From: Liolophura sinensis
Lineage: Eukaryota; Mollusca; Polyplacophora; Chitonida; Chitonidae
Assembly: GCF_032854445.1 (NCBI RefSeq)
Contig: NC_088300.1
Coordinates: 26,331,608 to 26,395,607, forward strand
Direction: 5' to 3'
Length of the DNA: 64,000 nt
Shown here in pieces: positions 1-64,000 of the stretch. A model generated the notes under the pieces. That model did not search any database, was not told the DNA's origin, and saw only the letters and a program-made list of their open reading frames with translations. Numbering within the stretch: position 1 is the stretch's first letter; every line of letters starts with the position of its first letter. The translations under genes were made by a program, and so were the position numbers.

Positions 1-3000
1 GAGCCATGTCTGGGTTACTGTCCACTTAATTGTAAACTTGGCCCCATGATCGCGAACCAGTCAGACTTTATCTCAACTTCAAAATAAAATTGTTACTTAG
101 GAATTTTTATTTTGATACAAGATTTGCCTAAGACTTTCATCTCCAATTTATATTTAACTTTTAAGTTCAGGTATGTGTTCAGGGATAATACCTCAAGTTA
201 AGATCAAGCCTGACGTAAGTCTGAGACAGATTCCTGAAAGTCTCGTACAAAGTAACTCATCTTGAGTTGTCTTTTATTCCACTGGTTCTTTACATCATGC
301 TTCAAACTATTTCACTTCTTCCTAACAGCGCAATATAAAGTTCGTTTTAAAGAAGGGTCAGTTAACACAAAATGAAATCATCTTCATTTGACGCTGAACA
401 AAAAATATTATCTCTAATACTGTCAATATTTTTCTTAACTTTTCTTCAACAGAACAAAATATATTCGAATATCTGAATTCAAAGTTAAGTCTTGTGGGCC
501 ATCAAGAGTGCTGGGCAGCAATAACACCAGTCTTACCTCTTGTGATCTATAACACACGTAACATGTCTTGATAATGCACTGCGCAAGAATTTGGTCAATA
601 GCCAAACGTGAAGATGAGTAAAACGTTCATAGATGGGTTCAAGGGCGCCCAACAATACATAGTCTATAAACTGACCTTAGAAATTAAATGTATTTACTTG
701 TGTTCGAGAATTTTAAAAACAAGCATTCTAGAAGTTTTACGAAAGCGATGCATGTCCCATATCGATTTAAACCAACAGAATAATGGCTATGTCAAAGTCC
801 ATGCACAACAGAACAAAAACCGACATAATCTTCTTGAACAATGCCCAAAACACGCACTTGGTCTGTAATCTATTTTTAGGTCTGTAGGCTATATAACTGT
901 ACGTAAAACAACCATGATGTTGTTGAAAATGCGCCAAACGTTCCAAACCTCCAACTTAAAGATATAAAACCTTTTAGAAAAGTTTTTAAAAAAAAGTTTC
1001 ATTTCAATACGAGAAAACAAAACATGTGCAAAGATCGTTATTTAATTTATTTTGTTTTTAGTTATTTAATTCATCCCATGAACTGCTTCAGTCAGATATT
1101 ATTCGTCCTACATGGTTTTATTTTGACAATGAGTGCGGATAATTCCACTCTCTTTATGGACACTCTTTTAAAAAAAATATCGAGCTAAAATTCGCCATAG
1201 CTGCGATACAACGAAACGTCCATGTAGTCTTACACTAAGGCGCCTCGTTGAGTGAATCGCTCATGTTAAAAGATAGGATGTCAAAGACTTGACCGACCGG
1301 CCGACTAACCCACAGAGCGACTTGTCGCAGGTCAAATTCGCAGGTCAAATATATCTCATAAGTTAACTTGTGTTAAGAAATGTCCTTCATTTCTTATATA
1401 ACCTAACAATACTTATATAAGAAGGCTTTTTATATGGTTTTTGCGACGTATTTTGAATTATATCATATTTATAGTTTATTTTAAAAGCTTTCTACGCTTA
1501 ATTAAAACTTCATTTCCATCAGCTTATATCCTGACTCTTTGGAACAATACCCTATTCAAATCAACAAATAAATTGCGAAGAAATACACCCTTATATCTTG
1601 TCTCGATAATGTTTGGGTGACTTCTCTTCATGAATCGGCTGTGCTTCAAACCGGAGCAGAAAAACTCCATGCAAAGTTTCGCCCTTGCGACACAAACAAT
1701 GGCCTCAGCAAACAAGGTCCTTCACCTGGACTGTTTAGTTTTAGACGGATCAGCTATTTGTTAAATAGGCCTCAATCTTGACAAACAATTCAATGTTAGC
1801 ATAGGCTTGATGCTCGGATAGTTGTTTCCCCCTTCCTCGCCGAGCCACGCAGAAATGGGAGTTGAAAAGCTATAGGTCCCCGAAGAACAAGCTAAATACC
1901 GTGTACGAATGTTGTAACTTCCCGTTTTACTCAGTGTGTTAGAAAAGTTGGCTATTCCGTCTACACCCAGACTGCAAGACAAAAAAAAATTACTTTGCTC
2001 GTTTCCACATGTGGCACATTGTTTCTGCTCGTTTGTTTGCGGGTAAAAATACAGCGTTGTAAAGGAACACAGGCATAACTAGTAACTATAGCACTTTGAA
2101 CATTCATACGAGTCTAAACGGCAACAGGCCGTGTGAGAGCCTGCCTTGAGCCCCCTCCCGGCCTCCAGTATGTTGTAGACTGCATGAAGCTCGAATGTCA
2201 GATTGGGTTGTGCACATGCGCTGCCGAGATATAACAGTTATCAGCGGGCTTTAGAACGGAGATGTATACTTATCAAGGAGAAACAGGGATTGTGGCTTGT
2301 ATGCTTTAAGCACTTCATTGATAGTTAGATGGAGAGGAAGAACAATTGAGAGAGACGGGAAGATGTGGTTACGCCCGTGAGAGTTGCGCAGGCCTCGGAG
2401 ACAGCGGTAGTCCAAAAATAGGCTTCGGACTTCGGACTTTTTCTCACAGAGAGTCAGTGTTTTACTGGACAGCTAAAGTGGATAACACAGACGCAGGAAA
2501 GCGAATATATCTCAAAAGAAAACAGCTGAGTGGAGGCATAAGGGTACACACGACCCTGCTACTGAAGATGAACTTCACTGTTGGAGGTACTTTCAGAATT
2601 TATGTTCTTTTTTCTAGTATATGACGATTGCGAATGTGGGACTTTGATATTATACACTTTACCGACGAGATTCCGTTGAGAGACCTAGAAAAGTTCCACA
2701 TGGAACCCATGCTCGTATAGTTAGCGCATGTCAGCTGTGAAGCTTTGGACGATTCCGTGCAGTGAACAGACACACTGCTTTTAATCATCCGTGTATACGG
2801 TAAGTAAATTACTTCTGGATTGTAGGCTTATATACATGTATACAACGAGAACAAGAGTTTGTGTGCAGGGCTGTGACTGAATCTGGAAACAAGCATTTTG
2901 CCCCCCTGACGAAGGCTATACAGGAGTGACCCGTGTGTTTATAAATAGAGCCGTGTTTTCGGACGTGTAGGCATATGTCTAACCTATATACATGTATAAA

Positions 3001-3717
3001 GGATGCTGATAGCCTCTTTGTTCTATGTACCAGCAGTCTGTATACCAGCTAACATTTGTAACGGTTCTGGCGTGTATGGTACTCGATGTACTAGTGTCCC
3101 ATCCACACGTATATGCATGCGTGTGTGTGTTACCCGCATGTACGGGTCATTCTGAGCGCTGAATCCCCTCCGCCCTATATAAACCCCTGGCGCTGATGAG
3201 GCTGATGTGAAGTAATTGAGACCCTGGTTGTACCCACAATAAACCCCCAACTCGCGTGTGTACGGATTACATTCACCAGATGTTAGTGTAGAACGGTGTT
3301 TTCTTGGAAGCCTCAGTTACACTTAACACGGGCCCATCCTACTTCTGTACAACCGGTGAGCCCACTTGACAATGGCTATGATAACATCCGGAGCTGAATG
3401 AGTCCGTGTCGGTCGTTGTGTCAGATTGGGAATACAGGATAAACTAACCGCATGGGATGTGAGAACAAGTCAAGGCAATAAACAGTACTATATACACCAC
3501 ATATAATGTCTCATGTTTAATGCGTGTTTTTGCCTGGAGGGAAAACAAAAGCAGTAGGAGGGAAAGTATTGTATGTGAATTGAGAAGAGTCACGGAACAA
3601 ATAATGTAGCTAACTAATGTTGTATTAATTTTAAAATGTATAATTTACATATTCAATAAGTGTCAACATTAGTTTTTTTTCAATCGCTGGGAAACATTCG
3701 GTGAGTTTGTGTTCTAA

Positions 3718-3935
3718 TCCGGCGGGGCCTCCTTGGCCTAGCGCTTGCTTAGCGTGCAAGCTCAGCACATTGCCTAAGGGGCCTCTCATCCATGCGCTCT
3801 CTGTGAGTTCAAGTCCAGCTCAATCCGGCTTCATCTCTGGTCGTACGTTGGAAAATCTGTCAGCAGTTTGTGGATGGCCGTGGGTTTCGCCGTCGTATAA
3901 GTAAAATATTTCCGTACGTAATAAATAAATAAGTA
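3718..3935 (+). mobile_element. SINE-A relic (tRNA-derived, internally deleted)
   Basis: The head resembles the start of the complete copy at 21961, with a degraded A box and a good B-box-like string (GTGAGTTCAAGTCC). The tail region keeps the family words for 'gtcgtataagtgaaatattc' in mutated form and ends in AATAAATAAATAAG. The segment just before 'gccgtcgtataag' is missing compared with the full copy. It is an old, inactive copy. Confidence 0.7.
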
Positions 3936-4294
3936 AATCAAGCCAGGCCATGAACAGTTAATTTTTAGATTCCCTCGCTCTCGCTGTTTATTGGATCATG
4001 TATTGGACGACCATACAGGTTGAGAAATTCTTGAGAATAAGGTTATGACAACAATCAAATAAATTTATACAGCCCGTTGGGGGCAGGCACTTCCTCACCT
4101 TAAATCCGAACCGAACCAACAGAACTGGATTTGAACCTGTGACCTCACTCATGTTAAGGCTTATTTGACATGCGATGGCCGTTGTCGTAAATATAAAAAT
4201 TGACTGAGATATTCTTGAAAGTTAAACAGTTGATGCATTTTCCGTAATATTTGACGGTGCATACAGTCCCACGAGCGAAGCGACCTCCTATTCT

Positions 4295-4420
4295 TACACT
4301 ATGGCTCTACGTATAATCAAAGCGAAGGAATATACAGCTTCCCGTCCAACACCGGGATTGAACCCGAATCTCGTGTGTCTCATGGCTGGAGCCGCGCATA
4401 TCACCACTCAGACTCTTCTC
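4295..4420 (-). mobile_element. tRNA-like SINE head relic
   Basis: On the minus strand the segment carries a tRNA B-box-like sequence (the plus strand reads CACCGGGATTGAACCCGAATC), followed by an A-box-like part. It matches the layout of the 5' ends of the minus-oriented SINEs elsewhere in the window. It is too degraded and lacks the pairing expected of a functional tRNA gene. Confidence 0.45.
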
Positions 4421-4934
4421 TCTGCATCAATCTTCAAATACTATGTATCAATGTATATGTTATATAATACAATACTTACTTTCCCGAAAATGACTTGGGA
4501 AAACATTTGGTGACGATAATCGATAATCGCCAAAAGTCCGAGAAACTGATGGAGATAGTATTATTAGCTAATATATATTCGTAATATTACATCCAATAAC
4601 ATATAATCAAACACAAGTCTGTTTCTCTTTGTTTTTGCTATGGCCTGAGTATATCTGAAACAAACGGTTTTTAAAAGCCATAGATACAATTCTTTTTTGA
4701 ATATTGGAAAGATTTCTGATTTTTTTTTTAAACCGTGGTGGATTATACGTTTTAGTTCCTGTTGAGTCGATTTGCTTCGGTGGTTTAGAAGAATTATTCC
4801 AAAAACGTTTTCGTTTGGTCTTGTGCTTTTGTGTGCTTGTTCATTTGCTTAAGGTTAAACGTCGTCTTCTTTTGGTGAACAAATCGGCATGGAATGGGTA
4901 AATAGTCGTTTTACAATATGCTATGGTGGGTTTG

Positions 4935-5170
4935 TTTCTTTGTTTTGGGTTTAACGTCGTTTTCTAAAATAGTTTCACAAAATGGACTTGCGGAAATTGT
5001 CAGTGACGAAGACACCGGACATGACGCCCAAACTTAGCAGTAATTGACCAATTCACTTATTGTGTGCGTCAAAAAATCGCGCTCCTTCCAAGGTAGATGT
5101 CTTATGTACCGACCCGGATTTGAACCAGGACCTCCTGCTTGAGAGTCATTGGCTCTATCTCGATCATCAC
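4935..5170 (-). mobile_element. SINE relic, minus orientation
   Basis: The segment runs from a degraded tail ('gggtttaacgtcgttttc') through a body containing 'gacaccggacatgac' to a tRNA-type B box in reverse ('cccggatttgaaccagg'). This is the order seen in the clearer minus-strand SINEs. It is strongly mutated, and the boundaries are approximate. Confidence 0.45.
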
Positions 5171-6212
5171 CTATCTTTTGAAGTGTATAGTGATTTAAAT
5201 GTATGATGTAGTTGAAGATGCATGATAAATATCGAGAATATGATGTTATTTGGTGGAAAAAACAGTGAGTGGCGTTTTAAATTAGGGATCATTATCTCTC
5301 AATAATACTCCTATACCGCACGCCGGGGGTTTTATGTTATCGGTAGTCGCCGGAAGATTGGGTAAATTATCGTAGGCTGGTTGCCATTTGACATTAATAG
5401 CTTTTGTGTTGCTGTGTGTGAAATAGCACGACTTCGCATCGACTGTAGGTCAACGTAAAACTATATAATCTGCCTACAACTTATCAGAGTCGGTGGTTTA
5501 TCTGTAGAAAAGATGCATTAGGTCTGGGTATAGAGTGGGCGGAGTGTAATGATGGTTCTGGCTAATAAAATAATCAATTACTTGTTTTGTTTCAGATTAG
5601 TATACCCTGTACTTTACCCAGAAGAGGGAAATGACGATTTGAGGGAGGGAATATCGCCATACGGACACAGGAGGGGAAAAAACAATAGACGAGTACAGCG
5701 CAACCCAAGTATCTGTCATTGTATAACAACAGCAGTGGCACTTGCCAAGTTTTCGCCCAGGTTGTGGTGAGTTTTGTCTGGCGGGCACGGGTTTCGCCTG
5801 TTTGACTTTGTTGTTCCTGTGCTGGAAAAAATGTGCAGCGTTCGTATTTAGCTGGAACAGATATGTTTGTCGGGCGCATTGTAAGTGCCTCAACTGCTCG
5901 GAGGTGAAATCCTCTAGAGCCCATAGCTTACCGCACATGGATCACAATACCTCTAGAAAACAAGCTGCCAATTGTATTCGGTTTTCCTGTCTGCAGCAGG
6001 CCGTCATGACTTCACAGGCTCGCAATCGACGTGCCGTGTCGGTTGTTAGAGTCTGGGGCCGATGTAGGGACTGTACGTGTACCCAAGGCGCAATTCAACA
6101 CGCAGGTTTCTTATATCACACCCTGTAATGTATACAGTTCGACGTGATCGTCTGTCGCATCGATCCATTTGACGTTTTTCGCCTCGAAAAAAAGTCTTTG
6201 ATTCATGAAACT

Positions 6213-7049
6213 ATGTATAAAAGTGCCCGGTGTTCTAACATGATCGCTAAACCACCGAGAGCTCCGTGTTGGCGGGACTTTGTCGGAGACTCGGAAGATT
6301 CGGACACTTTAAGGCAACTTTATTTCACTGACCTCAGTAAACTACAGAAGCCTGGACTTCAGGTCATCCAGGGGGTTGGAGATGGTTTCCCGTCCCCCGA
6401 GCATTCCTCCCATAGCGCCGTAGAAGTACTTGGCCAACACCAAACCTCTTCCAACCGATCAGGCAGACATGGCAAACGGCTTCGAGCTAAACTTCACCGG
6501 ACACGGAGTCAGATGTTAATACAGGAGGAAGATTTGCCAAACGGTTCTCTAACGGTTAATCTGAGTGAGACGAAACCGAGAGAATTCGGTTTGAACAGCG
6601 AGAGACGCCATGTTCATGTGTGCGACAACCGAAGGTACTTGGAGGAAAATACAAAGCGGTGTCAAACGTGGCTGGCCACTGTCGAAGCCAGCCAACCCTT
6701 GGACGATATTGCCTTCGCACAGGGAAGCGGAGTGGATATCGAGATACCCGAGGAATGTTGGGGCGGGAGGGCTGATATTCTCCGACCACCGTATAACAGC
6801 AGTGCGTCAAGCTCAGATGACGAAACCACAGTACCGGAAGTGACGTTACCGTCGACGCCAGATGCGAGTCATACGCAGACTCGGAATGAAACTGGGACAT
6901 TCTCGGATGCCAACAGATTAAAGACTTCTGCGAATTCAAGGAAGTTAAAGGCATCCAATATTACTGCGAATAAACTAAAAAAGACGTCATCAGGGACATT
7001 AACGAATCTGTGTTGTGATCTGGATGAGTGTCACTCTTCAGTAAGGTAA
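6213..7049 (+). CDS. Unrecognised protein, possibly first coding exon
   Basis: An uninterrupted frame starts upstream; the first ATGs are at 6213 (context actATGt) and 6240 (aacATGa), giving 278 or 269 residues up to the TAA at 7047. I do not recognise the family. The product is hydrophilic, without signal peptide or membrane span, rich in Ser, Thr, Asn and charged residues. It has an acidic/Ser stretch (SASSSDDETTVPEV), a basic patch (RSGRHGKRLRAKLHRTR) and one more ordered-looking segment (RRYLEENTKRCQTWLATVEA), so a cytoplasmic or nuclear protein is plausible. Base composition is clearly richer in GC than the flanks, which supports coding. The end reads TCAGTAAGGTAACC; 'AAG|GTAACC' could be a splice donor, so the listed stop may lie inside an intron. 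A possible acceptor (TTTGTTTCAG) lies at 5594. A chance frame is not excluded. Confidence 0.45.
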   Translation: MYKSARCSNMIAKPPRAPCWRDFVGDSEDSDTLRQLYFTDLSKLQKPGLQVIQGVGDGFPSPEHSSHSAVEVLGQHQTSSNRSGRHGKRLRAKLHRTRSQMLIQEEDLPNGSLTVNLSETKPREFGLNSERRHVHVCDNRRYLEENTKRCQTWLATVEASQPLDDIAFAQGSGVDIEIPEECWGGRADILRPPYNSSASSSDDETTVPEVTLPSTPDASHTQTRNETGTFSDANRLKTSANSRKLKASNITANKLKKTSSGTLTNLCCDLDECHSSVR

Positions 7050-7842
7050 CCTAAATTATGTGCTTCAGTGGTCCCTCGTATTGCTGTACACGTGCATATT
7101 TCAGGTGAGCAAGATGCTGTTGTGATCTACGCAGTGACTGATGCAGTGTATCCCAGCGTTTCCGTTTCTGGCTGATGTAAAACATTTTGAAATATCTGTA
7201 CCTTGAAACAGTACGGAGGTTCTTACAATTGATAGTCGAGGATGAAAAAACAACACGTCCCGTTGTGATTTATTTGTTATAAGCTGCATTTTCTCTTAAC
7301 TTATCCGTTATTAAAATCTTTCTAAGAAATGCAATAGGCTGATGTTATCTCCCCTCATACATCTCGTTAAGCCAAGAGTATTGAAGGATTCCAACATGAA
7401 TTGCACGTTATCAGTTGTTAAATCTCAAATATTATAAGCGCATCAGTTTTGCTGACACCCTATCAAAATGGCATCACTCCTGTACTCGCATGAGGTTTGG
7501 GGCGTCTAATGAGATAAGGTCCGCCATATTGTTTTCTAAACCAATGGTAAACAAAGGTGACAGATGGGAGGTGAGTAGCCTCTTTAACTTTATATGACGA
7601 AGATGAACATCTGCGTTCCTTATAAGTCGACAATTTGGTCACGGAGATACGATTACGATTTGACCTCATGTCAAAGCCGCTTAATCAATTATCAGAAGAT
7701 GGAGCAAGACAGAATTTGTCCCATAACTCGTGATTCAACAACAGTGCATCAACAACACAATCTAAAGTTAGCACTACAACCGCCGATTATAATATAATAG
7801 ACCTAGCTAGACAGACTGGTAAACGTACTCTAATAAAAATAA

Positions 7843-8046
7843 TCCGTTACATTTAACAGAAAATCTGTTATCTGAGTGATGCTAGAATGTATTCTCTGAT
7901 TGCAGCAGATTATTCTGTTAAAAATATTCAATTAATTCTATTAGATTAACGGGATATTATGTTGAATGTGATGTTGTGTATTGTGTTATAATAACAGAAT
8001 ACATTCTAGCATCACTCAGACCACTGGTTTGTGTTAAAATTAATAC
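7843..8046. mobile_element. MITE-like element, copy 1
   Basis: A 24-base perfect inverted repeat (left arm CTGAGTGATGCTAGAATG..., about 7873-7896; right arm ending ...CATCACTCAG near 8020) sits inside longer, imperfect arms that run out into TTAACA-type sequence. The core is AT-rich and non-coding. A second copy with the same arms and core order lies at about 10215. Short length, terminal inverted repeats, lack of coding capacity and multiple copies fit a non-autonomous DNA transposon. I could not fix the exact ends or a target-site duplication. Confidence 0.6.
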
Positions 8047-8117
8047 ATTAGTTTTTTGACCGTAGCACTCGTGTTTTACAAGCAAAGAGCAATGTAGGAT
8101 GAGTTCTGTATGTACCG

Positions 8118-8455
8118 CCTCCGATGGCTCAGTTGTTAGTGTCCGCTTCCGGGGCGGTAGATCCAGGTTCTAACCTAGGTCGGGTCACACGTAAGACCTA
8201 TAAAGAGGAATTGTAGCTTTCTCGCTTGGCTAGTGCGAAGACTGGTTGAACCGTATCAGTATAATGGCTCGGGCAGGGTGGCTTACTTGCCTTCGGTAAG
8301 TCGTTTCAGTGAAGCAACACTAGATAAAAAAAGCGGTTGAAATCCGTCCTGCAACAAGGAGGCAGATCACATGCATTTTAAGGACTCCTTCATTACCATA
8401 TGGCTAAAAAATTGTTAAACCTCAATCACTCGCACTCGCAATCAATTCGATGTGA
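8118..8455 (+). mobile_element. SINE-B copy (tRNA-derived)
   Basis: The head has an A-box-like TGGCTCAGTTG and a B-box-like GGTTCTAACCT. It continues through 'ggtcgggtcacacgtaagac', 'ggcttacttgcc', 'gaaatccgtcctgcaacaa' and 'acatgcattttaaggactcc', and ends in a CACTCGCACTCG-type tail. The same ordered words occur in the copy at 21256-21558. This copy is the more diverged of the two. Confidence 0.65.
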
Positions 8456-10214
8456 AATTGGGGAAAATTTACTCATTATGAAGTGTTATATAGTGCGATG
8501 GTCATGGATACAACGTGGCCATGGCCAGGACATGAAAGAATGATTATGACTTAACGCCACTTCGGTAGCATGTCAATTGTATAGTGGCGAGCCAGGGCTA
8601 TGGAACCGCAGTGTATTTCTACAAAGTTCAAGTTTCAGAAAGAGTTTGGAAAATTTCGCATATGTCAGTTTACTGAGGTAAACCAGAGGGCGTAATTTTC
8701 ACTCTGTCTCTAGTTTTAGTCTCTAGATGCTGTAAGTCTTTCACATTATACATCATTTAGTATAATGTATATATTATTTGTCGTCTTTTCTCCCGACATG
8801 CGCAATAAGTCACCCATTGCTGATAAAGTCTGTCTATATACCAGTACTAAATATCACAAGTATCGCTCATTATATGCAGAATATCGGCATGGCCTTTTCC
8901 AGTCATATCCGCTTGTTACATTTGCCCTAGCATTGTCACAATGTACGACCCGGAAAACAACACGATGCTATCCACACACGACCTCACATAGAGGACAACC
9001 TGGTCTGCTCTGGCTTTTTGTAATCTCAGACAGCCAATAGTTTTTGGTAGCGAGATAACAGGAGACAATGGGTAATGCATCGGGGTAATTGACCAATTAC
9101 AACTTACAATGGATGATAATGTGACGATTACACCAGACACCTGCTAGTTGATTTATATAGTGTGTTTTTTCCCTGTCGCATCCTGTACATTGTGAGAGAT
9201 GTCATCACATCATGGCGATATGACAGGGAAACTCGTATGTTGCCTGCATGTTATTTCATTTTCCGTACCTTATCGTCTTTTTTTTAGCTGCAAGGAGAGG
9301 CTCTATTGGAGGACGTTGTTGTTGTTCTACTGTAATTGGGTATTATGTTTTCTTGTTCTTGACCGCCAGGTTCGCATATAACATGCGCATGTGAAGTTGC
9401 TTGTGATTACACATCTTGTTCTCATAGGATGGCGATCAGATTTGTCAGTGGAAATCACAGTAAGAGGCCAGTTGAAAACCACGGCATTCAGTAGATCAGT
9501 TCATCGCCAGAACACGCGAGATGTGTGTTCAAACCCGGCCGCGGAAATGGAATTTGCGGATTACCCCACTCTCACGGCTTATGGGACCTTGGTGACAGTA
9601 AGCTGTCGACGAAGCTTGTGTGCCCATTTATGCAACCTTACGCCAGTTAAAGGCCACCTGTCTTCCATCAGTATGGCGTGATGGTTTATACCTCACACGT
9701 GGAAAAGGTCGTGTTTACCTTGCCACTAGCCAGTGATTTGCCACGAGCATACTCCAGTTACAGTGGAGTGATATTGCTATAATTGGTATTGCGTCATGAA
9801 CGTCAAATCATAAGGTTTGTACCCACAGAATTAACTGAGAAGAAAAATCGCCCGATATAACTTAAAGTTATATGTTTATGTGTTATGCTCAAAACGTAAT
9901 AAGAAAAAGCTCATAACTTAACCGAATGAAGTCGATACATGGTACTACAGGCCCTACAGCTGTGCGAATAAAAAAAAGAGCAAAACGTTATTGCTACACT
10001 TATGTACACTATAGTATGTATTAATTATAAACATATAACAAGTGCTGGTTTCTTTTTAGCTTCTCTGCGGGAGGGCTGCGATGTAGATACTGTTGCTGTT
10101 GGAATGGTGTTCTTGATTGTGGCGTGCGTTTATAAAATGCGCATGCGCCTCAGCTTGTGATCGCGCTTGGGTCAGATTGTTTCCACACGCGAAAGACATA
10201 AACCTACACTTAAA

Positions 10215-10450
10215 AAAATTAATTTGTTAAGTTTAACAGAAATCTGCTACCTGAGTTTTGGTAGAATCTATTCTGCTATTGCACAGATTATTCTGTTAAA
10301 TATAACACATATTCTGTAAATTCAACATAAAGATTCTATTAGAATAACAGGGTAATATGTTGAATGTGACACAGTATGATGTTATAATAACAGAATACAT
10401 TCTATCATCACTCAGACAACAGACTCTCTTGTTTAAATTAACAGTTTAAT
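10215..10450. mobile_element. MITE-like element, copy 2
   Basis: It has the same plan as the copy at 7843, including the right arm 'agaatacattctatcatcactcag', the 'attctgttaaa' core words and 'taatatgttgaatgtgac'. The outer arms are clearer here: TTAATTTGTTAAGTTTAACAG on the left pairs imperfectly with the right end. The left inner arm has drifted (CTGAGTTTTGGTAG). It is non-coding. Confidence 0.6.
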
Positions 10451-11826
10451 TGTTTGAGTGTACTTATTAGCTAATAATAATAATAATAATATAATTGATA
10501 TATTCTATGACTGATGTATTCAAAGACAATGGTGTCATACTCCTAATAGCGCATGCGCCACTCTCTACGTCCCCTTTACATCACTGTCGCCACCAGCAAG
10601 TTTTGTACAGAAATCTTGAAGGTAACATAAGGTCACTCGGGTATAGCCAGAAAGTGATGTCAGAAAACACAAAAACTGTGTCTTAACCTTTGTTTCCAGC
10701 TATACTTCATACACATGCGTCCGCCTTATCTGTAGAATACACGACATGATTCAAACGGACAGCTGAAACAGTTTTATTGATTAAATGCCCATCATTGGCG
10801 AGGCAAAGCGTAAACAATCCTACATTTATCGCACAGGCTACAAAGATCAAGCTTGTCTAGTGGAGGAATAGATGTAAAGCCACCATAGAGAGCGGCATAA
10901 GCGCTGTAAAGAGTATATTTAGTATTTGTAAGTGGAAATGCATGTATTATTTTATCACATGCTTACTGAAGATTTACGAACCATCTTATCTGGCAAGTTG
11001 GCGCTACCTGGTTAGTTCATCTCTGCAGACCACTTAGTCTTTGTAAACTGAGTAACGGGTTCGAATCTAGGTAATAAAATCTGTCGGGGAGATGCGGCCT
11101 TCAGTCAGGCGATTTCAAGAGATGTGGTTTTATACAGATACTGACAGATGTTTTCTTGAGCAATCTAGGTTATATTTATGGACGCTAAGTCAAATACACG
11201 TGAAATGCAAAATTAGTGAATCGCTAATGAACCGGAAATATGGAGCTCTATATACCGTGAAATCATTCGGTTGTCAGTCCTCCACTCAAGAATGTTGTCA
11301 GATAAGGGGAGGCTACTCCTGCAAAGAAAACTTCTCGGCACAAAGACATACTGGATTTCACCATGGCATTATATGCATCAGGGCGGGCCAGATCATTAGC
11401 ACATTAGCTTTCTATAGACAAACGGTTTCTCCCAAAAAGCGTTGGGTATTGATTTTTCCAGCAATGTTATGAGGCGTTAATAATTCAGATGAGAAACAAT
11501 TCGAAAGTGATAGCCAGTTAGTTCAAAAGCTCTTTATACATACTCTGTTGATGGCCAGTGAATTAACTGATTACTTGCATCTTCCACCAATATGGCGAGC
11601 ATATCTGTACGTCACGCGTGGAAAGATTCGTCCGTAACTTGCCACAGGATGGTGGTTTACTCCGGTCACTCCACATGGGATAAAACTGGCCGGCATCGTG
11701 TAAAGCGAAAGTGTGTGCATGGCGTTACACAAATATATAAATACATCAACAGAGCTTCGACCCGAGGACAACAGTTGCCGAAGACACCGATGCCGTAGCG
11801 ACAACCTCACACCAATCCATAAAGCA

Positions 11827-11953
11827 GTACTCAAGAATATTTCACACATACAATGGCGCCCGGCATTATCACGGCAGGAAACCGGACAGAGCCCTGTGGA
11901 AACCCACCACCATCCGCAGCTTGCTGACAGACCTTACCACGTATGGCTGGCGC
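11827..11953 (-). mobile_element. SINE-A fragment
   Basis: It contains the family words in minus orientation: 'gtactcaagaatatttcac', 'caatggcgcccggcattat', 'aaaccggacagagccc', 'aaacccaccaccatccgcag' and 'cagaccttaccacgtatggc'. The tRNA head is missing. It is an old, truncated copy. Confidence 0.65.
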
Positions 11954-12200
11954 AGTATTTGGTCTATCTCCATATGATGCGTGTCAATGGAGGAAATTAT
12001 GCTAAAATGGAATTAGTTTCAAATATGACCCGACTGGGATTGAACCCTGACCTCTGGGTTATGACATAGTGGCGGACGATGTCATCGCTAGCCGCCCCGG
12101 TATGATGGAAACCCAACAAATGACAGTTAAGTCTACTAAATACATTATGTGTATGTGTAACCCCGGACCGAGCTGCCCAGCAGTGGTATATATGCAATTC

Positions 12201-12229
12201 TTTATTCACAAAATACAATGTTTTTTATT
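12201..12229 (-). terminator. Possible polyadenylation signals of the GPCR gene
   Basis: Two AATAAA hexamers on the minus strand (12206-12201 and 12229-12224) lie about 470-490 bases beyond the receptor's stop codon. They are plausible 3'-end signals, but AATAAA is frequent in such AT-rich DNA. Confidence 0.3.
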
Positions 12230-12693
12230 TATACAATTTTTTACCCATATGAAATAACAATTTAAGATGAGGCAACAACTTCGGGTTTATGTAAAAGGTT
12301 TTATGGTCAAATTAAGCCTGATCGCAGAAACAGTCTTGACTAGATCAGAAAACACCAATCCAATATATGTAGAAATAAGATTTAAGACAAATATATTATG
12401 CCATTTATGATATATAACGTTAGTTTATCTTAAGATGTTAAGTATTAGGTCTTGAGGTGAACCAATACATCTTAACCCTATACGGGGCTTTCACTGGCAA
12501 CATTCAAGCATAACTGGATATACTGTAGCTGTGTTTGAATTCTGACTAGCCTATCATCACAAACGCTATTTCAAAGATGTATGTTCACGTAAACACGAAG
12601 GCTGCGCAAGAGAACGCGTGCTGTAACCGCTGAAACTATTTTTAACTTTTTGTCACAATTTCCTGATCTATTAACTGATCTTGTAATGAGTCA

Positions 12694-15600
12694 TCAAAGA
12701 GCCGTTGAGTCCGTTTTCGGGGTACTGCTGCCATTGTTTTTGGATGAGGATGACGAGAACTTCTCTCTTAACAAATTACACGTTCTCCTGTTAAGACAGA
12801 ATGCAACGAATATGAAGAGGCCCTGACAGCCGGTTAAAATGACAAACAGGTATTCCAGATAAATGGAGCCTTTGATCTCCTGGACGAAGGCGAATATCCA
12901 GGTGAATCCCATCAAGACGGACAGACGGAAGTAGATACTCACGTGACGCCTGTTCGAATTGTGCGTAGAGTTTTTCATGTTCGGTATATTTCGGATCGAC
13001 AGGACGGTTCTGATAAAGAAAAATACGTTGCAGAGTAACACAAGGCAAATCGGCGCTGAAAACGAAACGCCCTGAACGATAGGACTGAGTATGAAACAAT
13101 TTGCTCCACCGTAACCTGTTTCATTTCCACTGCTTGTTATCAAGTGATACGCCAGGCAGGCAACAACGATCGAAAGCGAAGCGAGGTTCGCTCCAAGAGA
13201 GAATCGCACAAGGGTAGTTCGCTCCGTAATACTGTGATGACGACTTGCCAAAAGATTTGTGAATACTGTGTACATATGGTAGGCGCAAATGGCCATCCAT
13301 GCAAACGTAGCCATCCAGAAGTAGTGGGTTAGGATACCCATAATCTGACAAACCACGACACTGTCTGCTACGGAATTTCCCACCAAGAAAATTAGCTGTG
13401 CCAGAAACAAATGGAATACCAAAGCCATTGTGTTCTTCCCAGGAAGTGTCCTTAACTTCGGCAATATAGAATATATCACAAAGGTTAAAAACAAGGCTAC
13501 AAGAGACACAACGGTACAAGCGAATGAGACGATCCCTAAAATCTTTCTTTCTTGGGATAACTTGGCAGAAGGGCTCCTTACTCTAGATGTGGTGTTCGCG
13601 ATGTTCGCGATCCTATCCAAAACGTCGATGCATACATTCACTTGATCTCCGCAAACATAGTAATCAGAGGTGTTTACTTGGATCGTGTTACCAGAAAAAG
13701 ATATTTCATTTCTATCTTCATCTACGGTAAACGTTGAGTGGGTCATGTTGTAGACAACGTATGGGCAGTCGAGAATCGTTTCGATGTCGGTATATTCAAT
13801 AGCTTTGAAGCATTGCACATCGCATTCTTCACTTCCATAGCGAAAGACATTGCGTTCATCCCAGAAAGATCGACGATTGCCGACAGATAAAGATGAATCG
13901 TTGGTGGTGACACGACATGCTGAGGGCTCGGGGTAGAGGGTCACAGCTGAGTTGGCCGAGTCGATTACCCATGGTTTAGTTTGCAAACTCCTCAGTCTTT
14001 GCTCAAAGAGAAGTGAACTTTTATTCGAGGATGAGACCACACGACCTTCTACAAGCAGGCTATGGAACCTTTGCTGCGCTGGCATGGCCAGTTGTTCTGA
14101 TGACTTCACGAAAACAGTCAGCGTAATCGGTACAAACACATACGGCGCATACTCGGAAATCACTTCCCGGACGAGCTGCTCATAGGTGCTGCTGATGTTT
14201 AACCAATCTAAGATGGGCTGTTCCTTACTAGTTGTCATGGTGACGCTGAATGAGTAACCCAGCCATTGGGCAGCTGAGAACCTCGGCGAGCATACGTTGT
14301 TCACCATCAGCCGTCTGTTAGAACACTCCGTCTTTTTACAAATACCCTACAAAGTATAAATGACAGAAACAAAGAAAGTTGACCTCATTGAAGATCTTTA
14401 AAAGAAATGAGATAGATGAAATGTTATTCACGTGTCGTTAAAATATAATGCTGGTGAATCCTCATCCATTCAGTGGAACGAATTGTTCAAAAATGAGCTT
14501 TCATATTTGATTATTTATTTACTTTAGCCTATTATATAAGATGCGCGCTTTCATCAAACACATTTTTACAAAGCCATTATGTAAAAATTTTCTCCCCCCG
14601 CAATCATACTCCTCACAGCACAACGCCCCTCTCTATGGTCACTTTACATCACTGTCACCACTAGACGAGCTTGACCTTTGGACCATGTGCGACACTGGTT
14701 TAGGTTTTGCTTCATCACTGGTGTACTCAAGCGAAACTACATGTATTTAATCAGCATTCATCAATTAGGTTGCTCCAGGTGTTGGTCGTAATCATGTTGT
14801 GTATACTTTAGATAAACTGAACGCGTGTGTATTAAGTATTATTATGAAAGAAGGTTGAGGCAGAGCTTCTTGTGTTTTCTGACGTCTCTTCCTTCTGCAT
14901 CACCGTGACCCCAGTGACCTCAGCTTTGTTCAAGATTTATGTACAACATTTGTTAGTGGTGGCATCGATGTAAAACGAATGTTAGAGAGCGGCGCATGGG
15001 CTGTAAGGAGTATGCGCTGGGATTCCTAGAGGTTGTCTTGGAATCTTTCCATTCACATTTTCTAAACGTTTTTATTTATTTATTTATTTATTATTTATTA
15101 TTTATTTATGTGAATTAATTAACTCTTGCACTTATACAACTTTCTAAGCGAAAGAAACTGATGTATAAAAAATAAACCATGCATTGTTGCCAGAACTAGA
15201 TTCGATCTTGCAACCTCATTTGTCATCGATCTGCTGCTAGCGAAAATAACTCTTAAGGCGACTGGGCCGAAAGGGCCATATAAACGATTTTTAGTTGATG
15301 ACTGTCAACTGTACACTAATTGGACATCAGGTAAATTGTAGCGAATGCGTTGTATCCATTGAATAGCTATTAACCGCGTTAGCCTGCAGACTAGTTTCAG
15401 CTTACGGTCCTGCTACGTTGTGAGTCCGCTTGTGACTTGACGTTGTGTAAACACTGGAGATATTTGCACTAATTCTTGTTTAACCTGACTGGTATTTTAT
15501 TCGCTTTTTAGCTTAAGCTTATTTGGACAAGCCGGGTAGAATTTGTAGGGGAAAAAACAACAGGTGTTTTCGGTTCTCGTTTTTTCTCGTTTTATCATCC

Positions 15601-18144
15601 ACCCAATTGCATTCTCACCCACACCTCGCACGACACATAACGGTGTATTTATATTTCCTCTTCATCGTTCGATTTGTTCAAATCATTTAGCCATTTTGAG
15701 TTTAGTTTAAGCATGTCACTAGCAGGTATATGCTGTTGGCGTTAGCATTTTTTTTACTTGTTTTACGCTGTACTGAATGGATGTTAGTACAAACAAGTAA
15801 TAACATCTAACGGGAAAGTCATCCACATGCTTCATTGTACTTTATCTGGTACTTTTTTATTTGTCTGCTGTTTTTTTTTTGCGTCATTATATGTTCAACC
15901 AGTCCTATCACTTTTATACGTAGTCGTTAGCAACAAAATCCCTGAAAGACAACTGATCCAGCCATAGGAGATGCCCTTTTGGCTTTGAAGCCAAGGCAAA
16001 TCCCTATACTTCATCCATAGAGACAACTTTATTCATAATTCAATTATTCATCATTGAATTCGTATCTGGTGTCGCAGTAATAAGCTTATTCTAACTTACT
16101 TTAAGATCACATTTCTTTGAATCACTGTCGCATTTTGTTAAAACCATGCATGTAGAACAGTTGTATGTAATAGTGATCTTTTATTTTAGTACAAAGAAAT
16201 CCACAAACGCACTATAAATATTACACATCAATGAGAGTTTCATTTATTTGTTCGGTGTTAAACTCTCTGCTGATGTACTTGTGACAGCTTGGTTTCAGTG
16301 GTGAGGTATCTGTAGTGCTGCCTCATTAGGATCAGGTCTCTCTAGTCTAATTACATTCTGGTACAGGAACATTACAGGAAAAAAGGTGGTTTTTTTTGGG
16401 AAATCTTCATAACGTATGTCGCCAGTGATGTCACACAACTCTTCTCCACCTCACTCATGTGACGTGTGCGTCTGCACCAAAATACGATTCTAACATAAAA
16501 ATACATATAAAAATACACGGCGACATACATGAGGACATGCACGTCGACATTCATGGGGACATACACGGCGACATTCATGGGGACATACACGGCGACATTC
16601 ATGGGGACATACACGGGCATGCATCGGGATAGACATGCCGACATACATGTGAACATACACGCCGATATACATGCGGACATACACGGCGACATACATGGGG
16701 ACATACACGGCGACATACACGGCGACATACATGGGGACATACATGGCGACACACACGGCGGCATACATGGGGACATGCATGTGCGCATACATGGGGACAT
16801 ACATGGCAACGTATATGGTGACATACACGAGGATATACATGGGGACATACAAGGAGACATAAAAGGGAACATACATGGAAACATGCCCATGTTGCCATCT
16901 ATATTTGACTGTATTTAACTCAGTATAAGAATCTATAAAAAAAACAGGAGCTTCTAAGTTATTTTTAGATACCGTGTAAAGCTGTATGGGTTCCAGCTAA
17001 GACCCGCTCGATGCTACGCATGAAATAAACATATGGAGCAAGTACTTACACTGAAGGGATCAAAGACCGTGCCAGCTTCGCATTTTGTTTGGTTGATCGT
17101 TGCGTCATCCAGCAAATCTTCCCTGTTGAAGTCCATCAGAACTGACAGTGGTTTGGGGATAAATTTTCGAGGCAGTGGACGGCAAAAGGGGAACCTTAGA
17201 GATAAATCCACCCCATCGCACTCCAGACAAAACACGTTCTGGTACCACCGGTCTTTGGCTTCTTCGGGCATCGTGTGGTGAATGTACCTAATGGGACTGT
17301 ACAAACTCTGGCAGAGCTGCTCCTTTGTTGCATTCCACTGAATCCAATTCCCGCTGTTGTTGCACGACCGAACCATATCAGAGACACAGAATCTGATGAT
17401 GTCGTCACTGGGGGGGTCGGCTGTTACATTGCAATTTCCTTCGCCCAAAACATACGCCCATAGCTCTGCTTTGCTAGAAAGTTGAGATAACTTCGGCGTG
17501 TATTTACAACTGACTTTGTTTCGCCATGCTTTAAAATTCTGGACGCGATGGCAGCGCGCACAGTACTCGTTCCTGAACGTGATGTTTGTCGTGGGGTCCA
17601 TCACCAGAGCAGCTTGTGTGATATCTGATAGGTCAGGTCTTTCACACTTGACTACATCGCCGTTCTCTTGACCATAACTCGGCGGACATCTGACCACAGC
17701 GAACAATGTACTGTGCTTTGGAAACGGTTGTGAACAAGACACAAAGCTGGATAGGTCCGGACTGTCTGAAATCTCCGAGGGTTCGAAGTACTTGTCCAGG
17801 CAGCAATCGCCATACGAGAAACAACGTTCATCACAGTAACATTTCTTACACTCTGTACACTTCCAAGTCCCGTAGCTACCCAGCGAAGAGTTACACAATC
17901 TTGTCCTCCCACAGGAATAATCTACCTTACCTATAAGATACTCGGGAAAAGGATCTCTAGAAAAGTCACTGAAATCTACCCTCGCCTCGGAGACTCCTTC
18001 CGTAAACAAAACTGCGTACAACAACACAACGATCTGGATTTTAATGTAGACGACTGGGTAACTGATGAAACTGACTGGCAGAGCTTTAGCGCTGGACTTT
18101 CCTCGATGCTGTCCATTAGACGTCCGCGTCCCTGGCCGGTACAT
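12694..18144 (-). CDS. Somatomedin-B/Methuselah-like GPCR
   Basis: A seven-span receptor of the secretin/Methuselah type, expected at the plasma membrane. Exon 1 is 18144-17050 and exon 2 is 14346-12694. The donor AGT|GTAAGT and acceptor TTGTAG|GGT are both phase 0 and join FDPFS to GICKKTEC, restoring a Cys-rich stretch, for about 915 residues. The ATG at 18144 has A at -3; the frame stays open upstream without another ATG. A hydrophobic leader lies near residues 28-50. A somatomedin-B-like module follows at about 78-119 (CYCDERC, YGDCCLDKY). The rest of the ectodomain is rich in Cys and N-glycosylation sites. Seven membrane spans occupy about 635-885 in one exon, with a Ser-rich tail after them. 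I see no GPS autoproteolysis motif before the first span, which favours a Methuselah-like receptor over a classical adhesion GPCR. The ligand is unknown. Confidence 0.85.
14347..17049 (-). other. Intron of the GPCR gene
   Basis: This 2.7-kb intron lies between the ectodomain and membrane-domain exons. It contains T/A-rich simple sequence near 15070-15110 and the minisatellite at about 16500-16880. A degraded tRNA-SINE relic lies near 15165-15240. No further exon is needed, because the phases join directly. Confidence 0.75.
16498..16882. repeat. 12-bp minisatellite in GPCR intron
   Basis: It is a long array of imperfect 12-base units alternating between GACATACACGGC and GACATACATGGG types, often paired into 24-base units, with degraded edges. 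The unit length is a multiple of three and lacks stop codons in most frames, so long open frames appear on both strands. Their products are monotonous His/Asp/Ile or Met/Cys/Pro repeats and are not considered real proteins. Confidence 0.85.
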
Positions 18145-18220
18145 TGTTCTGAAAAGTATCTGTCTTACGAGAGCGATCACCGAGAATGCAGCACTGTTGT
18201 AACGGCCCCTCTTTTGGCTA

Positions 18221-18227
18221 TTATATA
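18221..18227 (-). promoter_or_regulatory. Possible TATA box of GPCR gene
   Basis: TATATAA on the minus strand lies 77-83 bases upstream of the chosen ATG at 18144. It would place a start site near 18195 and a short 5' leader. The assignment rests on position and sequence only. Confidence 0.3.
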
Positions 18228-21200
18228 CTATTTAGTCCTAACCTATACTGCCTGTACGTTGACTCTGTGGGTGAGTACAACCACACAGGCACACACTTGC
18301 ATACGTGTGCCGCTGGTTTTTACCGTACCCGTCTCTGTTAAATAAGCTTTGACATGAGCTCATTCAGAAAAAACTTGGCAAGAGGCGTTTAACTTCAAAT
18401 CGCGACAACCCAGTCTCAATTAATGTAAGATCAGGTTTGTCACAATGGCAATAGAAGAGAGGTGTAAATACCGGCTGAACCAATGGGGTGCCCGCCTTGT
18501 TCCTTGAACCAGGAAAACATCTACGTACGAACAAACGTAATAATTTTTTGTTTTGCTTATTCGCTAATGGCATCGTCGGATCCAGAATGATGTGAGGCGT
18601 ATTTGGCATCTCACACTCGCTTACTGTCGTCACTGCAGACACACCTTTCCGACGATGAGGGATGCTTACCGATAACCTTTAGGACATATAAAAAAATCTG
18701 CAGACAGATAGCTCTTTATCTTAAGGCTCTGTTAAATATTGACCAAAGCATGCAACATGCGAACAATTTACAGATTTCGCCCATGCAGGATAAAAACGTT
18801 TTGTTCAAAAGATAGTAAATCTCTCATCACTAAAGTGGGGTATTAATATATTATTAAAGCCTTAAGTGTTGAAGCACACTTGATAAAGAACCCGTATCAC
18901 TCAAATAATGCGGAACGCACTTTGAATAATTAATGAAAAGAACTAAAGGGTGCTTATTTATATCTTTAAAATCACATAAACTATATATTTAACCTTTGCA
19001 TAAATAAATAAATAATGTTCAGAGGGCATTTCATTTAACGGCTAGTAATTCTTTAAACTGCACATCTTGTGTGTGTTTTTCTTTTCTTTTTCTTTTGCGT
19101 TCACTAGCATTTGTTTTATATCTACAACCGTAAAATCTGCCATTTGTATACCAGTGGGTCAATTTCCGCCAGTCGTTAAAGGTGGAGGATCGGACTTTTT
19201 TCGCTTAAAGTTTGGCTTAAATGTTTTTCAGTTTAAAAAAAGCTCCTCAACGGCTAAATATAATAAGGAATAAGAGTACCTCACATTTCATGGTACAGAA
19301 CACCATGTATACGCTTATGAGGATAGCGCTTATGTACGAAATTGGTAAATAACAATTATACGTGTCAAGATTTCTCTTCTTACAACAACAGGTATTAACT
19401 ATATTCCAACTGTTTAATCAAGGAATAAAATCCCCTGTGGGATATTGATTTCCACCATTAGGGTATTTGACCTTTGTCTCCGAAGTGAAAATATCTTTAC
19501 CATCTCTACACCTTCAATTACACTGGAAATCCTGAACTATTTGAAGCTGGAGGTAAATTATCCATGTTTTAATAAGCGCACTATGCACACAATGCACTAA
19601 TCCACACGAGGCAGCGTCACAGAAACCTTGAGGTCACATACAATGTCAAGAGAAATAATAACATATCCAACATCACACTTATCATGGTTTCCGCTGACGT
19701 CACTTAAAACGTTAGGTAGGGGTGTAAGGGAAGTTTAAAGTCAACAGAGACAGTGGCTGCATAACTGCAACAAAGAGAAAACGGCAGAACAATTGCGATA
19801 GCAAATCGGGTGTTTATAATTGTTACATTCGGTGAATAATGATCAAAAGTTCAAAAATACATACTAGTATTTTAAATAAAGTCATTTTCTTTTGGCAGAT
19901 GAAATGTACATGTACTTTGAGCGATAGTGACTTCTTTTGCAATCTTCATTTGTTCTTCATTAGTTTCGTAGAATGCTTTGACTCATACTTGGTCGATCTT
20001 TCAGATTTCCAATGGGCTTCTGAGGCGGCTAATAGATTACAGTGTTTCCAACTATACAGCCTATTCCATTCCATTAGACGCCTATCCTGCTGTAAACGAT
20101 ATAATGGCGACAAGGTTTTATAATTTATAATATGAGAGTAAATCCTTAAAATGATGTCTGATATAAAAACAAGTCTTCAACAAAACTTAGCATTTTAAGA
20201 CGAATTCACAAAAACTTTATCGCTATTTTAAACATAGTGTTAAAATCTATCTTCTCCTTGTTAATTGTACAAGGCTGATTGCATAAGGGTGACACATGTT
20301 ACACGCCAGGCCACTCGAGGAATCTTTTATATTTATTCATTCATTCATCAATCAATTCCCCACCTTCCAACACCACATTTTCCTGCCACTATTGCCCTGG
20401 TTTGATTAATTCATTTATTTTTACCATATTTTGCAGACTAATGATGTTTTTATTGGGTTTAGTTACATTGAAGTTGATTAACCTGGACAAAATACATACA
20501 TCCTCTTTCTATGATGATAACTGTCAAGCATCCAACTTCTTATGTAACTGTTGTATAAGACATCTCTGACTATCTAAATCACACTTCTGGCCGTCGACGA
20601 GTAAAACAATATCCGGCATGTCTAATATTCGATGAGTAAAATCGAGTACATTTTCCACAACACTTTTTGTTTAAACTTTGAAAGGCCCTAGTATAAAGCA
20701 AGAAAAGGTATAAAAATATCTGAGTTACGCTTTTATTGCAATAAAGTTCATATCTCAGCTTTACCATAATTCTGTATTCGTGTAAAGGATAACAACTGCA
20801 GAATTGAAGTTGTCTTATTTACTCTATAAAAACTTAATAAAAATGTGCACCTTCCAATACCTGTACACGTTTCTCTGTCAGTGAGTGTCTAATATAAAAT
20901 GTGCAGTTGAAATGTTTTGGATTGGTTTATCTTTACGTTGTATAATGTTCGTAGGCTTGCTCTCCATCATTTTTACAACATGAATACACTGTAATGAAGA
21001 GGTAAACAACTTACAAAAGTGCAAGCCATAAAATTAAGAATATTAAATTTTAGTTGAGTCCACTTATTAAAATAAGCTTTTGAAACTGTATTACAAGTCA
21101 TACTTGATAACACATACAAATCTCACAGTCATACCTGATAATGCATTTAAATACATGGTTTGTTTAACTCATAGTCAAATGTGATAACGCATGAAAAGAC

Positions 21201-21255
21201 ATGGCTGTTTACCTCATAGTTATATATTTCATTATACATGAGCGCAAATACATGA

Positions 21256-21558
21256 GGACTGGCCCCGCTAGCACAGTTGGTAGCGCGTCCGCTTAGGGAG
21301 CAATAGATCCAGGGTCAATCCTGGGTCGAGTCACACCTAAGACTTTAAAAGAGGAAGTTGTAACTTGGCGTTCAGAATGAAGGGGATACTCGGGTAGGCG
21401 GCTTACTTGCCTCCGATAAGCAGACTAGTTACAAGAGCGATGGAAGGAAATCCGTCCTGCACCAAGGGAGCACATTACATGCACTCTAAGGATTCTTTCG
21501 TCGTCATATGACTGGCAAATTGTTGAGTACGACGTTAAACTCCGAGCACTCACTCACT
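21256..21558 (+). mobile_element. SINE-B, complete copy with TSD
   Basis: A tRNA-derived head with an A box (TAGCACAGTTGG) and a B-box-like GGGTCAATCCTGG leads into a body without coding capacity. The tail reads TTGTTGAGTACGACGTTAAACTC followed by a CACT repeat. Perfect 11-base direct repeats (CAAATACATGA) flank it at 21245-21255 and 21559-21569, so both ends are defined and insertion by retroposition is supported. It shares ordered words with the copy at 8118. Confidence 0.85.
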
Positions 21559-21960
21559 CAAATACATGATGTGCTATGCTCACAATCTTCAAAGAAACTA
21601 GTCTTTTGGAACAGCGCTTCGAATTCAAGTTGTTCCATGTGCAACAGCTTAGTCTTATGTTGTAGAAGGCGGCTGTTTGTTGGAATCTATGCGTTGAAAC
21701 AGACATTCGTATGCCAGCCGTCAACCAATAAGGACGTTCCATTTCAATAATCGCAAGGCCAATTCCCAAAACGGCGTATAACACAAACCAACAAAGAAAG
21801 TACGCAAAATACCAAAATAGGACATAATCATACAAAGATAAGCAGTCAACAATTTTCACTGATGTTGAAAAGATGCAAGGTATGCTCTACGCGACTACGT
21901 GAAATCAGTATTCAATGTACCATGCTAGAATCTTATTTGAATTAGGTTACAATCGGATTG

Positions 21961-22215
21961 GGGCCTCCGTGGCTCAGTCGGTTAGCGCTCTAGCGCAGCG
22001 TAATGACCCAGGAGTTTCTCACCAATGCGGTCGCTGTGAGTTGAAGTCCAGCACATGCTGGCTTCCTCTCCGGCCGGACGTGGGAAGGTCTGCAGCAACC
22101 TGCGGATGGTCGTGGGTTTCCCCCGGGCTCTCCACCATAATGCTGGTCGCCGTCGTATAAGTGAAATATTCTTGAGTACGGCGTAAAACACCAATCAAAT
22201 AAATAAATAAATAAA
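21961..22215 (+). mobile_element. SINE-A, complete copy with TSD
   Basis: This is the reference copy of the commonest repeat here. The tRNA-like head has an A box (TGGCTCAGTCGG) and a B-box-like GTGAGTTGAAGTCC. The body carries 'gcggatggtcgtgggtttcc' and the 3' part 'gtcgtataagtgaaatattc', ending in (AAAT)n. The flanks are a 14-base direct repeat with one mismatch (TTACAATCGGATTG at 21947-21960; TTACCATCGGATTG at 22216-22229). The length of 255 bases and the intact ends indicate a fairly recent insertion. Confidence 0.9.
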
Positions 22216-23785
22216 TTACCATCGGATTGTCTGAAATGTATTTCTATCCAAAAGGATCTACCACGCCAACCGATGTTCAGTTAGCAGGGCATGTTGACCT
22301 GGAGGTGGAAACTGCAGCTGTACACGAACTGTACACGAACTATACAATGAGCTAAAGTTGACCATCAACTGTCTCTAAAAAGATCGTACGCCGGTCATTG
22401 ATCATCAAAGTGCATGGAATCAGATGTACCTTGTCTGAGGTGTTAGTCTGAAACAGGAAGGACGTCTATTTACCTTCTCGATTCAAACTATTTAAAAGTT
22501 CTATTCTCGTTAGAACCGATGGTTTTACCGGTAGTTTTTGACGTCTTTAAAACTTCGAAGACTTAAGGATTCAGTGTATACCAAACTTGTTGGTGTTATG
22601 AAGGAAAGTGAAATTTTCTGTTAGACGACATAAACAGGTGCGCTACGCTCAACGTACTAAGTATATAGTTCGGCTAAATGGGTAAAGATTGCAATGGTTG
22701 TTATACATTTAGCTGTGTAAATTGTCACTGTAAAACTATTTTAACAATTTAACAAAAGAGTGCAATACAAAGAGCAGAGTGTAAAGTCAATCGAACATTT
22801 GAACACTTTTACGTCAGATAATGGGAGATAACTCGATCAGCCACATAGTATGTATTCAATGCTGATTGAGCTAAACGCAGTGTACCTTTATGTCCATTAA
22901 TAGAACAGTAACACATACTTTTATTATTCTATAGCCATTGCAATAAGAATCTAGATTGGTAACAATGCATATAATGAGAAGTTACCAATGAATAATTACT
23001 GATGTACGAACTATGAACGAATTTTTTTGTTTTGCATTTCCTTGATGCGCATACAGCAAATTCAAACTCAGGTACAACATAATGATATGAAGTAGGATAA
23101 CAAACACTGATAGTGACTGTAGTAAAGAGGATAATTGCGTTACAGATTCAGACACAGATATTTGGATTTATTCATTTATTTATTTCGTTGATACAACTGT
23201 GACAGATATGAGACTGATCGTCAGAAGTCCTGAAAGCTCTAAAATATTCTCCATGTGGCAGAAAAAGTTTCCTAAAACCTGCGTCAATTTCAAACCTTTA
23301 AACATTAATCTGATGCCATTTAATCAGTAAGTCACGTCTTTACTTCAAGGTGGTTTACTCATGCAAGAAATTTTTAGTCAAGCAGTGAAAATGTGACCAT
23401 AACCATCTTTCAAACCTTGTTGGTGTACCTTTATATCATTCCCAGTTTGCCAGGATGATAGGGACCGATTTCAGTCACCCGAAGTCCGTATGAACCGGTA
23501 TTATGCATGGTGAACAATATTGTCAAATACATTGACTGTAAAACTGGTCTTCTCCCTATCATACCCCCCCCCCAACTCCACCGCCACTCACACACAATCT
23601 TTCTCAAAACGACTCAATGACCTCCCCCTAGGATGTCGCAATAGCAAGTCATATGAGTTGACCTGTACGCTGAATGGTTAGTTTATCAAATTACAGTATC
23701 TCTGGGTAGGGTAGCCTAGATTCTTTTCAGACTGATAGCCACAGGTACATACATACACAGACACTTCCTGAATGGAGAGCCTGTG

Positions 23786-23791
23786 TATATA
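23786..23791 (+). promoter_or_regulatory. Possible TATA box of LRR receptor 1
   Basis: TATATA lies 65-70 bases upstream of the ATG at 23856. The second receptor gene has a related but altered stretch (GTTTATCAGAGCT) in the same relative place, sharing the CAGAGCT word. This hints at a common core promoter ancestry. Confidence 0.35.
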
Positions 23792-23855
23792 CCAGAGCTA
23801 ATAAGTAAAAGAAGCGCATTTAGCCCGGAAAGGGTGATGTTAAATCCCTGAAAGA

Positions 23856-26800
23856 ATGGATGACCATCAAAGTTTAACGTTGACTGGCTTTGTTTTGCTG
23901 CTATGCTTATGTAAACATATATACTGCCACCACCCATGTGCTGTAAATGATCAGTGCTCGTGTGTGACAAAAGGAGACGCCACCGACATGTACTGCGAAC
24001 TAACAGTGTCATTTCTTGAAATCCACGGCAACTTTACCGCCATTCAGACGCTGACTTTAACTTCAGGACCTGGCGTATTCCAAGCTGGGTCGAACTTCAC
24101 ATTCTTACAAGTTCGCCATCTCGTCATCACCGGTGTGTCCATTGCTGATTTGGACTGTAATATGCTAAAAGGCCTAACGGGTCTAGAATCAGTGACTATA
24201 CAATATACAAAACTGTCGGCGATACCGAAATGTGCTCTGTTACAGGCCGACAACATCACTTCGCTCAGTCTAAATCATAACTCCGTCCAAAAGCTGCATA
24301 GGCGGGCTTTCTCGGATGTTCCAACTGTTAGGCACTTAAACCTGACAGGAAACTGTCTTGTCGGACTTCAGAATGACACTTTGGAAGGAATTCAAAGGCT
24401 GGAAGTCTTGGACCTCTCAGATAACTGTATTCCCGGGAAATTTAATTCCGCTGCATTTTCCACTCAACAGAACCTTAAATGGCTAAGCCTTGCAAAAAAC
24501 AAGATTTCAGCGATACCTGAAGACCTATGGAGATACCTACCACAGCTAGAATTTGTAGATCTGAGCGAAAATGAACTATTTCATTTCGACAGCATGTTGT
24601 TTTATCCCCAAAGCACTTTTGTTATCAACTTGTCCAAAAATATGTTACAAAGTCTTCGTAATCTTCGAGTGGAATTCCAACGTCAACACAATGGATTTGC
24701 CAATTTGGCTTTATACGTGGATGCTTCTGGAAACAGTCTGACGCAGTTTGACGGAGTGGCTGTTGATGGACCTCAACAATGTGAACTCCATGTGGACATC
24801 AAAGCTGACGATAATGAAATTCCTGTGTTTGACTGGGACCCAGTGATTGGAACAGCCTGTGGGGACAACATACAGCTTCATCTTTCCATGGCCCGTAACA
24901 AGCTTGCTCAGTTTCCTCCTTGTCATTTGTCCCTTCTACACAGATTCCACTTCCAGCTGCTAAATATGTCCGGTAACTCCATAGAGGGAAAGGTGAACCA
25001 ATTATGTGGGGCTTCTGAGGTAAAAACGCTTGACTTGTCCAACAACAAGCTTTCTGAAATTGGCAAAATTGTTTCACTAGGTGGAAAATTGGAAAATCTA
25101 ATGCTGGCAGGAAATAAAATCGCACACATTGGTGAAAATGACTTTGAGGATATCAAATCAAACCTACAGGTAATCAATTTGACAAACAATTCGATCACCT
25201 CGATAACAGAGGCTATGAATCACTGTCCAAAGGCAGCCAGTATATATTTGGCACGTAATCCTTTAGACTGTGTGGTAAATAAAACTCATATTGGTGACTA
25301 CAGTAATCTTTGCGATTTCATGGACACTCTTGACGATGCCAGATGCTTATATCCTCCAAATCTACGAGCTATCCAGGTTCGGTGTGCACTGGGAGAAAAT
25401 TGCTCATCTGCGGATTTGGGTCGGTGTAGAAACGATTCATATGTAGAAGTTGATTTAAAAGCCCATCCAAACGATCGCGGCTTGAATCTTCATTGGAATT
25501 TAATTGGTCCTGGGCAGGAAAATGTAAGTCAATTCTTAATATCGGTGATTCGTCTCAGGGACAATGTCATTGTAACAAATGTATTTGTTCACAGACTTGA
25601 GCGGGACCATACTGTCTCAACTTTACATTCCGGTGAACAGTATAAGGTGTGTATCACAGTTTTCGTCAACATCGTGACATCAAAAAGATGTGTGGAAACG
25701 ATTGGGATTACATCCCCGCCACCTCCGGAGAACATTCAGCTGTGGATAATTGTGGCTATTGTTGTGTTGGGGACAATTATCGTAATCCTTGTGGTTGTAT
25801 TAAGTGTTTATGCGATGCGTCGATATCGAAATTCTCGACGGAACAGGCATCGGACTTTTCCAAAAGAACTAGACCAGTTTCCGCCAGGAAATGGAACCAT
25901 GGGCAGCACAAAAAGCAACGACTCACACCACACCGAAGTTGTTTATGCCGGATACACTCAAGGACCCAGCTGCTTGGACCATACACTTCAAACCAAAAGG
26001 AAACAAACGATTGGACATAAAAACAATAGCGAGGAAAACTCAACACACCAATACCCAGCTCTTCCCGAGTCGGGCAAGGTAGATAATGAAACTTCGGTTT
26101 ATGAGGTTCAGACACACGAAGACAAGTCTGCATTATGTGTCCAGCCTGCTGGTATTTGTACTGCCACAGAAGTCGGTGATGCTGCATCTGATGTGGTAAG
26201 TCCTTGCTCTGTGTCAAACGATGATATTGTGATGAATACAGTACTTTGTATGGGAAACAGACATGGCTACATTACCCCATCGTTCATACTGGCGCCCTGT
26301 ACCGATCCACAACATGAACCTAAATTACCGCAACATTTATCAGAAAAGGATTGTGAAATTGACGCCGAAAATCCAAATAGCCCAACGAGTAGCCTCTTTG
26401 GGTCGTCCGATGAGACCATGTCGACATTAAAACGATCAAATGATCAACCATTTTGTGCAGACATATCTGACCCACTCCGATCACAGAATCAGGTAGAAAG
26501 CCTTCATGACAGAAAGACCCTTCTGAGTGAACAAGAAGCTGTCGCATTTTACTGTCCAGAAAATGATGTGTACGGCATATCAGGTGTTCAAAACAGGAAT
26601 TCATCACAAACAGCTGGCGATACCTTCCGTTCTCTAGGAGACAATGACAATGCGATATATCTTTGCTCAATGACATTTGCGTATGAGGACATGGCTCTGC
26701 ATAGTCCTCGTCTCAACAACAAGTCGGTCTACCACAACATGCCTAACTGTAATAGTACAGGCGTTCCTAGCATCCAGGAAGTAATGCCGAAAGGGAACAG

Positions 26801-27407
26801 AGATTTAGAATGTGTTACAGAAACACATGTGGAGGAGTCGAAAAAAATCTGTCAGGATATATCTGAGATCGGCTCTACTATAGAGCTGTCGGAAATTGAC
26901 TCTAGTACGAGCTGCCATGTGGATGTGCCGAAGCACAGATGTCATGTTGCTCCTGCTTCTAACCCTAGGGTAGAGGAAACAGGAAACAACTCTGAAGACA
27001 CCCCTGTTGCTTGCACAGGTTTAAAAGTGCAGAGGAGCAATCGTAGTGTTGAATCTGTTTCCAACCCTTACGTAGAGGAACCAGAAACTATTGGTAACTT
27101 TGTGGTTGTTGCCTGCCCTCGAGCAGAACCAGAGAACACTTCTATTGTTCCACCTGTTATTCTAACGAAACAAAAGACTACACTTCAGGAAGAGAAACTG
27201 GGAGCCAGCTGTAAGCGTCAGTTTGACACTGGTTGTCGAATAGAAGACCTCAATTGTGATGAATTGTCCGTTGAAAGCACCCATCAAAGCGTGTTACATA
27301 CTCTTACACATGGATTAAGTTTTCAGAATGATTCATCTGGAGAGTCTTCCGGTTTCGTCAGTGACACTGGATTCATTAATCATGGGCATATACAAAGTGA
27401 CGCTTAG
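23856..27407 (+). CDS. LRR transmembrane receptor 1
   Basis: A single-exon frame encodes 1183 residues of a type I membrane receptor. It has a signal peptide (residues 1 to about 24), a Cys-rich N-cap (CAVNDQCSC...C) and roughly a dozen leucine-rich repeats to about residue 470. The Cys-rich C-cap includes NPLDC, LCDFMDTLDDARC and GENC. A fibronectin-III-like segment lies at about 525-620, followed by a Pro run (PPPPENIQ) and one membrane span at about 630-652. The tail of about 530 residues is Ser/Asn-rich and has no TIR or kinase domain. Tyrosine motifs in the tail include VYHNM (Y959), SVYEV and a C-terminal box ESSGFVSDTG. The architecture suggests an adhesion or recognition receptor; the ligand is unknown. 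It is the tandem paralog of the gene at 32708. There is no sign of interruption. Confidence 0.9.
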   Translation: MDDHQSLTLTGFVLLLCLCKHIYCHHPCAVNDQCSCVTKGDATDMYCELTVSFLEIHGNFTAIQTLTLTSGPGVFQAGSNFTFLQVRHLVITGVSIADLDCNMLKGLTGLESVTIQYTKLSAIPKCALLQADNITSLSLNHNSVQKLHRRAFSDVPTVRHLNLTGNCLVGLQNDTLEGIQRLEVLDLSDNCIPGKFNSAAFSTQQNLKWLSLAKNKISAIPEDLWRYLPQLEFVDLSENELFHFDSMLFYPQSTFVINLSKNMLQSLRNLRVEFQRQHNGFANLALYVDASGNSLTQFDGVAVDGPQQCELHVDIKADDNEIPVFDWDPVIGTACGDNIQLHLSMARNKLAQFPPCHLSLLHRFHFQLLNMSGNSIEGKVNQLCGASEVKTLDLSNNKLSEIGKIVSLGGKLENLMLAGNKIAHIGENDFEDIKSNLQVINLTNNSITSITEAMNHCPKAASIYLARNPLDCVVNKTHIGDYSNLCDFMDTLDDARCLYPPNLRAIQVRCALGENCSSADLGRCRNDSYVEVDLKAHPNDRGLNLHWNLIGPGQENVSQFLISVIRLRDNVIVTNVFVHRLERDHTVSTLHSGEQYKVCITVFVNIVTSKRCVETIGITSPPPPENIQLWIIVAIVVLGTIIVILVVVLSVYAMRRYRNSRRNRHRTFPKELDQFPPGNGTMGSTKSNDSHHTEVVYAGYTQGPSCLDHTLQTKRKQTIGHKNNSEENSTHQYPALPESGKVDNETSVYEVQTHEDKSALCVQPAGICTATEVGDAASDVVSPCSVSNDDIVMNTVLCMGNRHGYITPSFILAPCTDPQHEPKLPQHLSEKDCEIDAENPNSPTSSLFGSSDETMSTLKRSNDQPFCADISDPLRSQNQVESLHDRKTLLSEQEAVAFYCPENDVYGISGVQNRNSSQTAGDTFRSLGDNDNAIYLCSMTFAYEDMALHSPRLNNKSVYHNMPNCNSTGVPSIQEVMPKGNRDLECVTETHVEESKKICQDISEIGSTIELSEIDSSTSCHVDVPKHRCHVAPASNPRVEETGNNSEDTPVACTGLKVQRSNRSVESVSNPYVEEPETIGNFVVVACPRAEPENTSIVPPVILTKQKTTLQEEKLGASCKRQFDTGCRIEDLNCDELSVESTHQSVLHTLTHGLSFQNDSSGESSGFVSDTGFINHGHIQSDA

Positions 27408-27445
27408 ATTGCTGTCCGGATAGGAAAACTGGTCGTACATTTAAA

Positions 27446-27451
27446 ATTAAA
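27446..27451 (+). terminator. Possible polyadenylation signal of LRR receptor 1
   Basis: ATTAAA, a common variant signal, lies 39 bases after the stop codon. No better AATAAA is near it. Confidence 0.35.
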
Positions 27452-27549
27452 ACCGACATTAGAAAAGACTTTGTCGATCGCATTAGCGAGGACCTACGAG
27501 ATAACAATCATTTACAGTTGGTGTGTGAGGCAGATTCATCTCAGCATTT

Positions 27550-28305
27550 TGCATCCTTACATATTCATACTCTTGCTCAATTCAACATTTTCATACACTC
27601 GCGCAAATCTACATATCCATACACTCGCGTACACTCACATACCCATACATTCGCACACGCCTACATATACATACACTCGCGTACACCCACATATCCATAC
27701 ACTCGCGCACACCCACAAATCCATACACTCGCGTACACCTACATATCCATATACTGGTGGACATCTAAAATATTAATCGCGCACACCTACATACCCATAC
27801 ATTCGCGCACACCCACATATTCATACACTTGCGCACACCCACATATTCATACACTCGCGCACACCCCATATCCATACACTCGCGCACACCTACACATCCA
27901 TACACTCGCGCACATCTACATATTCATACACTCACGCAAATCTAGATATCCCTACACTCGTGGACGCCCACATATTCATACACTTGCTCACACCTACATA
28001 CCCATACACTCGCGCACACCTACATATTCATACACTCGCGGAGATCTAAAATATCCATACACTAGCGCACACCTACATATTCATACAGCGGTACACACCT
28101 TCATACCAATACACTCGTGCACACCCACATATTCATACACACGGACATACCTACATACCCATACACTTGCGCACAACCACATTTTCATACACTCGCGCAC
28201 ACCTACATATAGATACACTCGCGCACACCCACATATTCATACACTCGCGCACACCCACATACCCATACACTCGCGCACACCCACATATTCATACCTACGG
28301 GACAA
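27550..28305. repeat. 26-bp minisatellite downstream of LRR receptor 1
   Basis: Imperfect tandem units of about 26 bases read like CACACCCACATATTCATACA plus CTCGCG. The 26-base spacing is regular near the right end, with drift and partial units elsewhere. The array begins about 140 bases after the receptor's stop codon, so it may be transcribed in a long 3' UTR. It happens to lack stop codons over about 850 bases in one frame, but the repetitive His/Thr/Tyr product is not credible as a gene. Confidence 0.85.
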
Positions 28306-28309
28306 TGGT

Positions 28310-30060
28310 GTACATCTTTTAAGGACATTTATTTACGAACATTCGCCTTGTAAGGGGATATAAGTGCTTAACAGAATCCTTTGTATCGCGTACACTGTTG
28401 ATAAACCTATTTCTAACGTCTGAATGCTACACAACTCTGAGTTTTATTATTCATTACCTACGTAAACCGTATATGAACACGTCTTCACTCTTAACTGACT
28501 CACTCTTAACTCTTAATGCAAACTGCATTGCATTAAACACACTGGTGTATCTGTCCTTGACAATCGACCTCATTTCACCAAGACGTCTGTGACAGAGGGC
28601 AAGCCTGACTGGTCTGATATGTTGTCATAATGAGTTGTTTCATCTTCACTTTAGAGGTGTACGGGTGTGCGGCTTCCAATCGGTCTGTACACTCGATTTT
28701 AGCATTCTCTTCAGAACAAATGTTTAACAACATGACAATGGTACAGTCGTGGTTGGAGTGTTGTTTGTATGTCAAGACAAAAAAATGTATAACGGTAACC
28801 TGCTTCATGGCATTTGGTAGAGTTGGTGAAAATATATTTCTTCCTGCCAGTATTATATAGAAAGAGTTACAACATTGTCACTATATTCATTGCAATCTTA
28901 GAGTTTTATATATTAAGTGAGCAGTGAGCAGCAAAGTAGAAAACTGAATTAATTATGCTCACCTCAGAACGATCTTTTGTGTATTAAACACTACAAAATT
29001 CATCAGGAATCAGACTTGATTGATTTTGAAATGTTATATGTTTTGAACATATTACAAGGTGTACACTATTTGTGGCTGAAATTAACAGTCTTTACTGTCA
29101 CTGTTTCATAAATTGCACTTTTTGACTGCATAAATGACACAAAAATTCTATGAATAATAATTAAATGTGAAGTTCCTTACAGTGATATAGGAGGCCAAGG
29201 TTAAAATCGCAATAACAGCGATAGCCGTTAATCGCTCCACAGAACATATAACTGTTAAGCTAACTTCACTTCACTCTCAAAGAACGATAAATTATTTCAA
29301 ATCAGCGCGTTAAACTATTTACACATAAGTGATGTGTACGTAAGCATAGCGACATTTACCCAACGAAAAGGCTTTTGTTCATATTTATTTATTTGTTTAC
29401 TTATTTGGTGTTTTACGCCGTACTCAAGAATATATCACTTCTGCGACGGCGGCCAGGAGGAAACGGGCAGAGCCCGGGGTAAACCCACGACCATCCGCAG
29501 GTTGCTGGAAGACCTTCCCATTTGCGGCCTCAGAAGAAGCGAGCATGAGCTGGACTTGAACTCACAGCGACTGCATTGACTTCTGGGTCATTGCGTCGCG
29601 CTGGAACACATAACCGCCGTAAAAATGTACAAGCGAGGTTTTAACTGAACGCACTCGTTGTATATTATTGCCAGTTGTATTATCTGTCTTTTTTGTTCAC
29701 ATATATGTGTTGAACTTATTCAAGCGTCTTCGTGTTTCTTTATTTGATCTTTTGTAAGGCCTATCGCTGATCCCTGAGAGTTGAGCAAGCTAGTCGTTTC
29801 GCATCTTTACTCTCCGATAGTGGTACCCTTACACACCTTATAAACTCCAACATGAATTCGGCCGAGTGTATTCACGCTACCAAGAGTATTCTATAATAAA
29901 ACCAATACCTTTGTGCCAAATTTGATTTACTGTTGCATCCATCCTCGAAAATTGACTTTTTTTTACCAAAAAGTCAGTTAAATGGATGGCATGACATCGG
30001 TTGCAAGTTGTAATGGTCCTTGCTTAGTTATCATAGTACCATGTATAGTTACTCATGGGG
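28310..30060. other. Intergenic region between the LRR paralogs
   Basis: No exon is recognised. It contains one SINE-A copy at 29382-29609 and a short imperfect inverted repeat at about 29955-29975 (GACTTTTTTTTACC against AAAAAGTC). Confidence 0.5.
29382..29609 (-). mobile_element. SINE-A copy
   Basis: In minus orientation it has a reversed (AAAT)-type tail (TTTATTTATTTG) and then 'ggtgttttacgccgtactcaag', 'gcgacggcggccagg', 'aaacccacgaccatccgcagg' and 'gagctggacttgaactcac'. It breaks off within the tRNA head (TTGCGTCGCGCTGG). It is moderately diverged. Confidence 0.75.
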
Positions 30061-30065
30061 ACTTT

Positions 30066-30585
30066 TTAAGGGGAATTACCTGCAAATTTTACATGCTCTG
30101 AAACTGAAAATACACCGGTTCAATAATTATATATTTTCTACACACTAAAGACTTGGAAGAGAACCCATGTACCCTAGTGATACATTGTCTCTCTTCAGAC
30201 CATTAGCTCTTGACAAATGATGTAATAATTTACATCATTTTTAAGGGGAATTACCTGCAAATTTTACATGCTCTGAAACTGAAAATACACCGGTTCAATA
30301 ATTATATATTTTCTACACACTAAAGACTTGGAAGAGAACCCATGTACCCTAGTGATACATTGTCTCTCTTCAGACCATTAGCTCTTGACAAATGATGTAA
30401 TAATTTACATCATTTTTAAGGGGAATTACCTGCAAATTTTTCATGCTCTGAAACTGAAAATACACCGGCTCAATAATTATATATTTTCTACACACTAAAG
30501 ACTTGGAAGAGAACCCATGTACCCTAGTGATACATTGTCTCTCTTCAGACCATTAGCTCTTGACAAATGATGTAATAATTTACAG
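30066..30585. repeat. 175-bp tandem repeat, three copies
   Basis: Three head-to-tail copies of a 175-base unit start at about 30066, 30241 and 30416, each beginning TTTTAAGGGGAATTACC and ending near AATAATTTACATCA. They are almost identical; by eye only a couple of single-base changes mark the third copy (ACATGC to TCATGC, CGGTTC to CGGCTC). There is no coding capacity. Such similarity points to a very recent expansion or to an assembly duplication. Confidence 0.95.
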
Positions 30586-30929
30586 CACAGAGAATAAAAC
30601 CAGACTAGAGACGACGGTGCGATATTTAGCAAATGGTCTCATATCTTGTCAATTTACTTCAGTTCTGCTCATGTAAATGGTTTTGAAAAAAGTGTAGTAA
30701 TGATATTTGCAGTTTATTAGACGTCAGTGAGCTATAAATACTCAAAACGCTATCTTGCCATCTCATTTACCATAGAGTAACGTTAGCACAATGTCCGTGT
30801 TCGAAAACACCTTCTGCTGAATCCGTTGCGGCCTAACGTCAGGAAGTTGGTCTAGTACATGGCGAGGTGGTGTGGTTTCCTCTGATATTTGTCCGCTTTC
30901 ACAGAATAATAACAACACATTGCACAGAA

Positions 30930-31046
30930 GTCCTATGGTCGTGGGTTTCTCCCTGGCCCGGTTTCCTCCCACCATCATGCTGGCCGCCGTCGTATAAGTT
31001 GAATATTCTGGAGTACGGCGTAAAACACCAACCGAATAAAATAAAT
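30930..31046 (+). mobile_element. SINE-A 3' portion
   Basis: It contains 'ggtcgtgggtttctccctgg', 'cccggtttcctcccacc', 'atgctggccgccgtcgtata' and 'gagtacggcgtaaaacacca', with an AAT-rich tail. The preceding 150 bases are only vaguely head-like. Confidence 0.7.
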
Positions 31047-31174
31047 CGTGTAACCAAGTCATTATTCACCAATCGATGCTGTTGAAGACCTAGCTATAAC
31101 AGAATGACCATCCACCAGAATTAAGAGAGCATGGTTTTGGAGATCAGTGTGTTTAATATAAATCATTCATTGGC

Positions 31175-31930
31175 ATGTTAGTACCACACAGAATGACAGG
31201 GATCATAATTAAGCATTGTTCAGCTATCCTAGTACCACACAGAATGACAGGGATCATAATTAAGCATTGTTCAGCTATCCTAGTACCACACAGAATGACA
31301 GGGATCATAATTAAGCATTGTTCAGCCATCCTAGTACCACACAGAATGACAGGGATCATAATTAAGCATTGTTCAGCCATCCTAGTACCACACTGAATGA
31401 CAGGGATCATAATTAAGCATTGTTCAACTATCCTAGTACCACACTGAAGGACAGGGATCATAATTAAGCATTGTTCAGCTAGTACCACACTGAATGACAG
31501 GGATCATAATTAAGCATTGTTCAACTATCCTAGTACCACACTGAATGACAGGGATCATAATTAAGCATTGTTCAGCTATCCTAGTACCACACAGAATGAC
31601 AGGGATCATAATTAAGCATTGTTCAGCCATCCTAGTACCACACTGAATGACAGGGATCATAATTAAGCATTGTTCAACTATCCTAGTACCACACTGAATG
31701 ACAGGGATCATAATTAAGCATTGTTCAGCTAGTACCACACTGAATGACAGGGATCATAATTAAGCATTGTTCAACTATCCTAGTACCACACTGAATGACA
31801 GGGATCATAATTAAGCATTGTTCAGCTATCCTAGTACCACACAGAATGACAGGGATCATAATTAAGCATTGTTCAACTATCCTAGTACCACACTGAATGA
31901 CAGGGATAATAATGAAGCATTGTTCATGTA
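31175..31930. repeat. 51-bp minisatellite with higher-order structure
   Basis: About fifteen units of 51 bases begin AGTACCACAC(A/T)GAATGACAGG and end ATTGTTCA(G/A)C(T/C)ATCCT. Two units are 46 bases long, lacking ATCCT; the following units start at 31481 and 31731, exactly 250 bases apart. Units 4-8 and 9-13 carry the same order of variants, so a five-unit block has itself been duplicated. Since 51 is 17 codons, both strands show long artefactual open frames. The array ends about 780 bases upstream of LRR receptor 2. Confidence 0.95.
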
Positions 31931-32707
31931 TTCACAATATTTTCACTCCTTCATAGTCTAACCAGCACTGACTGAAGCTGTTTCAAGACCCACTTCTCTG
32001 ATTTGTTGTTGGAACGAATGGTAACAGGGAATCGCCGGAATGGCCTTTTTGGGTTAGTTACAAAATACAGCCGCTTAATAATCAGGCCCCAGGTTTACAT
32101 CTGGAGGAAATGGCAATCACTTTCTCAGATTGGCTGTTAACAAATTACAATATCTTGTCCCAAAAGCAATGGCGCTATTCAGACAACACAACTGTATTGA
32201 CTCTTGTTAGGAAGACTTACAAGTAGATATGTGGCGAATAGGTTATCATGAAGTCAGGTGACAAATTAGAATGGACTGTGTAAGAGGCGGTACATCCAAG
32301 TAGATACACGCATGTGGTTATTGTGAAGACAAATGACGAGGTGTACATATATATACGTACATATATATATATAGTCTCGGCCTATAATCATATACTTTAC
32401 ATATATCTCACAAAAGGCGTTCCGTAAACGATTGCATAAGTACCTTGGTTCTAAAAGAGGTAAACATTGACATATTCACTGCTATTTACAATATTCCCGA
32501 ACAAATACATTACGACAAAAGCCTTACCCCCAGCTCTAAGAATATCAGCTTTCATGTACACATCAGTCTTTATTCATCTGTGAAGAATACCCTAGATTCT
32601 TGTGACAAATAAGCCACGGCGACTTCTCTAATAACATATAGCAGTCAGGTGGTGAAATCGCTCACACTGTTTATCAGAGCTTTGTAAGAAAGACACGCAC
32701 TGACAGA

Positions 32708-35700
32708 ATGGATAATCGGCAATGTTTAAGAGTTGCTAGCCTTGGCTTGGTTCTGTTTTTATTCAAGGACATATACTCGAAACGCCCGTGTTCTGTAAGT
32801 GATCAATGCTCGTGTGTGACAAACGGAGACGCCACAGACATGTACTGCGAACTAACAACGTCTTTTTTTGAAATCCACGGCAACTTTACCGCCATTCAGA
32901 CGCTGACTTTAACTTCAGGACCTGGCGTATTCCAAGCTGGGTCGAAGTTCGCATTCTTACAAGTTCGCCATCTCGTCATCACCGGTGTGTCCATTGCTGA
33001 TTTGGACTGTAATATGCTAAAAGGCCTAACGGGTCTAGAATCAGTGACTATACAATATACAAAACTGTCGGCGATACCGAAATGTACTCTGTTACAGGCC
33101 GACAACATCACTTCGCTCAGTCTAAATCATAACTCCATCCAAAAACTGCATAGCCGGGCTTTCTCGGATGTTCCAACTGTTAGGCACTTAAACCTGACAG
33201 GAAACTGTCTTGTCAGACTTCAGAATGACACTTTGAAAGGAATTCAAAAGCTGGAAGTCTTGGACCTCTCAGATAACTGTATTCCCGGGAAATTTAATTC
33301 CACTGTATTTTCCACTCAACAGAACCTTAAATGGCTAAGCCTTGCAAAAAACAAGATTTCAGCGATACCTGAAGACCTATGGAGATACCTACCACAGCTA
33401 GAATTTGTAGATCTGAGCGAAAATGAACTATTTCATTTCGACAGCATGTTATTTTATCCCCAAAGCACTTTTGTTATCAACTTATCCAAAAATATGTTAC
33501 AAAGTCTTCGTAATCTTCGAGTGGAATTCCAACGTCAACACAATGGATTTGCCAATTTGGCTTTATACGTGGATGCTTCTGGAAACAGTCTGACGCAGTT
33601 TGACGGTGTGGGTGTTGATGGACCTCAACAATGTGAACTCCATGTGGACATTAAAGCTGACGATAATGAAATTCCTGTGTTTGACTGGGACCCAGTGATT
33701 GGAACAGCCTGTGGGGACAACATACAGCTTCATCTTTCCATGGCCCGTAACAAGTTTGCTCAGTTTCCTCCTTGTCATTTGTCCCTTCTACACAGATTCC
33801 ATTTCCAGCTGTTAAATATGTCGGGTAACTCCATAGGGGGAAAGGTGAACCAATTATGTGGGGCTTCTGAGGTAAAAACGCTTGACTTGTCCAACAACAA
33901 GCTTTCTGAAATTGGCAAAATTGTTTCACTAGGTGGAAAATTGGAAAATCTAATGCTGGCAGGAAATAAAATCGCACACATTGGTGAAAATGACTTCACC
34001 AGTGAGGATATCAAATCAAATTTAAAGTTGATCGATTTGAGAAGAAATTTAATAACTTCCATCACCGAGACTCTGAATCACTGTCCGAAGGTAGTGACTA
34101 TATACTTATCTCATAATCCTTTAGACTGTGAATTAAATGAAACTTACATTGGTGACTACAGTAATCTTTGCGATTTCATGGACACTCTTGACGATGCCAG
34201 ATGCTTATATCCTCCAAATCTACGAGCTATCCAGGTTCGGTGTGCACTGGGAGAAAATTGCTCATCTGCGGATATGGGTCGGTGTTGGAATGATTCGTAT
34301 GTAGAAGCTGATTTAAAAGCCCATCCAAACGATCGCGGCTTGAATCTTCATTGGAATTTAATTGGTCCTGGGCAGGAAAATGTAAGTCAATTCCTAATAT
34401 CGGTGATTCGTCTCAGGGACAATGTCATTGTAACAAATGTATTTGTTCACAGACTTGAGCGGAACCATACTGTCTCAACTTTACATTCCGGTGAACAGTA
34501 TAAGGTGTGTATCACAGTTTTCGTCAACATCGTGACATCAAAAAGATGTGTGGAAACGATTGGGATTACATCCCCGCCACCTCCGGAGAACATTCAGCAG
34601 TGGATAATTGTGACTATTGTTGTGTTGGGGACAATTATCGTAATCCTTGTGGTTGTACTAAGTTTTTATGCGATACACCGCTGTTTAAAATCTCGACAAA
34701 TGAGTAGGAATCAAACGAATCCAAAAGAACTGGCACTGGTTGCGCCCCGAAATCAAATCACGGACAAAGACTCTGTCTATGAAGACGAACCTCAAGCCCA
34801 TGTAGCATCTCGAGGATACACTGAAGGACCTAGCTGGCAGACAGTACCACCTCAGCGCTCGTCCCTGGATATTCATGAAAGAGAACAAAACAAAACGGAA
34901 CAAAATGACACCCTGAAAACAGGAACGAAAACAAATTCGCCGATACCGCGCGCTGCCCACGTTAAACTTGGTGAGGATGATGATGATATTTGTAGAGACC
35001 AGTCCTCATTATGTGATCAACCTGCCAGCATTTTTAACGAAGCTGAAACACTCAGTAAAGACTATTCCAAGCGTAGCGGTGATACAGTACCTTGCACGGG
35101 AAACAGGCAAGGCTACCTTACTCCAGCTCCCCACCAGAGAACCGCTACAAAGAGCGAGAGTGGCTTAAGAACATGTGAGACCAAGTTACCACAAGGTTTA
35201 CCAGAGAAGGACTGTGAAGTTAAGGCTGATAATCCAAGTAGTCCAACGAGTGGCTCTTCTGAGCCATCCAGTGAGACCAAATCAACATTAAAAGAATCGT
35301 CTAATCAGGGTTTGTATTGTGACATATCTGTCCCATATGCATGCCCAAGTCGTCCTAGGCTTTGTGGCAACAACAAACTGGTCTACCACAATGTGCCAGA
35401 CTCTAATAGTACATTCGTTGCGAACATTAACGGAGATGTGAAATTTGTTAGGGACACTCCTCTGGAGGAACCGCAGAAAAGCTGTGATGGAATATCTGAC
35501 AACTGCTCGCAAGAAGAGCTATCCCGAAATAATCACTGATGATATGCACTTTGGTGTTACTTCTGCTGCTGACCCTTCGGTTGATAAACTGGACAACATT
35601 TGTAATAATGATGACCAAACTTCTGTTATTGACCTTCGGGAGGAGGAATTGGATATCGGGTGTGACCTTACGACTGGTAGTGACTCTCAGATAAAAGAAT

Positions 35701-35999
35701 CGAAGGGCATTTGTGACAGTGTGTCCGTAAAGGCCACTGATAAAATCGTGCCATGCACATTTCCTAGTAATAATGTAGATAAGCCAGATGCATCGGAAAA
35801 TACGAAATTATATGCAGGTTGCTCTCAGGAGCTGGAAACAAACGATTACCAACATGCAACCACTTTCAAGCGCGATGATTTTGATCAAAACTGGAAGTTT
35901 AACATTGAGAATCCTTCATCTGACGAATCCTCCGGTTTCATCAGTGATTCAGTGGACAAATGTTGCTGTGATCAAACATATGCCTCAAGTGAAGCTTAG
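32708..35999 (+). CDS. LRR transmembrane receptor 2, frameshifted tail
   Basis: Tandem paralog of the gene at 23856 with the same plan: signal peptide, Cys N-cap, leucine-rich repeats, Cys C-cap, fibronectin-III-like segment and one membrane span (about 632-654), followed by a long tail without TIR. From about residue 33 to just past the membrane the two proteins differ by only some two dozen residues, apart from one diverged block. The tails are clearly different but alignable (GYTEGPS, VYHNV at Y893, ESSGFISD). The first frame stops at 35537-35539 after 943 residues. An extra base in the CCC at 35523-35525 separates it from a second frame that resumes similarity to copy 1 and ends at 35997-35999. 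With that base ignored the length would be about 1096. It may be a sequencing slip, a truncating allele or early decay. Confidence 0.85.
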
Positions 36000-36057
36000 G
36001 TTGCCATTCGTATGGCGAGGCTGGTTGTAGAGGCAAAAGAAACATTTAAAAACATTT

Positions 36058-36063
36058 AATAAA
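36058..36063 (+). terminator. Polyadenylation signal of LRR receptor 2
   Basis: AATAAA lies about 60 bases beyond the distal stop codon at 35999, the expected distance for a short 3' UTR. Its position after the distal stop, not the premature one, suits the longer reading frame as the ancestral end. Confidence 0.5.
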
Positions 36064-38869
36064 TAGCTACATTGTGTTAATGCCATTATATTAGAAAATG
36101 TATTTCACGAAATTTTCCCCAGTGTTTAACACTAATACGCGCAGTTAAATATTTGAGTTCAAGGGTAGACATTATACGTTTGCATCAGCGCATGACGTCC
36201 TTATATGACGTCATTTGGGCTTTATTTTCCCAGTATTGTGGCAGTGCATGCTAACAATTTAAGAAAAGTGTAGGTTTCAGGCCATTGAACTTTATGTTAA
36301 TAAAATGGTTTATAGAACACGCCTTAAAACTTGAGATATTTCAGTGCAGGCATTTCCACTATAACAAATCAACAAAGAAAATTATGTTCACATCAGATTT
36401 TGTAATGTTTTATCATGATTGCATACATTTTAAATTTAAAGCTATCATGTAAAATTTGTAATTTTATTCTGCATGTAAAAATACAAACGAAAGACGCAAA
36501 AAATAGAATTCGGTTGTGTACATTGGCAGGTTCACACATCACAACATATCAGAGTACGGTAGCCCTAATATTGGACAAGAGAAACGTTCCACATCTGTCC
36601 TTGCAGAAGCTCCCATATTTTCATAACGTACAAACTTTTATTTTTAATATTTTATAACGCACTAACTCTTTACAACAAGTATACAGTGAGTCTGTATAGA
36701 ATCTTGAAATCGTGAATGTGTAAAGTATGCAAAACCTGAGCACAGTAAATGCAGTACTTTTGAAATACCACCGCTAACATACAGGCCAGCTAAAAAGGCA
36801 GGCAAAAGTGCCATTCCCGACGGAAATGTTTACCAATTTTCTGACGTATAGGCCATGTATATATATTATCGTCACAGCTTTTCTTAACATATTAGAGTAG
36901 AATTTCTAATCTTCGCGGAGATCTTTGTGACTTGTTCTTCATATATATAGAAAGAGAAGTTGGGGAAAATACAACACTATTAACGATTTCATTTCTCTTG
37001 CAACAGATAGAAAATGCGATTTTCTCCAATGTCCGAGCTGCTAAATATGTTCTCCATTTTTAAGACTGAAATTTTGTCAAAATTGTTTTCGAATCAAATT
37101 CTAATAACTGTTTGTTCCGCTTGTTTGGTCATGCCGCATTCCCCAGAGGAGATGTGAAATAGATTATGCATCTTTCCCACAAAACGACCATAAGGGAGAA
37201 ACGGAAGAGTCAAGCTTGTTCGCAAATGTATGTTTAGTTTATATTCAGTTTCTTATATTTAACGCACTGACACAATTTCACTTTTATATTTGTAATTCCT
37301 TTTATACACTGCATGTTATACTTTTATGCACTAATACAGCATGCAGTGTATAATCTTCCCATGCATTCCAAATGGGCTTTCTGATTGGAAAGTTTTGAAT
37401 TCAATAGTATGCAATTTACACAGTCCTGTGGGTATAATATATAAATACAAATTATAGACCGTCTATAACTCCATTTGAATGAGGAAATCTGTGGAATGAC
37501 GACAGGTTTCCTTCAATAATATATATGTATATTTATGTATGTGTGATAAATGTACGGGACTGAATCAGATAATTTCATACCTTATAATCCCATGATGATG
37601 TGTCTTACTTTGTAACTTTACCATGCTAAACATGCATCCCTCTAGAAGGTGAAATTGAAGTATACATCATGATCTTTTAACTAGACTGCATGCTGGCAAC
37701 AATTTTTAAGACAGTGCCTCTCGCGTCAGTTTCATACTGCAATATTGCGTTCCATTTTGTACAACCTAGCTTTTTACCCACGATACATTTAATACCTGGG
37801 ATATACATTGCACAGTCTTGTTTTTACCCCTTTTAATATTGTTTTCAAAATCAAATTTGGCAAAACAGCAACCCCAGTCTTCATGTGATTGCATGCATGC
37901 ATGTGACTTCCCCTATTGAAGCTTTGATTGTTCCCGACTGTGCAGCAAAATAAACATATGGTGCTTGTGTTGGCCAGTTCGAATATCATGTATATATTGT
38001 GTAGTTTGGATATTTAAATAAAACATTTTCATACCTGAAATAGATTATCTCCTACGTTACTTTATCTTACTCATTATGTAAAGGAATTACTTAAAAATGC
38101 AATAAATTAATAACATTTTAGTGAAATTCGGGTGTCTTAGTAATAGAAATAAAGATTTGAGTTTTGCATTAAAATGCAGAAGATATATGCCGGAAAACGA
38201 ACATACGCTCTGTTTAATGACTTGGCCAAATAAATTCATAAAATATTTAATTGAATCACTCTGTCTCTTTTGGGGACTGTATATACGAAAGTGTCTTAAC
38301 TTCTTTAAGACGCACTGAGTTGCGTATTGTGCGAACCTACGCTTGAATAAATTTTAAAGTCCCTTGTATTCATGTCAATTTATCCCGCAGGCGGCGAACA
38401 GAACCCCTTTCTTTGTGCGGACTAAATACACAAATATAACAAATAATAAATATATACAAGTGTACCCAATGCCCGAAAGCCTGTACATCTTATAAAACAT
38501 GGTGCATTTTAATGTAAATAACACCCTTGGTTCGCACCGAATTTGACACAGTATGCATTCAACGCAGACAGCCGACCTCCATTAACATACAGGATCTTAA
38601 CTAGAACACAACTCAGTGACAGGGGTAACATGCACGGGGTGTCGGGGGGGTTTGGTGTTCTTTCCACGGTGAATTCCCTACAAAATTTTAAGGTGTTTTG
38701 AAACCCAAAGTAAACACTTTCTTTCATGGGGAATTTTGACGAACTGAAAAAAATGCGCTAAGAGACCCCCCTTTGTTACGACCAACAATGTAGTAAATAC
38801 CAACAGGGGATCTTACTGTAGAAACCAACCTATATTGTCTCAATTTGAGACGGATAATATTAAAACGAC

Positions 38870-39055
38870 AATTTTGTAACGGCCAAGTTATTCTAACCGG
38901 TTCTGCAGTAAGTTTGGACAGATAATGTCGTAACCCCGTTATTCTAACAAACGATGAGGTAAGTTTGGACCGAGTATGTAATAACGCTGCTATTCTCATC
39001 GATACTGAAGTACGTTGGACCGATTGTGTAGTAACCCTGCTAACCTAATAAATTA
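38870..39055. repeat. Degenerate ~51-bp tandem repeat
   Basis: Three to four diverged units follow the pattern 'taacnnngttattctaacnnn...gagtaagtttggaccgantatgta'. TTCT words recur at 38891, 38942 and 38993, a spacing of 51 bases. The unit sequence is unrelated to the 51-base array at 31.2 kb. It is old and non-coding. Confidence 0.6.
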
Positions 39056-41074
39056 ATCGAGTTATAAACGGGTTCCGGCAATTATATGGTTATCAGTACA
39101 AACATGGGTGCCAACAAAGACCGATTGGACCTGAGCAATGTACTATGGAATGCAAAAAGTGGCAGAAAGGACTAGTTGGTATCAAACGTGTCAAAGCCAT
39201 ATTTTATAGTTCCAACACGTCGACGTTGGATCCGAAGAAAAAAATTATTCCCATCTTGAGAAATAATATTACGAATTTTTTTCTAGACGATGTTAAATGA
39301 TTTTTTATCCAATATATTTATGTTTCATTTTACTTTTTTCCTTAATCTATACACCATGTGACGATCAGCTGCCACGATGTTTTACTGCTACATGTCATGA
39401 TGGTTGTGGGTTGTAAATATACAGGTTTAAACTCAAAGGACAATATAGCACTTGGCTGAAACATATTTCACTTCAAAGCAGGATACTCAAGCTTTCTAAA
39501 AATCATCATACTTTATTATTTCAATAAGATTTCACCGAATATCATGTACAACAAACTGACAGTACTACACAAATGGCTGGTGTGGATCGAGGCAGCTATT
39601 TTAAGAATTTTATCTCGTTAAATACTTTGCTGTCAGATTGCGCGGTCTAAGCTGTAACGTAGCCTTTACCCATTCACTACATGAAGTGACATATGATAAC
39701 ACAGAACTACTGCATAAGACATCATTTTGAGATCGTTTACAACGATTTATTTTCTTGTAGCTGAAGGGCCATTTCAAAAAGTGTTTTGGGGCAGAACGAT
39801 ATCACTTACAAACTACCACAGACATAAAATCAGATTTACACTATTACAAATTATGTCGGACCGTAGCATACCGTCTCGGCCCAAACCGAATTCAACTTTC
39901 CAAATTCATTTTTATCGTTCATTTTCGCATTAAGTCATCAGTTTCTGAATAACAAATATCACAGTCAGTGCAAAATTAGGGATGCCGAAGGGTTATGGGA
40001 CTGTTGACAAGATGAAATCTCTCCAGACAATTCTTAAAATTACTTAAATGTTGAGTGCGATATAATTTTTTTCTCTGAATTTATAACTGAAGAATTTAAA
40101 TTTTGCTCTTTCCTCTTTCTCGCATACAGGGGATTTTTTTCTTTCTTTTATAAAAGACAGTAAAACTATTGATACGCCGTGTTCAAGCCGAGGTGCTTTC
40201 TCTAACGTTCGCGAATACTAGGTCAGCACCGCTTTCATCTTAGAAGCCACCGCTACAAAATCGAAGCATATAATCCAGCGAAAGTGGACTGCCAAGATCA
40301 GCCTCAGTGGTGCCTAGATTTGTTTCAGAACTGAGCATGAATCTAGTTTTGTACAACAATCCTATTGCAATTTTGTACGCATTTGGGCTAATTGGGGTCA
40401 AAATCACCAACACAACCCTTCCGGAGGCTACGACCTGAACCAGGAATACCCCTGCCGTGCATGTAAGGCTATAGGCTATTGAAACGGGTCGCTGGAGTTC
40501 CTTGTTAATTGTATAGTAGGCCTACTGTATTAACAGTTCAAGCAGTGGAAGAAATATTCTCCTAGTATGTCAAATTTCAGAGAAAACTATATTTATCACT
40601 TGGGCCTTCATCGCCGAAGTCCACAACTTTTATCTGCCACAGGTTTTTCCTTAGACTGAAGGTGTGTAAAGACGAAGTTTCTCTAAACTTTTACTGGGTT
40701 GAAAAAAATCTAAAAAAAAAAATAATAATTAATGTCGGTTTAAGATACTTTGAACGGTAGTCTTTCAGTGGTCATAAACATTAGCCACTTGCTGTTTTTC
40801 ATTTTAGTATTGTATATATGCCTATACTGTTGCGAGCAAGCAAACCAATTAAAGCCGGTTACCAAAGATTAACTTGTGAGTTTCCAGCTGAAATATTTTG
40901 TTTTCCTAATATTAGTCCGACTCACACTGCCCCTGACCAACCAAGAACAATACTTGACAAGACAATTTATGGAACAGTTCGACTAATTATTTGATTGATT
41001 TTTTTATTGATTGACTGACTGATTATTCGATTCCGGTGACTAAAAAAAAACCAAGATGCTGAGTCTAATTTGCT

Positions 41075-41190
41075 TTGATTTATTTCATACTCGCCGTACT
41101 CAAGAATATTTCACTTACACGACTGTGGCCAACATTTTAGTAGGAGACAACCGTGCAGAAACCCACAACCATGCGCTGGTTGCTGATATA
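41075..41190 (-). mobile_element. SINE-A fragment
   Basis: It contains 'cgccgtactcaagaatattt', 'cacgactgtggccaacattt' and 'gaaacccacaaccatgcgct' in minus orientation. The head is missing. Confidence 0.65.
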
Positions 41191-41377
41191 TCTTGAAAGT
41201 GAACGATATGGAATAATAAGGATATGATCTTTTTTTCTTCGTAACATCGATCTCATGCTATTAAGTTTCAGTTTTTCTTAATCTACACGGCAACTGAACT
41301 ATAGCAACTGAATAAAGGCAATCGTGAAATGTTTAATGGCTCAACATTTCCCGCCTACACAAGCCGGTTCAAGCTGT

Positions 41378-41495
41378 TTATTTTTTTTTTTTTTTTTTTT
41401 TCATTGGCGCTTTACGTCGTTCTCAACGATATTTCACCAACGCCACGGCGGCCAGCATTATGGTTGGAGGAGACCGGGAAAAGGCCCATGAGGTC
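41378..41495 (-). mobile_element. SINE-A fragment after poly-T
   Basis: Following a T run, it contains 'ggcgctttacgtcgttctca', 'gccacggcggccagcattat' and 'ggttggaggagaccggg'. It is cut off shortly after, with no tRNA head. Confidence 0.65.
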
Positions 41496-42754
41496 GAGAT
41501 TTGCTTTAGGCCTATGTTCTGTTCTTACACAATGATGTAAGAACCGAACTTTGCAGGTTGCATTTCCATTTTCCCCTGACGTCTAACAGTCTTATGTCTA
41601 CTCGTGCGCCTAAGCAATCTATTCCAACTTTAAGTACGGTGTTTGGAAAGAAAACATTTGTGAAATTAAGCACACCCGAAGTGGTCCAAAAAGCCCACCA
41701 TGATATTCAAACATTTGATTGCATATTATTCAGTTACAGAACAAAAATTTAAAAAATAAAAAGGTCGTTTGAGTACGGCGTTCTGCAGTGGTCTATTCAT
41801 TGACACGCATGCAGCTGTTTATTTTTCTTGTCCTTTCTTTCAATTTAAGGACCATAGCTCGTTTACTAGAGAAATAGTATGGCATGTCGGACAGCCATGA
41901 CCTACAAACTCATTTGAACACATTCTATGTTTTCAGGATGAAGAATACAGCGGAAATTCAGTGTTATACCGATAAATAGCATTGACAAATAGAACCAATT
42001 TCTGCATTTTGAGAAACTGGAAGAATTCACAGTAGGCAAGCAACTGTGTATGAAATCTCCTCTTAATGAACGATGGAGGTGATGAAGCCATGGAAGTCTG
42101 CTACTTTTTTAACGAGCATGATCAATTTCTCTATACTGATACAGTTACCCATGACAGTATATAACACAGGGGACATTCTTCAAAAACCACCCCTTAAACA
42201 AAATTTTTATTGTTTTCAACCCTTTTCCATAATAACGAGAACAAATGCAACGTGGACTAGATAAAAAAACTGTTTGAGCATTTTACAAATAGGTATTTGT
42301 GTACATTAATCACAATTAAAAGAATCAAAATGAATAAGGCATGTATACAGTACATCAGCCCAAATCTCAACGCATGTCTTCCTTACACGTATACCCATGC
42401 TTTTTTCTCAAGCGAAATATCATTGTTATATCGAGCGCAAACGCTAGGCTGATAATGATCTGACATAATATACAATACTTAATCCGTTTTCCGGTGATTT
42501 TCAGTAACTTCGTGAAACATCACTATTGACGAATCAATATAGATCTTTTGGCCATTCGCCGCGATAATGCGATATGACTGAAATAATGCTGACGTGGTTT
42601 TAAGCCATACAATCATTCATTCTTTGGGCCAATTCTGATAGATGACAGATGTGACGTCACACATGCGCGTCACCGTAACATCACCAGGCCTCTGACTGGT
42701 TTGAGAACCATATCTCCTGTATTGATACAGATAATAACTGTTGTCAGCCGTTTA

Positions 42755-42905
42755 CATATTCATTTACTTCATTGTTTTACGCCTCACTCTGGTATCTTTC
42801 ACTTAAATACGAGGGTAGCCAGTTTCATGTGCGGAGGAAACCGAAGTGCCTTCGGAAGTGCTCAGGGGTCACGTTTGCATATGATCCGATTTCAATCGGA
42901 CTAAG
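42755..42905 (-). mobile_element. SINE-C type copy (minus)
   Basis: The tail part resembles SINE-A ('tgttttacgcctcactctgg', 'tttcacttaaatacgagg'). The body differs ('agtttcatgtgcggaggaaa', 'ccgaagtgccttcgg'), a body type also seen at 43035, 45296 and 56860. It is a related but separate SINE subfamily. Confidence 0.5.
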
Positions 42906-43034
42906 GTCTTATTTTCTCTTCTAGACATATTCTCTCCTGGAAATAATGCTCCTGTGAATTTCCTTTATTTTGTCAACTTTTTATTCGCCATTTTCCTTGC
43001 TATTTATATCAAAAGCTATTCACTGTTTGATTCA

Positions 43035-43155
43035 CTGGTATTTAACGCTGTATTCAAGACTATTTCACTATACAATGGTTCACAGTTTCATGCGTGGATG
43101 GAACCGGAATGCCTACAAAATAAACCATCAGCCTTTGGCAAGTAACTGATGAGCT
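43035..43155 (-). mobile_element. SINE-C type copy (minus)
   Basis: It contains 'taacgctgtattcaagacta', 'gtttcatgcgtggatggaac' and 'aaaccatcagcctttggcaa', matching the body order of other SINE-C pieces. The head is lost. Confidence 0.5.
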
Positions 43156-43488
43156 TTCCTAAATACGGTGTACACGTTTCTACAAACCTTGCAGGAAATG
43201 TCACACATATTAATTCTAATGATCATATATGCAACCTAATCTAAATTCTTAAGACATATGTACATTTTACGTAATGAAGAAATTCAAAATGTGTATGAAA
43301 GGAACAATCAGATAAGGGTGACTGGGGAATATGTCCAGAAGAGAAAACATTCATGCCCTGAACTACATGTACGTGCATTACAAGAGGAGTGTCCTCAACT
43401 CTGGCAAGAATTCATTATATTGTATACAGCAAAAAGAATCTTGAGCTCACAAAACTGAATCGCCACAAAACATGACCTTGCTACAAAA

Positions 43489-46400
43489 TTAAAGGACAGG
43501 TTGGCAAAAAGATGCCTTACCATTAAGGCACCCAGATACTAAAAGACTATGGACAGGTGAGAATTTAGACGTCACCACAACATGACTGTGACACATATTT
43601 GAGGCAACCTCATACATTTTCACAGGAGCTTCAGGCACGCAGTCACACAGTTCAGCGCAGGAAGGGTTGAAGGCCAGCAATCTCACCCCCCAGCCGAAGG
43701 GGGAGCAGACCAGTCGTCCGTCAGTGCTGAAACACTGTTCCTTAATGAAACCTCTCCCGACGTTTGGTTCTTCCGCGTAGCAGATCAAACGAGGCTGATT
43801 CTCTTGTATGCGGCTTTTGTTCTTCGTTGGTGGTCCATGGTCTAGCTTCCGTTTCCGAGTGGCCTCCCTTGTCCCTCCTGTTAGCCTGAATGTCAGATAC
43901 TCCAAAGCCTGGGCTGCCTCTCTCTCCAATGCTCTTGCAGCATCAGTTCTTTGACCAGAAGGGTCCGGATTGGAGGTACTCGGTCCTGACGATGTGCCGG
44001 AAGCTGGTTCACTAGAATTGCTGTCTGGCTGGACACTCCTGTTAAGAACGAGACGTTCAGGATTCTCCTCTGAAGCGGGTATCCTGATTGTGGCTAGGTC
44101 ACGTTGACCATGGTCAGGGTGATCTGGGTGTCTTTGAGAGGGGCTTGCCCTGAAAAGCTCTTCAAATATCGCCATGTCAATCTGAACCCTACCAGAGTTT
44201 CCCTCTGGACTGTCCTCTACATCTTCCTCACCATCATCTTCTTCAGTTTCCTGCGTATCTGATACAGCTTCCTCACCACTAACGTTGGAAGAAGGCTCAT
44301 CTGAATAGTCTGCATCCTGAACGTCCCCGCCACAAGGGGAAGAGCTAGCATTGAAGCCAACCGGTCTCAGACAGGGACTTATTGCCCATCTCTGGCCCTC
44401 GGAAGATTGTGATGATGTGCGTAACCTCTTTTTTTGAAGTCCATTATCACCAACCTCCCTCGAGGTTGGATCTAGTTTCTGAATGTCGTGGACACATGTG
44501 AACTGCAAATGAACAGGAAAATATTCAAAAGGTTGACTACTTAATACAAATATTTCACTTACACCATTACAGTTTTGACAGTGGAGGAAACCCGAGTGCC
44601 CCGTGTAAAACGTGTGGCCCTGTGACAAGATACTGATGAAAATTTACATTTGTGACCCACAGACTTGTACGAACATAAGATTGTGAAAACAGCCCTTATT
44701 CTCACCAAGACTTTTATGAACAATTAAGGACAGGGAATCTACAAAATTCCTCTCCAAAGTTTGGGGTAATATTCAAAACAGGAAAGTAATTGCATCTGAT
44801 GAAGATCTTATAAAAGACATGTAATGAATACAAACCTTTAAATTGATTGATTAATTAGTGTTCAAAGCTGCCCTCAATACTTTCTAACGTATACAAATGA
44901 GGGTCAGGTGTTTGGTGGAAGATACCGGATTACACACAAGAAACCATCAACATTCGTTTTTTTAGAGGAAACCGGATTACCCAGAGTAAACCATCGACAT
45001 TCGCCAGGTAAATAATAAACCTTCTGGCTTTATGCCGCCGCTGAAACAGTGACAGATAGATTTGAACATGCGACCTCATTGATCAAAGGCCTGATATTTG
45101 CAGCAAACTAGAGCTTTAAATGTTGGAGCTAGTAATAGCTTGCATGATATAAGAGCTTGTCGATAACTACACGCAACTGTCTTAAATCCAACCATTATCT
45201 GATGATCTAAAACCCACCTCTGCCAAGGGTTGTATTGACAATGAGGTGAGTATTTTGTTTTGTCAAAATTCAAATTACTTACAATTCTTTATTTCAGTGT
45301 TGTTTAACGTCATATTTTATACTTGGAAGATAGCAGAGAGTTTCATGGCTGGAGGAAATCGGAGTGCCAGGGTAAAGCACCGAGCTTTGGTATGTGTAAG
45401 TCACTGAGACGAACTTTCCCCATGTGTGACATACAGACAATATATCTTCAACGAATGTTAGACTGCGCAAGCATCATCGATCGTGCACAGTGTCACCAAG
45501 GTCTCACATGCAAGCCGTCAGAATGCCGAAACGTGCCAAGTCCTGTTACATGTTGGTTGAGAGTGACAAACTCTCAAAAAAAAAAAGTGGTTAATACTCA
45601 TCCAGTTTGTTTGTTTCTTTGTTTGCTAATAAGAATAGGGTTTAAATTCGCTTTCAGTAATAATTTCGTCGTATCACGACAATGTCTCCTTGTAGCATAC
45701 AGGTCCTCAATGTATGCATGTATGTATACATTCTTAGGACTTAACATTTTACTTTAACAATTTATGATGACAAGGAGTTATTGCTGAGGTATGTGTACAT
45801 ATACTGTGTGGCAGGGCAAGTTCACGCCCCCTAAGTGCTGCCGCCACTGAAGTGTTCATGCCAAAGTCACTAGACACAGGGCCCAATGCTGACATTTGTT
45901 TACCTAACCCTGAGCACAAAGTGAGGCCAAAGTGGGAGGAAACCAAGCACAAACTGGGGGAAACCTATAACCCTCCGCAGGTTGCTGCAGACCTTCTCAC
46001 ATATGGTTGGAGAGGAAGCCAGTACAAACTGGACTTGAACTCACAGTGACTACATTGGTCAGTCATTGCGCTGCGCTAGTGTGCTAACCACCTTGGCCAT
46101 GGAGGCCCCCACAGAATTGTTTGTCACAGAACTGAAGAGTAAATGATCCGAACATTAGATCAACTCATCAAGTGACATCTTTCATTCATACAGTTCAAAT
46201 CCAGTGATGTGTAAAAAAAATATATAGTCTCATAAAACTTCAGATATATGGTCAGAACGCACAGAAGGTTTAAACAGTTACCTCCCCTGTTTTAACAGAT
46301 TACATAAAGTCTGCCCAGCAGAGAAACCTGTCTGGTATTGAATTTATTCCTGTTCATAAATATCCAATAACCTTTCTATATATTTATTAAACTGTTGTTT

Positions 46401-49400
46401 AACAACATATTGCAGAACTTTTCCACTTATAGTTATACAACTGCAGTCAGTTTTTGTCCTCAGTTCTTTCCCAGATGTGGGGTACAGATATGTATATAAT
46501 TTTGATGGGAGACGAGTAGTCTTCAACGAACATTTAACTGCACAAACGTCACATGGGCGTTGCTGACCGCTTATTGTTGCCACCCCTTACAAAAATTGAG
46601 AGCGGGGTAATCCACAATTCCAAGTCCAAGTTCAGTTTCAACCTACAACTGATGTATCCTAGTGACTGAAAGGCAAATGCCTCTAACATAATAGAGTATA
46701 TGTTAAAATGTAGGACTGCTTTATCTCACCTCAGTCTGCTCATTGCTGCTTGTACTTCTGGTTAGAATGCACCAGCCCTGCGGATGAATCTGTATGAAAT
46801 GTGATTAAAAGTCAAAAGGACACTACTAAGGTTTTCGACTTTCATCAGAAATTTGGTCAAGTGAACACCAGATGATTACCGTGTCAAGATTTTTCTGTTA
46901 CTCTTACAATCATTAAATCCTTAGCTTATTTGTGACATAAAGTGAAATGTGCAAGTTTTGACAATTTATAATTTCTTCAAAACCACCAATGCTTGCACAA
47001 ACTATAGGGAAGATATGTGCTATTAAGAGGCTTTTGATTCTGAAATTACCAAAAGTTGAAATTTTGACACATTTGTCATAAGATAACATTTGTGAAAATC
47101 TCCATAATTTAATTTTGAGAGCCTGAAAATAGAGCACTAGTAATCTTTTTAATCGTATTTCAACTTTTGACACAGGACAGAGATGCCTTAGTGGAATCCG
47201 CCTCAAGTCTCCCATCTAGGAGAGTTTCACTTTTTAGCCTCCGTTGGTACATTCAAATTTCTTCATGAGAAACTATGGCAGGGAAAGATACAGCTTTTTA
47301 ATTTCACACCAATTTAACAGCTTAATTTGGGCTAAAATAGTGTATTTCACCTAAAGTTTGGTATGTAAAATGTACCTTCTAAAGCACATAAAAGCATTAC
47401 AATGACACTTTTGATGCCAAACATCTGTCTAACTGTTTCTGATGAGAAATTAATTGAACTTGGCAAAAAAGTTTTAGCTAGCCCTATAAGATGGATGAAT
47501 CAATCAGAATGAAAACAAAATGTGTCAAATGAAAAGTGCCTAAATTTTAGGTGAATTACAGTAGTTTCAAAAGTTAATGAACCTGAACTCAATGCCATAT
47601 ATACCAAATTATACTGTCAAAATTTAATGCTTACAAATTTTCGAACAGTCAGTGTACATTAATACAATTACTTTACAATACATTTAACTTAAATTTATCA
47701 GGCTGCAGTCCTGTAAATTGGGCCTTTTTATTTAACATGGTACTTGCCTGCAGAGAAGATATCACTTCTGCGTCAACATCCTTAGAAAGTCTGAGATAAA
47801 CTCTACCCTGTTACGAGATCTGTGGAAATGATGATTGTAGTGCTCTAGGTGTTCATGCGTATAGGCATCTCTGTGCTCAGCTGGATTAGTCTGTACATGT
47901 TGGGGCTTGAAGCCATGGAGATCCGTGCTCAGCGAGAACAGATCTAAGTCATGGATGATGATAATATACCCTCGTGACAATGAAATGATGAGGCGAGAAT
48001 TGTCAGGTGTCAGTTTAGACCGCATCAGGCCCGCCCGTATGAAAGACATGTTTAAACGATGGTTTCCGTTTCTGAGTAACTGTAAAGAGAAACAAATTCC
48101 AAATTGGAATCAAAGGATCTTCCACAATAACTTTGGAAATCGAACTTAATAAGAACACGTTTGAGTTCCAGAATATTCATACAGCATCTAAGACCACTTT
48201 CATCTCATGCTCCACAAAGCATGGTAATTCTTCATTAACAAATGGTGGCTGAATGTGGGTCATTTGTCTAAACTGTTGTTGTCGCCTAAACAAATGAGGT
48301 TGCAGGCCCCACTCTCACTGGCTCGTCTGCAAACTTTCCGGTTGTTTGTGAGGACCTTTCAAAGTATGGTGGTTTATTTGCACAAAAACCTTAAATAGGT
48401 CATGTAAGCGAAAAAATTTTAAGTATGGTGTTAAAATCAGTGAATAAAAGGATAAATACAGCTTGGCAGCTGGTTTCCTATGCTTCACCACTTGGATACA
48501 GACTAAACACATATCAAGAGTTCAAGACACAACCGCGACTCAACTCAACTGGCTGAATGGAGCTGGTCACAGTCAATCATGCGCTCCAGGTGAGTTGTGT
48601 CGTTATTTCACAAAGATAAGTGCTTAGAACACTGTGCAACGTTCAGAGTTGAGTCAAGTTCAGTCTCAAGCTCTTGTGTATCCCAAGCTTAAAGTCACAA
48701 CAGTGAATGAAATTGTTGTAATAACTTAACACCTCCAGAGTTGTCCCCCTTAGAACATCTTTCACACACTGACACATCACCCATTGATTATTGCAACGTG
48801 GTCCCACTGAAGGATCCAAAGGGCAAACCCAGACTGTACATATGTATGCATTTATCAAAGAAAAACCTAAATTGATTGTCAGTTAAAAAGAGAAAAACTT
48901 CAATTGGCATCAAAATAATTTTCATTCTCATTGAAAACTTTGAAAAGAATAGAAAACATCGTAGACCGATTTCTGTATGTTTTTTTTCTTTTCGAATCAG
49001 CTAGCTATCTGTGACTTACTTATTAATGTTCCATGTATACACACAGCCATCAAAACCAGAGGTAACAAGAAGTCCAATGTTACTGGCATATTCAATGTTC
49101 TTCACCCAGCTCAAATGTCCCGTCAGTGTTCGCACCTTATTCTTCAGGTAGCGAGCATCCCACAAGGCCACAGTGGTGTCGTCTGAACATGTTGCAAATA
49201 GTCGGCTGTCTAAAAACCTGGGAAAAACACATTTTTGTTTATTCAACAAAGAAAATCATAAATAAAATAAAACATGGCAAATGTTTACAAAACTTTTCAT
49301 AACTGTGCACGAAAACCATTTTGCATGTTCACCATTTTGATCTTGGCAAAAGCATTTGCTTAAAAGGCTTGAAAAAATTTACATTTTACATTTACACAGG

Positions 49401-52400
49401 TTTTTGAATCTTGTTATCATTGCTGTATAGACGATAGAATTATCACAAGTCATTGCAATAATAAGGTACATCATAAAAAGTATAGAACAGAACTTAACAA
49501 CTTAACATGAACTAGTACAAGGCTGTGTTATTTGATTTTACATCATGTGTTTAGCAAAAGGGTTTAAATACACCAATTCTGTTTCGTTGATATATTTTCA
49601 CACCATTTACACCAACTAAAAGGTCACAATTTGTAGCATGTATACTGATGTATGCTCATCAGTTTTAACTGGCTTCACAAGTACAATGTATCACAAGCCA
49701 TATGCCTATAGTTGACATTTGCATACACATATAAGCCCTCCAAATGTTCTTACCTCACACAATTAACACAGTCAGAGTGTGCTTTGTTCTTAGTGATTGA
49801 TAAGACTGGCATTGAGAGGGTCAAAGAATAACACACTTCCTCCTTCACAGGCTGCGACCAGCAGTTTTCTAAGAAAAAAGAAAAGAAAATGCAATTTACA
49901 AAAAGACTTACAGATCAATTAATGTAATATTCGAGAAAACGGAATCTAAAAATCATTCATTGGAACCTCAGATTAGTGTGATTTTCCCCTCACAACCTAA
50001 CCTATACAATAAGCCCAGCACACTAAGGAAAGGTCTGTTCCAAGCACATGCACTTGTTGTATACAGTATAAAGGGGAATAACTAAAACTTGCTCAGGTAG
50101 ACGGCCTTTACAAAAGCTGTGCAGTACACTAAAAGATACACACATACATGTATACTGTGCTTGTTCATGTATTTCTCCACAAATTGTCAACAAGAAATAA
50201 ATTTCCTGTCACCTAGGAGGTTGAAAAGAAACTTCTGACAGCTCAATCATGGCAGTTCCTCCTTTACACTTTAAAGTGGGAAAGTGCCAGCAGTGATGAA
50301 TGGCCAGCATGTATATTCCTTATATTAACAAACATCTGCTGATTTCACTTCTCAGATTTTATACTAATGAGCCAGACATCATTAAACTTCTACTGGGATA
50401 TATCCTTGATTAGAAGTTAAGATTTTTACATAGCTGGATCAACAGACTACATGACATTGGCCAATGGATTGTACTTGTAGCCTCAAGTACTGATTTATAC
50501 ATCTGAGCCAACAATAGCACTTCATGATATTTTTCACGTGCAATAAACAGGATTTTGTCAATCCTAAAGTTTTCATGACACACAAAAGAATTTAATTTCT
50601 TAAAACATCAACTATGGTAAGAGATAATTAAGCTCTTTTAACACAGGACAAATCTGGGTCTTGAAGATCCATTAATAGATATAACTCAACCAGTGGTAAT
50701 ATGCATAACTTGTTGAGACTAAGTGGTGTAAATCCAAATGAGCTTAGGGTAAAATGTTGTCCAAAATTATTTCAAAACTGTAGTTAATACCTTGTCTACA
50801 ATACACAACATCTATCCCGTAGATCTATACTGAAGTTGATAAACAAATACACAAGATTGTTGTATGACCCAGAGCTATAAACAATCAACAAAAAATAGAC
50901 AACTTCATTTGGACACACATGAATGCACATTGACAGGTATTTGCTGAATACAATATATGTACAGTGCATGTATGCACAAAGGGGAGGAACTTGTACACAA
51001 CAATAATTTTTTTTCATGTGAAATGCCAAACTAGTGTCTTTCCTTGATCATATGTCTAATGTTAGCATGGATAACTGTCATGCATGACTGACCCAGTGGA
51101 CACTTTATCTGCTGGATCCAAATGCATGTACACATACATCTAGCCACTAAGGACACTTATTAGATAGCAGGTTCTATGGAGAATCTGCCTTTGTAGAAAA
51201 AAAGACACTTAATTTATTTTTCATATCTTTCTTGTTTAGCAGAAAGCCAACAAAAAAAGATTTATTATAAGTGGTTTATTTATAAATCCACTGAAAAAGA
51301 AACAGCTCACATTCAATGTACCATACATGTATGTACAGGGAAACATATACTCATGATTATTTACATGTATGTACATGTATCAATGAAGTAGATGTATGAC
51401 ACATACACTGTGTACAGGAACACATCACAGGATATACATGTACATGACAGTACACTACGTATACACAAATCATGCATCTCAGGAGGCTTATGAACCTCAC
51501 ATGGAAAATACAGCAAAAACTGTATCAACAAAACTTTTTCTAGGCCTATGGTACAGTCATATCATATATTTTTTCTCCATTTACTTAGCTTTTTAAGACA
51601 CATATGCGCAGGTACAGTGTACGCGCCCTATATACTGTGTTGAACATTATGAACATTTTAAAGATGTTCATGTAAATTTCTTAACACAATAAGCACGTGC
51701 AAAAGTGCTTTTGCTCCAGCTTTTAGCTTGATGCCTGCATCTCTTGTCATGTTACTCTTTTTCTTACAAGCGTTAAATTAGCAAACATTCTACACGATTA
51801 CAGTAGCCTATCCTGTGAAGCTAACAGTGCTTGGTGCATAGTCCTGCAAAGGCTCCCTGTGACTAATGCCTTTGCCACATGAAACACACACCAGACCAAC
51901 ATACACACACAAGACGGCTATACAATACCATACCTACGCCCATTTATTTAGTTATCACAATCACAATTATCACAATCCTAGCACATATCCAGAAGTTGAA
52001 CATTAACAAATCCAGTTCAAAAAGCATAAAATGTCATGATTGGAATGACTGCTAATTCAGTTTATTGCTAACATAGTTTTTATTATCAGCTGATTATCAC
52101 TTACTGGTATGTGCTCTGTCATACTAACTCCACTGACCTGACTCCGTAACTAACCTACATCATTACATGTATCTGTCAAATGCCGGCAGCAGGATCCTGA
52201 CATCATTTTATTGACGTCAAATGTTCCTTTCCCAGTTCATCATAATGAAATCCCATTTATGTCAGACTAGTGCCACCCTTCGGGTTTAAAAAATATGCTG
52301 CCTCCCCATTAAACAATGTTAAATGTACTACTTCCATATTTTATATTTCTGACATTCATTTCCGTCAGTTGACAAGGTAAATATCAGAATGTTAAAAAAG

Positions 52401-52727
52401 GAGCGAGGTCATATAGCTTGCTTCAATTACATTACAAGTACATGTATTAACTTGTTGGAAGGGATCATACTTACCCATCTGGAGAAAAGTCAAAGTTAAA
52501 TATGGCTTTATGGTGGGTGTGGTCGGAGGTTTTCAGAGGGTCCCATGAGTTCACACATTTCATGTTCGAATACAAGGATGGTACCACGCCAGACGGCAAG
52601 CCATAATGAGACGAAGTGTTCACAAAACGTCGAGATTGCCACAGTTCTTCTGGCGATGAAAAAGCCATTGCCACGGTCTGAAATCATGCGCTGTATCACC
52701 CGCCAGGTTGTTGTGTGTTCCGCTCAT
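43489..52727 (-). CDS. DCAF10 (WDR32), WD40 CUL4-DDB1 adaptor
   Basis: DCAF10 proteins are WD40 substrate receptors of CUL4-DDB1 ubiquitin ligases. Six exons: 52727-52475, 49868-49754, 49217-49020, 48079-47748, 46789-46730 and 44502-43489. Family motifs include FNFDFSPDG, FATCSDDTTVALWD, HLSWVKNIEY, LLVTSGFDG, SKLTPDNSRL, GYIIIIHDLDL, IHPQGW and EEPNVGRGFIKE. The large acidic insert in the last exon (SGEEAVSDTQETEEDDGEED) and the flanking Ser-rich linker look disordered. The start ATG has a good context (CACCATGAG). Intron phases agree at every junction, but exons 1, 2 and 4 have lengths incompatible with those phases: exon 1 is one base short, exon 2 one base long and exon 4 net one base long. 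They therefore carry frame-breaking indels. Exons 3, 5 and 6 are intact. Intron 4 uses a GC donor. This is either a recently damaged gene or a locally poor consensus; the identity itself is secure. Confidence 0.85.
44870..45090 (-). mobile_element. SINE-C type copy (minus)
   Basis: It contains two partly repeated body segments ('aaaccatcaacattcg' and 'aaaccatcgacattcgccag') and a reversed tRNA-like head ('agatttgaacatgcgacctc'). The internal duplication may reflect nested or tandem insertion. Confidence 0.5.
45296..45410 (-). mobile_element. SINE-C type fragment
   Basis: It contains 'gttgtttaacgtcatatttt', 'gtttcatggctggaggaaat' and 'cggagtgccagggtaaagca', in the same order as other SINE-C pieces. 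Confidence 0.5.
45915..46108 (-). mobile_element. SINE-A copy in DCAF10 intron
   Basis: In minus orientation it lacks the tail and starts within the body ('gtgggaggaaaccaagcac'). It then has 'ccctccgcaggttgctgcag', 'ctggacttgaactcacagtg' and an intact-looking head in reverse ('gctaaccaccttggccatgg', 'aggcccc'). Confidence 0.8.
47748..48079 (-). other. DCAF10 exon 4 with three indels and a GC donor
   Basis: The exon opens after TTTACAG and, by phase, begins N-YSETETIV. This fits the family alignment for 16 residues only if one T is ignored in GTTTAAAC (about 48050). Another extra G is needed in GGGCGGG (about 48032) to reach LMRSKLTPD. A missing base near 47795 (GACTTTC) is needed to reach DAEVISSLQ. 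The net length is one base too many for the phases. The 5' splice site is CAG|GCAAGT, a GC-AG donor with otherwise perfect consensus. Confidence 0.7.
49869..52474 (-). other. DCAF10 intron 1
   Basis: A 2.6-kb intron with donor GATGG|GTAAGT and acceptor TTTTCTTAG|A joins SPDG to KLLVAACEGG. It is rich in ACATGTA/TGTACAT palindromic words, especially at 51310-51450. No other exon is seen. Confidence 0.7.
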
Positions 52728-52941
52728 GGTGATTCAGAGAAGTTTTCAACGCAAACACAACTTTCATATCCTAAAACAAACAAAGAGCTAGACTACATAA
52801 CAGAAGTACAGTCACATCTGAACACATACAGTGGTGTTTACATCGCCTATCAATCATACCTCTTTGTTGATTACTGGAGAGGGGTACGTACAGGGGAGAC
52901 AACCAGTCACCATACGACAGCTCTTTAAAATTACAAATACA

Positions 52942-53219
52942 TTTGATTTATATATTTGATTGGTGTTTTAACGCCATACTCAAGAATATTTCCCTTATAT
53001 GACGACGGCAAGTATTATGGTTGGAGGGAAACCGGGCACAGAGCAGGGAAACCCACGACAATCTGCAGTTTGCTGCAGACCTTCCCCACGAGCGGCCGTC
53101 GAGGAAGCCAGCATGAGTTGGATTTGTACTCACAGATACCGCATGCGGAGAGGCTCCTTGCCCATTGCGCCACGCTGTCACGCTAACCACCTCAGCCACG
53201 GAGGCCCGCCAAATTACAG
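52942..53219 (-). mobile_element. SINE-A, near-complete copy with TSD
   Basis: It has a reversed tail, 'ttttaacgccatactcaag', 'tatgacgacggcaagtatta', 'gaaacccacgacaatctgca', 'gagttggatttgtactcac' and a full head in reverse ('accacctcagccacggaggc', 'ccgcc'). Direct repeats TTACAAATACA flank it at 52931-52941 and 53220-53230. It lies just over 200 bases upstream of the DCAF10 start codon, so it may sit in or next to the promoter. Confidence 0.8.
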
Positions 53220-53269
53220 TTACAAATACAAACCTCCCATATACTGTACAAGGAGTTAACAGCACAACA

Positions 53270-54285
53270 TTGTCGGTGTGTTCTTAATACAAAACGTGTA
53301 TGCATACTAAAACTTTAGAAAATCAAGTAGCGAAAATTAAATGAAAACTTAATGTATGCGTATTTAGAAAATTGACATCTTATTCTCGTGCACTTTCAAG
53401 CAAGGTGAAGGAATATATAACGGTTGTCGGAATATACAGCATATGTTTTACCAACCTCCAAGGGTACCTAGTTTTGAAAATCTGTACAACTTTTCCAGTT
53501 CATTTGGAAACTACAGACAAGAAGTAATTGCGCTAGTTATTTTATGCAAAGGCAAACTTTTACGTGGTATTAATGCTGAAAAACTTTAACTTTTTATTCT
53601 GAAGCAATACGCCTCACCTGGCTCAGATGTATTCTGACGACACGCATGCTTTTTGAAAATCAAGAGTGCAAACTTGTAAAGCACTTATCATTTTTTATAT
53701 ATATAAAAAACGTGCTGAGGCATCAGACGATTCGATATTAATAAAATAATAAGAGTCTCAAACTGGAAAAATTGTATGAAGGAAAAGCTAAAAGGTCGAC
53801 AAAGAACATGCAAGGTATTAAAAATAACATGCAGTAAAAGCCAAATATTGGAAAAGGTACCGTATACTTTTGTATATATTTTCAAATCTTATTCCTCGAA
53901 ACACGATGAGTATAGCTTTGAAAACCGATTTTTTTCAACAATCGAGTCCTTAGATATGCATATGTATTCCTTTTCAAGATCAAAAATTTGACAGTCTGAA
54001 AATAGGACTACCTATAACCGACTGGAAAGTCCCCAGATGGCGTTACCAGCATGCTTGGTGTCGTCGTATGAGTGAAATATTCTTGAGTACGACGTAAGAC
54101 ACCAATAAAATAAATAAATAAATTCTTAAATAAATAAATCCAAAAATATTCTTGATACACCAATGATATGTTATTTTTAGCTCATGGTGAATGGTTGTCA
54201 GTTCAGTGGAGTGATATTGCTATAATTAGTGTTTCTTTTCACCGGTCAGGTTGAACTTCAAATCATATAGTGCATATATATGTGT
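53270..54285. other. Intergenic stretch, little recognisable content
   Basis: AT-rich, with no exon seen. It ends with the SINE-A 3' portion at 54020-54122. Confidence 0.5.
54020..54122 (+). mobile_element. SINE-A 3' portion
   Basis: It contains 'gtcgtcgtatgagtgaaata', 'ttcttgagtacgacgtaaga' and 'caccaataaaataaataaat'. The head and body are missing, which is unusual for ordinary 5' truncation and may reflect later deletion. Confidence 0.7.
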
Positions 54286-54286
54286 A

Positions 54287-54448
<162 letters not shown>

Positions 54449-54464
54449 CAACTTACTTGTGTGC

Positions 54465-54640
54465 ACCGGCTCAAAGTTGGGAGACCCCGGGATACCCTGG
54501 GTTGGGTCACACCAAAGACTTTAAAAATGGTACTTGCCGCTGCCTCGCTTGTCGCTCAACACTGAGAGATTAGAGCAAGGGAACATGACTGGTTGACCCA
54601 CCCATAATGACAAATGGACATATAATGGAAGGGGGTGGGG
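54465..54640 (+). mobile_element. SINE-B related fragment
   Basis: It contains 'gggttgggtcacaccaaaga', 'ctttaaaaatggtacttgcc', 'cactgagagattagagcaag' and 'gactggttgacccacccata', words shared with the SINE-B copies and with the segment at 55585. The A-box part of the head is degraded. Confidence 0.55.
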
Positions 54641-55584
54641 TGGGTGTTGGGACGGGCGCTCCAGTGCGTCCTCCCCATAATGTCGAATGCCACTTATTGT
54701 GCCCTTCAATAGCCGTCCACTTTTGTTGTATGTACTGTTTTTTCTTCTCCTTTCTTTGTTGTGTACGAGGAAATGTGTCCACCGCTAGACGCCCAAGTAT
54801 ATCTCGGTCGGAGTTCAGTTAAAGCCGCCCACATAAACAAAGGTGTGTAGTAGTGGGCAGTAGGTTTAAGTGCCATTTCTAAGCCTATTCTCCTAACGCC
54901 TCATACTCCGCAGTCAATTCACCATTAGTTGACTAGTGAGATCCAGGGTTAGAACCCAGTTCCTGTTGGATCGGCTGAGGATTTGTGTCAGGAAGTTTTT
55001 CTTAATTCTGCAACGCTTTGACCGCTTTCCTTCACCTCACATTGTTATTCCATTGCTTATACGTAACCCTATCATATAAGAGACTAGGTTATATATACAT
55101 ACGCAGCCAGCTCATAAAACCAGAATTTTTGTGTCTTTTTTAAAACTCTCATCAAAATTGATTAACATTAATGATCTTGCTATTAACGCATATTTAACAG
55201 CGTGCTATTACAACATATTAAGTGCTGATGTGTGTTTATATCGTGTTACATACATGTATGTAGCCGTAATCTGTGATTTGTCCTGATACATAGAGAGTAG
55301 TTTATTATCATTACCTACACGTAGACTGACATTTGCATGTAGAGTTCGTGTATCTTACTGGTTATGGCAGATTGCCTTATGGGATGGTGGTCACCACAAA
55401 AGCCCGCGTGGGAATATATCTTGTGTCACAAATTTTGTACTTCGGGCTTTATGTGTGTCTCAGTTTACCAGATATATCTATTCCAGGCCACTACATCTAT
55501 GACACCACCATCCATGCCAACGTTAGCGAAAGACGAATTGTACTTCACAAGGATATCACATGCAAGTCAATTGCATAAACTCGT

Positions 55585-55767
55585 TCTGCACTGAGAGCTT
55601 AGATCAAGGAAGCGGGACTGGTTGGTCCGGTGTCAGGTGCCATGTCTGGTGTCTGGTGTCTTCTGCAACACTTTGGCGGCGTGGACAATGTATATGTACA
55701 CGCACCCATAATGACTCCTCGTCGTCTTATGACTGAAATATTGGTTAAGTGCGATTTAAACCACAAG
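55585..55767 (+). mobile_element. SINE-B related fragment with expanded tail
   Basis: It shares 'cactgagagcttagatcaag', 'gggactggttgg' and 'acccataatgactcctcgtc' with the fragment at 54465, then 'gactgaaatattggttaagt' and 'gcgatttaaaccacaagcat' as a SINE 3' end. It runs directly into the CCAT/CCGT array, which therefore probably grew from the SINE tail. Confidence 0.55.
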
Positions 55768-55861
55768 CATCCATCCATCCGTCCGTCCGTCCGTCCGTCC
55801 ATCCGTCCGTCCGTCCATCCATCCGTCCGTCCGTCCGTCCGTCCGTACATCCATCCATCCG
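55768..55861. repeat. (CCGT/CCAT)n microsatellite
   Basis: About 94 bases of tetranucleotide repeat alternate blocks of CCAT and CCGT. Frames through it give Pro-Ser-Val/Ile repeats and are not genes. Confidence 0.95.
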
Positions 55862-56074
55862 ATGTTATACTATTTTATATAAGCATTTGATCAATACTTC
55901 AAACTTTGGTGGTGATCCGGCCTTATCCAGGATTTTTTAAAACGATTTTTCACCATGGGGGGGGAGGGGACACAACACAAATGCTGTAGAGTATTGTCCC
56001 TATATCTGTGGAACGGTGATTTAAACATTTAACTGGGGTGGAGCTTTGCATTATCATATTGAATCCTGGTTTAC

Positions 56075-56344
56075 TATTATTTATTATTTATTTATTTCAT
56101 TGGTGTTTCACGCCGTACTCAAGAATATTTCAGCTATACGACGGCGGCCAGCATTATGGTGGAAGGAAAATGGGCACAGCCCGGGGGAAACCCACGACCA
56201 TCCGCAGGTAGCTGAAAGACCTTCCCACTTAGGGCCGGAGAGGAAGCCAGCATGAGCTGGACTTGAACTCACAGCGAATGGTGAGAGGTTCCTGGGTCAT
56301 TACGCTGCGCTATCGCGCTAACCGACTGAGCCGCGGAGGACCCC
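56075..56344 (-). mobile_element. SINE-A, complete copy with perfect TSD
   Basis: A full-length minus-strand copy runs from the reversed (AAAT)n tail (ATTATTTATTTATTTC) through 'gtttcacgccgtactcaaga', 'cgacggcggccagcattatg', 'aaacccacgaccatccgcag' and 'gagctggacttgaactcaca' to the complete head ('gctaaccgactgagccgcgg'). Perfect 15-base direct repeats (TGAATCCTGGTTTAC) lie at 56060-56074 and 56345-56359. It is probably one of the youngest copies here. Confidence 0.92.
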
Positions 56345-56387
56345 TGAATCCTGGTTTACACGCAAAATGAAAACTCTGCACATATTT

Positions 56388-56430
56388 ATTGATTTATTTA
56401 TTGATTTATTTATTGATTTATTTATTGATT
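56388..56430. repeat. TTTATTGA simple repeat
   Basis: A few units of TTTATTGATTTA type next to the SINE insertion. It is probably a remnant of another SINE tail. Confidence 0.7.
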
Positions 56431-56859
56431 TTGGTTTTGTTTAACGTCACAGTCAAGAATCACATAATTACACACCGTTACTTTCTTTTTGGAACTGTAT
56501 TGGCAGTCTTGATCGACTTTAAGATTTCACGAAACATTTTATCAGTCTACACACGAGTATATGACCTTCAAAGTTCTAGAATATAAATTCACTAAACGTG
56601 TATATGAATATTGTGTACAACATGGAATCAGCTCGAAAGTGGGGACAATATCAGCTGTAATTGTCCACAGATCTTGCGTGTTGGTAAATATACTAACACG
56701 CTGACACATGAGGTTGTGAGTTCAAATCCGTGTCGCGCGACTTTGACCTCGAGCTTTTCCAGGCACCTGGCGAAGGGTGGTGATTTTCTCTAGGTTATAG
56801 CCCCGCTTCCCCCACCCTTAAACCGATGACTTTCATTTTAAATATATGTTTATTTATCT

Positions 56860-57090
56860 GTTTGATCTTCAACGCCAAACTCAAGAATTTTTCACTTATA
56901 TGTTTGAGGAAGCCAGAGTGACCGGCGAAAAACACCGCCCTTTGGCAAGTTACTAGTTACACCATTTTTGCGGAAGGCAAGTCTTCTTCCACAAGCAGTG
57001 ATAGCTGAGCAACATACAAATTTTCTGTCCAGTGCCGGTTCTGAACCCGCATCTCCTGCGTCTCAGCGATTGAATGGCAGGCACCTTTAT
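56860..57090 (-). mobile_element. SINE-C type copy (minus)
   Basis: It contains 'cgccaaactcaagaattttt', 'gccagagtgaccggcgaaaa' and 'cgccctttggcaagttacta', then a reversed tRNA-like head ('cagtgccggttctgaacccg'). Moderately diverged; boundaries approximate. Confidence 0.55.
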
Positions 57091-57617
57091 AACCAGAAGG
57101 CTGTTCACTCCTCTTGTTCAATATAACATACAGGAAACCGTAATAAAGCTTTACGGAAGACCATGTAGAAATGCCAATCAAAATTGCCTTCGTAAGATCA
57201 CCAAAACGAATTGAATTAAATCACAAATTTTTTTCTAGCCAATGATGTCATTACTCGTATATATGTGTTGAATGTATCACCAGTTAAGAAGTCATGGGAA
57301 TGTATGCCTGCTACGGGTACATCGAAACAATGCTCAGAACCGTGGGTGGGTATCAGGTCTACCCACACTGTGTAATACGCACAACTTACGGGGCGTCATA
57401 TGGTTCGAATATCACTCATAGTGCAATCATTATTTACGGGTATATATATATACACTGTTCTTACAGGTTTCTGATGAAAGTTGCTTTGATGTGCCCAAAG
57501 TTGGACATATTCGCGTAAATAGCGACGCTATCCCGTCAATCTACCATACGGGAGTTTCCAGGGAACCACTGAATGAGCAACAAAACAATTCAAGGAACTA
57601 CATTTTCTGACATAAAA

Positions 57618-57623
57618 TTTATT
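57618..57623 (-). terminator. Polyadenylation signal of the A-domain gene
   Basis: AATAAA on the minus strand lies about 235 bases beyond the stop codon of the proposed last exon (57859). Its position supports that exon as terminal. Confidence 0.45.
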
Positions 57624-57858
57624 CATAAAGAACGGTCAAATAAAGCTTTCCAAGAATAAAAAAAATATTTTTCAATTATATGACAAATGAATACATGGTT
57701 GCCATTTGGCAAAAATGTGTGTGTTAAGGAGAAACTGTATGTAAATGGTAAAAAATATATATCTCGAACTGTGTATTAGAAAATTAGCTCATGTATTTTG
57801 ATCTTCCCGTCCACTTCACAGTGTTGGTCATGGCCACGTCGCATCAGTTGTCATCAAA

Positions 57859-59951
57859 TTAGTAACAAATATTTAGAACTGAAACAGAAGAGGACAAACA
57901 TGATAATATAACTATTAATTCTTATTACGTTCAGGAACAGGCTGGGGTTATTTGTTACCACATAAAACACCGCTCCGACTGGACGATATGAGTTTCCTGG
58001 GGAGTTGTTGTTAACTACACCTTATCTTCCTTATAAACCACCGACATTTGGAAAGTTACTAGCGAACTTCGCCACGTGTGATATATGTCGGGTTGGTTGA
58101 AGGAAAGTGGTTTCCAGCGAACTTCATGTTTGATGACTCAAGAGAACATTATGACCAGCAAGGCCCAGAGAACAATAAAAGCAGGCAAATCTAGAAATTC
58201 CCAGTCCAAGACCGGGATTGAACCCATACCTATCAATTAAATAGAGCCCCCTTCCCAATGACACCATGGTCCGATGAAGCCAAAGAAAAAGTATTACGGT
58301 TTCTGCATGTTTATGGAGAGACGTAATATGCACCATGCATTAATTTATTTATATAGCTTATTCGAGTTTTATATTCGAGAATATTTCCCATATAAGACGG
58401 AATCCCGGCAACTTTGTGTTGGGACGAAACCGGACATAGCCCTGAGGAAACGCATGACAATTTGCAGGTTGGCGACAGGCCTTCACACGTACCACAGGCG
58501 AGAAAGCCAGCATGAGTTGGACTTAAACTCAGAGGGATGGCACTGGTGAGAGCCTCCTCCTATCATAGAGGCCAAAAACCATACAGATATATACAACGTC
58601 TAGTTAACAGCCTAATTGCATGTTGTAAGCCTCATTTATCATCATCCAGAAATATAGTATGTTACTTGTTTGATGATTGATACCTCCTACTGAGAGGAAG
58701 TTCTATTCAAAATGTGGAACGGTCGCCTCCCTTTCGACCAGTTTTGACACCGATTCTACACCGGTCTTGTAACATTTGTCAGATCCTACGTGTTACGAGA
58801 CGATTTCAACCAACGCCACAAGTTATTACTCTAAAAACTAGTGTGCCAAGTATATTCCACTAAACGCCTTCACTTCATTGGAAGTAATTCTGTTGTAAGT
58901 AAATATGGATAAATAAAGTTTAAATAAGTTTGAATAACATGAATCAGAATGACAAGCTATGGTATTACGTAACATTTGGCAACTATAGTGAAATCACACG
59001 TGAATCCTGGTTGAGTGCTCCACTAGTTATCATTAACATTAACATGTTATGCTTAGAGGAAGTTTAAGGCTGAAAGTTACATTTGTTATATATTTTTTTA
59101 ATTGACTGCTGCATAACTGCGTGCTCAAGAATTTTTCAGAAAGTTACCGGCTATGATTTTTCAATTTTGTGACCTATACTTCACTTCAGTGCATGTTTGG
59201 AGCTTTATAAGCCGCATGCTTGCCATATAACAGTAAATAACATTAAATCAACATGTCGATTGTTGAATATCTGAAACAACCTTATCTGAATGTTGCCTCG
59301 ATAATGCCGATGTGGCGTTAAACCATGTATAAAGCATTCATTCGTTCTTACCTGAATCAAGCTCGTGTAACAGCTGAGCGCGTATGTTGTGAAGCTCTTC
59401 CCTGGATTCCCCGACAAACACCGAATTGCTGTATGGGCTGCTGGTGAGCATTTCCAACTGGAATTTGTCCACCTGGCGTCCTATTCCAACGGAGAATATC
59501 TTCATACCCGTGTTTATGGCTAACATGGCTTCGTATTTGGCGGCATCGATGTGCGTGAAGGCACCGGAAGTGAAGACGATGGCGATGTGTGGTACGTTCG
59601 GTCTGCCTCCCAAACAGTCCTTGAACGCCAGAGTTCTGAGGAGGCGCAAAGACTTCTCAACCCTGGACTCCCATCCTGACCTCTCGACCTGATCAATGGC
59701 CGTTAAAATATCGGCACGAGTTGAATAGCTGTCCAATGTCATTTCTAGGACAGCATCTGTGCTGTATTTGATGGCTCCGAATCTTGCCCATTTGTTTCCA
59801 ACCCTGACAGATTTGACGATCTGGGAGGCAAATTCTAACCCCCAAGCAAAGTTCAGCTCCAGGACCTGATCCGAACAATCAAAGACGAACATAATATCCG
59901 CTTGTAGCTTCATTCCTGAGAGGAAAAAAGAGGAAAAAAATTTGAAACGGT

Positions 59952-60043
<92 letters not shown>

Positions 60044-63000
60044 CATGCTTTTATTCTTTTTAGACAATCAACATACTGGAAAGGTGCATTCAGCCACAAA
60101 GGGTAGAGCATAAAAAAATAAATTAACAAATAAACGATAATCTCGATGAAAATGTGTCATAGTTAACTTTACGACATCTAACCAATGACATATACTCATC
60201 AGGTACAAAACCGGCCAAAAGTAGTTTAACACCTGCTATATGATATCGGTTCGAGCGTAAATTCGATTTCTAGCTCTATATATACTGAAGGTTTATAATT
60301 ATGTGATTAATAAACTTTAACGCGTCACCACCACCCCCCCTCCTCCCCTACAAGCCAAAGAACAATATCGTTAGATGACAGAGTGATAAGTTTAGATTAC
60401 ATGTGTAAAGTTTTGGTACAGATTTTTAATCGATCCCTAGTTAAATGGAAATTAAAGAATTTCGAATGGAAACTAACCAATATGTTTATAAAATATAATA
60501 AAATCTATATAAGCTACCAGGGTCAATTTTCTCCCCCAAAGCTTACTATAAAGTTAATCTATAATACTTACCATCGGGATGGACGGATGACGGCACTGTA
60601 ATGAAATATATGCAATGAAATATATGTATTACCATTATGCCGAGTAAATATCATGTACTCTACATGTAATGTTGAACACGTCTACAGGGCCCATTTGTTC
60701 AAAAGTGTATTAGGACTAAAGCCCGGTATTAACTTTAGTTATAAAGTAAACCTTCAAACCTCAAGGGCAAAATCACTCAACGTCTAGATCACTGCATCTT
60801 TCGGTACTAATTACAACTGTGATTCTAAAAACTCCGGAGTAACTTTATGCATTCACACTCCATGTCATTAGTGTTTGACCGCAGCAGATTAATGTTTGAA
60901 TCATTTAAACATTCACTAGATGGGCTGCGGCTTTTCATCAGGAGATTTCTCAGATACAACAAAAATTTTGGCAGCGGAGATTTCCTCCGTATGGTGATGG
61001 TTCCGTATACGTGGGACATTCTTAAGTAAAACACGGACTAGTTTACGCTAGTCTACAGACAATAAATTGTCGGAACATGTATGCAGCAGACAGTCTATGA
61101 TTGGATATACAATGTACGTACCACCGCACGTCTTCCTCTGGAGTGTGGTCTCGATGGCAGAAAGACCCTGGAAATCTTTAACCTCAAACACGAACTGGTC
61201 AGGGGGTGAGCTTGCTATGGCGTAGAGCTCTGTCTCCGAAATTCGACTCCCGACTCCAATTGCGAACACTGTGATTCCATCCTTGTGCATTTTAATGGCT
61301 TCTTCAATTGTTTCCTCTCGATCACGTGATCTGCCATCCGTGACGATAATGGCGATGTCCGGAACGTTCGGTCTGTTTCCGTTGTCTTCCGTAAACATGA
61401 CTTCCCGAACAAGTTTCAGAGCTTTATCCGTCCGAGTGTCGGCCCCTTGTCCTGATACAGCATCAACCGCTTGGAGAACCTGGTTTTTGGTGGAGAAAGA
61501 GTTCAGATGGAATTCCATGACAGCGTCGTAGTTGTAGGTTGCCATTCCGACGCGCACGTGATCAGGGCCGATTTCGAATCCAGAGAGCAAATGCTTGACG
61601 AAGTCCTTCATTTCCCTGAACTCTTCCTTGGATATACTGGTGGAAGCATCCATGATGACGACTATGTCAGCCTCTACTCCACACTGAACCGAGCCTAAAC
61701 GAGACAAACACCTTATACAGTGCACTGAAACGTGTACCCGCTAATTGTGGCACGTTTGGAAACGTAAATGGAAAAATTACCCGATAAATCTATTAATCAC
61801 CAGAGCGTATAAAAATAAAAAAGAGCCCAAATTTTAAAAAGTCGATGTCTTTTTAAAAACAAGATGTCAAAGGTTTCATCCCACAGACAGACAGAGTGAC
61901 ATATACATGTATATCTTGCTGTCGCGGGTAATATGCCTGAAAAAGTAAAATAACCTTGTCCACAAAAAAGTTCAACTTTCCGTTAAATAAAACCAACATT
62001 TTTGTTGTTGGTGGTGTTTTTTGTTTGTTTGTTTTTTTGAGGGGGGAGAGTTGTTGCTGTTTCTGCTGGGGGGAGGGGGTGGGTGAGGGTGGAAGAGAGG
62101 GGTCCTCTGTTTTGGAAGTCTTTTTCAAGTCTACACATATACAGAGTCCTCCGCCAAATGGTGTGATAAAATGCATGCTTACTATCACAGCTCTTGTCCT
62201 CTAGAAGATCTTTAATGCGATCGATGCCGTCGAAGTTCTCCACCGTGAAAGAGAAATCGTCTGAGGGAGCAGAGGAGACGGCTCGGAGGGCGTTCTTGTT
62301 GTACCCTTCAGTCCCCACGGTGATCACCTTAGCGCCGTTTTCCTGCATAAACAGTTACATACTTTGATTTTATCAAGATAAGCGTTAACCTACCTGGTTC
62401 TACCTTCAGCGCTAACGTAAGTACACGCAGTAACTCTATGTGGTCCATACGAGTATAGCAATAGTCCTACTATTGAACATCGCTCTCTCAATTTCAGAAA
62501 AATGGGGTGCGTTTTTTCGGAGTAATGTCTACTCGGGTCCAAGATGACCTAACCAACATTCTCTTGTAATTCGCGTGTACTATATGGTATCAATTTGCCT
62601 ATCACGAACTATTACCACATAGGTTAAAATAAAGAATAGCTTAAACAGGTTTTGGCTGAATTACTTTAGACGGCTCGAATTACAAGGCCCCCACTGTAAC
62701 TCGGCGTGAAAACACGCCGACCTATCGCATTATGTATTCATTCTATACTGCATTGTTTTTCAACCGTAAATTCCCTATTTATGTGTATGATAAGCAGGTA
62801 TGAACATTGTCATTTCTACCAAAAGTAAATAAACAGCCTTAATTCCCGGTTAAGTTAAATTTAAAACGTCCAATTTGAACAGCAAAATTGTGTTTTTCAC
62901 AAAAAAGACACAGCATTTCCCAACAACCAATTCCAAATTTTTTAAAAAAAGTAAGATGTAAGGTCTATAATGTTATTTCTTTCACCTTTAACTTTTCCGC

Positions 63001-63763
63001 CTCCAAAATGGTCAGCTCCGCATTACGTGACACGCCGTCGCTGAACAACAAGATAACGTCCTTGGCATTCGGGCGTTCCCCGGCTCTCTGTTGCAAGATC
63101 TCCGTTCGAACGGTGTGGAACGCTCGATCTGCCCAGGATCCGTACCCTGGCTGTGAGATGGCGTCAATGGCGTCCAAGACGTCATCTTTGCTGTCTCCGT
63201 CCTCAAGCGACAACAATACTTTTGGCAGGAGGTCAAAGGTCAGCAGGGCTACTCGTATTTTGTCCTCGTCTATTTCAAGTTCGTCGATTATTTCTTTAAT
63301 GGCCTCCTTGACTTTGCCAATTCTGGTGGTACCGATACTTGTAGAGATGTCGACCATTATAACTAAATCTCCGAATGGACCGCATGCTGAAATTTAACAC
63401 ATAATAAATCAATACCCCATGGGTAGCTTAACTGTGTTTTGGTCAGACATGTTAAAATAATGACGAGCAGGTTTACATGTTTATTTTCACACTGATTAAT
63501 AAAATATGTTTGACAATGACAAAATCTTTGAAATTCCCCAAAAAACTCAAGTCTCACATAAGGACTTTTGAAATAAACAAATCATAATGAACATCAACAT
63601 TTCGATTCCATATTTCACATTCTAGACTGTAATGAACATGTCAATTTGCCGGGGGACCAGACTTATCATGTAAGCACAATTTAAACATCGATACCATGTA
63701 ATATGAATGCTGGTGACACATACTTACCTTTAGCAAGAGGGGGGTCTATTGTTGTCTCCACAG
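57859..63763 (-). CDS. Multi-A-domain (vWA) secreted protein, 5' partial
   Basis: It encodes at least three tandem von Willebrand A domains, as in collagen-VI-like, matrilin-like or shell-matrix proteins. Exons: 63763-63728 (Pro/Thr linker), 63386-62986 and 62342-62183 (domain I), 61694-61122 (domain II), 59915-59352 (domain III), and probably 57878-57859 (VLNICY and stop). All lengths fit the phases. Domain borders are phase 1, so domains II and III are single shuffled modules, while domain I is split by a phase-0 intron. The metal site is complete in II (DASTS, Thr, VTDG). Domain I has DISTS and FSDG but lacks the usual Thr. In III it is lost (DCSDQ, FTSG). Cysteines bracket domains I and II but not III. 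If the last splice is not used, the frame would stop at 59338 after GKNE. The N-terminus lies beyond 64000. Confidence 0.85.
57990..58255 (-). mobile_element. SINE-C type copy (minus)
   Basis: It contains 'ttataaaccaccgacatttg', 'gaaagttactagcgaacttc' and 'gccacgtgtgatatatgtcg', then a reversed tRNA-like head ('agaccgggattgaacccata'). It lies in the last intron of the A-domain gene. Confidence 0.5.
58345..58570 (-). mobile_element. SINE-A copy (minus)
   Basis: It contains 'tatattcgagaatatttccc', 'gaaaccggacatagccctga', 'ggaaacgcatgacaatttgc' and 'gagttggacttaaactcaga', with traces of the head ('agaggccaaaaa'). It is diverged and lies in the last intron of the A-domain gene. Confidence 0.65.
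59916..61121 (-). other. Intron between A domains II and III
   Basis: The donor is TGCGGTG|GTACGTAC and the acceptor TTTCCTCTCAG|GA, phase 1. Apart from the compound microsatellite it holds nothing recognised; a C-rich run lies near 60335-60350. Confidence 0.75.
59957..60040. repeat. (GA)n(GT)n compound microsatellite
   Basis: About 37 bases of GA repeat are followed by about 45 bases of GT repeat, within the intron between A domains II and III. Confidence 0.95.
62701..62720. other. Perfect hairpin in intron
   Basis: TCGGCGTG, AAAA, CACGCCGA: an 8-base perfect GC-rich stem with a 4-base loop, inside the intron that splits A domain I. No function is assigned. Confidence 0.6.
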
Positions 63764-63892
63764 CTACAAATAAATGACATGACACAAATAAACCAAATAT
63801 ATATTCTTCTATAAGAAAGCCTTCGCGAAGAAAAATAATGCTCTTTGATATAACACATAAAACTGAAGAAAAAAGGTGTGCATATATTGATC

Positions 63893-64000
63893 TGATTGAT
63901 GTTTAAAGCTACACACGTACATTTTTCTCTTATAAGACGGTGGTCAACATTAGAGTGGGCGGAAACTTGGCAGAGCCCGGGGAAACCCACGCCTATCCAC
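63893..64000 (-). mobile_element. SINE-A copy running off the window
   Basis: It contains 'cttataagacggtggtcaac', 'attagagtgggcggaaactt' and 'cagagcccggggaaacccac', matching minus-oriented SINE-A. The head lies beyond the window. It is upstream of the short linker exon of the A-domain gene, so it is intronic. Confidence 0.7.

Follow-up and report, generated by a model that had tools for sequence, protein, structure and literature searches.

Two neighbouring receptor genes in the window (the 64,000-nucleotide stretch of one genome assembly in which all positions given here are numbered) raise the question of how tandem paralogs can be nearly identical over most of their extracellular part and clearly diverged at both ends. 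A sequence-only reading of the locus had proposed that gene conversion keeps the binding and membrane part homogeneous while the signalling tails evolve separately, giving one sensor with two outputs. The two LRR receptor genes lie in tandem on the same strand, about 8.85 kb apart:

23856..27407, + strand: gene 1, a single-exon LRR receptor of 1183 aa (ORF list, Pfam, hydropathy)
32708..35539, + strand: gene 2, its single-exon tandem paralog, with an ORF of 943 aa (ORF list, Pfam)

Gene 1 encodes, in order, a signal peptide, LRRs, an FN3-like stretch, one membrane span and a tail of about 530 aa. The LRR array is present in both proteins (Pfam LRR_8, 3.9e-32 for gene 1 and 1e-31 for gene 2). 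The FN3-like stretch lies beside the membrane; its Pfam fn3 matches fall under the curated cut-off (E = 0.013 for gene 1, 0.0041 for gene 2), and a PDB search with gene 1 gave no FN3 match at E <= 1. Hydropathy places the membrane span at about residues 629-655, the one hydrophobic stretch besides the signal region of gene 1. An AlphaFold2 model of the ectodomain, built from a two-row alignment, was discarded (pLDDT 36, pTM 0.33). The blastn alignment of the two genes reaches no more than 8 bp upstream of the start codon, and homology is weak just past the stop, as expected for an old duplicate. No third paralog was detected inside the window (best E 1.4).

Silent divergence between the genes changes abruptly along their length. 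A two-state HMM set its edges in gene 1 at 23949, 25162, 25291 and 25815, which divides the pair into the following segments:

23856..23948, + strand: gene 1, unconverted signal peptide and start of the mature protein (dS 1.18 to gene 2)
32708..32800, + strand: gene 2, the same unconverted segment
23949..25161, + strand: gene 1, conversion tract 1, codons 32-435/436 (HMM; dS 0.046)
32801..34019, + strand: gene 2, conversion tract 1 (HMM, dS; coordinates transferred from gene 1 through the codon alignment)
25162..25290, + strand: gene 1, unconverted island, codons 436-478, last LRR and start of the C-terminal cap (dS 1.12)
34020..34148, + strand: gene 2, unconverted island (codon alignment, HMM, dS)
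25291..25814, + strand: gene 1, conversion tract 2, codons 479-653, rest of the cap, FN3-like stretch and membrane span (dS 0.042)
34149..34672, + strand: gene 2, conversion tract 2 (HMM, dS)
25815..27407, + strand: gene 1, unconverted cytoplasmic tail (dS 0.92 and dN 0.51 over 267 alignable codons)
34673..35539, + strand: gene 2, unconverted cytoplasmic tail, to the stop codon (alignment, dS)

Bootstrap ranges of dS do not overlap between the tracts and the other segments, and a two-rate model gains 303 log-likelihood units over a one-rate model. The longest run identical in the two genes is 159 nt (permutation maximum 73, n=5000); no unchanged stretch among the 302 four-fold sites is longer than 103, and 0/20000 permutations reached that length (largest 88). 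Together the tracts make up about 1.74 kb and take in the membrane span with the greater part of the mature ectodomain; they are 96% identical at the amino-acid level and differ by 29 substitutions in tract 1 and 12 in tract 2. The locus thus shows the pattern of a conversion mosaic of tandem paralogs: low-dS tracts with sharp edges in an otherwise high-dS gene pair. The sharp switches described from the sequence are borne out at codon ~32 and codon ~654 (VLSVYAMRRY/VLSFYAIHRC), and gene conversion itself is strongly supported by dS values of 0.046 and 0.042 in the tracts versus 0.92 in the tail; the outcome named beforehand as speaking against it, ectodomain and tail alike in silent divergence, was not found. 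The near-identity claimed from about residue 33 to past the membrane span holds for most of the ectodomain and for the span, but it is interrupted by the island.

This island, placed within the protein by the LRR pattern, covers 43 codons (~130 bp) at the last LRR and the start of the cap. Silent changes number 16 at 27.5 silent sites, DNA identity is ~74%, and 26 of its 43 residues are alike (60%). Just upstream, at codons 430-431, the genes differ in length by two codons and by one silent change; gapped columns were skipped by the HMM, and the true island start may lie at these codons. The island alters surface residues and glycosylation sites between the genes. As it also changes the last LRR, the claim of one sensor is doubtful, even though the tracts themselves are so alike.

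The relative ages of the segments were compared by Fisher tests, for which slightly wider segment borders were used. Silent changes in tract 1 and tract 2 (12/269 versus 5/121) do not differ (P = 1.0); the island matches the tail (P = 0.70) and differs from the tracts (P = 1e-11). Since the tracts share one age and the island shares that of the tail, one recent bout of conversion suffices, and continuing homogenisation is not required; the proposal that conversion keeps the ectodomains homogeneous over time thus stands as to conversion and falls short as to its continuation. Assignment of donor and recipient was given up, the outgroup being too distant: at the 16 amino-acid differences in tract 1, its states match neither gene at 13 and favour gene 1 as unchanged at three. 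GC3 does not suggest biased conversion, with values of 0.43/0.42 and 0.38/0.39 for the tracts and 0.37/0.39 for the tail. An apparent excess of replacements in codons 32-200 of tract 1 (14/17 replacements versus 4/12 silent changes, Fisher P = 0.018, omega 1.11) was rejected as a result: the split had been picked with the data in view, and when every split was scanned, 581 of 2000 permutations equalled it.

The tail of gene 2 needs separate treatment. Its ORF ends at 35539 by a frame change, which shortens the tail, and the old tail continues in another frame, a feature that the sequence-only reading had overlooked:

35540..35999, + strand: remainder of the old tail of gene 2, its open frame differing from that of the ORF (27 and 3 stops in the other two frames)

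None of 5,000 dinucleotide shuffles of this stretch was stop-free, and its ESSGF(V/I)SD end and stop codon align with gene 1. A Pfam scan of both ORFs and of the other-frame stretch of gene 2 returned no TIR match at E <= 1, which sets the two genes apart from the Toll-like receptors. In paired receptors, the activating tail carries an ITAM or binds an adaptor, and the inhibitory tail carries an ITIM. A pattern scan of both tails for ITAM and ITIM motifs gave no clear opposition of this kind: several motifs are common to both, VYHN is kept in both, the one site that fits an ITIM by pattern is LVYHNV in gene 2, and YEDM occurs in gene 1 alone. The two genes may have different signalling outputs. 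"One sensor with two outputs" is unproven, because of the surface and glycosylation changes in the island, the tract edges at fading homology and the frame change in gene 2.

Relatives in the same assembly served as controls. Scoring 73 of 278 candidates gave 21 matches, which include genes 1 and 2 themselves; the remaining 19 correspond to 18 genes or regions (L006 and L021 coincide), all of which were retrieved, and an ORF filter kept 19 ORFs. No close third copy was found among the scored places, where the next best match is 42% identical. The nearest paralogs, at this 42%, are L023 and L024, themselves tandem single-exon LRR receptors with one span and a long tail. They are uniformly young, flanks and tail included (dS 0.015 in the ectodomain, 0.023 in span and tail), with replacements at 23/960 sites in span and tail versus 8/1402 in the ectodomain and silent changes at 6/267 and 6/410; this pair is a recent segmental duplication without a mosaic.

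Besides genes 1 and 2, 12 pair comparisons were aligned, including gene 1 with L023. Heterogeneity was tested in 10 pairs, genes 1 and 2 among them, with 1000 permutations each; L027/L034 (saturated), L026/L033 and gene 1/L023 were left out of this test, and L025, L028 (two broken ORFs), L029, L035 and L038 were never compared. Two pairs lay beyond all their permutations, genes 1 and 2 (188.9, maximum 52.4) and L032/L039 (56.7, maximum 50.9); L030/L040 was borderline (47/1000), and the other seven were uniform. L032/L039 was rejected as a case of the same mosaic, its old divergence being confined to the 5' end (dS 0.76 for codons 1-40, 0.19 for 41-240, a bump of 0.16 at 561-640 and 0.08 for the final 86). 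None of nine control comparisons, six of which reach the tail, combined a close ectodomain with a diverged tail; the three with L030 or L033, in whose ORFs (740 and 750 aa) no span was found, end before the membrane and are uninformative on tails, comparisons C2 and C8 share genes and are not independent, and tails other than those of L023/L024 are short. As far as tested, then, the mosaic is no general property of the family.

What history would produce it? Very probably an old tandem duplication was followed recently by interlocus gene conversion, which left the island untouched. The duplication is old, with silent sites approaching saturation (dS about 1). Conversion would have copied the two tracts between the genes much later, at about 4-5% of the silent distance of the duplication, either as one event with patchy repair or as two events close in time. 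There is little doubt about interlocus conversion of the tracts far later than the duplication. The outer edges presumably fell where homology was already poor (66% in the signal peptide, 50-56% with gaps in the first part of the tail). Against this history count its basis in a single assembly and the mechanistic difficulty of conversion at only ~74% identity, the identity of the island; this difficulty hints at earlier rounds or at an ectodomain that was more conserved before the event.

A stronger, non-exclusive form of the same history, unlikely but still to be reckoned with, is recurrent homogenisation under selection, in which the genes are paired receptors whose binding part is kept alike while tails and island are kept different. 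On the one hand, the edges lie near domain borders (signal peptide, membrane/cytosol), the island and tail are old with young sequence between them, 74% identity would be a poor substrate for a first conversion so late, and published vertebrate cases, in the portions of the reports available, follow this course (PMC2077338, PMC5701461). On the other hand, a single age layer is visible, selection is unnecessary for edges that fall where homology is lost, the control pairs that reach the tail, the closest pair included, lack such a pattern, and the frame change cuts the tail of gene 2. That one continuous tract was converted and the island in one gene later overwritten by a third paralog would account for an old island within a young tract; it is quite improbable, as no close third copy appears among the 73 of 278 candidates scored, L023/L024 are equally distant from both island versions (17/43 and 18/43), and the equal age of island and tail would be a coincidence. 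Even less probable is an assembly artefact, with haplotypes or paralogs merged into one contig. In its favour are the one frame change and the silent divergence of ~4% in the tracts, which is of the size of the allelic diversity found in some outbred animals; however, four switches would be needed, two of them 130 bp apart in sequence of only ~74% identity, the tracts still differ by their 29 and 12 substitutions, and a 1001-base query from the gene 1 tail matches the assembly at a single place. That no conversion took place and the ectodomain is merely more conserved fits the faster protein-level change of tails, seen in L023/L024, but is ruled out, barring extreme selection on silent sites, by the ~20-fold silent-site gap between tract and tail, which appears again at the island.

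If the paired-receptor reading is true, the two receptors would detect almost identical signals, differ in tuning at a single surface, and respond in different ways. The paired-receptor principle is known from vertebrate receptors; were homogenisation recurrent, the principle would extend to an LRR family of a probable invertebrate, and the spared patch would be flagged as the functional difference between the two sensors. We consider it rather unlikely that the pair forms an invertebrate LRR paired-receptor system with conversion under repeated selection for a shared membrane span and a largely shared sensor, and with selection protecting the 43-residue last-LRR patch and the two different tails. 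Even a single event would leave the locus a clean case: dating and testing can draw on the two tracts, the spared patch and an outgroup pair from the same genome.

A literature search, which covered its sources in part, found no conversion of such a kind in invertebrate LRR receptors, and the portions of the amphioxus and snail LRR-receptor literature available do not describe this pattern (PMC10199209, PMC10875847). The corresponding portions name conversion as a source of change in the snail FREPs, an invertebrate immune family (PMC10875847), and in the lamprey VLRs, which are LRR receptors (PMC10199209); there conversion diversifies, whereas here it made genes alike. Comparable conversion is already known from SIGLEC11/SIGLEC16, TLR1/TLR6, PILRA/PILRB and CD97/EMR2. 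CEACAM1/CEACAM3-type paired receptors resemble the layout proposed for our pair, in that similar ligand-binding regions are joined to opposing cytoplasmic domains, but they are vertebrate members of the Ig family with known opposing motifs (PMC5112662, PMC2832619). PILRA/PILRB and CD97/EMR2 resemble it in a common sensing part and a differing signalling part shaped by conversion; they belong to other protein families, and CD97/EMR2 has been maintained since early mammals (PMC2077338). TLR1/TLR6 are likewise tandem LRR receptors with a conversion-homogenised block and sharp edges, yet in them homogenisation takes in the last LRRs, the cap, the span and most of the TIR domain, and it is the N-terminal part that diverges (PMC2077338), whereas in our pair the tail diverges and Pfam finds no TIR domain. 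In SIGLEC11/SIGLEC16, neighbouring receptors with homologous regions ~9 kb apart, conversion has homogenised the extracellular-coding region (PMC5701461). As in our pair, the signalling parts differ and the converted regions are fragmented; the SIGLECs, however, are multi-exon Ig-type lectins, their conversion recurs in several primates, and their inhibitory and activating outputs are established (PMC5701461).

Both of the tandem LRR receptor paralogs are encoded in uninterrupted frames on the same strand:

23856-27407, plus strand: gene 1, single-exon ORF, 1183 aa
32708-35539, plus strand: gene 2, single-exon ORF, 943 aa

Each has a strong LRR match (Pfam LRR_8, E = 3.9e-32 for gene 1 and 1e-31 for gene 2), a weak fibronectin III match under the curated cut-off (E = 0.013 and 0.0041, respectively), and, by hydropathy, one membrane span at about residues 629-655 with a long tail beyond it; the Pfam table holds no TIR or kinase domain at E <= 1 in either ORF. 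The PDB entries that gene 1 matches best are other LRR ectodomains, including IGFALS, LGR4, TLR13, LRRC32, and TLR3, and the receptor family of both genes is without a name from the analyses run here. Tandem-repeat arrays lie between the genes at 27558-28294, 30063-30584, and 31179-31926 (periods 26/52/78, 175, and 51/250). A dispersed repeat, at most some 260 bp long, with GGCGTAAAACACCAA-like sequence, which resembles mollusc SINEs and is in keeping with a possible molluscan host, is present in both orientations at a minimum of seven window sites (21960-22216, 29383-29616, 30935-31046, 45932-46110, 52943-53207, 56079-56343, 58339-58558, and others). On the minus strand, the neighbors include a secretin-family 7TM domain at 12694-14346 (Pfam 7tm_2, 4.9e-22); no fewer than three VWA-domain ORFs occupy 59338-63393.

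Silent divergence was estimated by segment with Nei-Gojobori counts on the codon alignment of the two genes, with bootstrap limits.

Silent divergence (dS) between genes 1 and 2
Signal part, codons 1-31: 1.18
Tract 1, codons 32-435: 0.046
Island, codons 436-478: 1.12
Tract 2, codons 479-653: 0.042
Tail, codons 654-1010 (267 alignable codons): 0.92

The sequence-only reading had described a near-identical ectodomain and membrane span between a diverged signal peptide and tail; this holds for the two tracts, but the ectodomain is broken by an island as diverged as the ends. Bootstrap upper limits are 0.075 (tract 1) and 0.086 (tract 2), whereas lower limits for the three other segments are 0.46, 0.52, and 0.69; earlier hand-set borders gave 0.83 for the island (431-480) and 1.00 for the tail. 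In 100-column steps, DNA identity is 33-55% upstream of the genes (chance level), 83% at the signal region, 96-100% after it, 81-84% at about 25.1-25.3 kb, 94-100% again, and, past about 25.81 kb, 55-70% with gaps and lower beyond. A two-rate hidden Markov model raised the log-likelihood from -1212 to -909, with segment boundaries at positions 23949, 25162, 25291, and 25815 of the window. No permutation out of 5000 gave an identical run as long as the observed maximum of 159 nt (largest 73), and at four-fold sites none of 20000 equaled the observed maximum of 103 consecutive unchanged sites out of 302 (largest 88). Segment dS, the two-rate model, and the permutations together exclude a chance origin of the mosaic and, as the sequence-only reading had argued, a plain duplication. 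The mosaic is real, and its low-dS tracts with sharp edges inside a diverged pair strongly support gene conversion between the genes, of a type already known.

Silent-rate comparisons used the hand-set borders (island 431-480), not the model-derived edges. Silent changes number 12 of 269 in tract 1 versus 5 of 121 in tract 2 (P = 1.0) and are evenly spread along tract 1 (KS P = 0.64). The island differs from the tracts (P = 1e-11), and neither island (P = 0.70) nor signal peptide (P = 0.81) differs from the tail. The simplest reading is an old duplicate pair followed by one recent bout of conversion, either a single patchy event or two events close in time. If the pre-conversion ectodomain had only the island's 74% DNA identity throughout, it would have been a poor conversion substrate, which counts against this simple reading and leaves room for earlier rounds.

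The island covers the last LRR and the beginning of its C-terminal cap (LRR pattern scan), directly after a length difference of two residues in the codon alignment. Gene 1 reads LQVINLTNN and SIYLARNP where gene 2 reads LKLIDLRRN and TIYLSHNP, so variable LRR-strand positions differ; gene 1 has two N-glycosylation sequons, at residues 441 and 444, that gene 2 lacks. Identical residues number 26/43 in the island, 388/404 in tract 1, and 168/175 in tract 2. Given the island identity and the strand and sequon changes, the "sensor" is not wholly common to both genes. A foreign donor for the island is unlikely, since the outgroup L023/L024, the nearest paralog pair outside the window, is equally distant from the two versions (17/43 and 18/43) and no other close copy was found among the scored candidates of the assembly.

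In the assembly (609 Mb, 632 contigs; window at C6:26331608-26395607), a 1001-base piece of the gene 1 tail occurs once. Searching with the gene 1 ectodomain protein gave at least 21 matches at E <= 1e-10, with 73 of 278 candidates scored, and weaker members may be absent from the match list. Listed matches comprise genes 1 and 2, a pair at C6:36.28 and 36.30 Mb (42% identity), and 17 others (26-37%), many clustered on contigs C2, C7, and C8. Single-ORF LRR receptor clusters lie at C2:15.02-15.18 Mb and C8:0.92-0.98 Mb; their genes are 93-98% identical in the compared pairs, and some ORFs are shortened or broken (L028, L030, L033). For controls, 18 non-window regions were retrieved. L023/L024 is uniformly young (dS 0.015 in the ectodomain, 0.023 in the span and tail), with similarity of about 98% extending into the flanks, and is thus a recent segmental duplication; its tails carry repeats (NENATDEIPEIYDDMC...) in unequal copy number. 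The C2 cluster is uniform, as is C8 in two of three comparisons, the third being borderline (47/1000). The tandem pair L032/L039 (C7:30.82 and 30.85 Mb) is heterogeneous, but old at the 5' end and upstream only: dS is 0.76 over codons 1-40 and falls to about 0.08, and the upstream flank is diverged, perhaps through conversion or a duplication with a 5' breakpoint. Two of ten pairs exceeded every permutation in the heterogeneity test. In the six control comparisons with ORFs long enough to include tail sequence, no close ectodomain adjoins a diverged tail. The control set is thin: three further controls end before the tail, several comparisons have genes in common, and L023/L024 is alone in having a long tail. 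As far as tested, the mosaic is therefore not a family rule.

The aligned tails have dN 0.51 and omega 0.55 and keep the blocks GYT.GPS, GNR.GY.TP, KLPQ.L.EKDCE, NP.SPTS, and NNK.VYHN.P..NST alike. VYHN, which resembles a Grb2 SH2 site, is in both tails; FAYEDM is in that of gene 1 only. Replacement changes in L023/L024 fall at 23/960 sites in the span and tail versus 8/1402 in the ectodomain, so part of the tail contrast between genes 1 and 2 is ordinary at the protein level. Within 35500-35999 the gene 2 tail shifts frame relative to gene 1: its ORF stops at 35539, beyond which another frame stays open as far as 35999, closing with ESSGFISDS and a stop codon that line up with the gene 1 end. 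None of 5000 dinucleotide shuffles of this stretch was stop-free, so the frame change is recent or else an assembly error. Two findings weigh on the hypothesis of one sensor with two outputs: the island is a fact against it, and the frame change calls for caution.

Beyond the tract edges, the signal part has 66% DNA identity, and the first 147 tail codons have 56% and then 50%, with gaps; aligned blocks beyond tail codon 147 reach 66-71%. The edges fall where homology is lost, so no selection is needed to place them. They are also close to domain borders, given which selection could still have had a part.

In SIGLEC11/16, conversion homogenized the ectodomain-coding region, in fragments, between stretches about 9 kb apart (PMC5701461). 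In TLR1/TLR6, the homogenized block comprises the last LRRs, the cap, the membrane span, and most of the TIR domain, its edges are conserved, and the authors name PILRA/PILRB and CD97/EMR2 as similar cases (PMC2077338). Among the papers listed, judged by title and start of abstract and with few subscription journals covered, there was no invertebrate or molluscan LRR counterpart. Genes 1 and 2 are not established as paired receptors. At the DNA level, they behave like SIGLEC11/16 and TLR1/TLR6.
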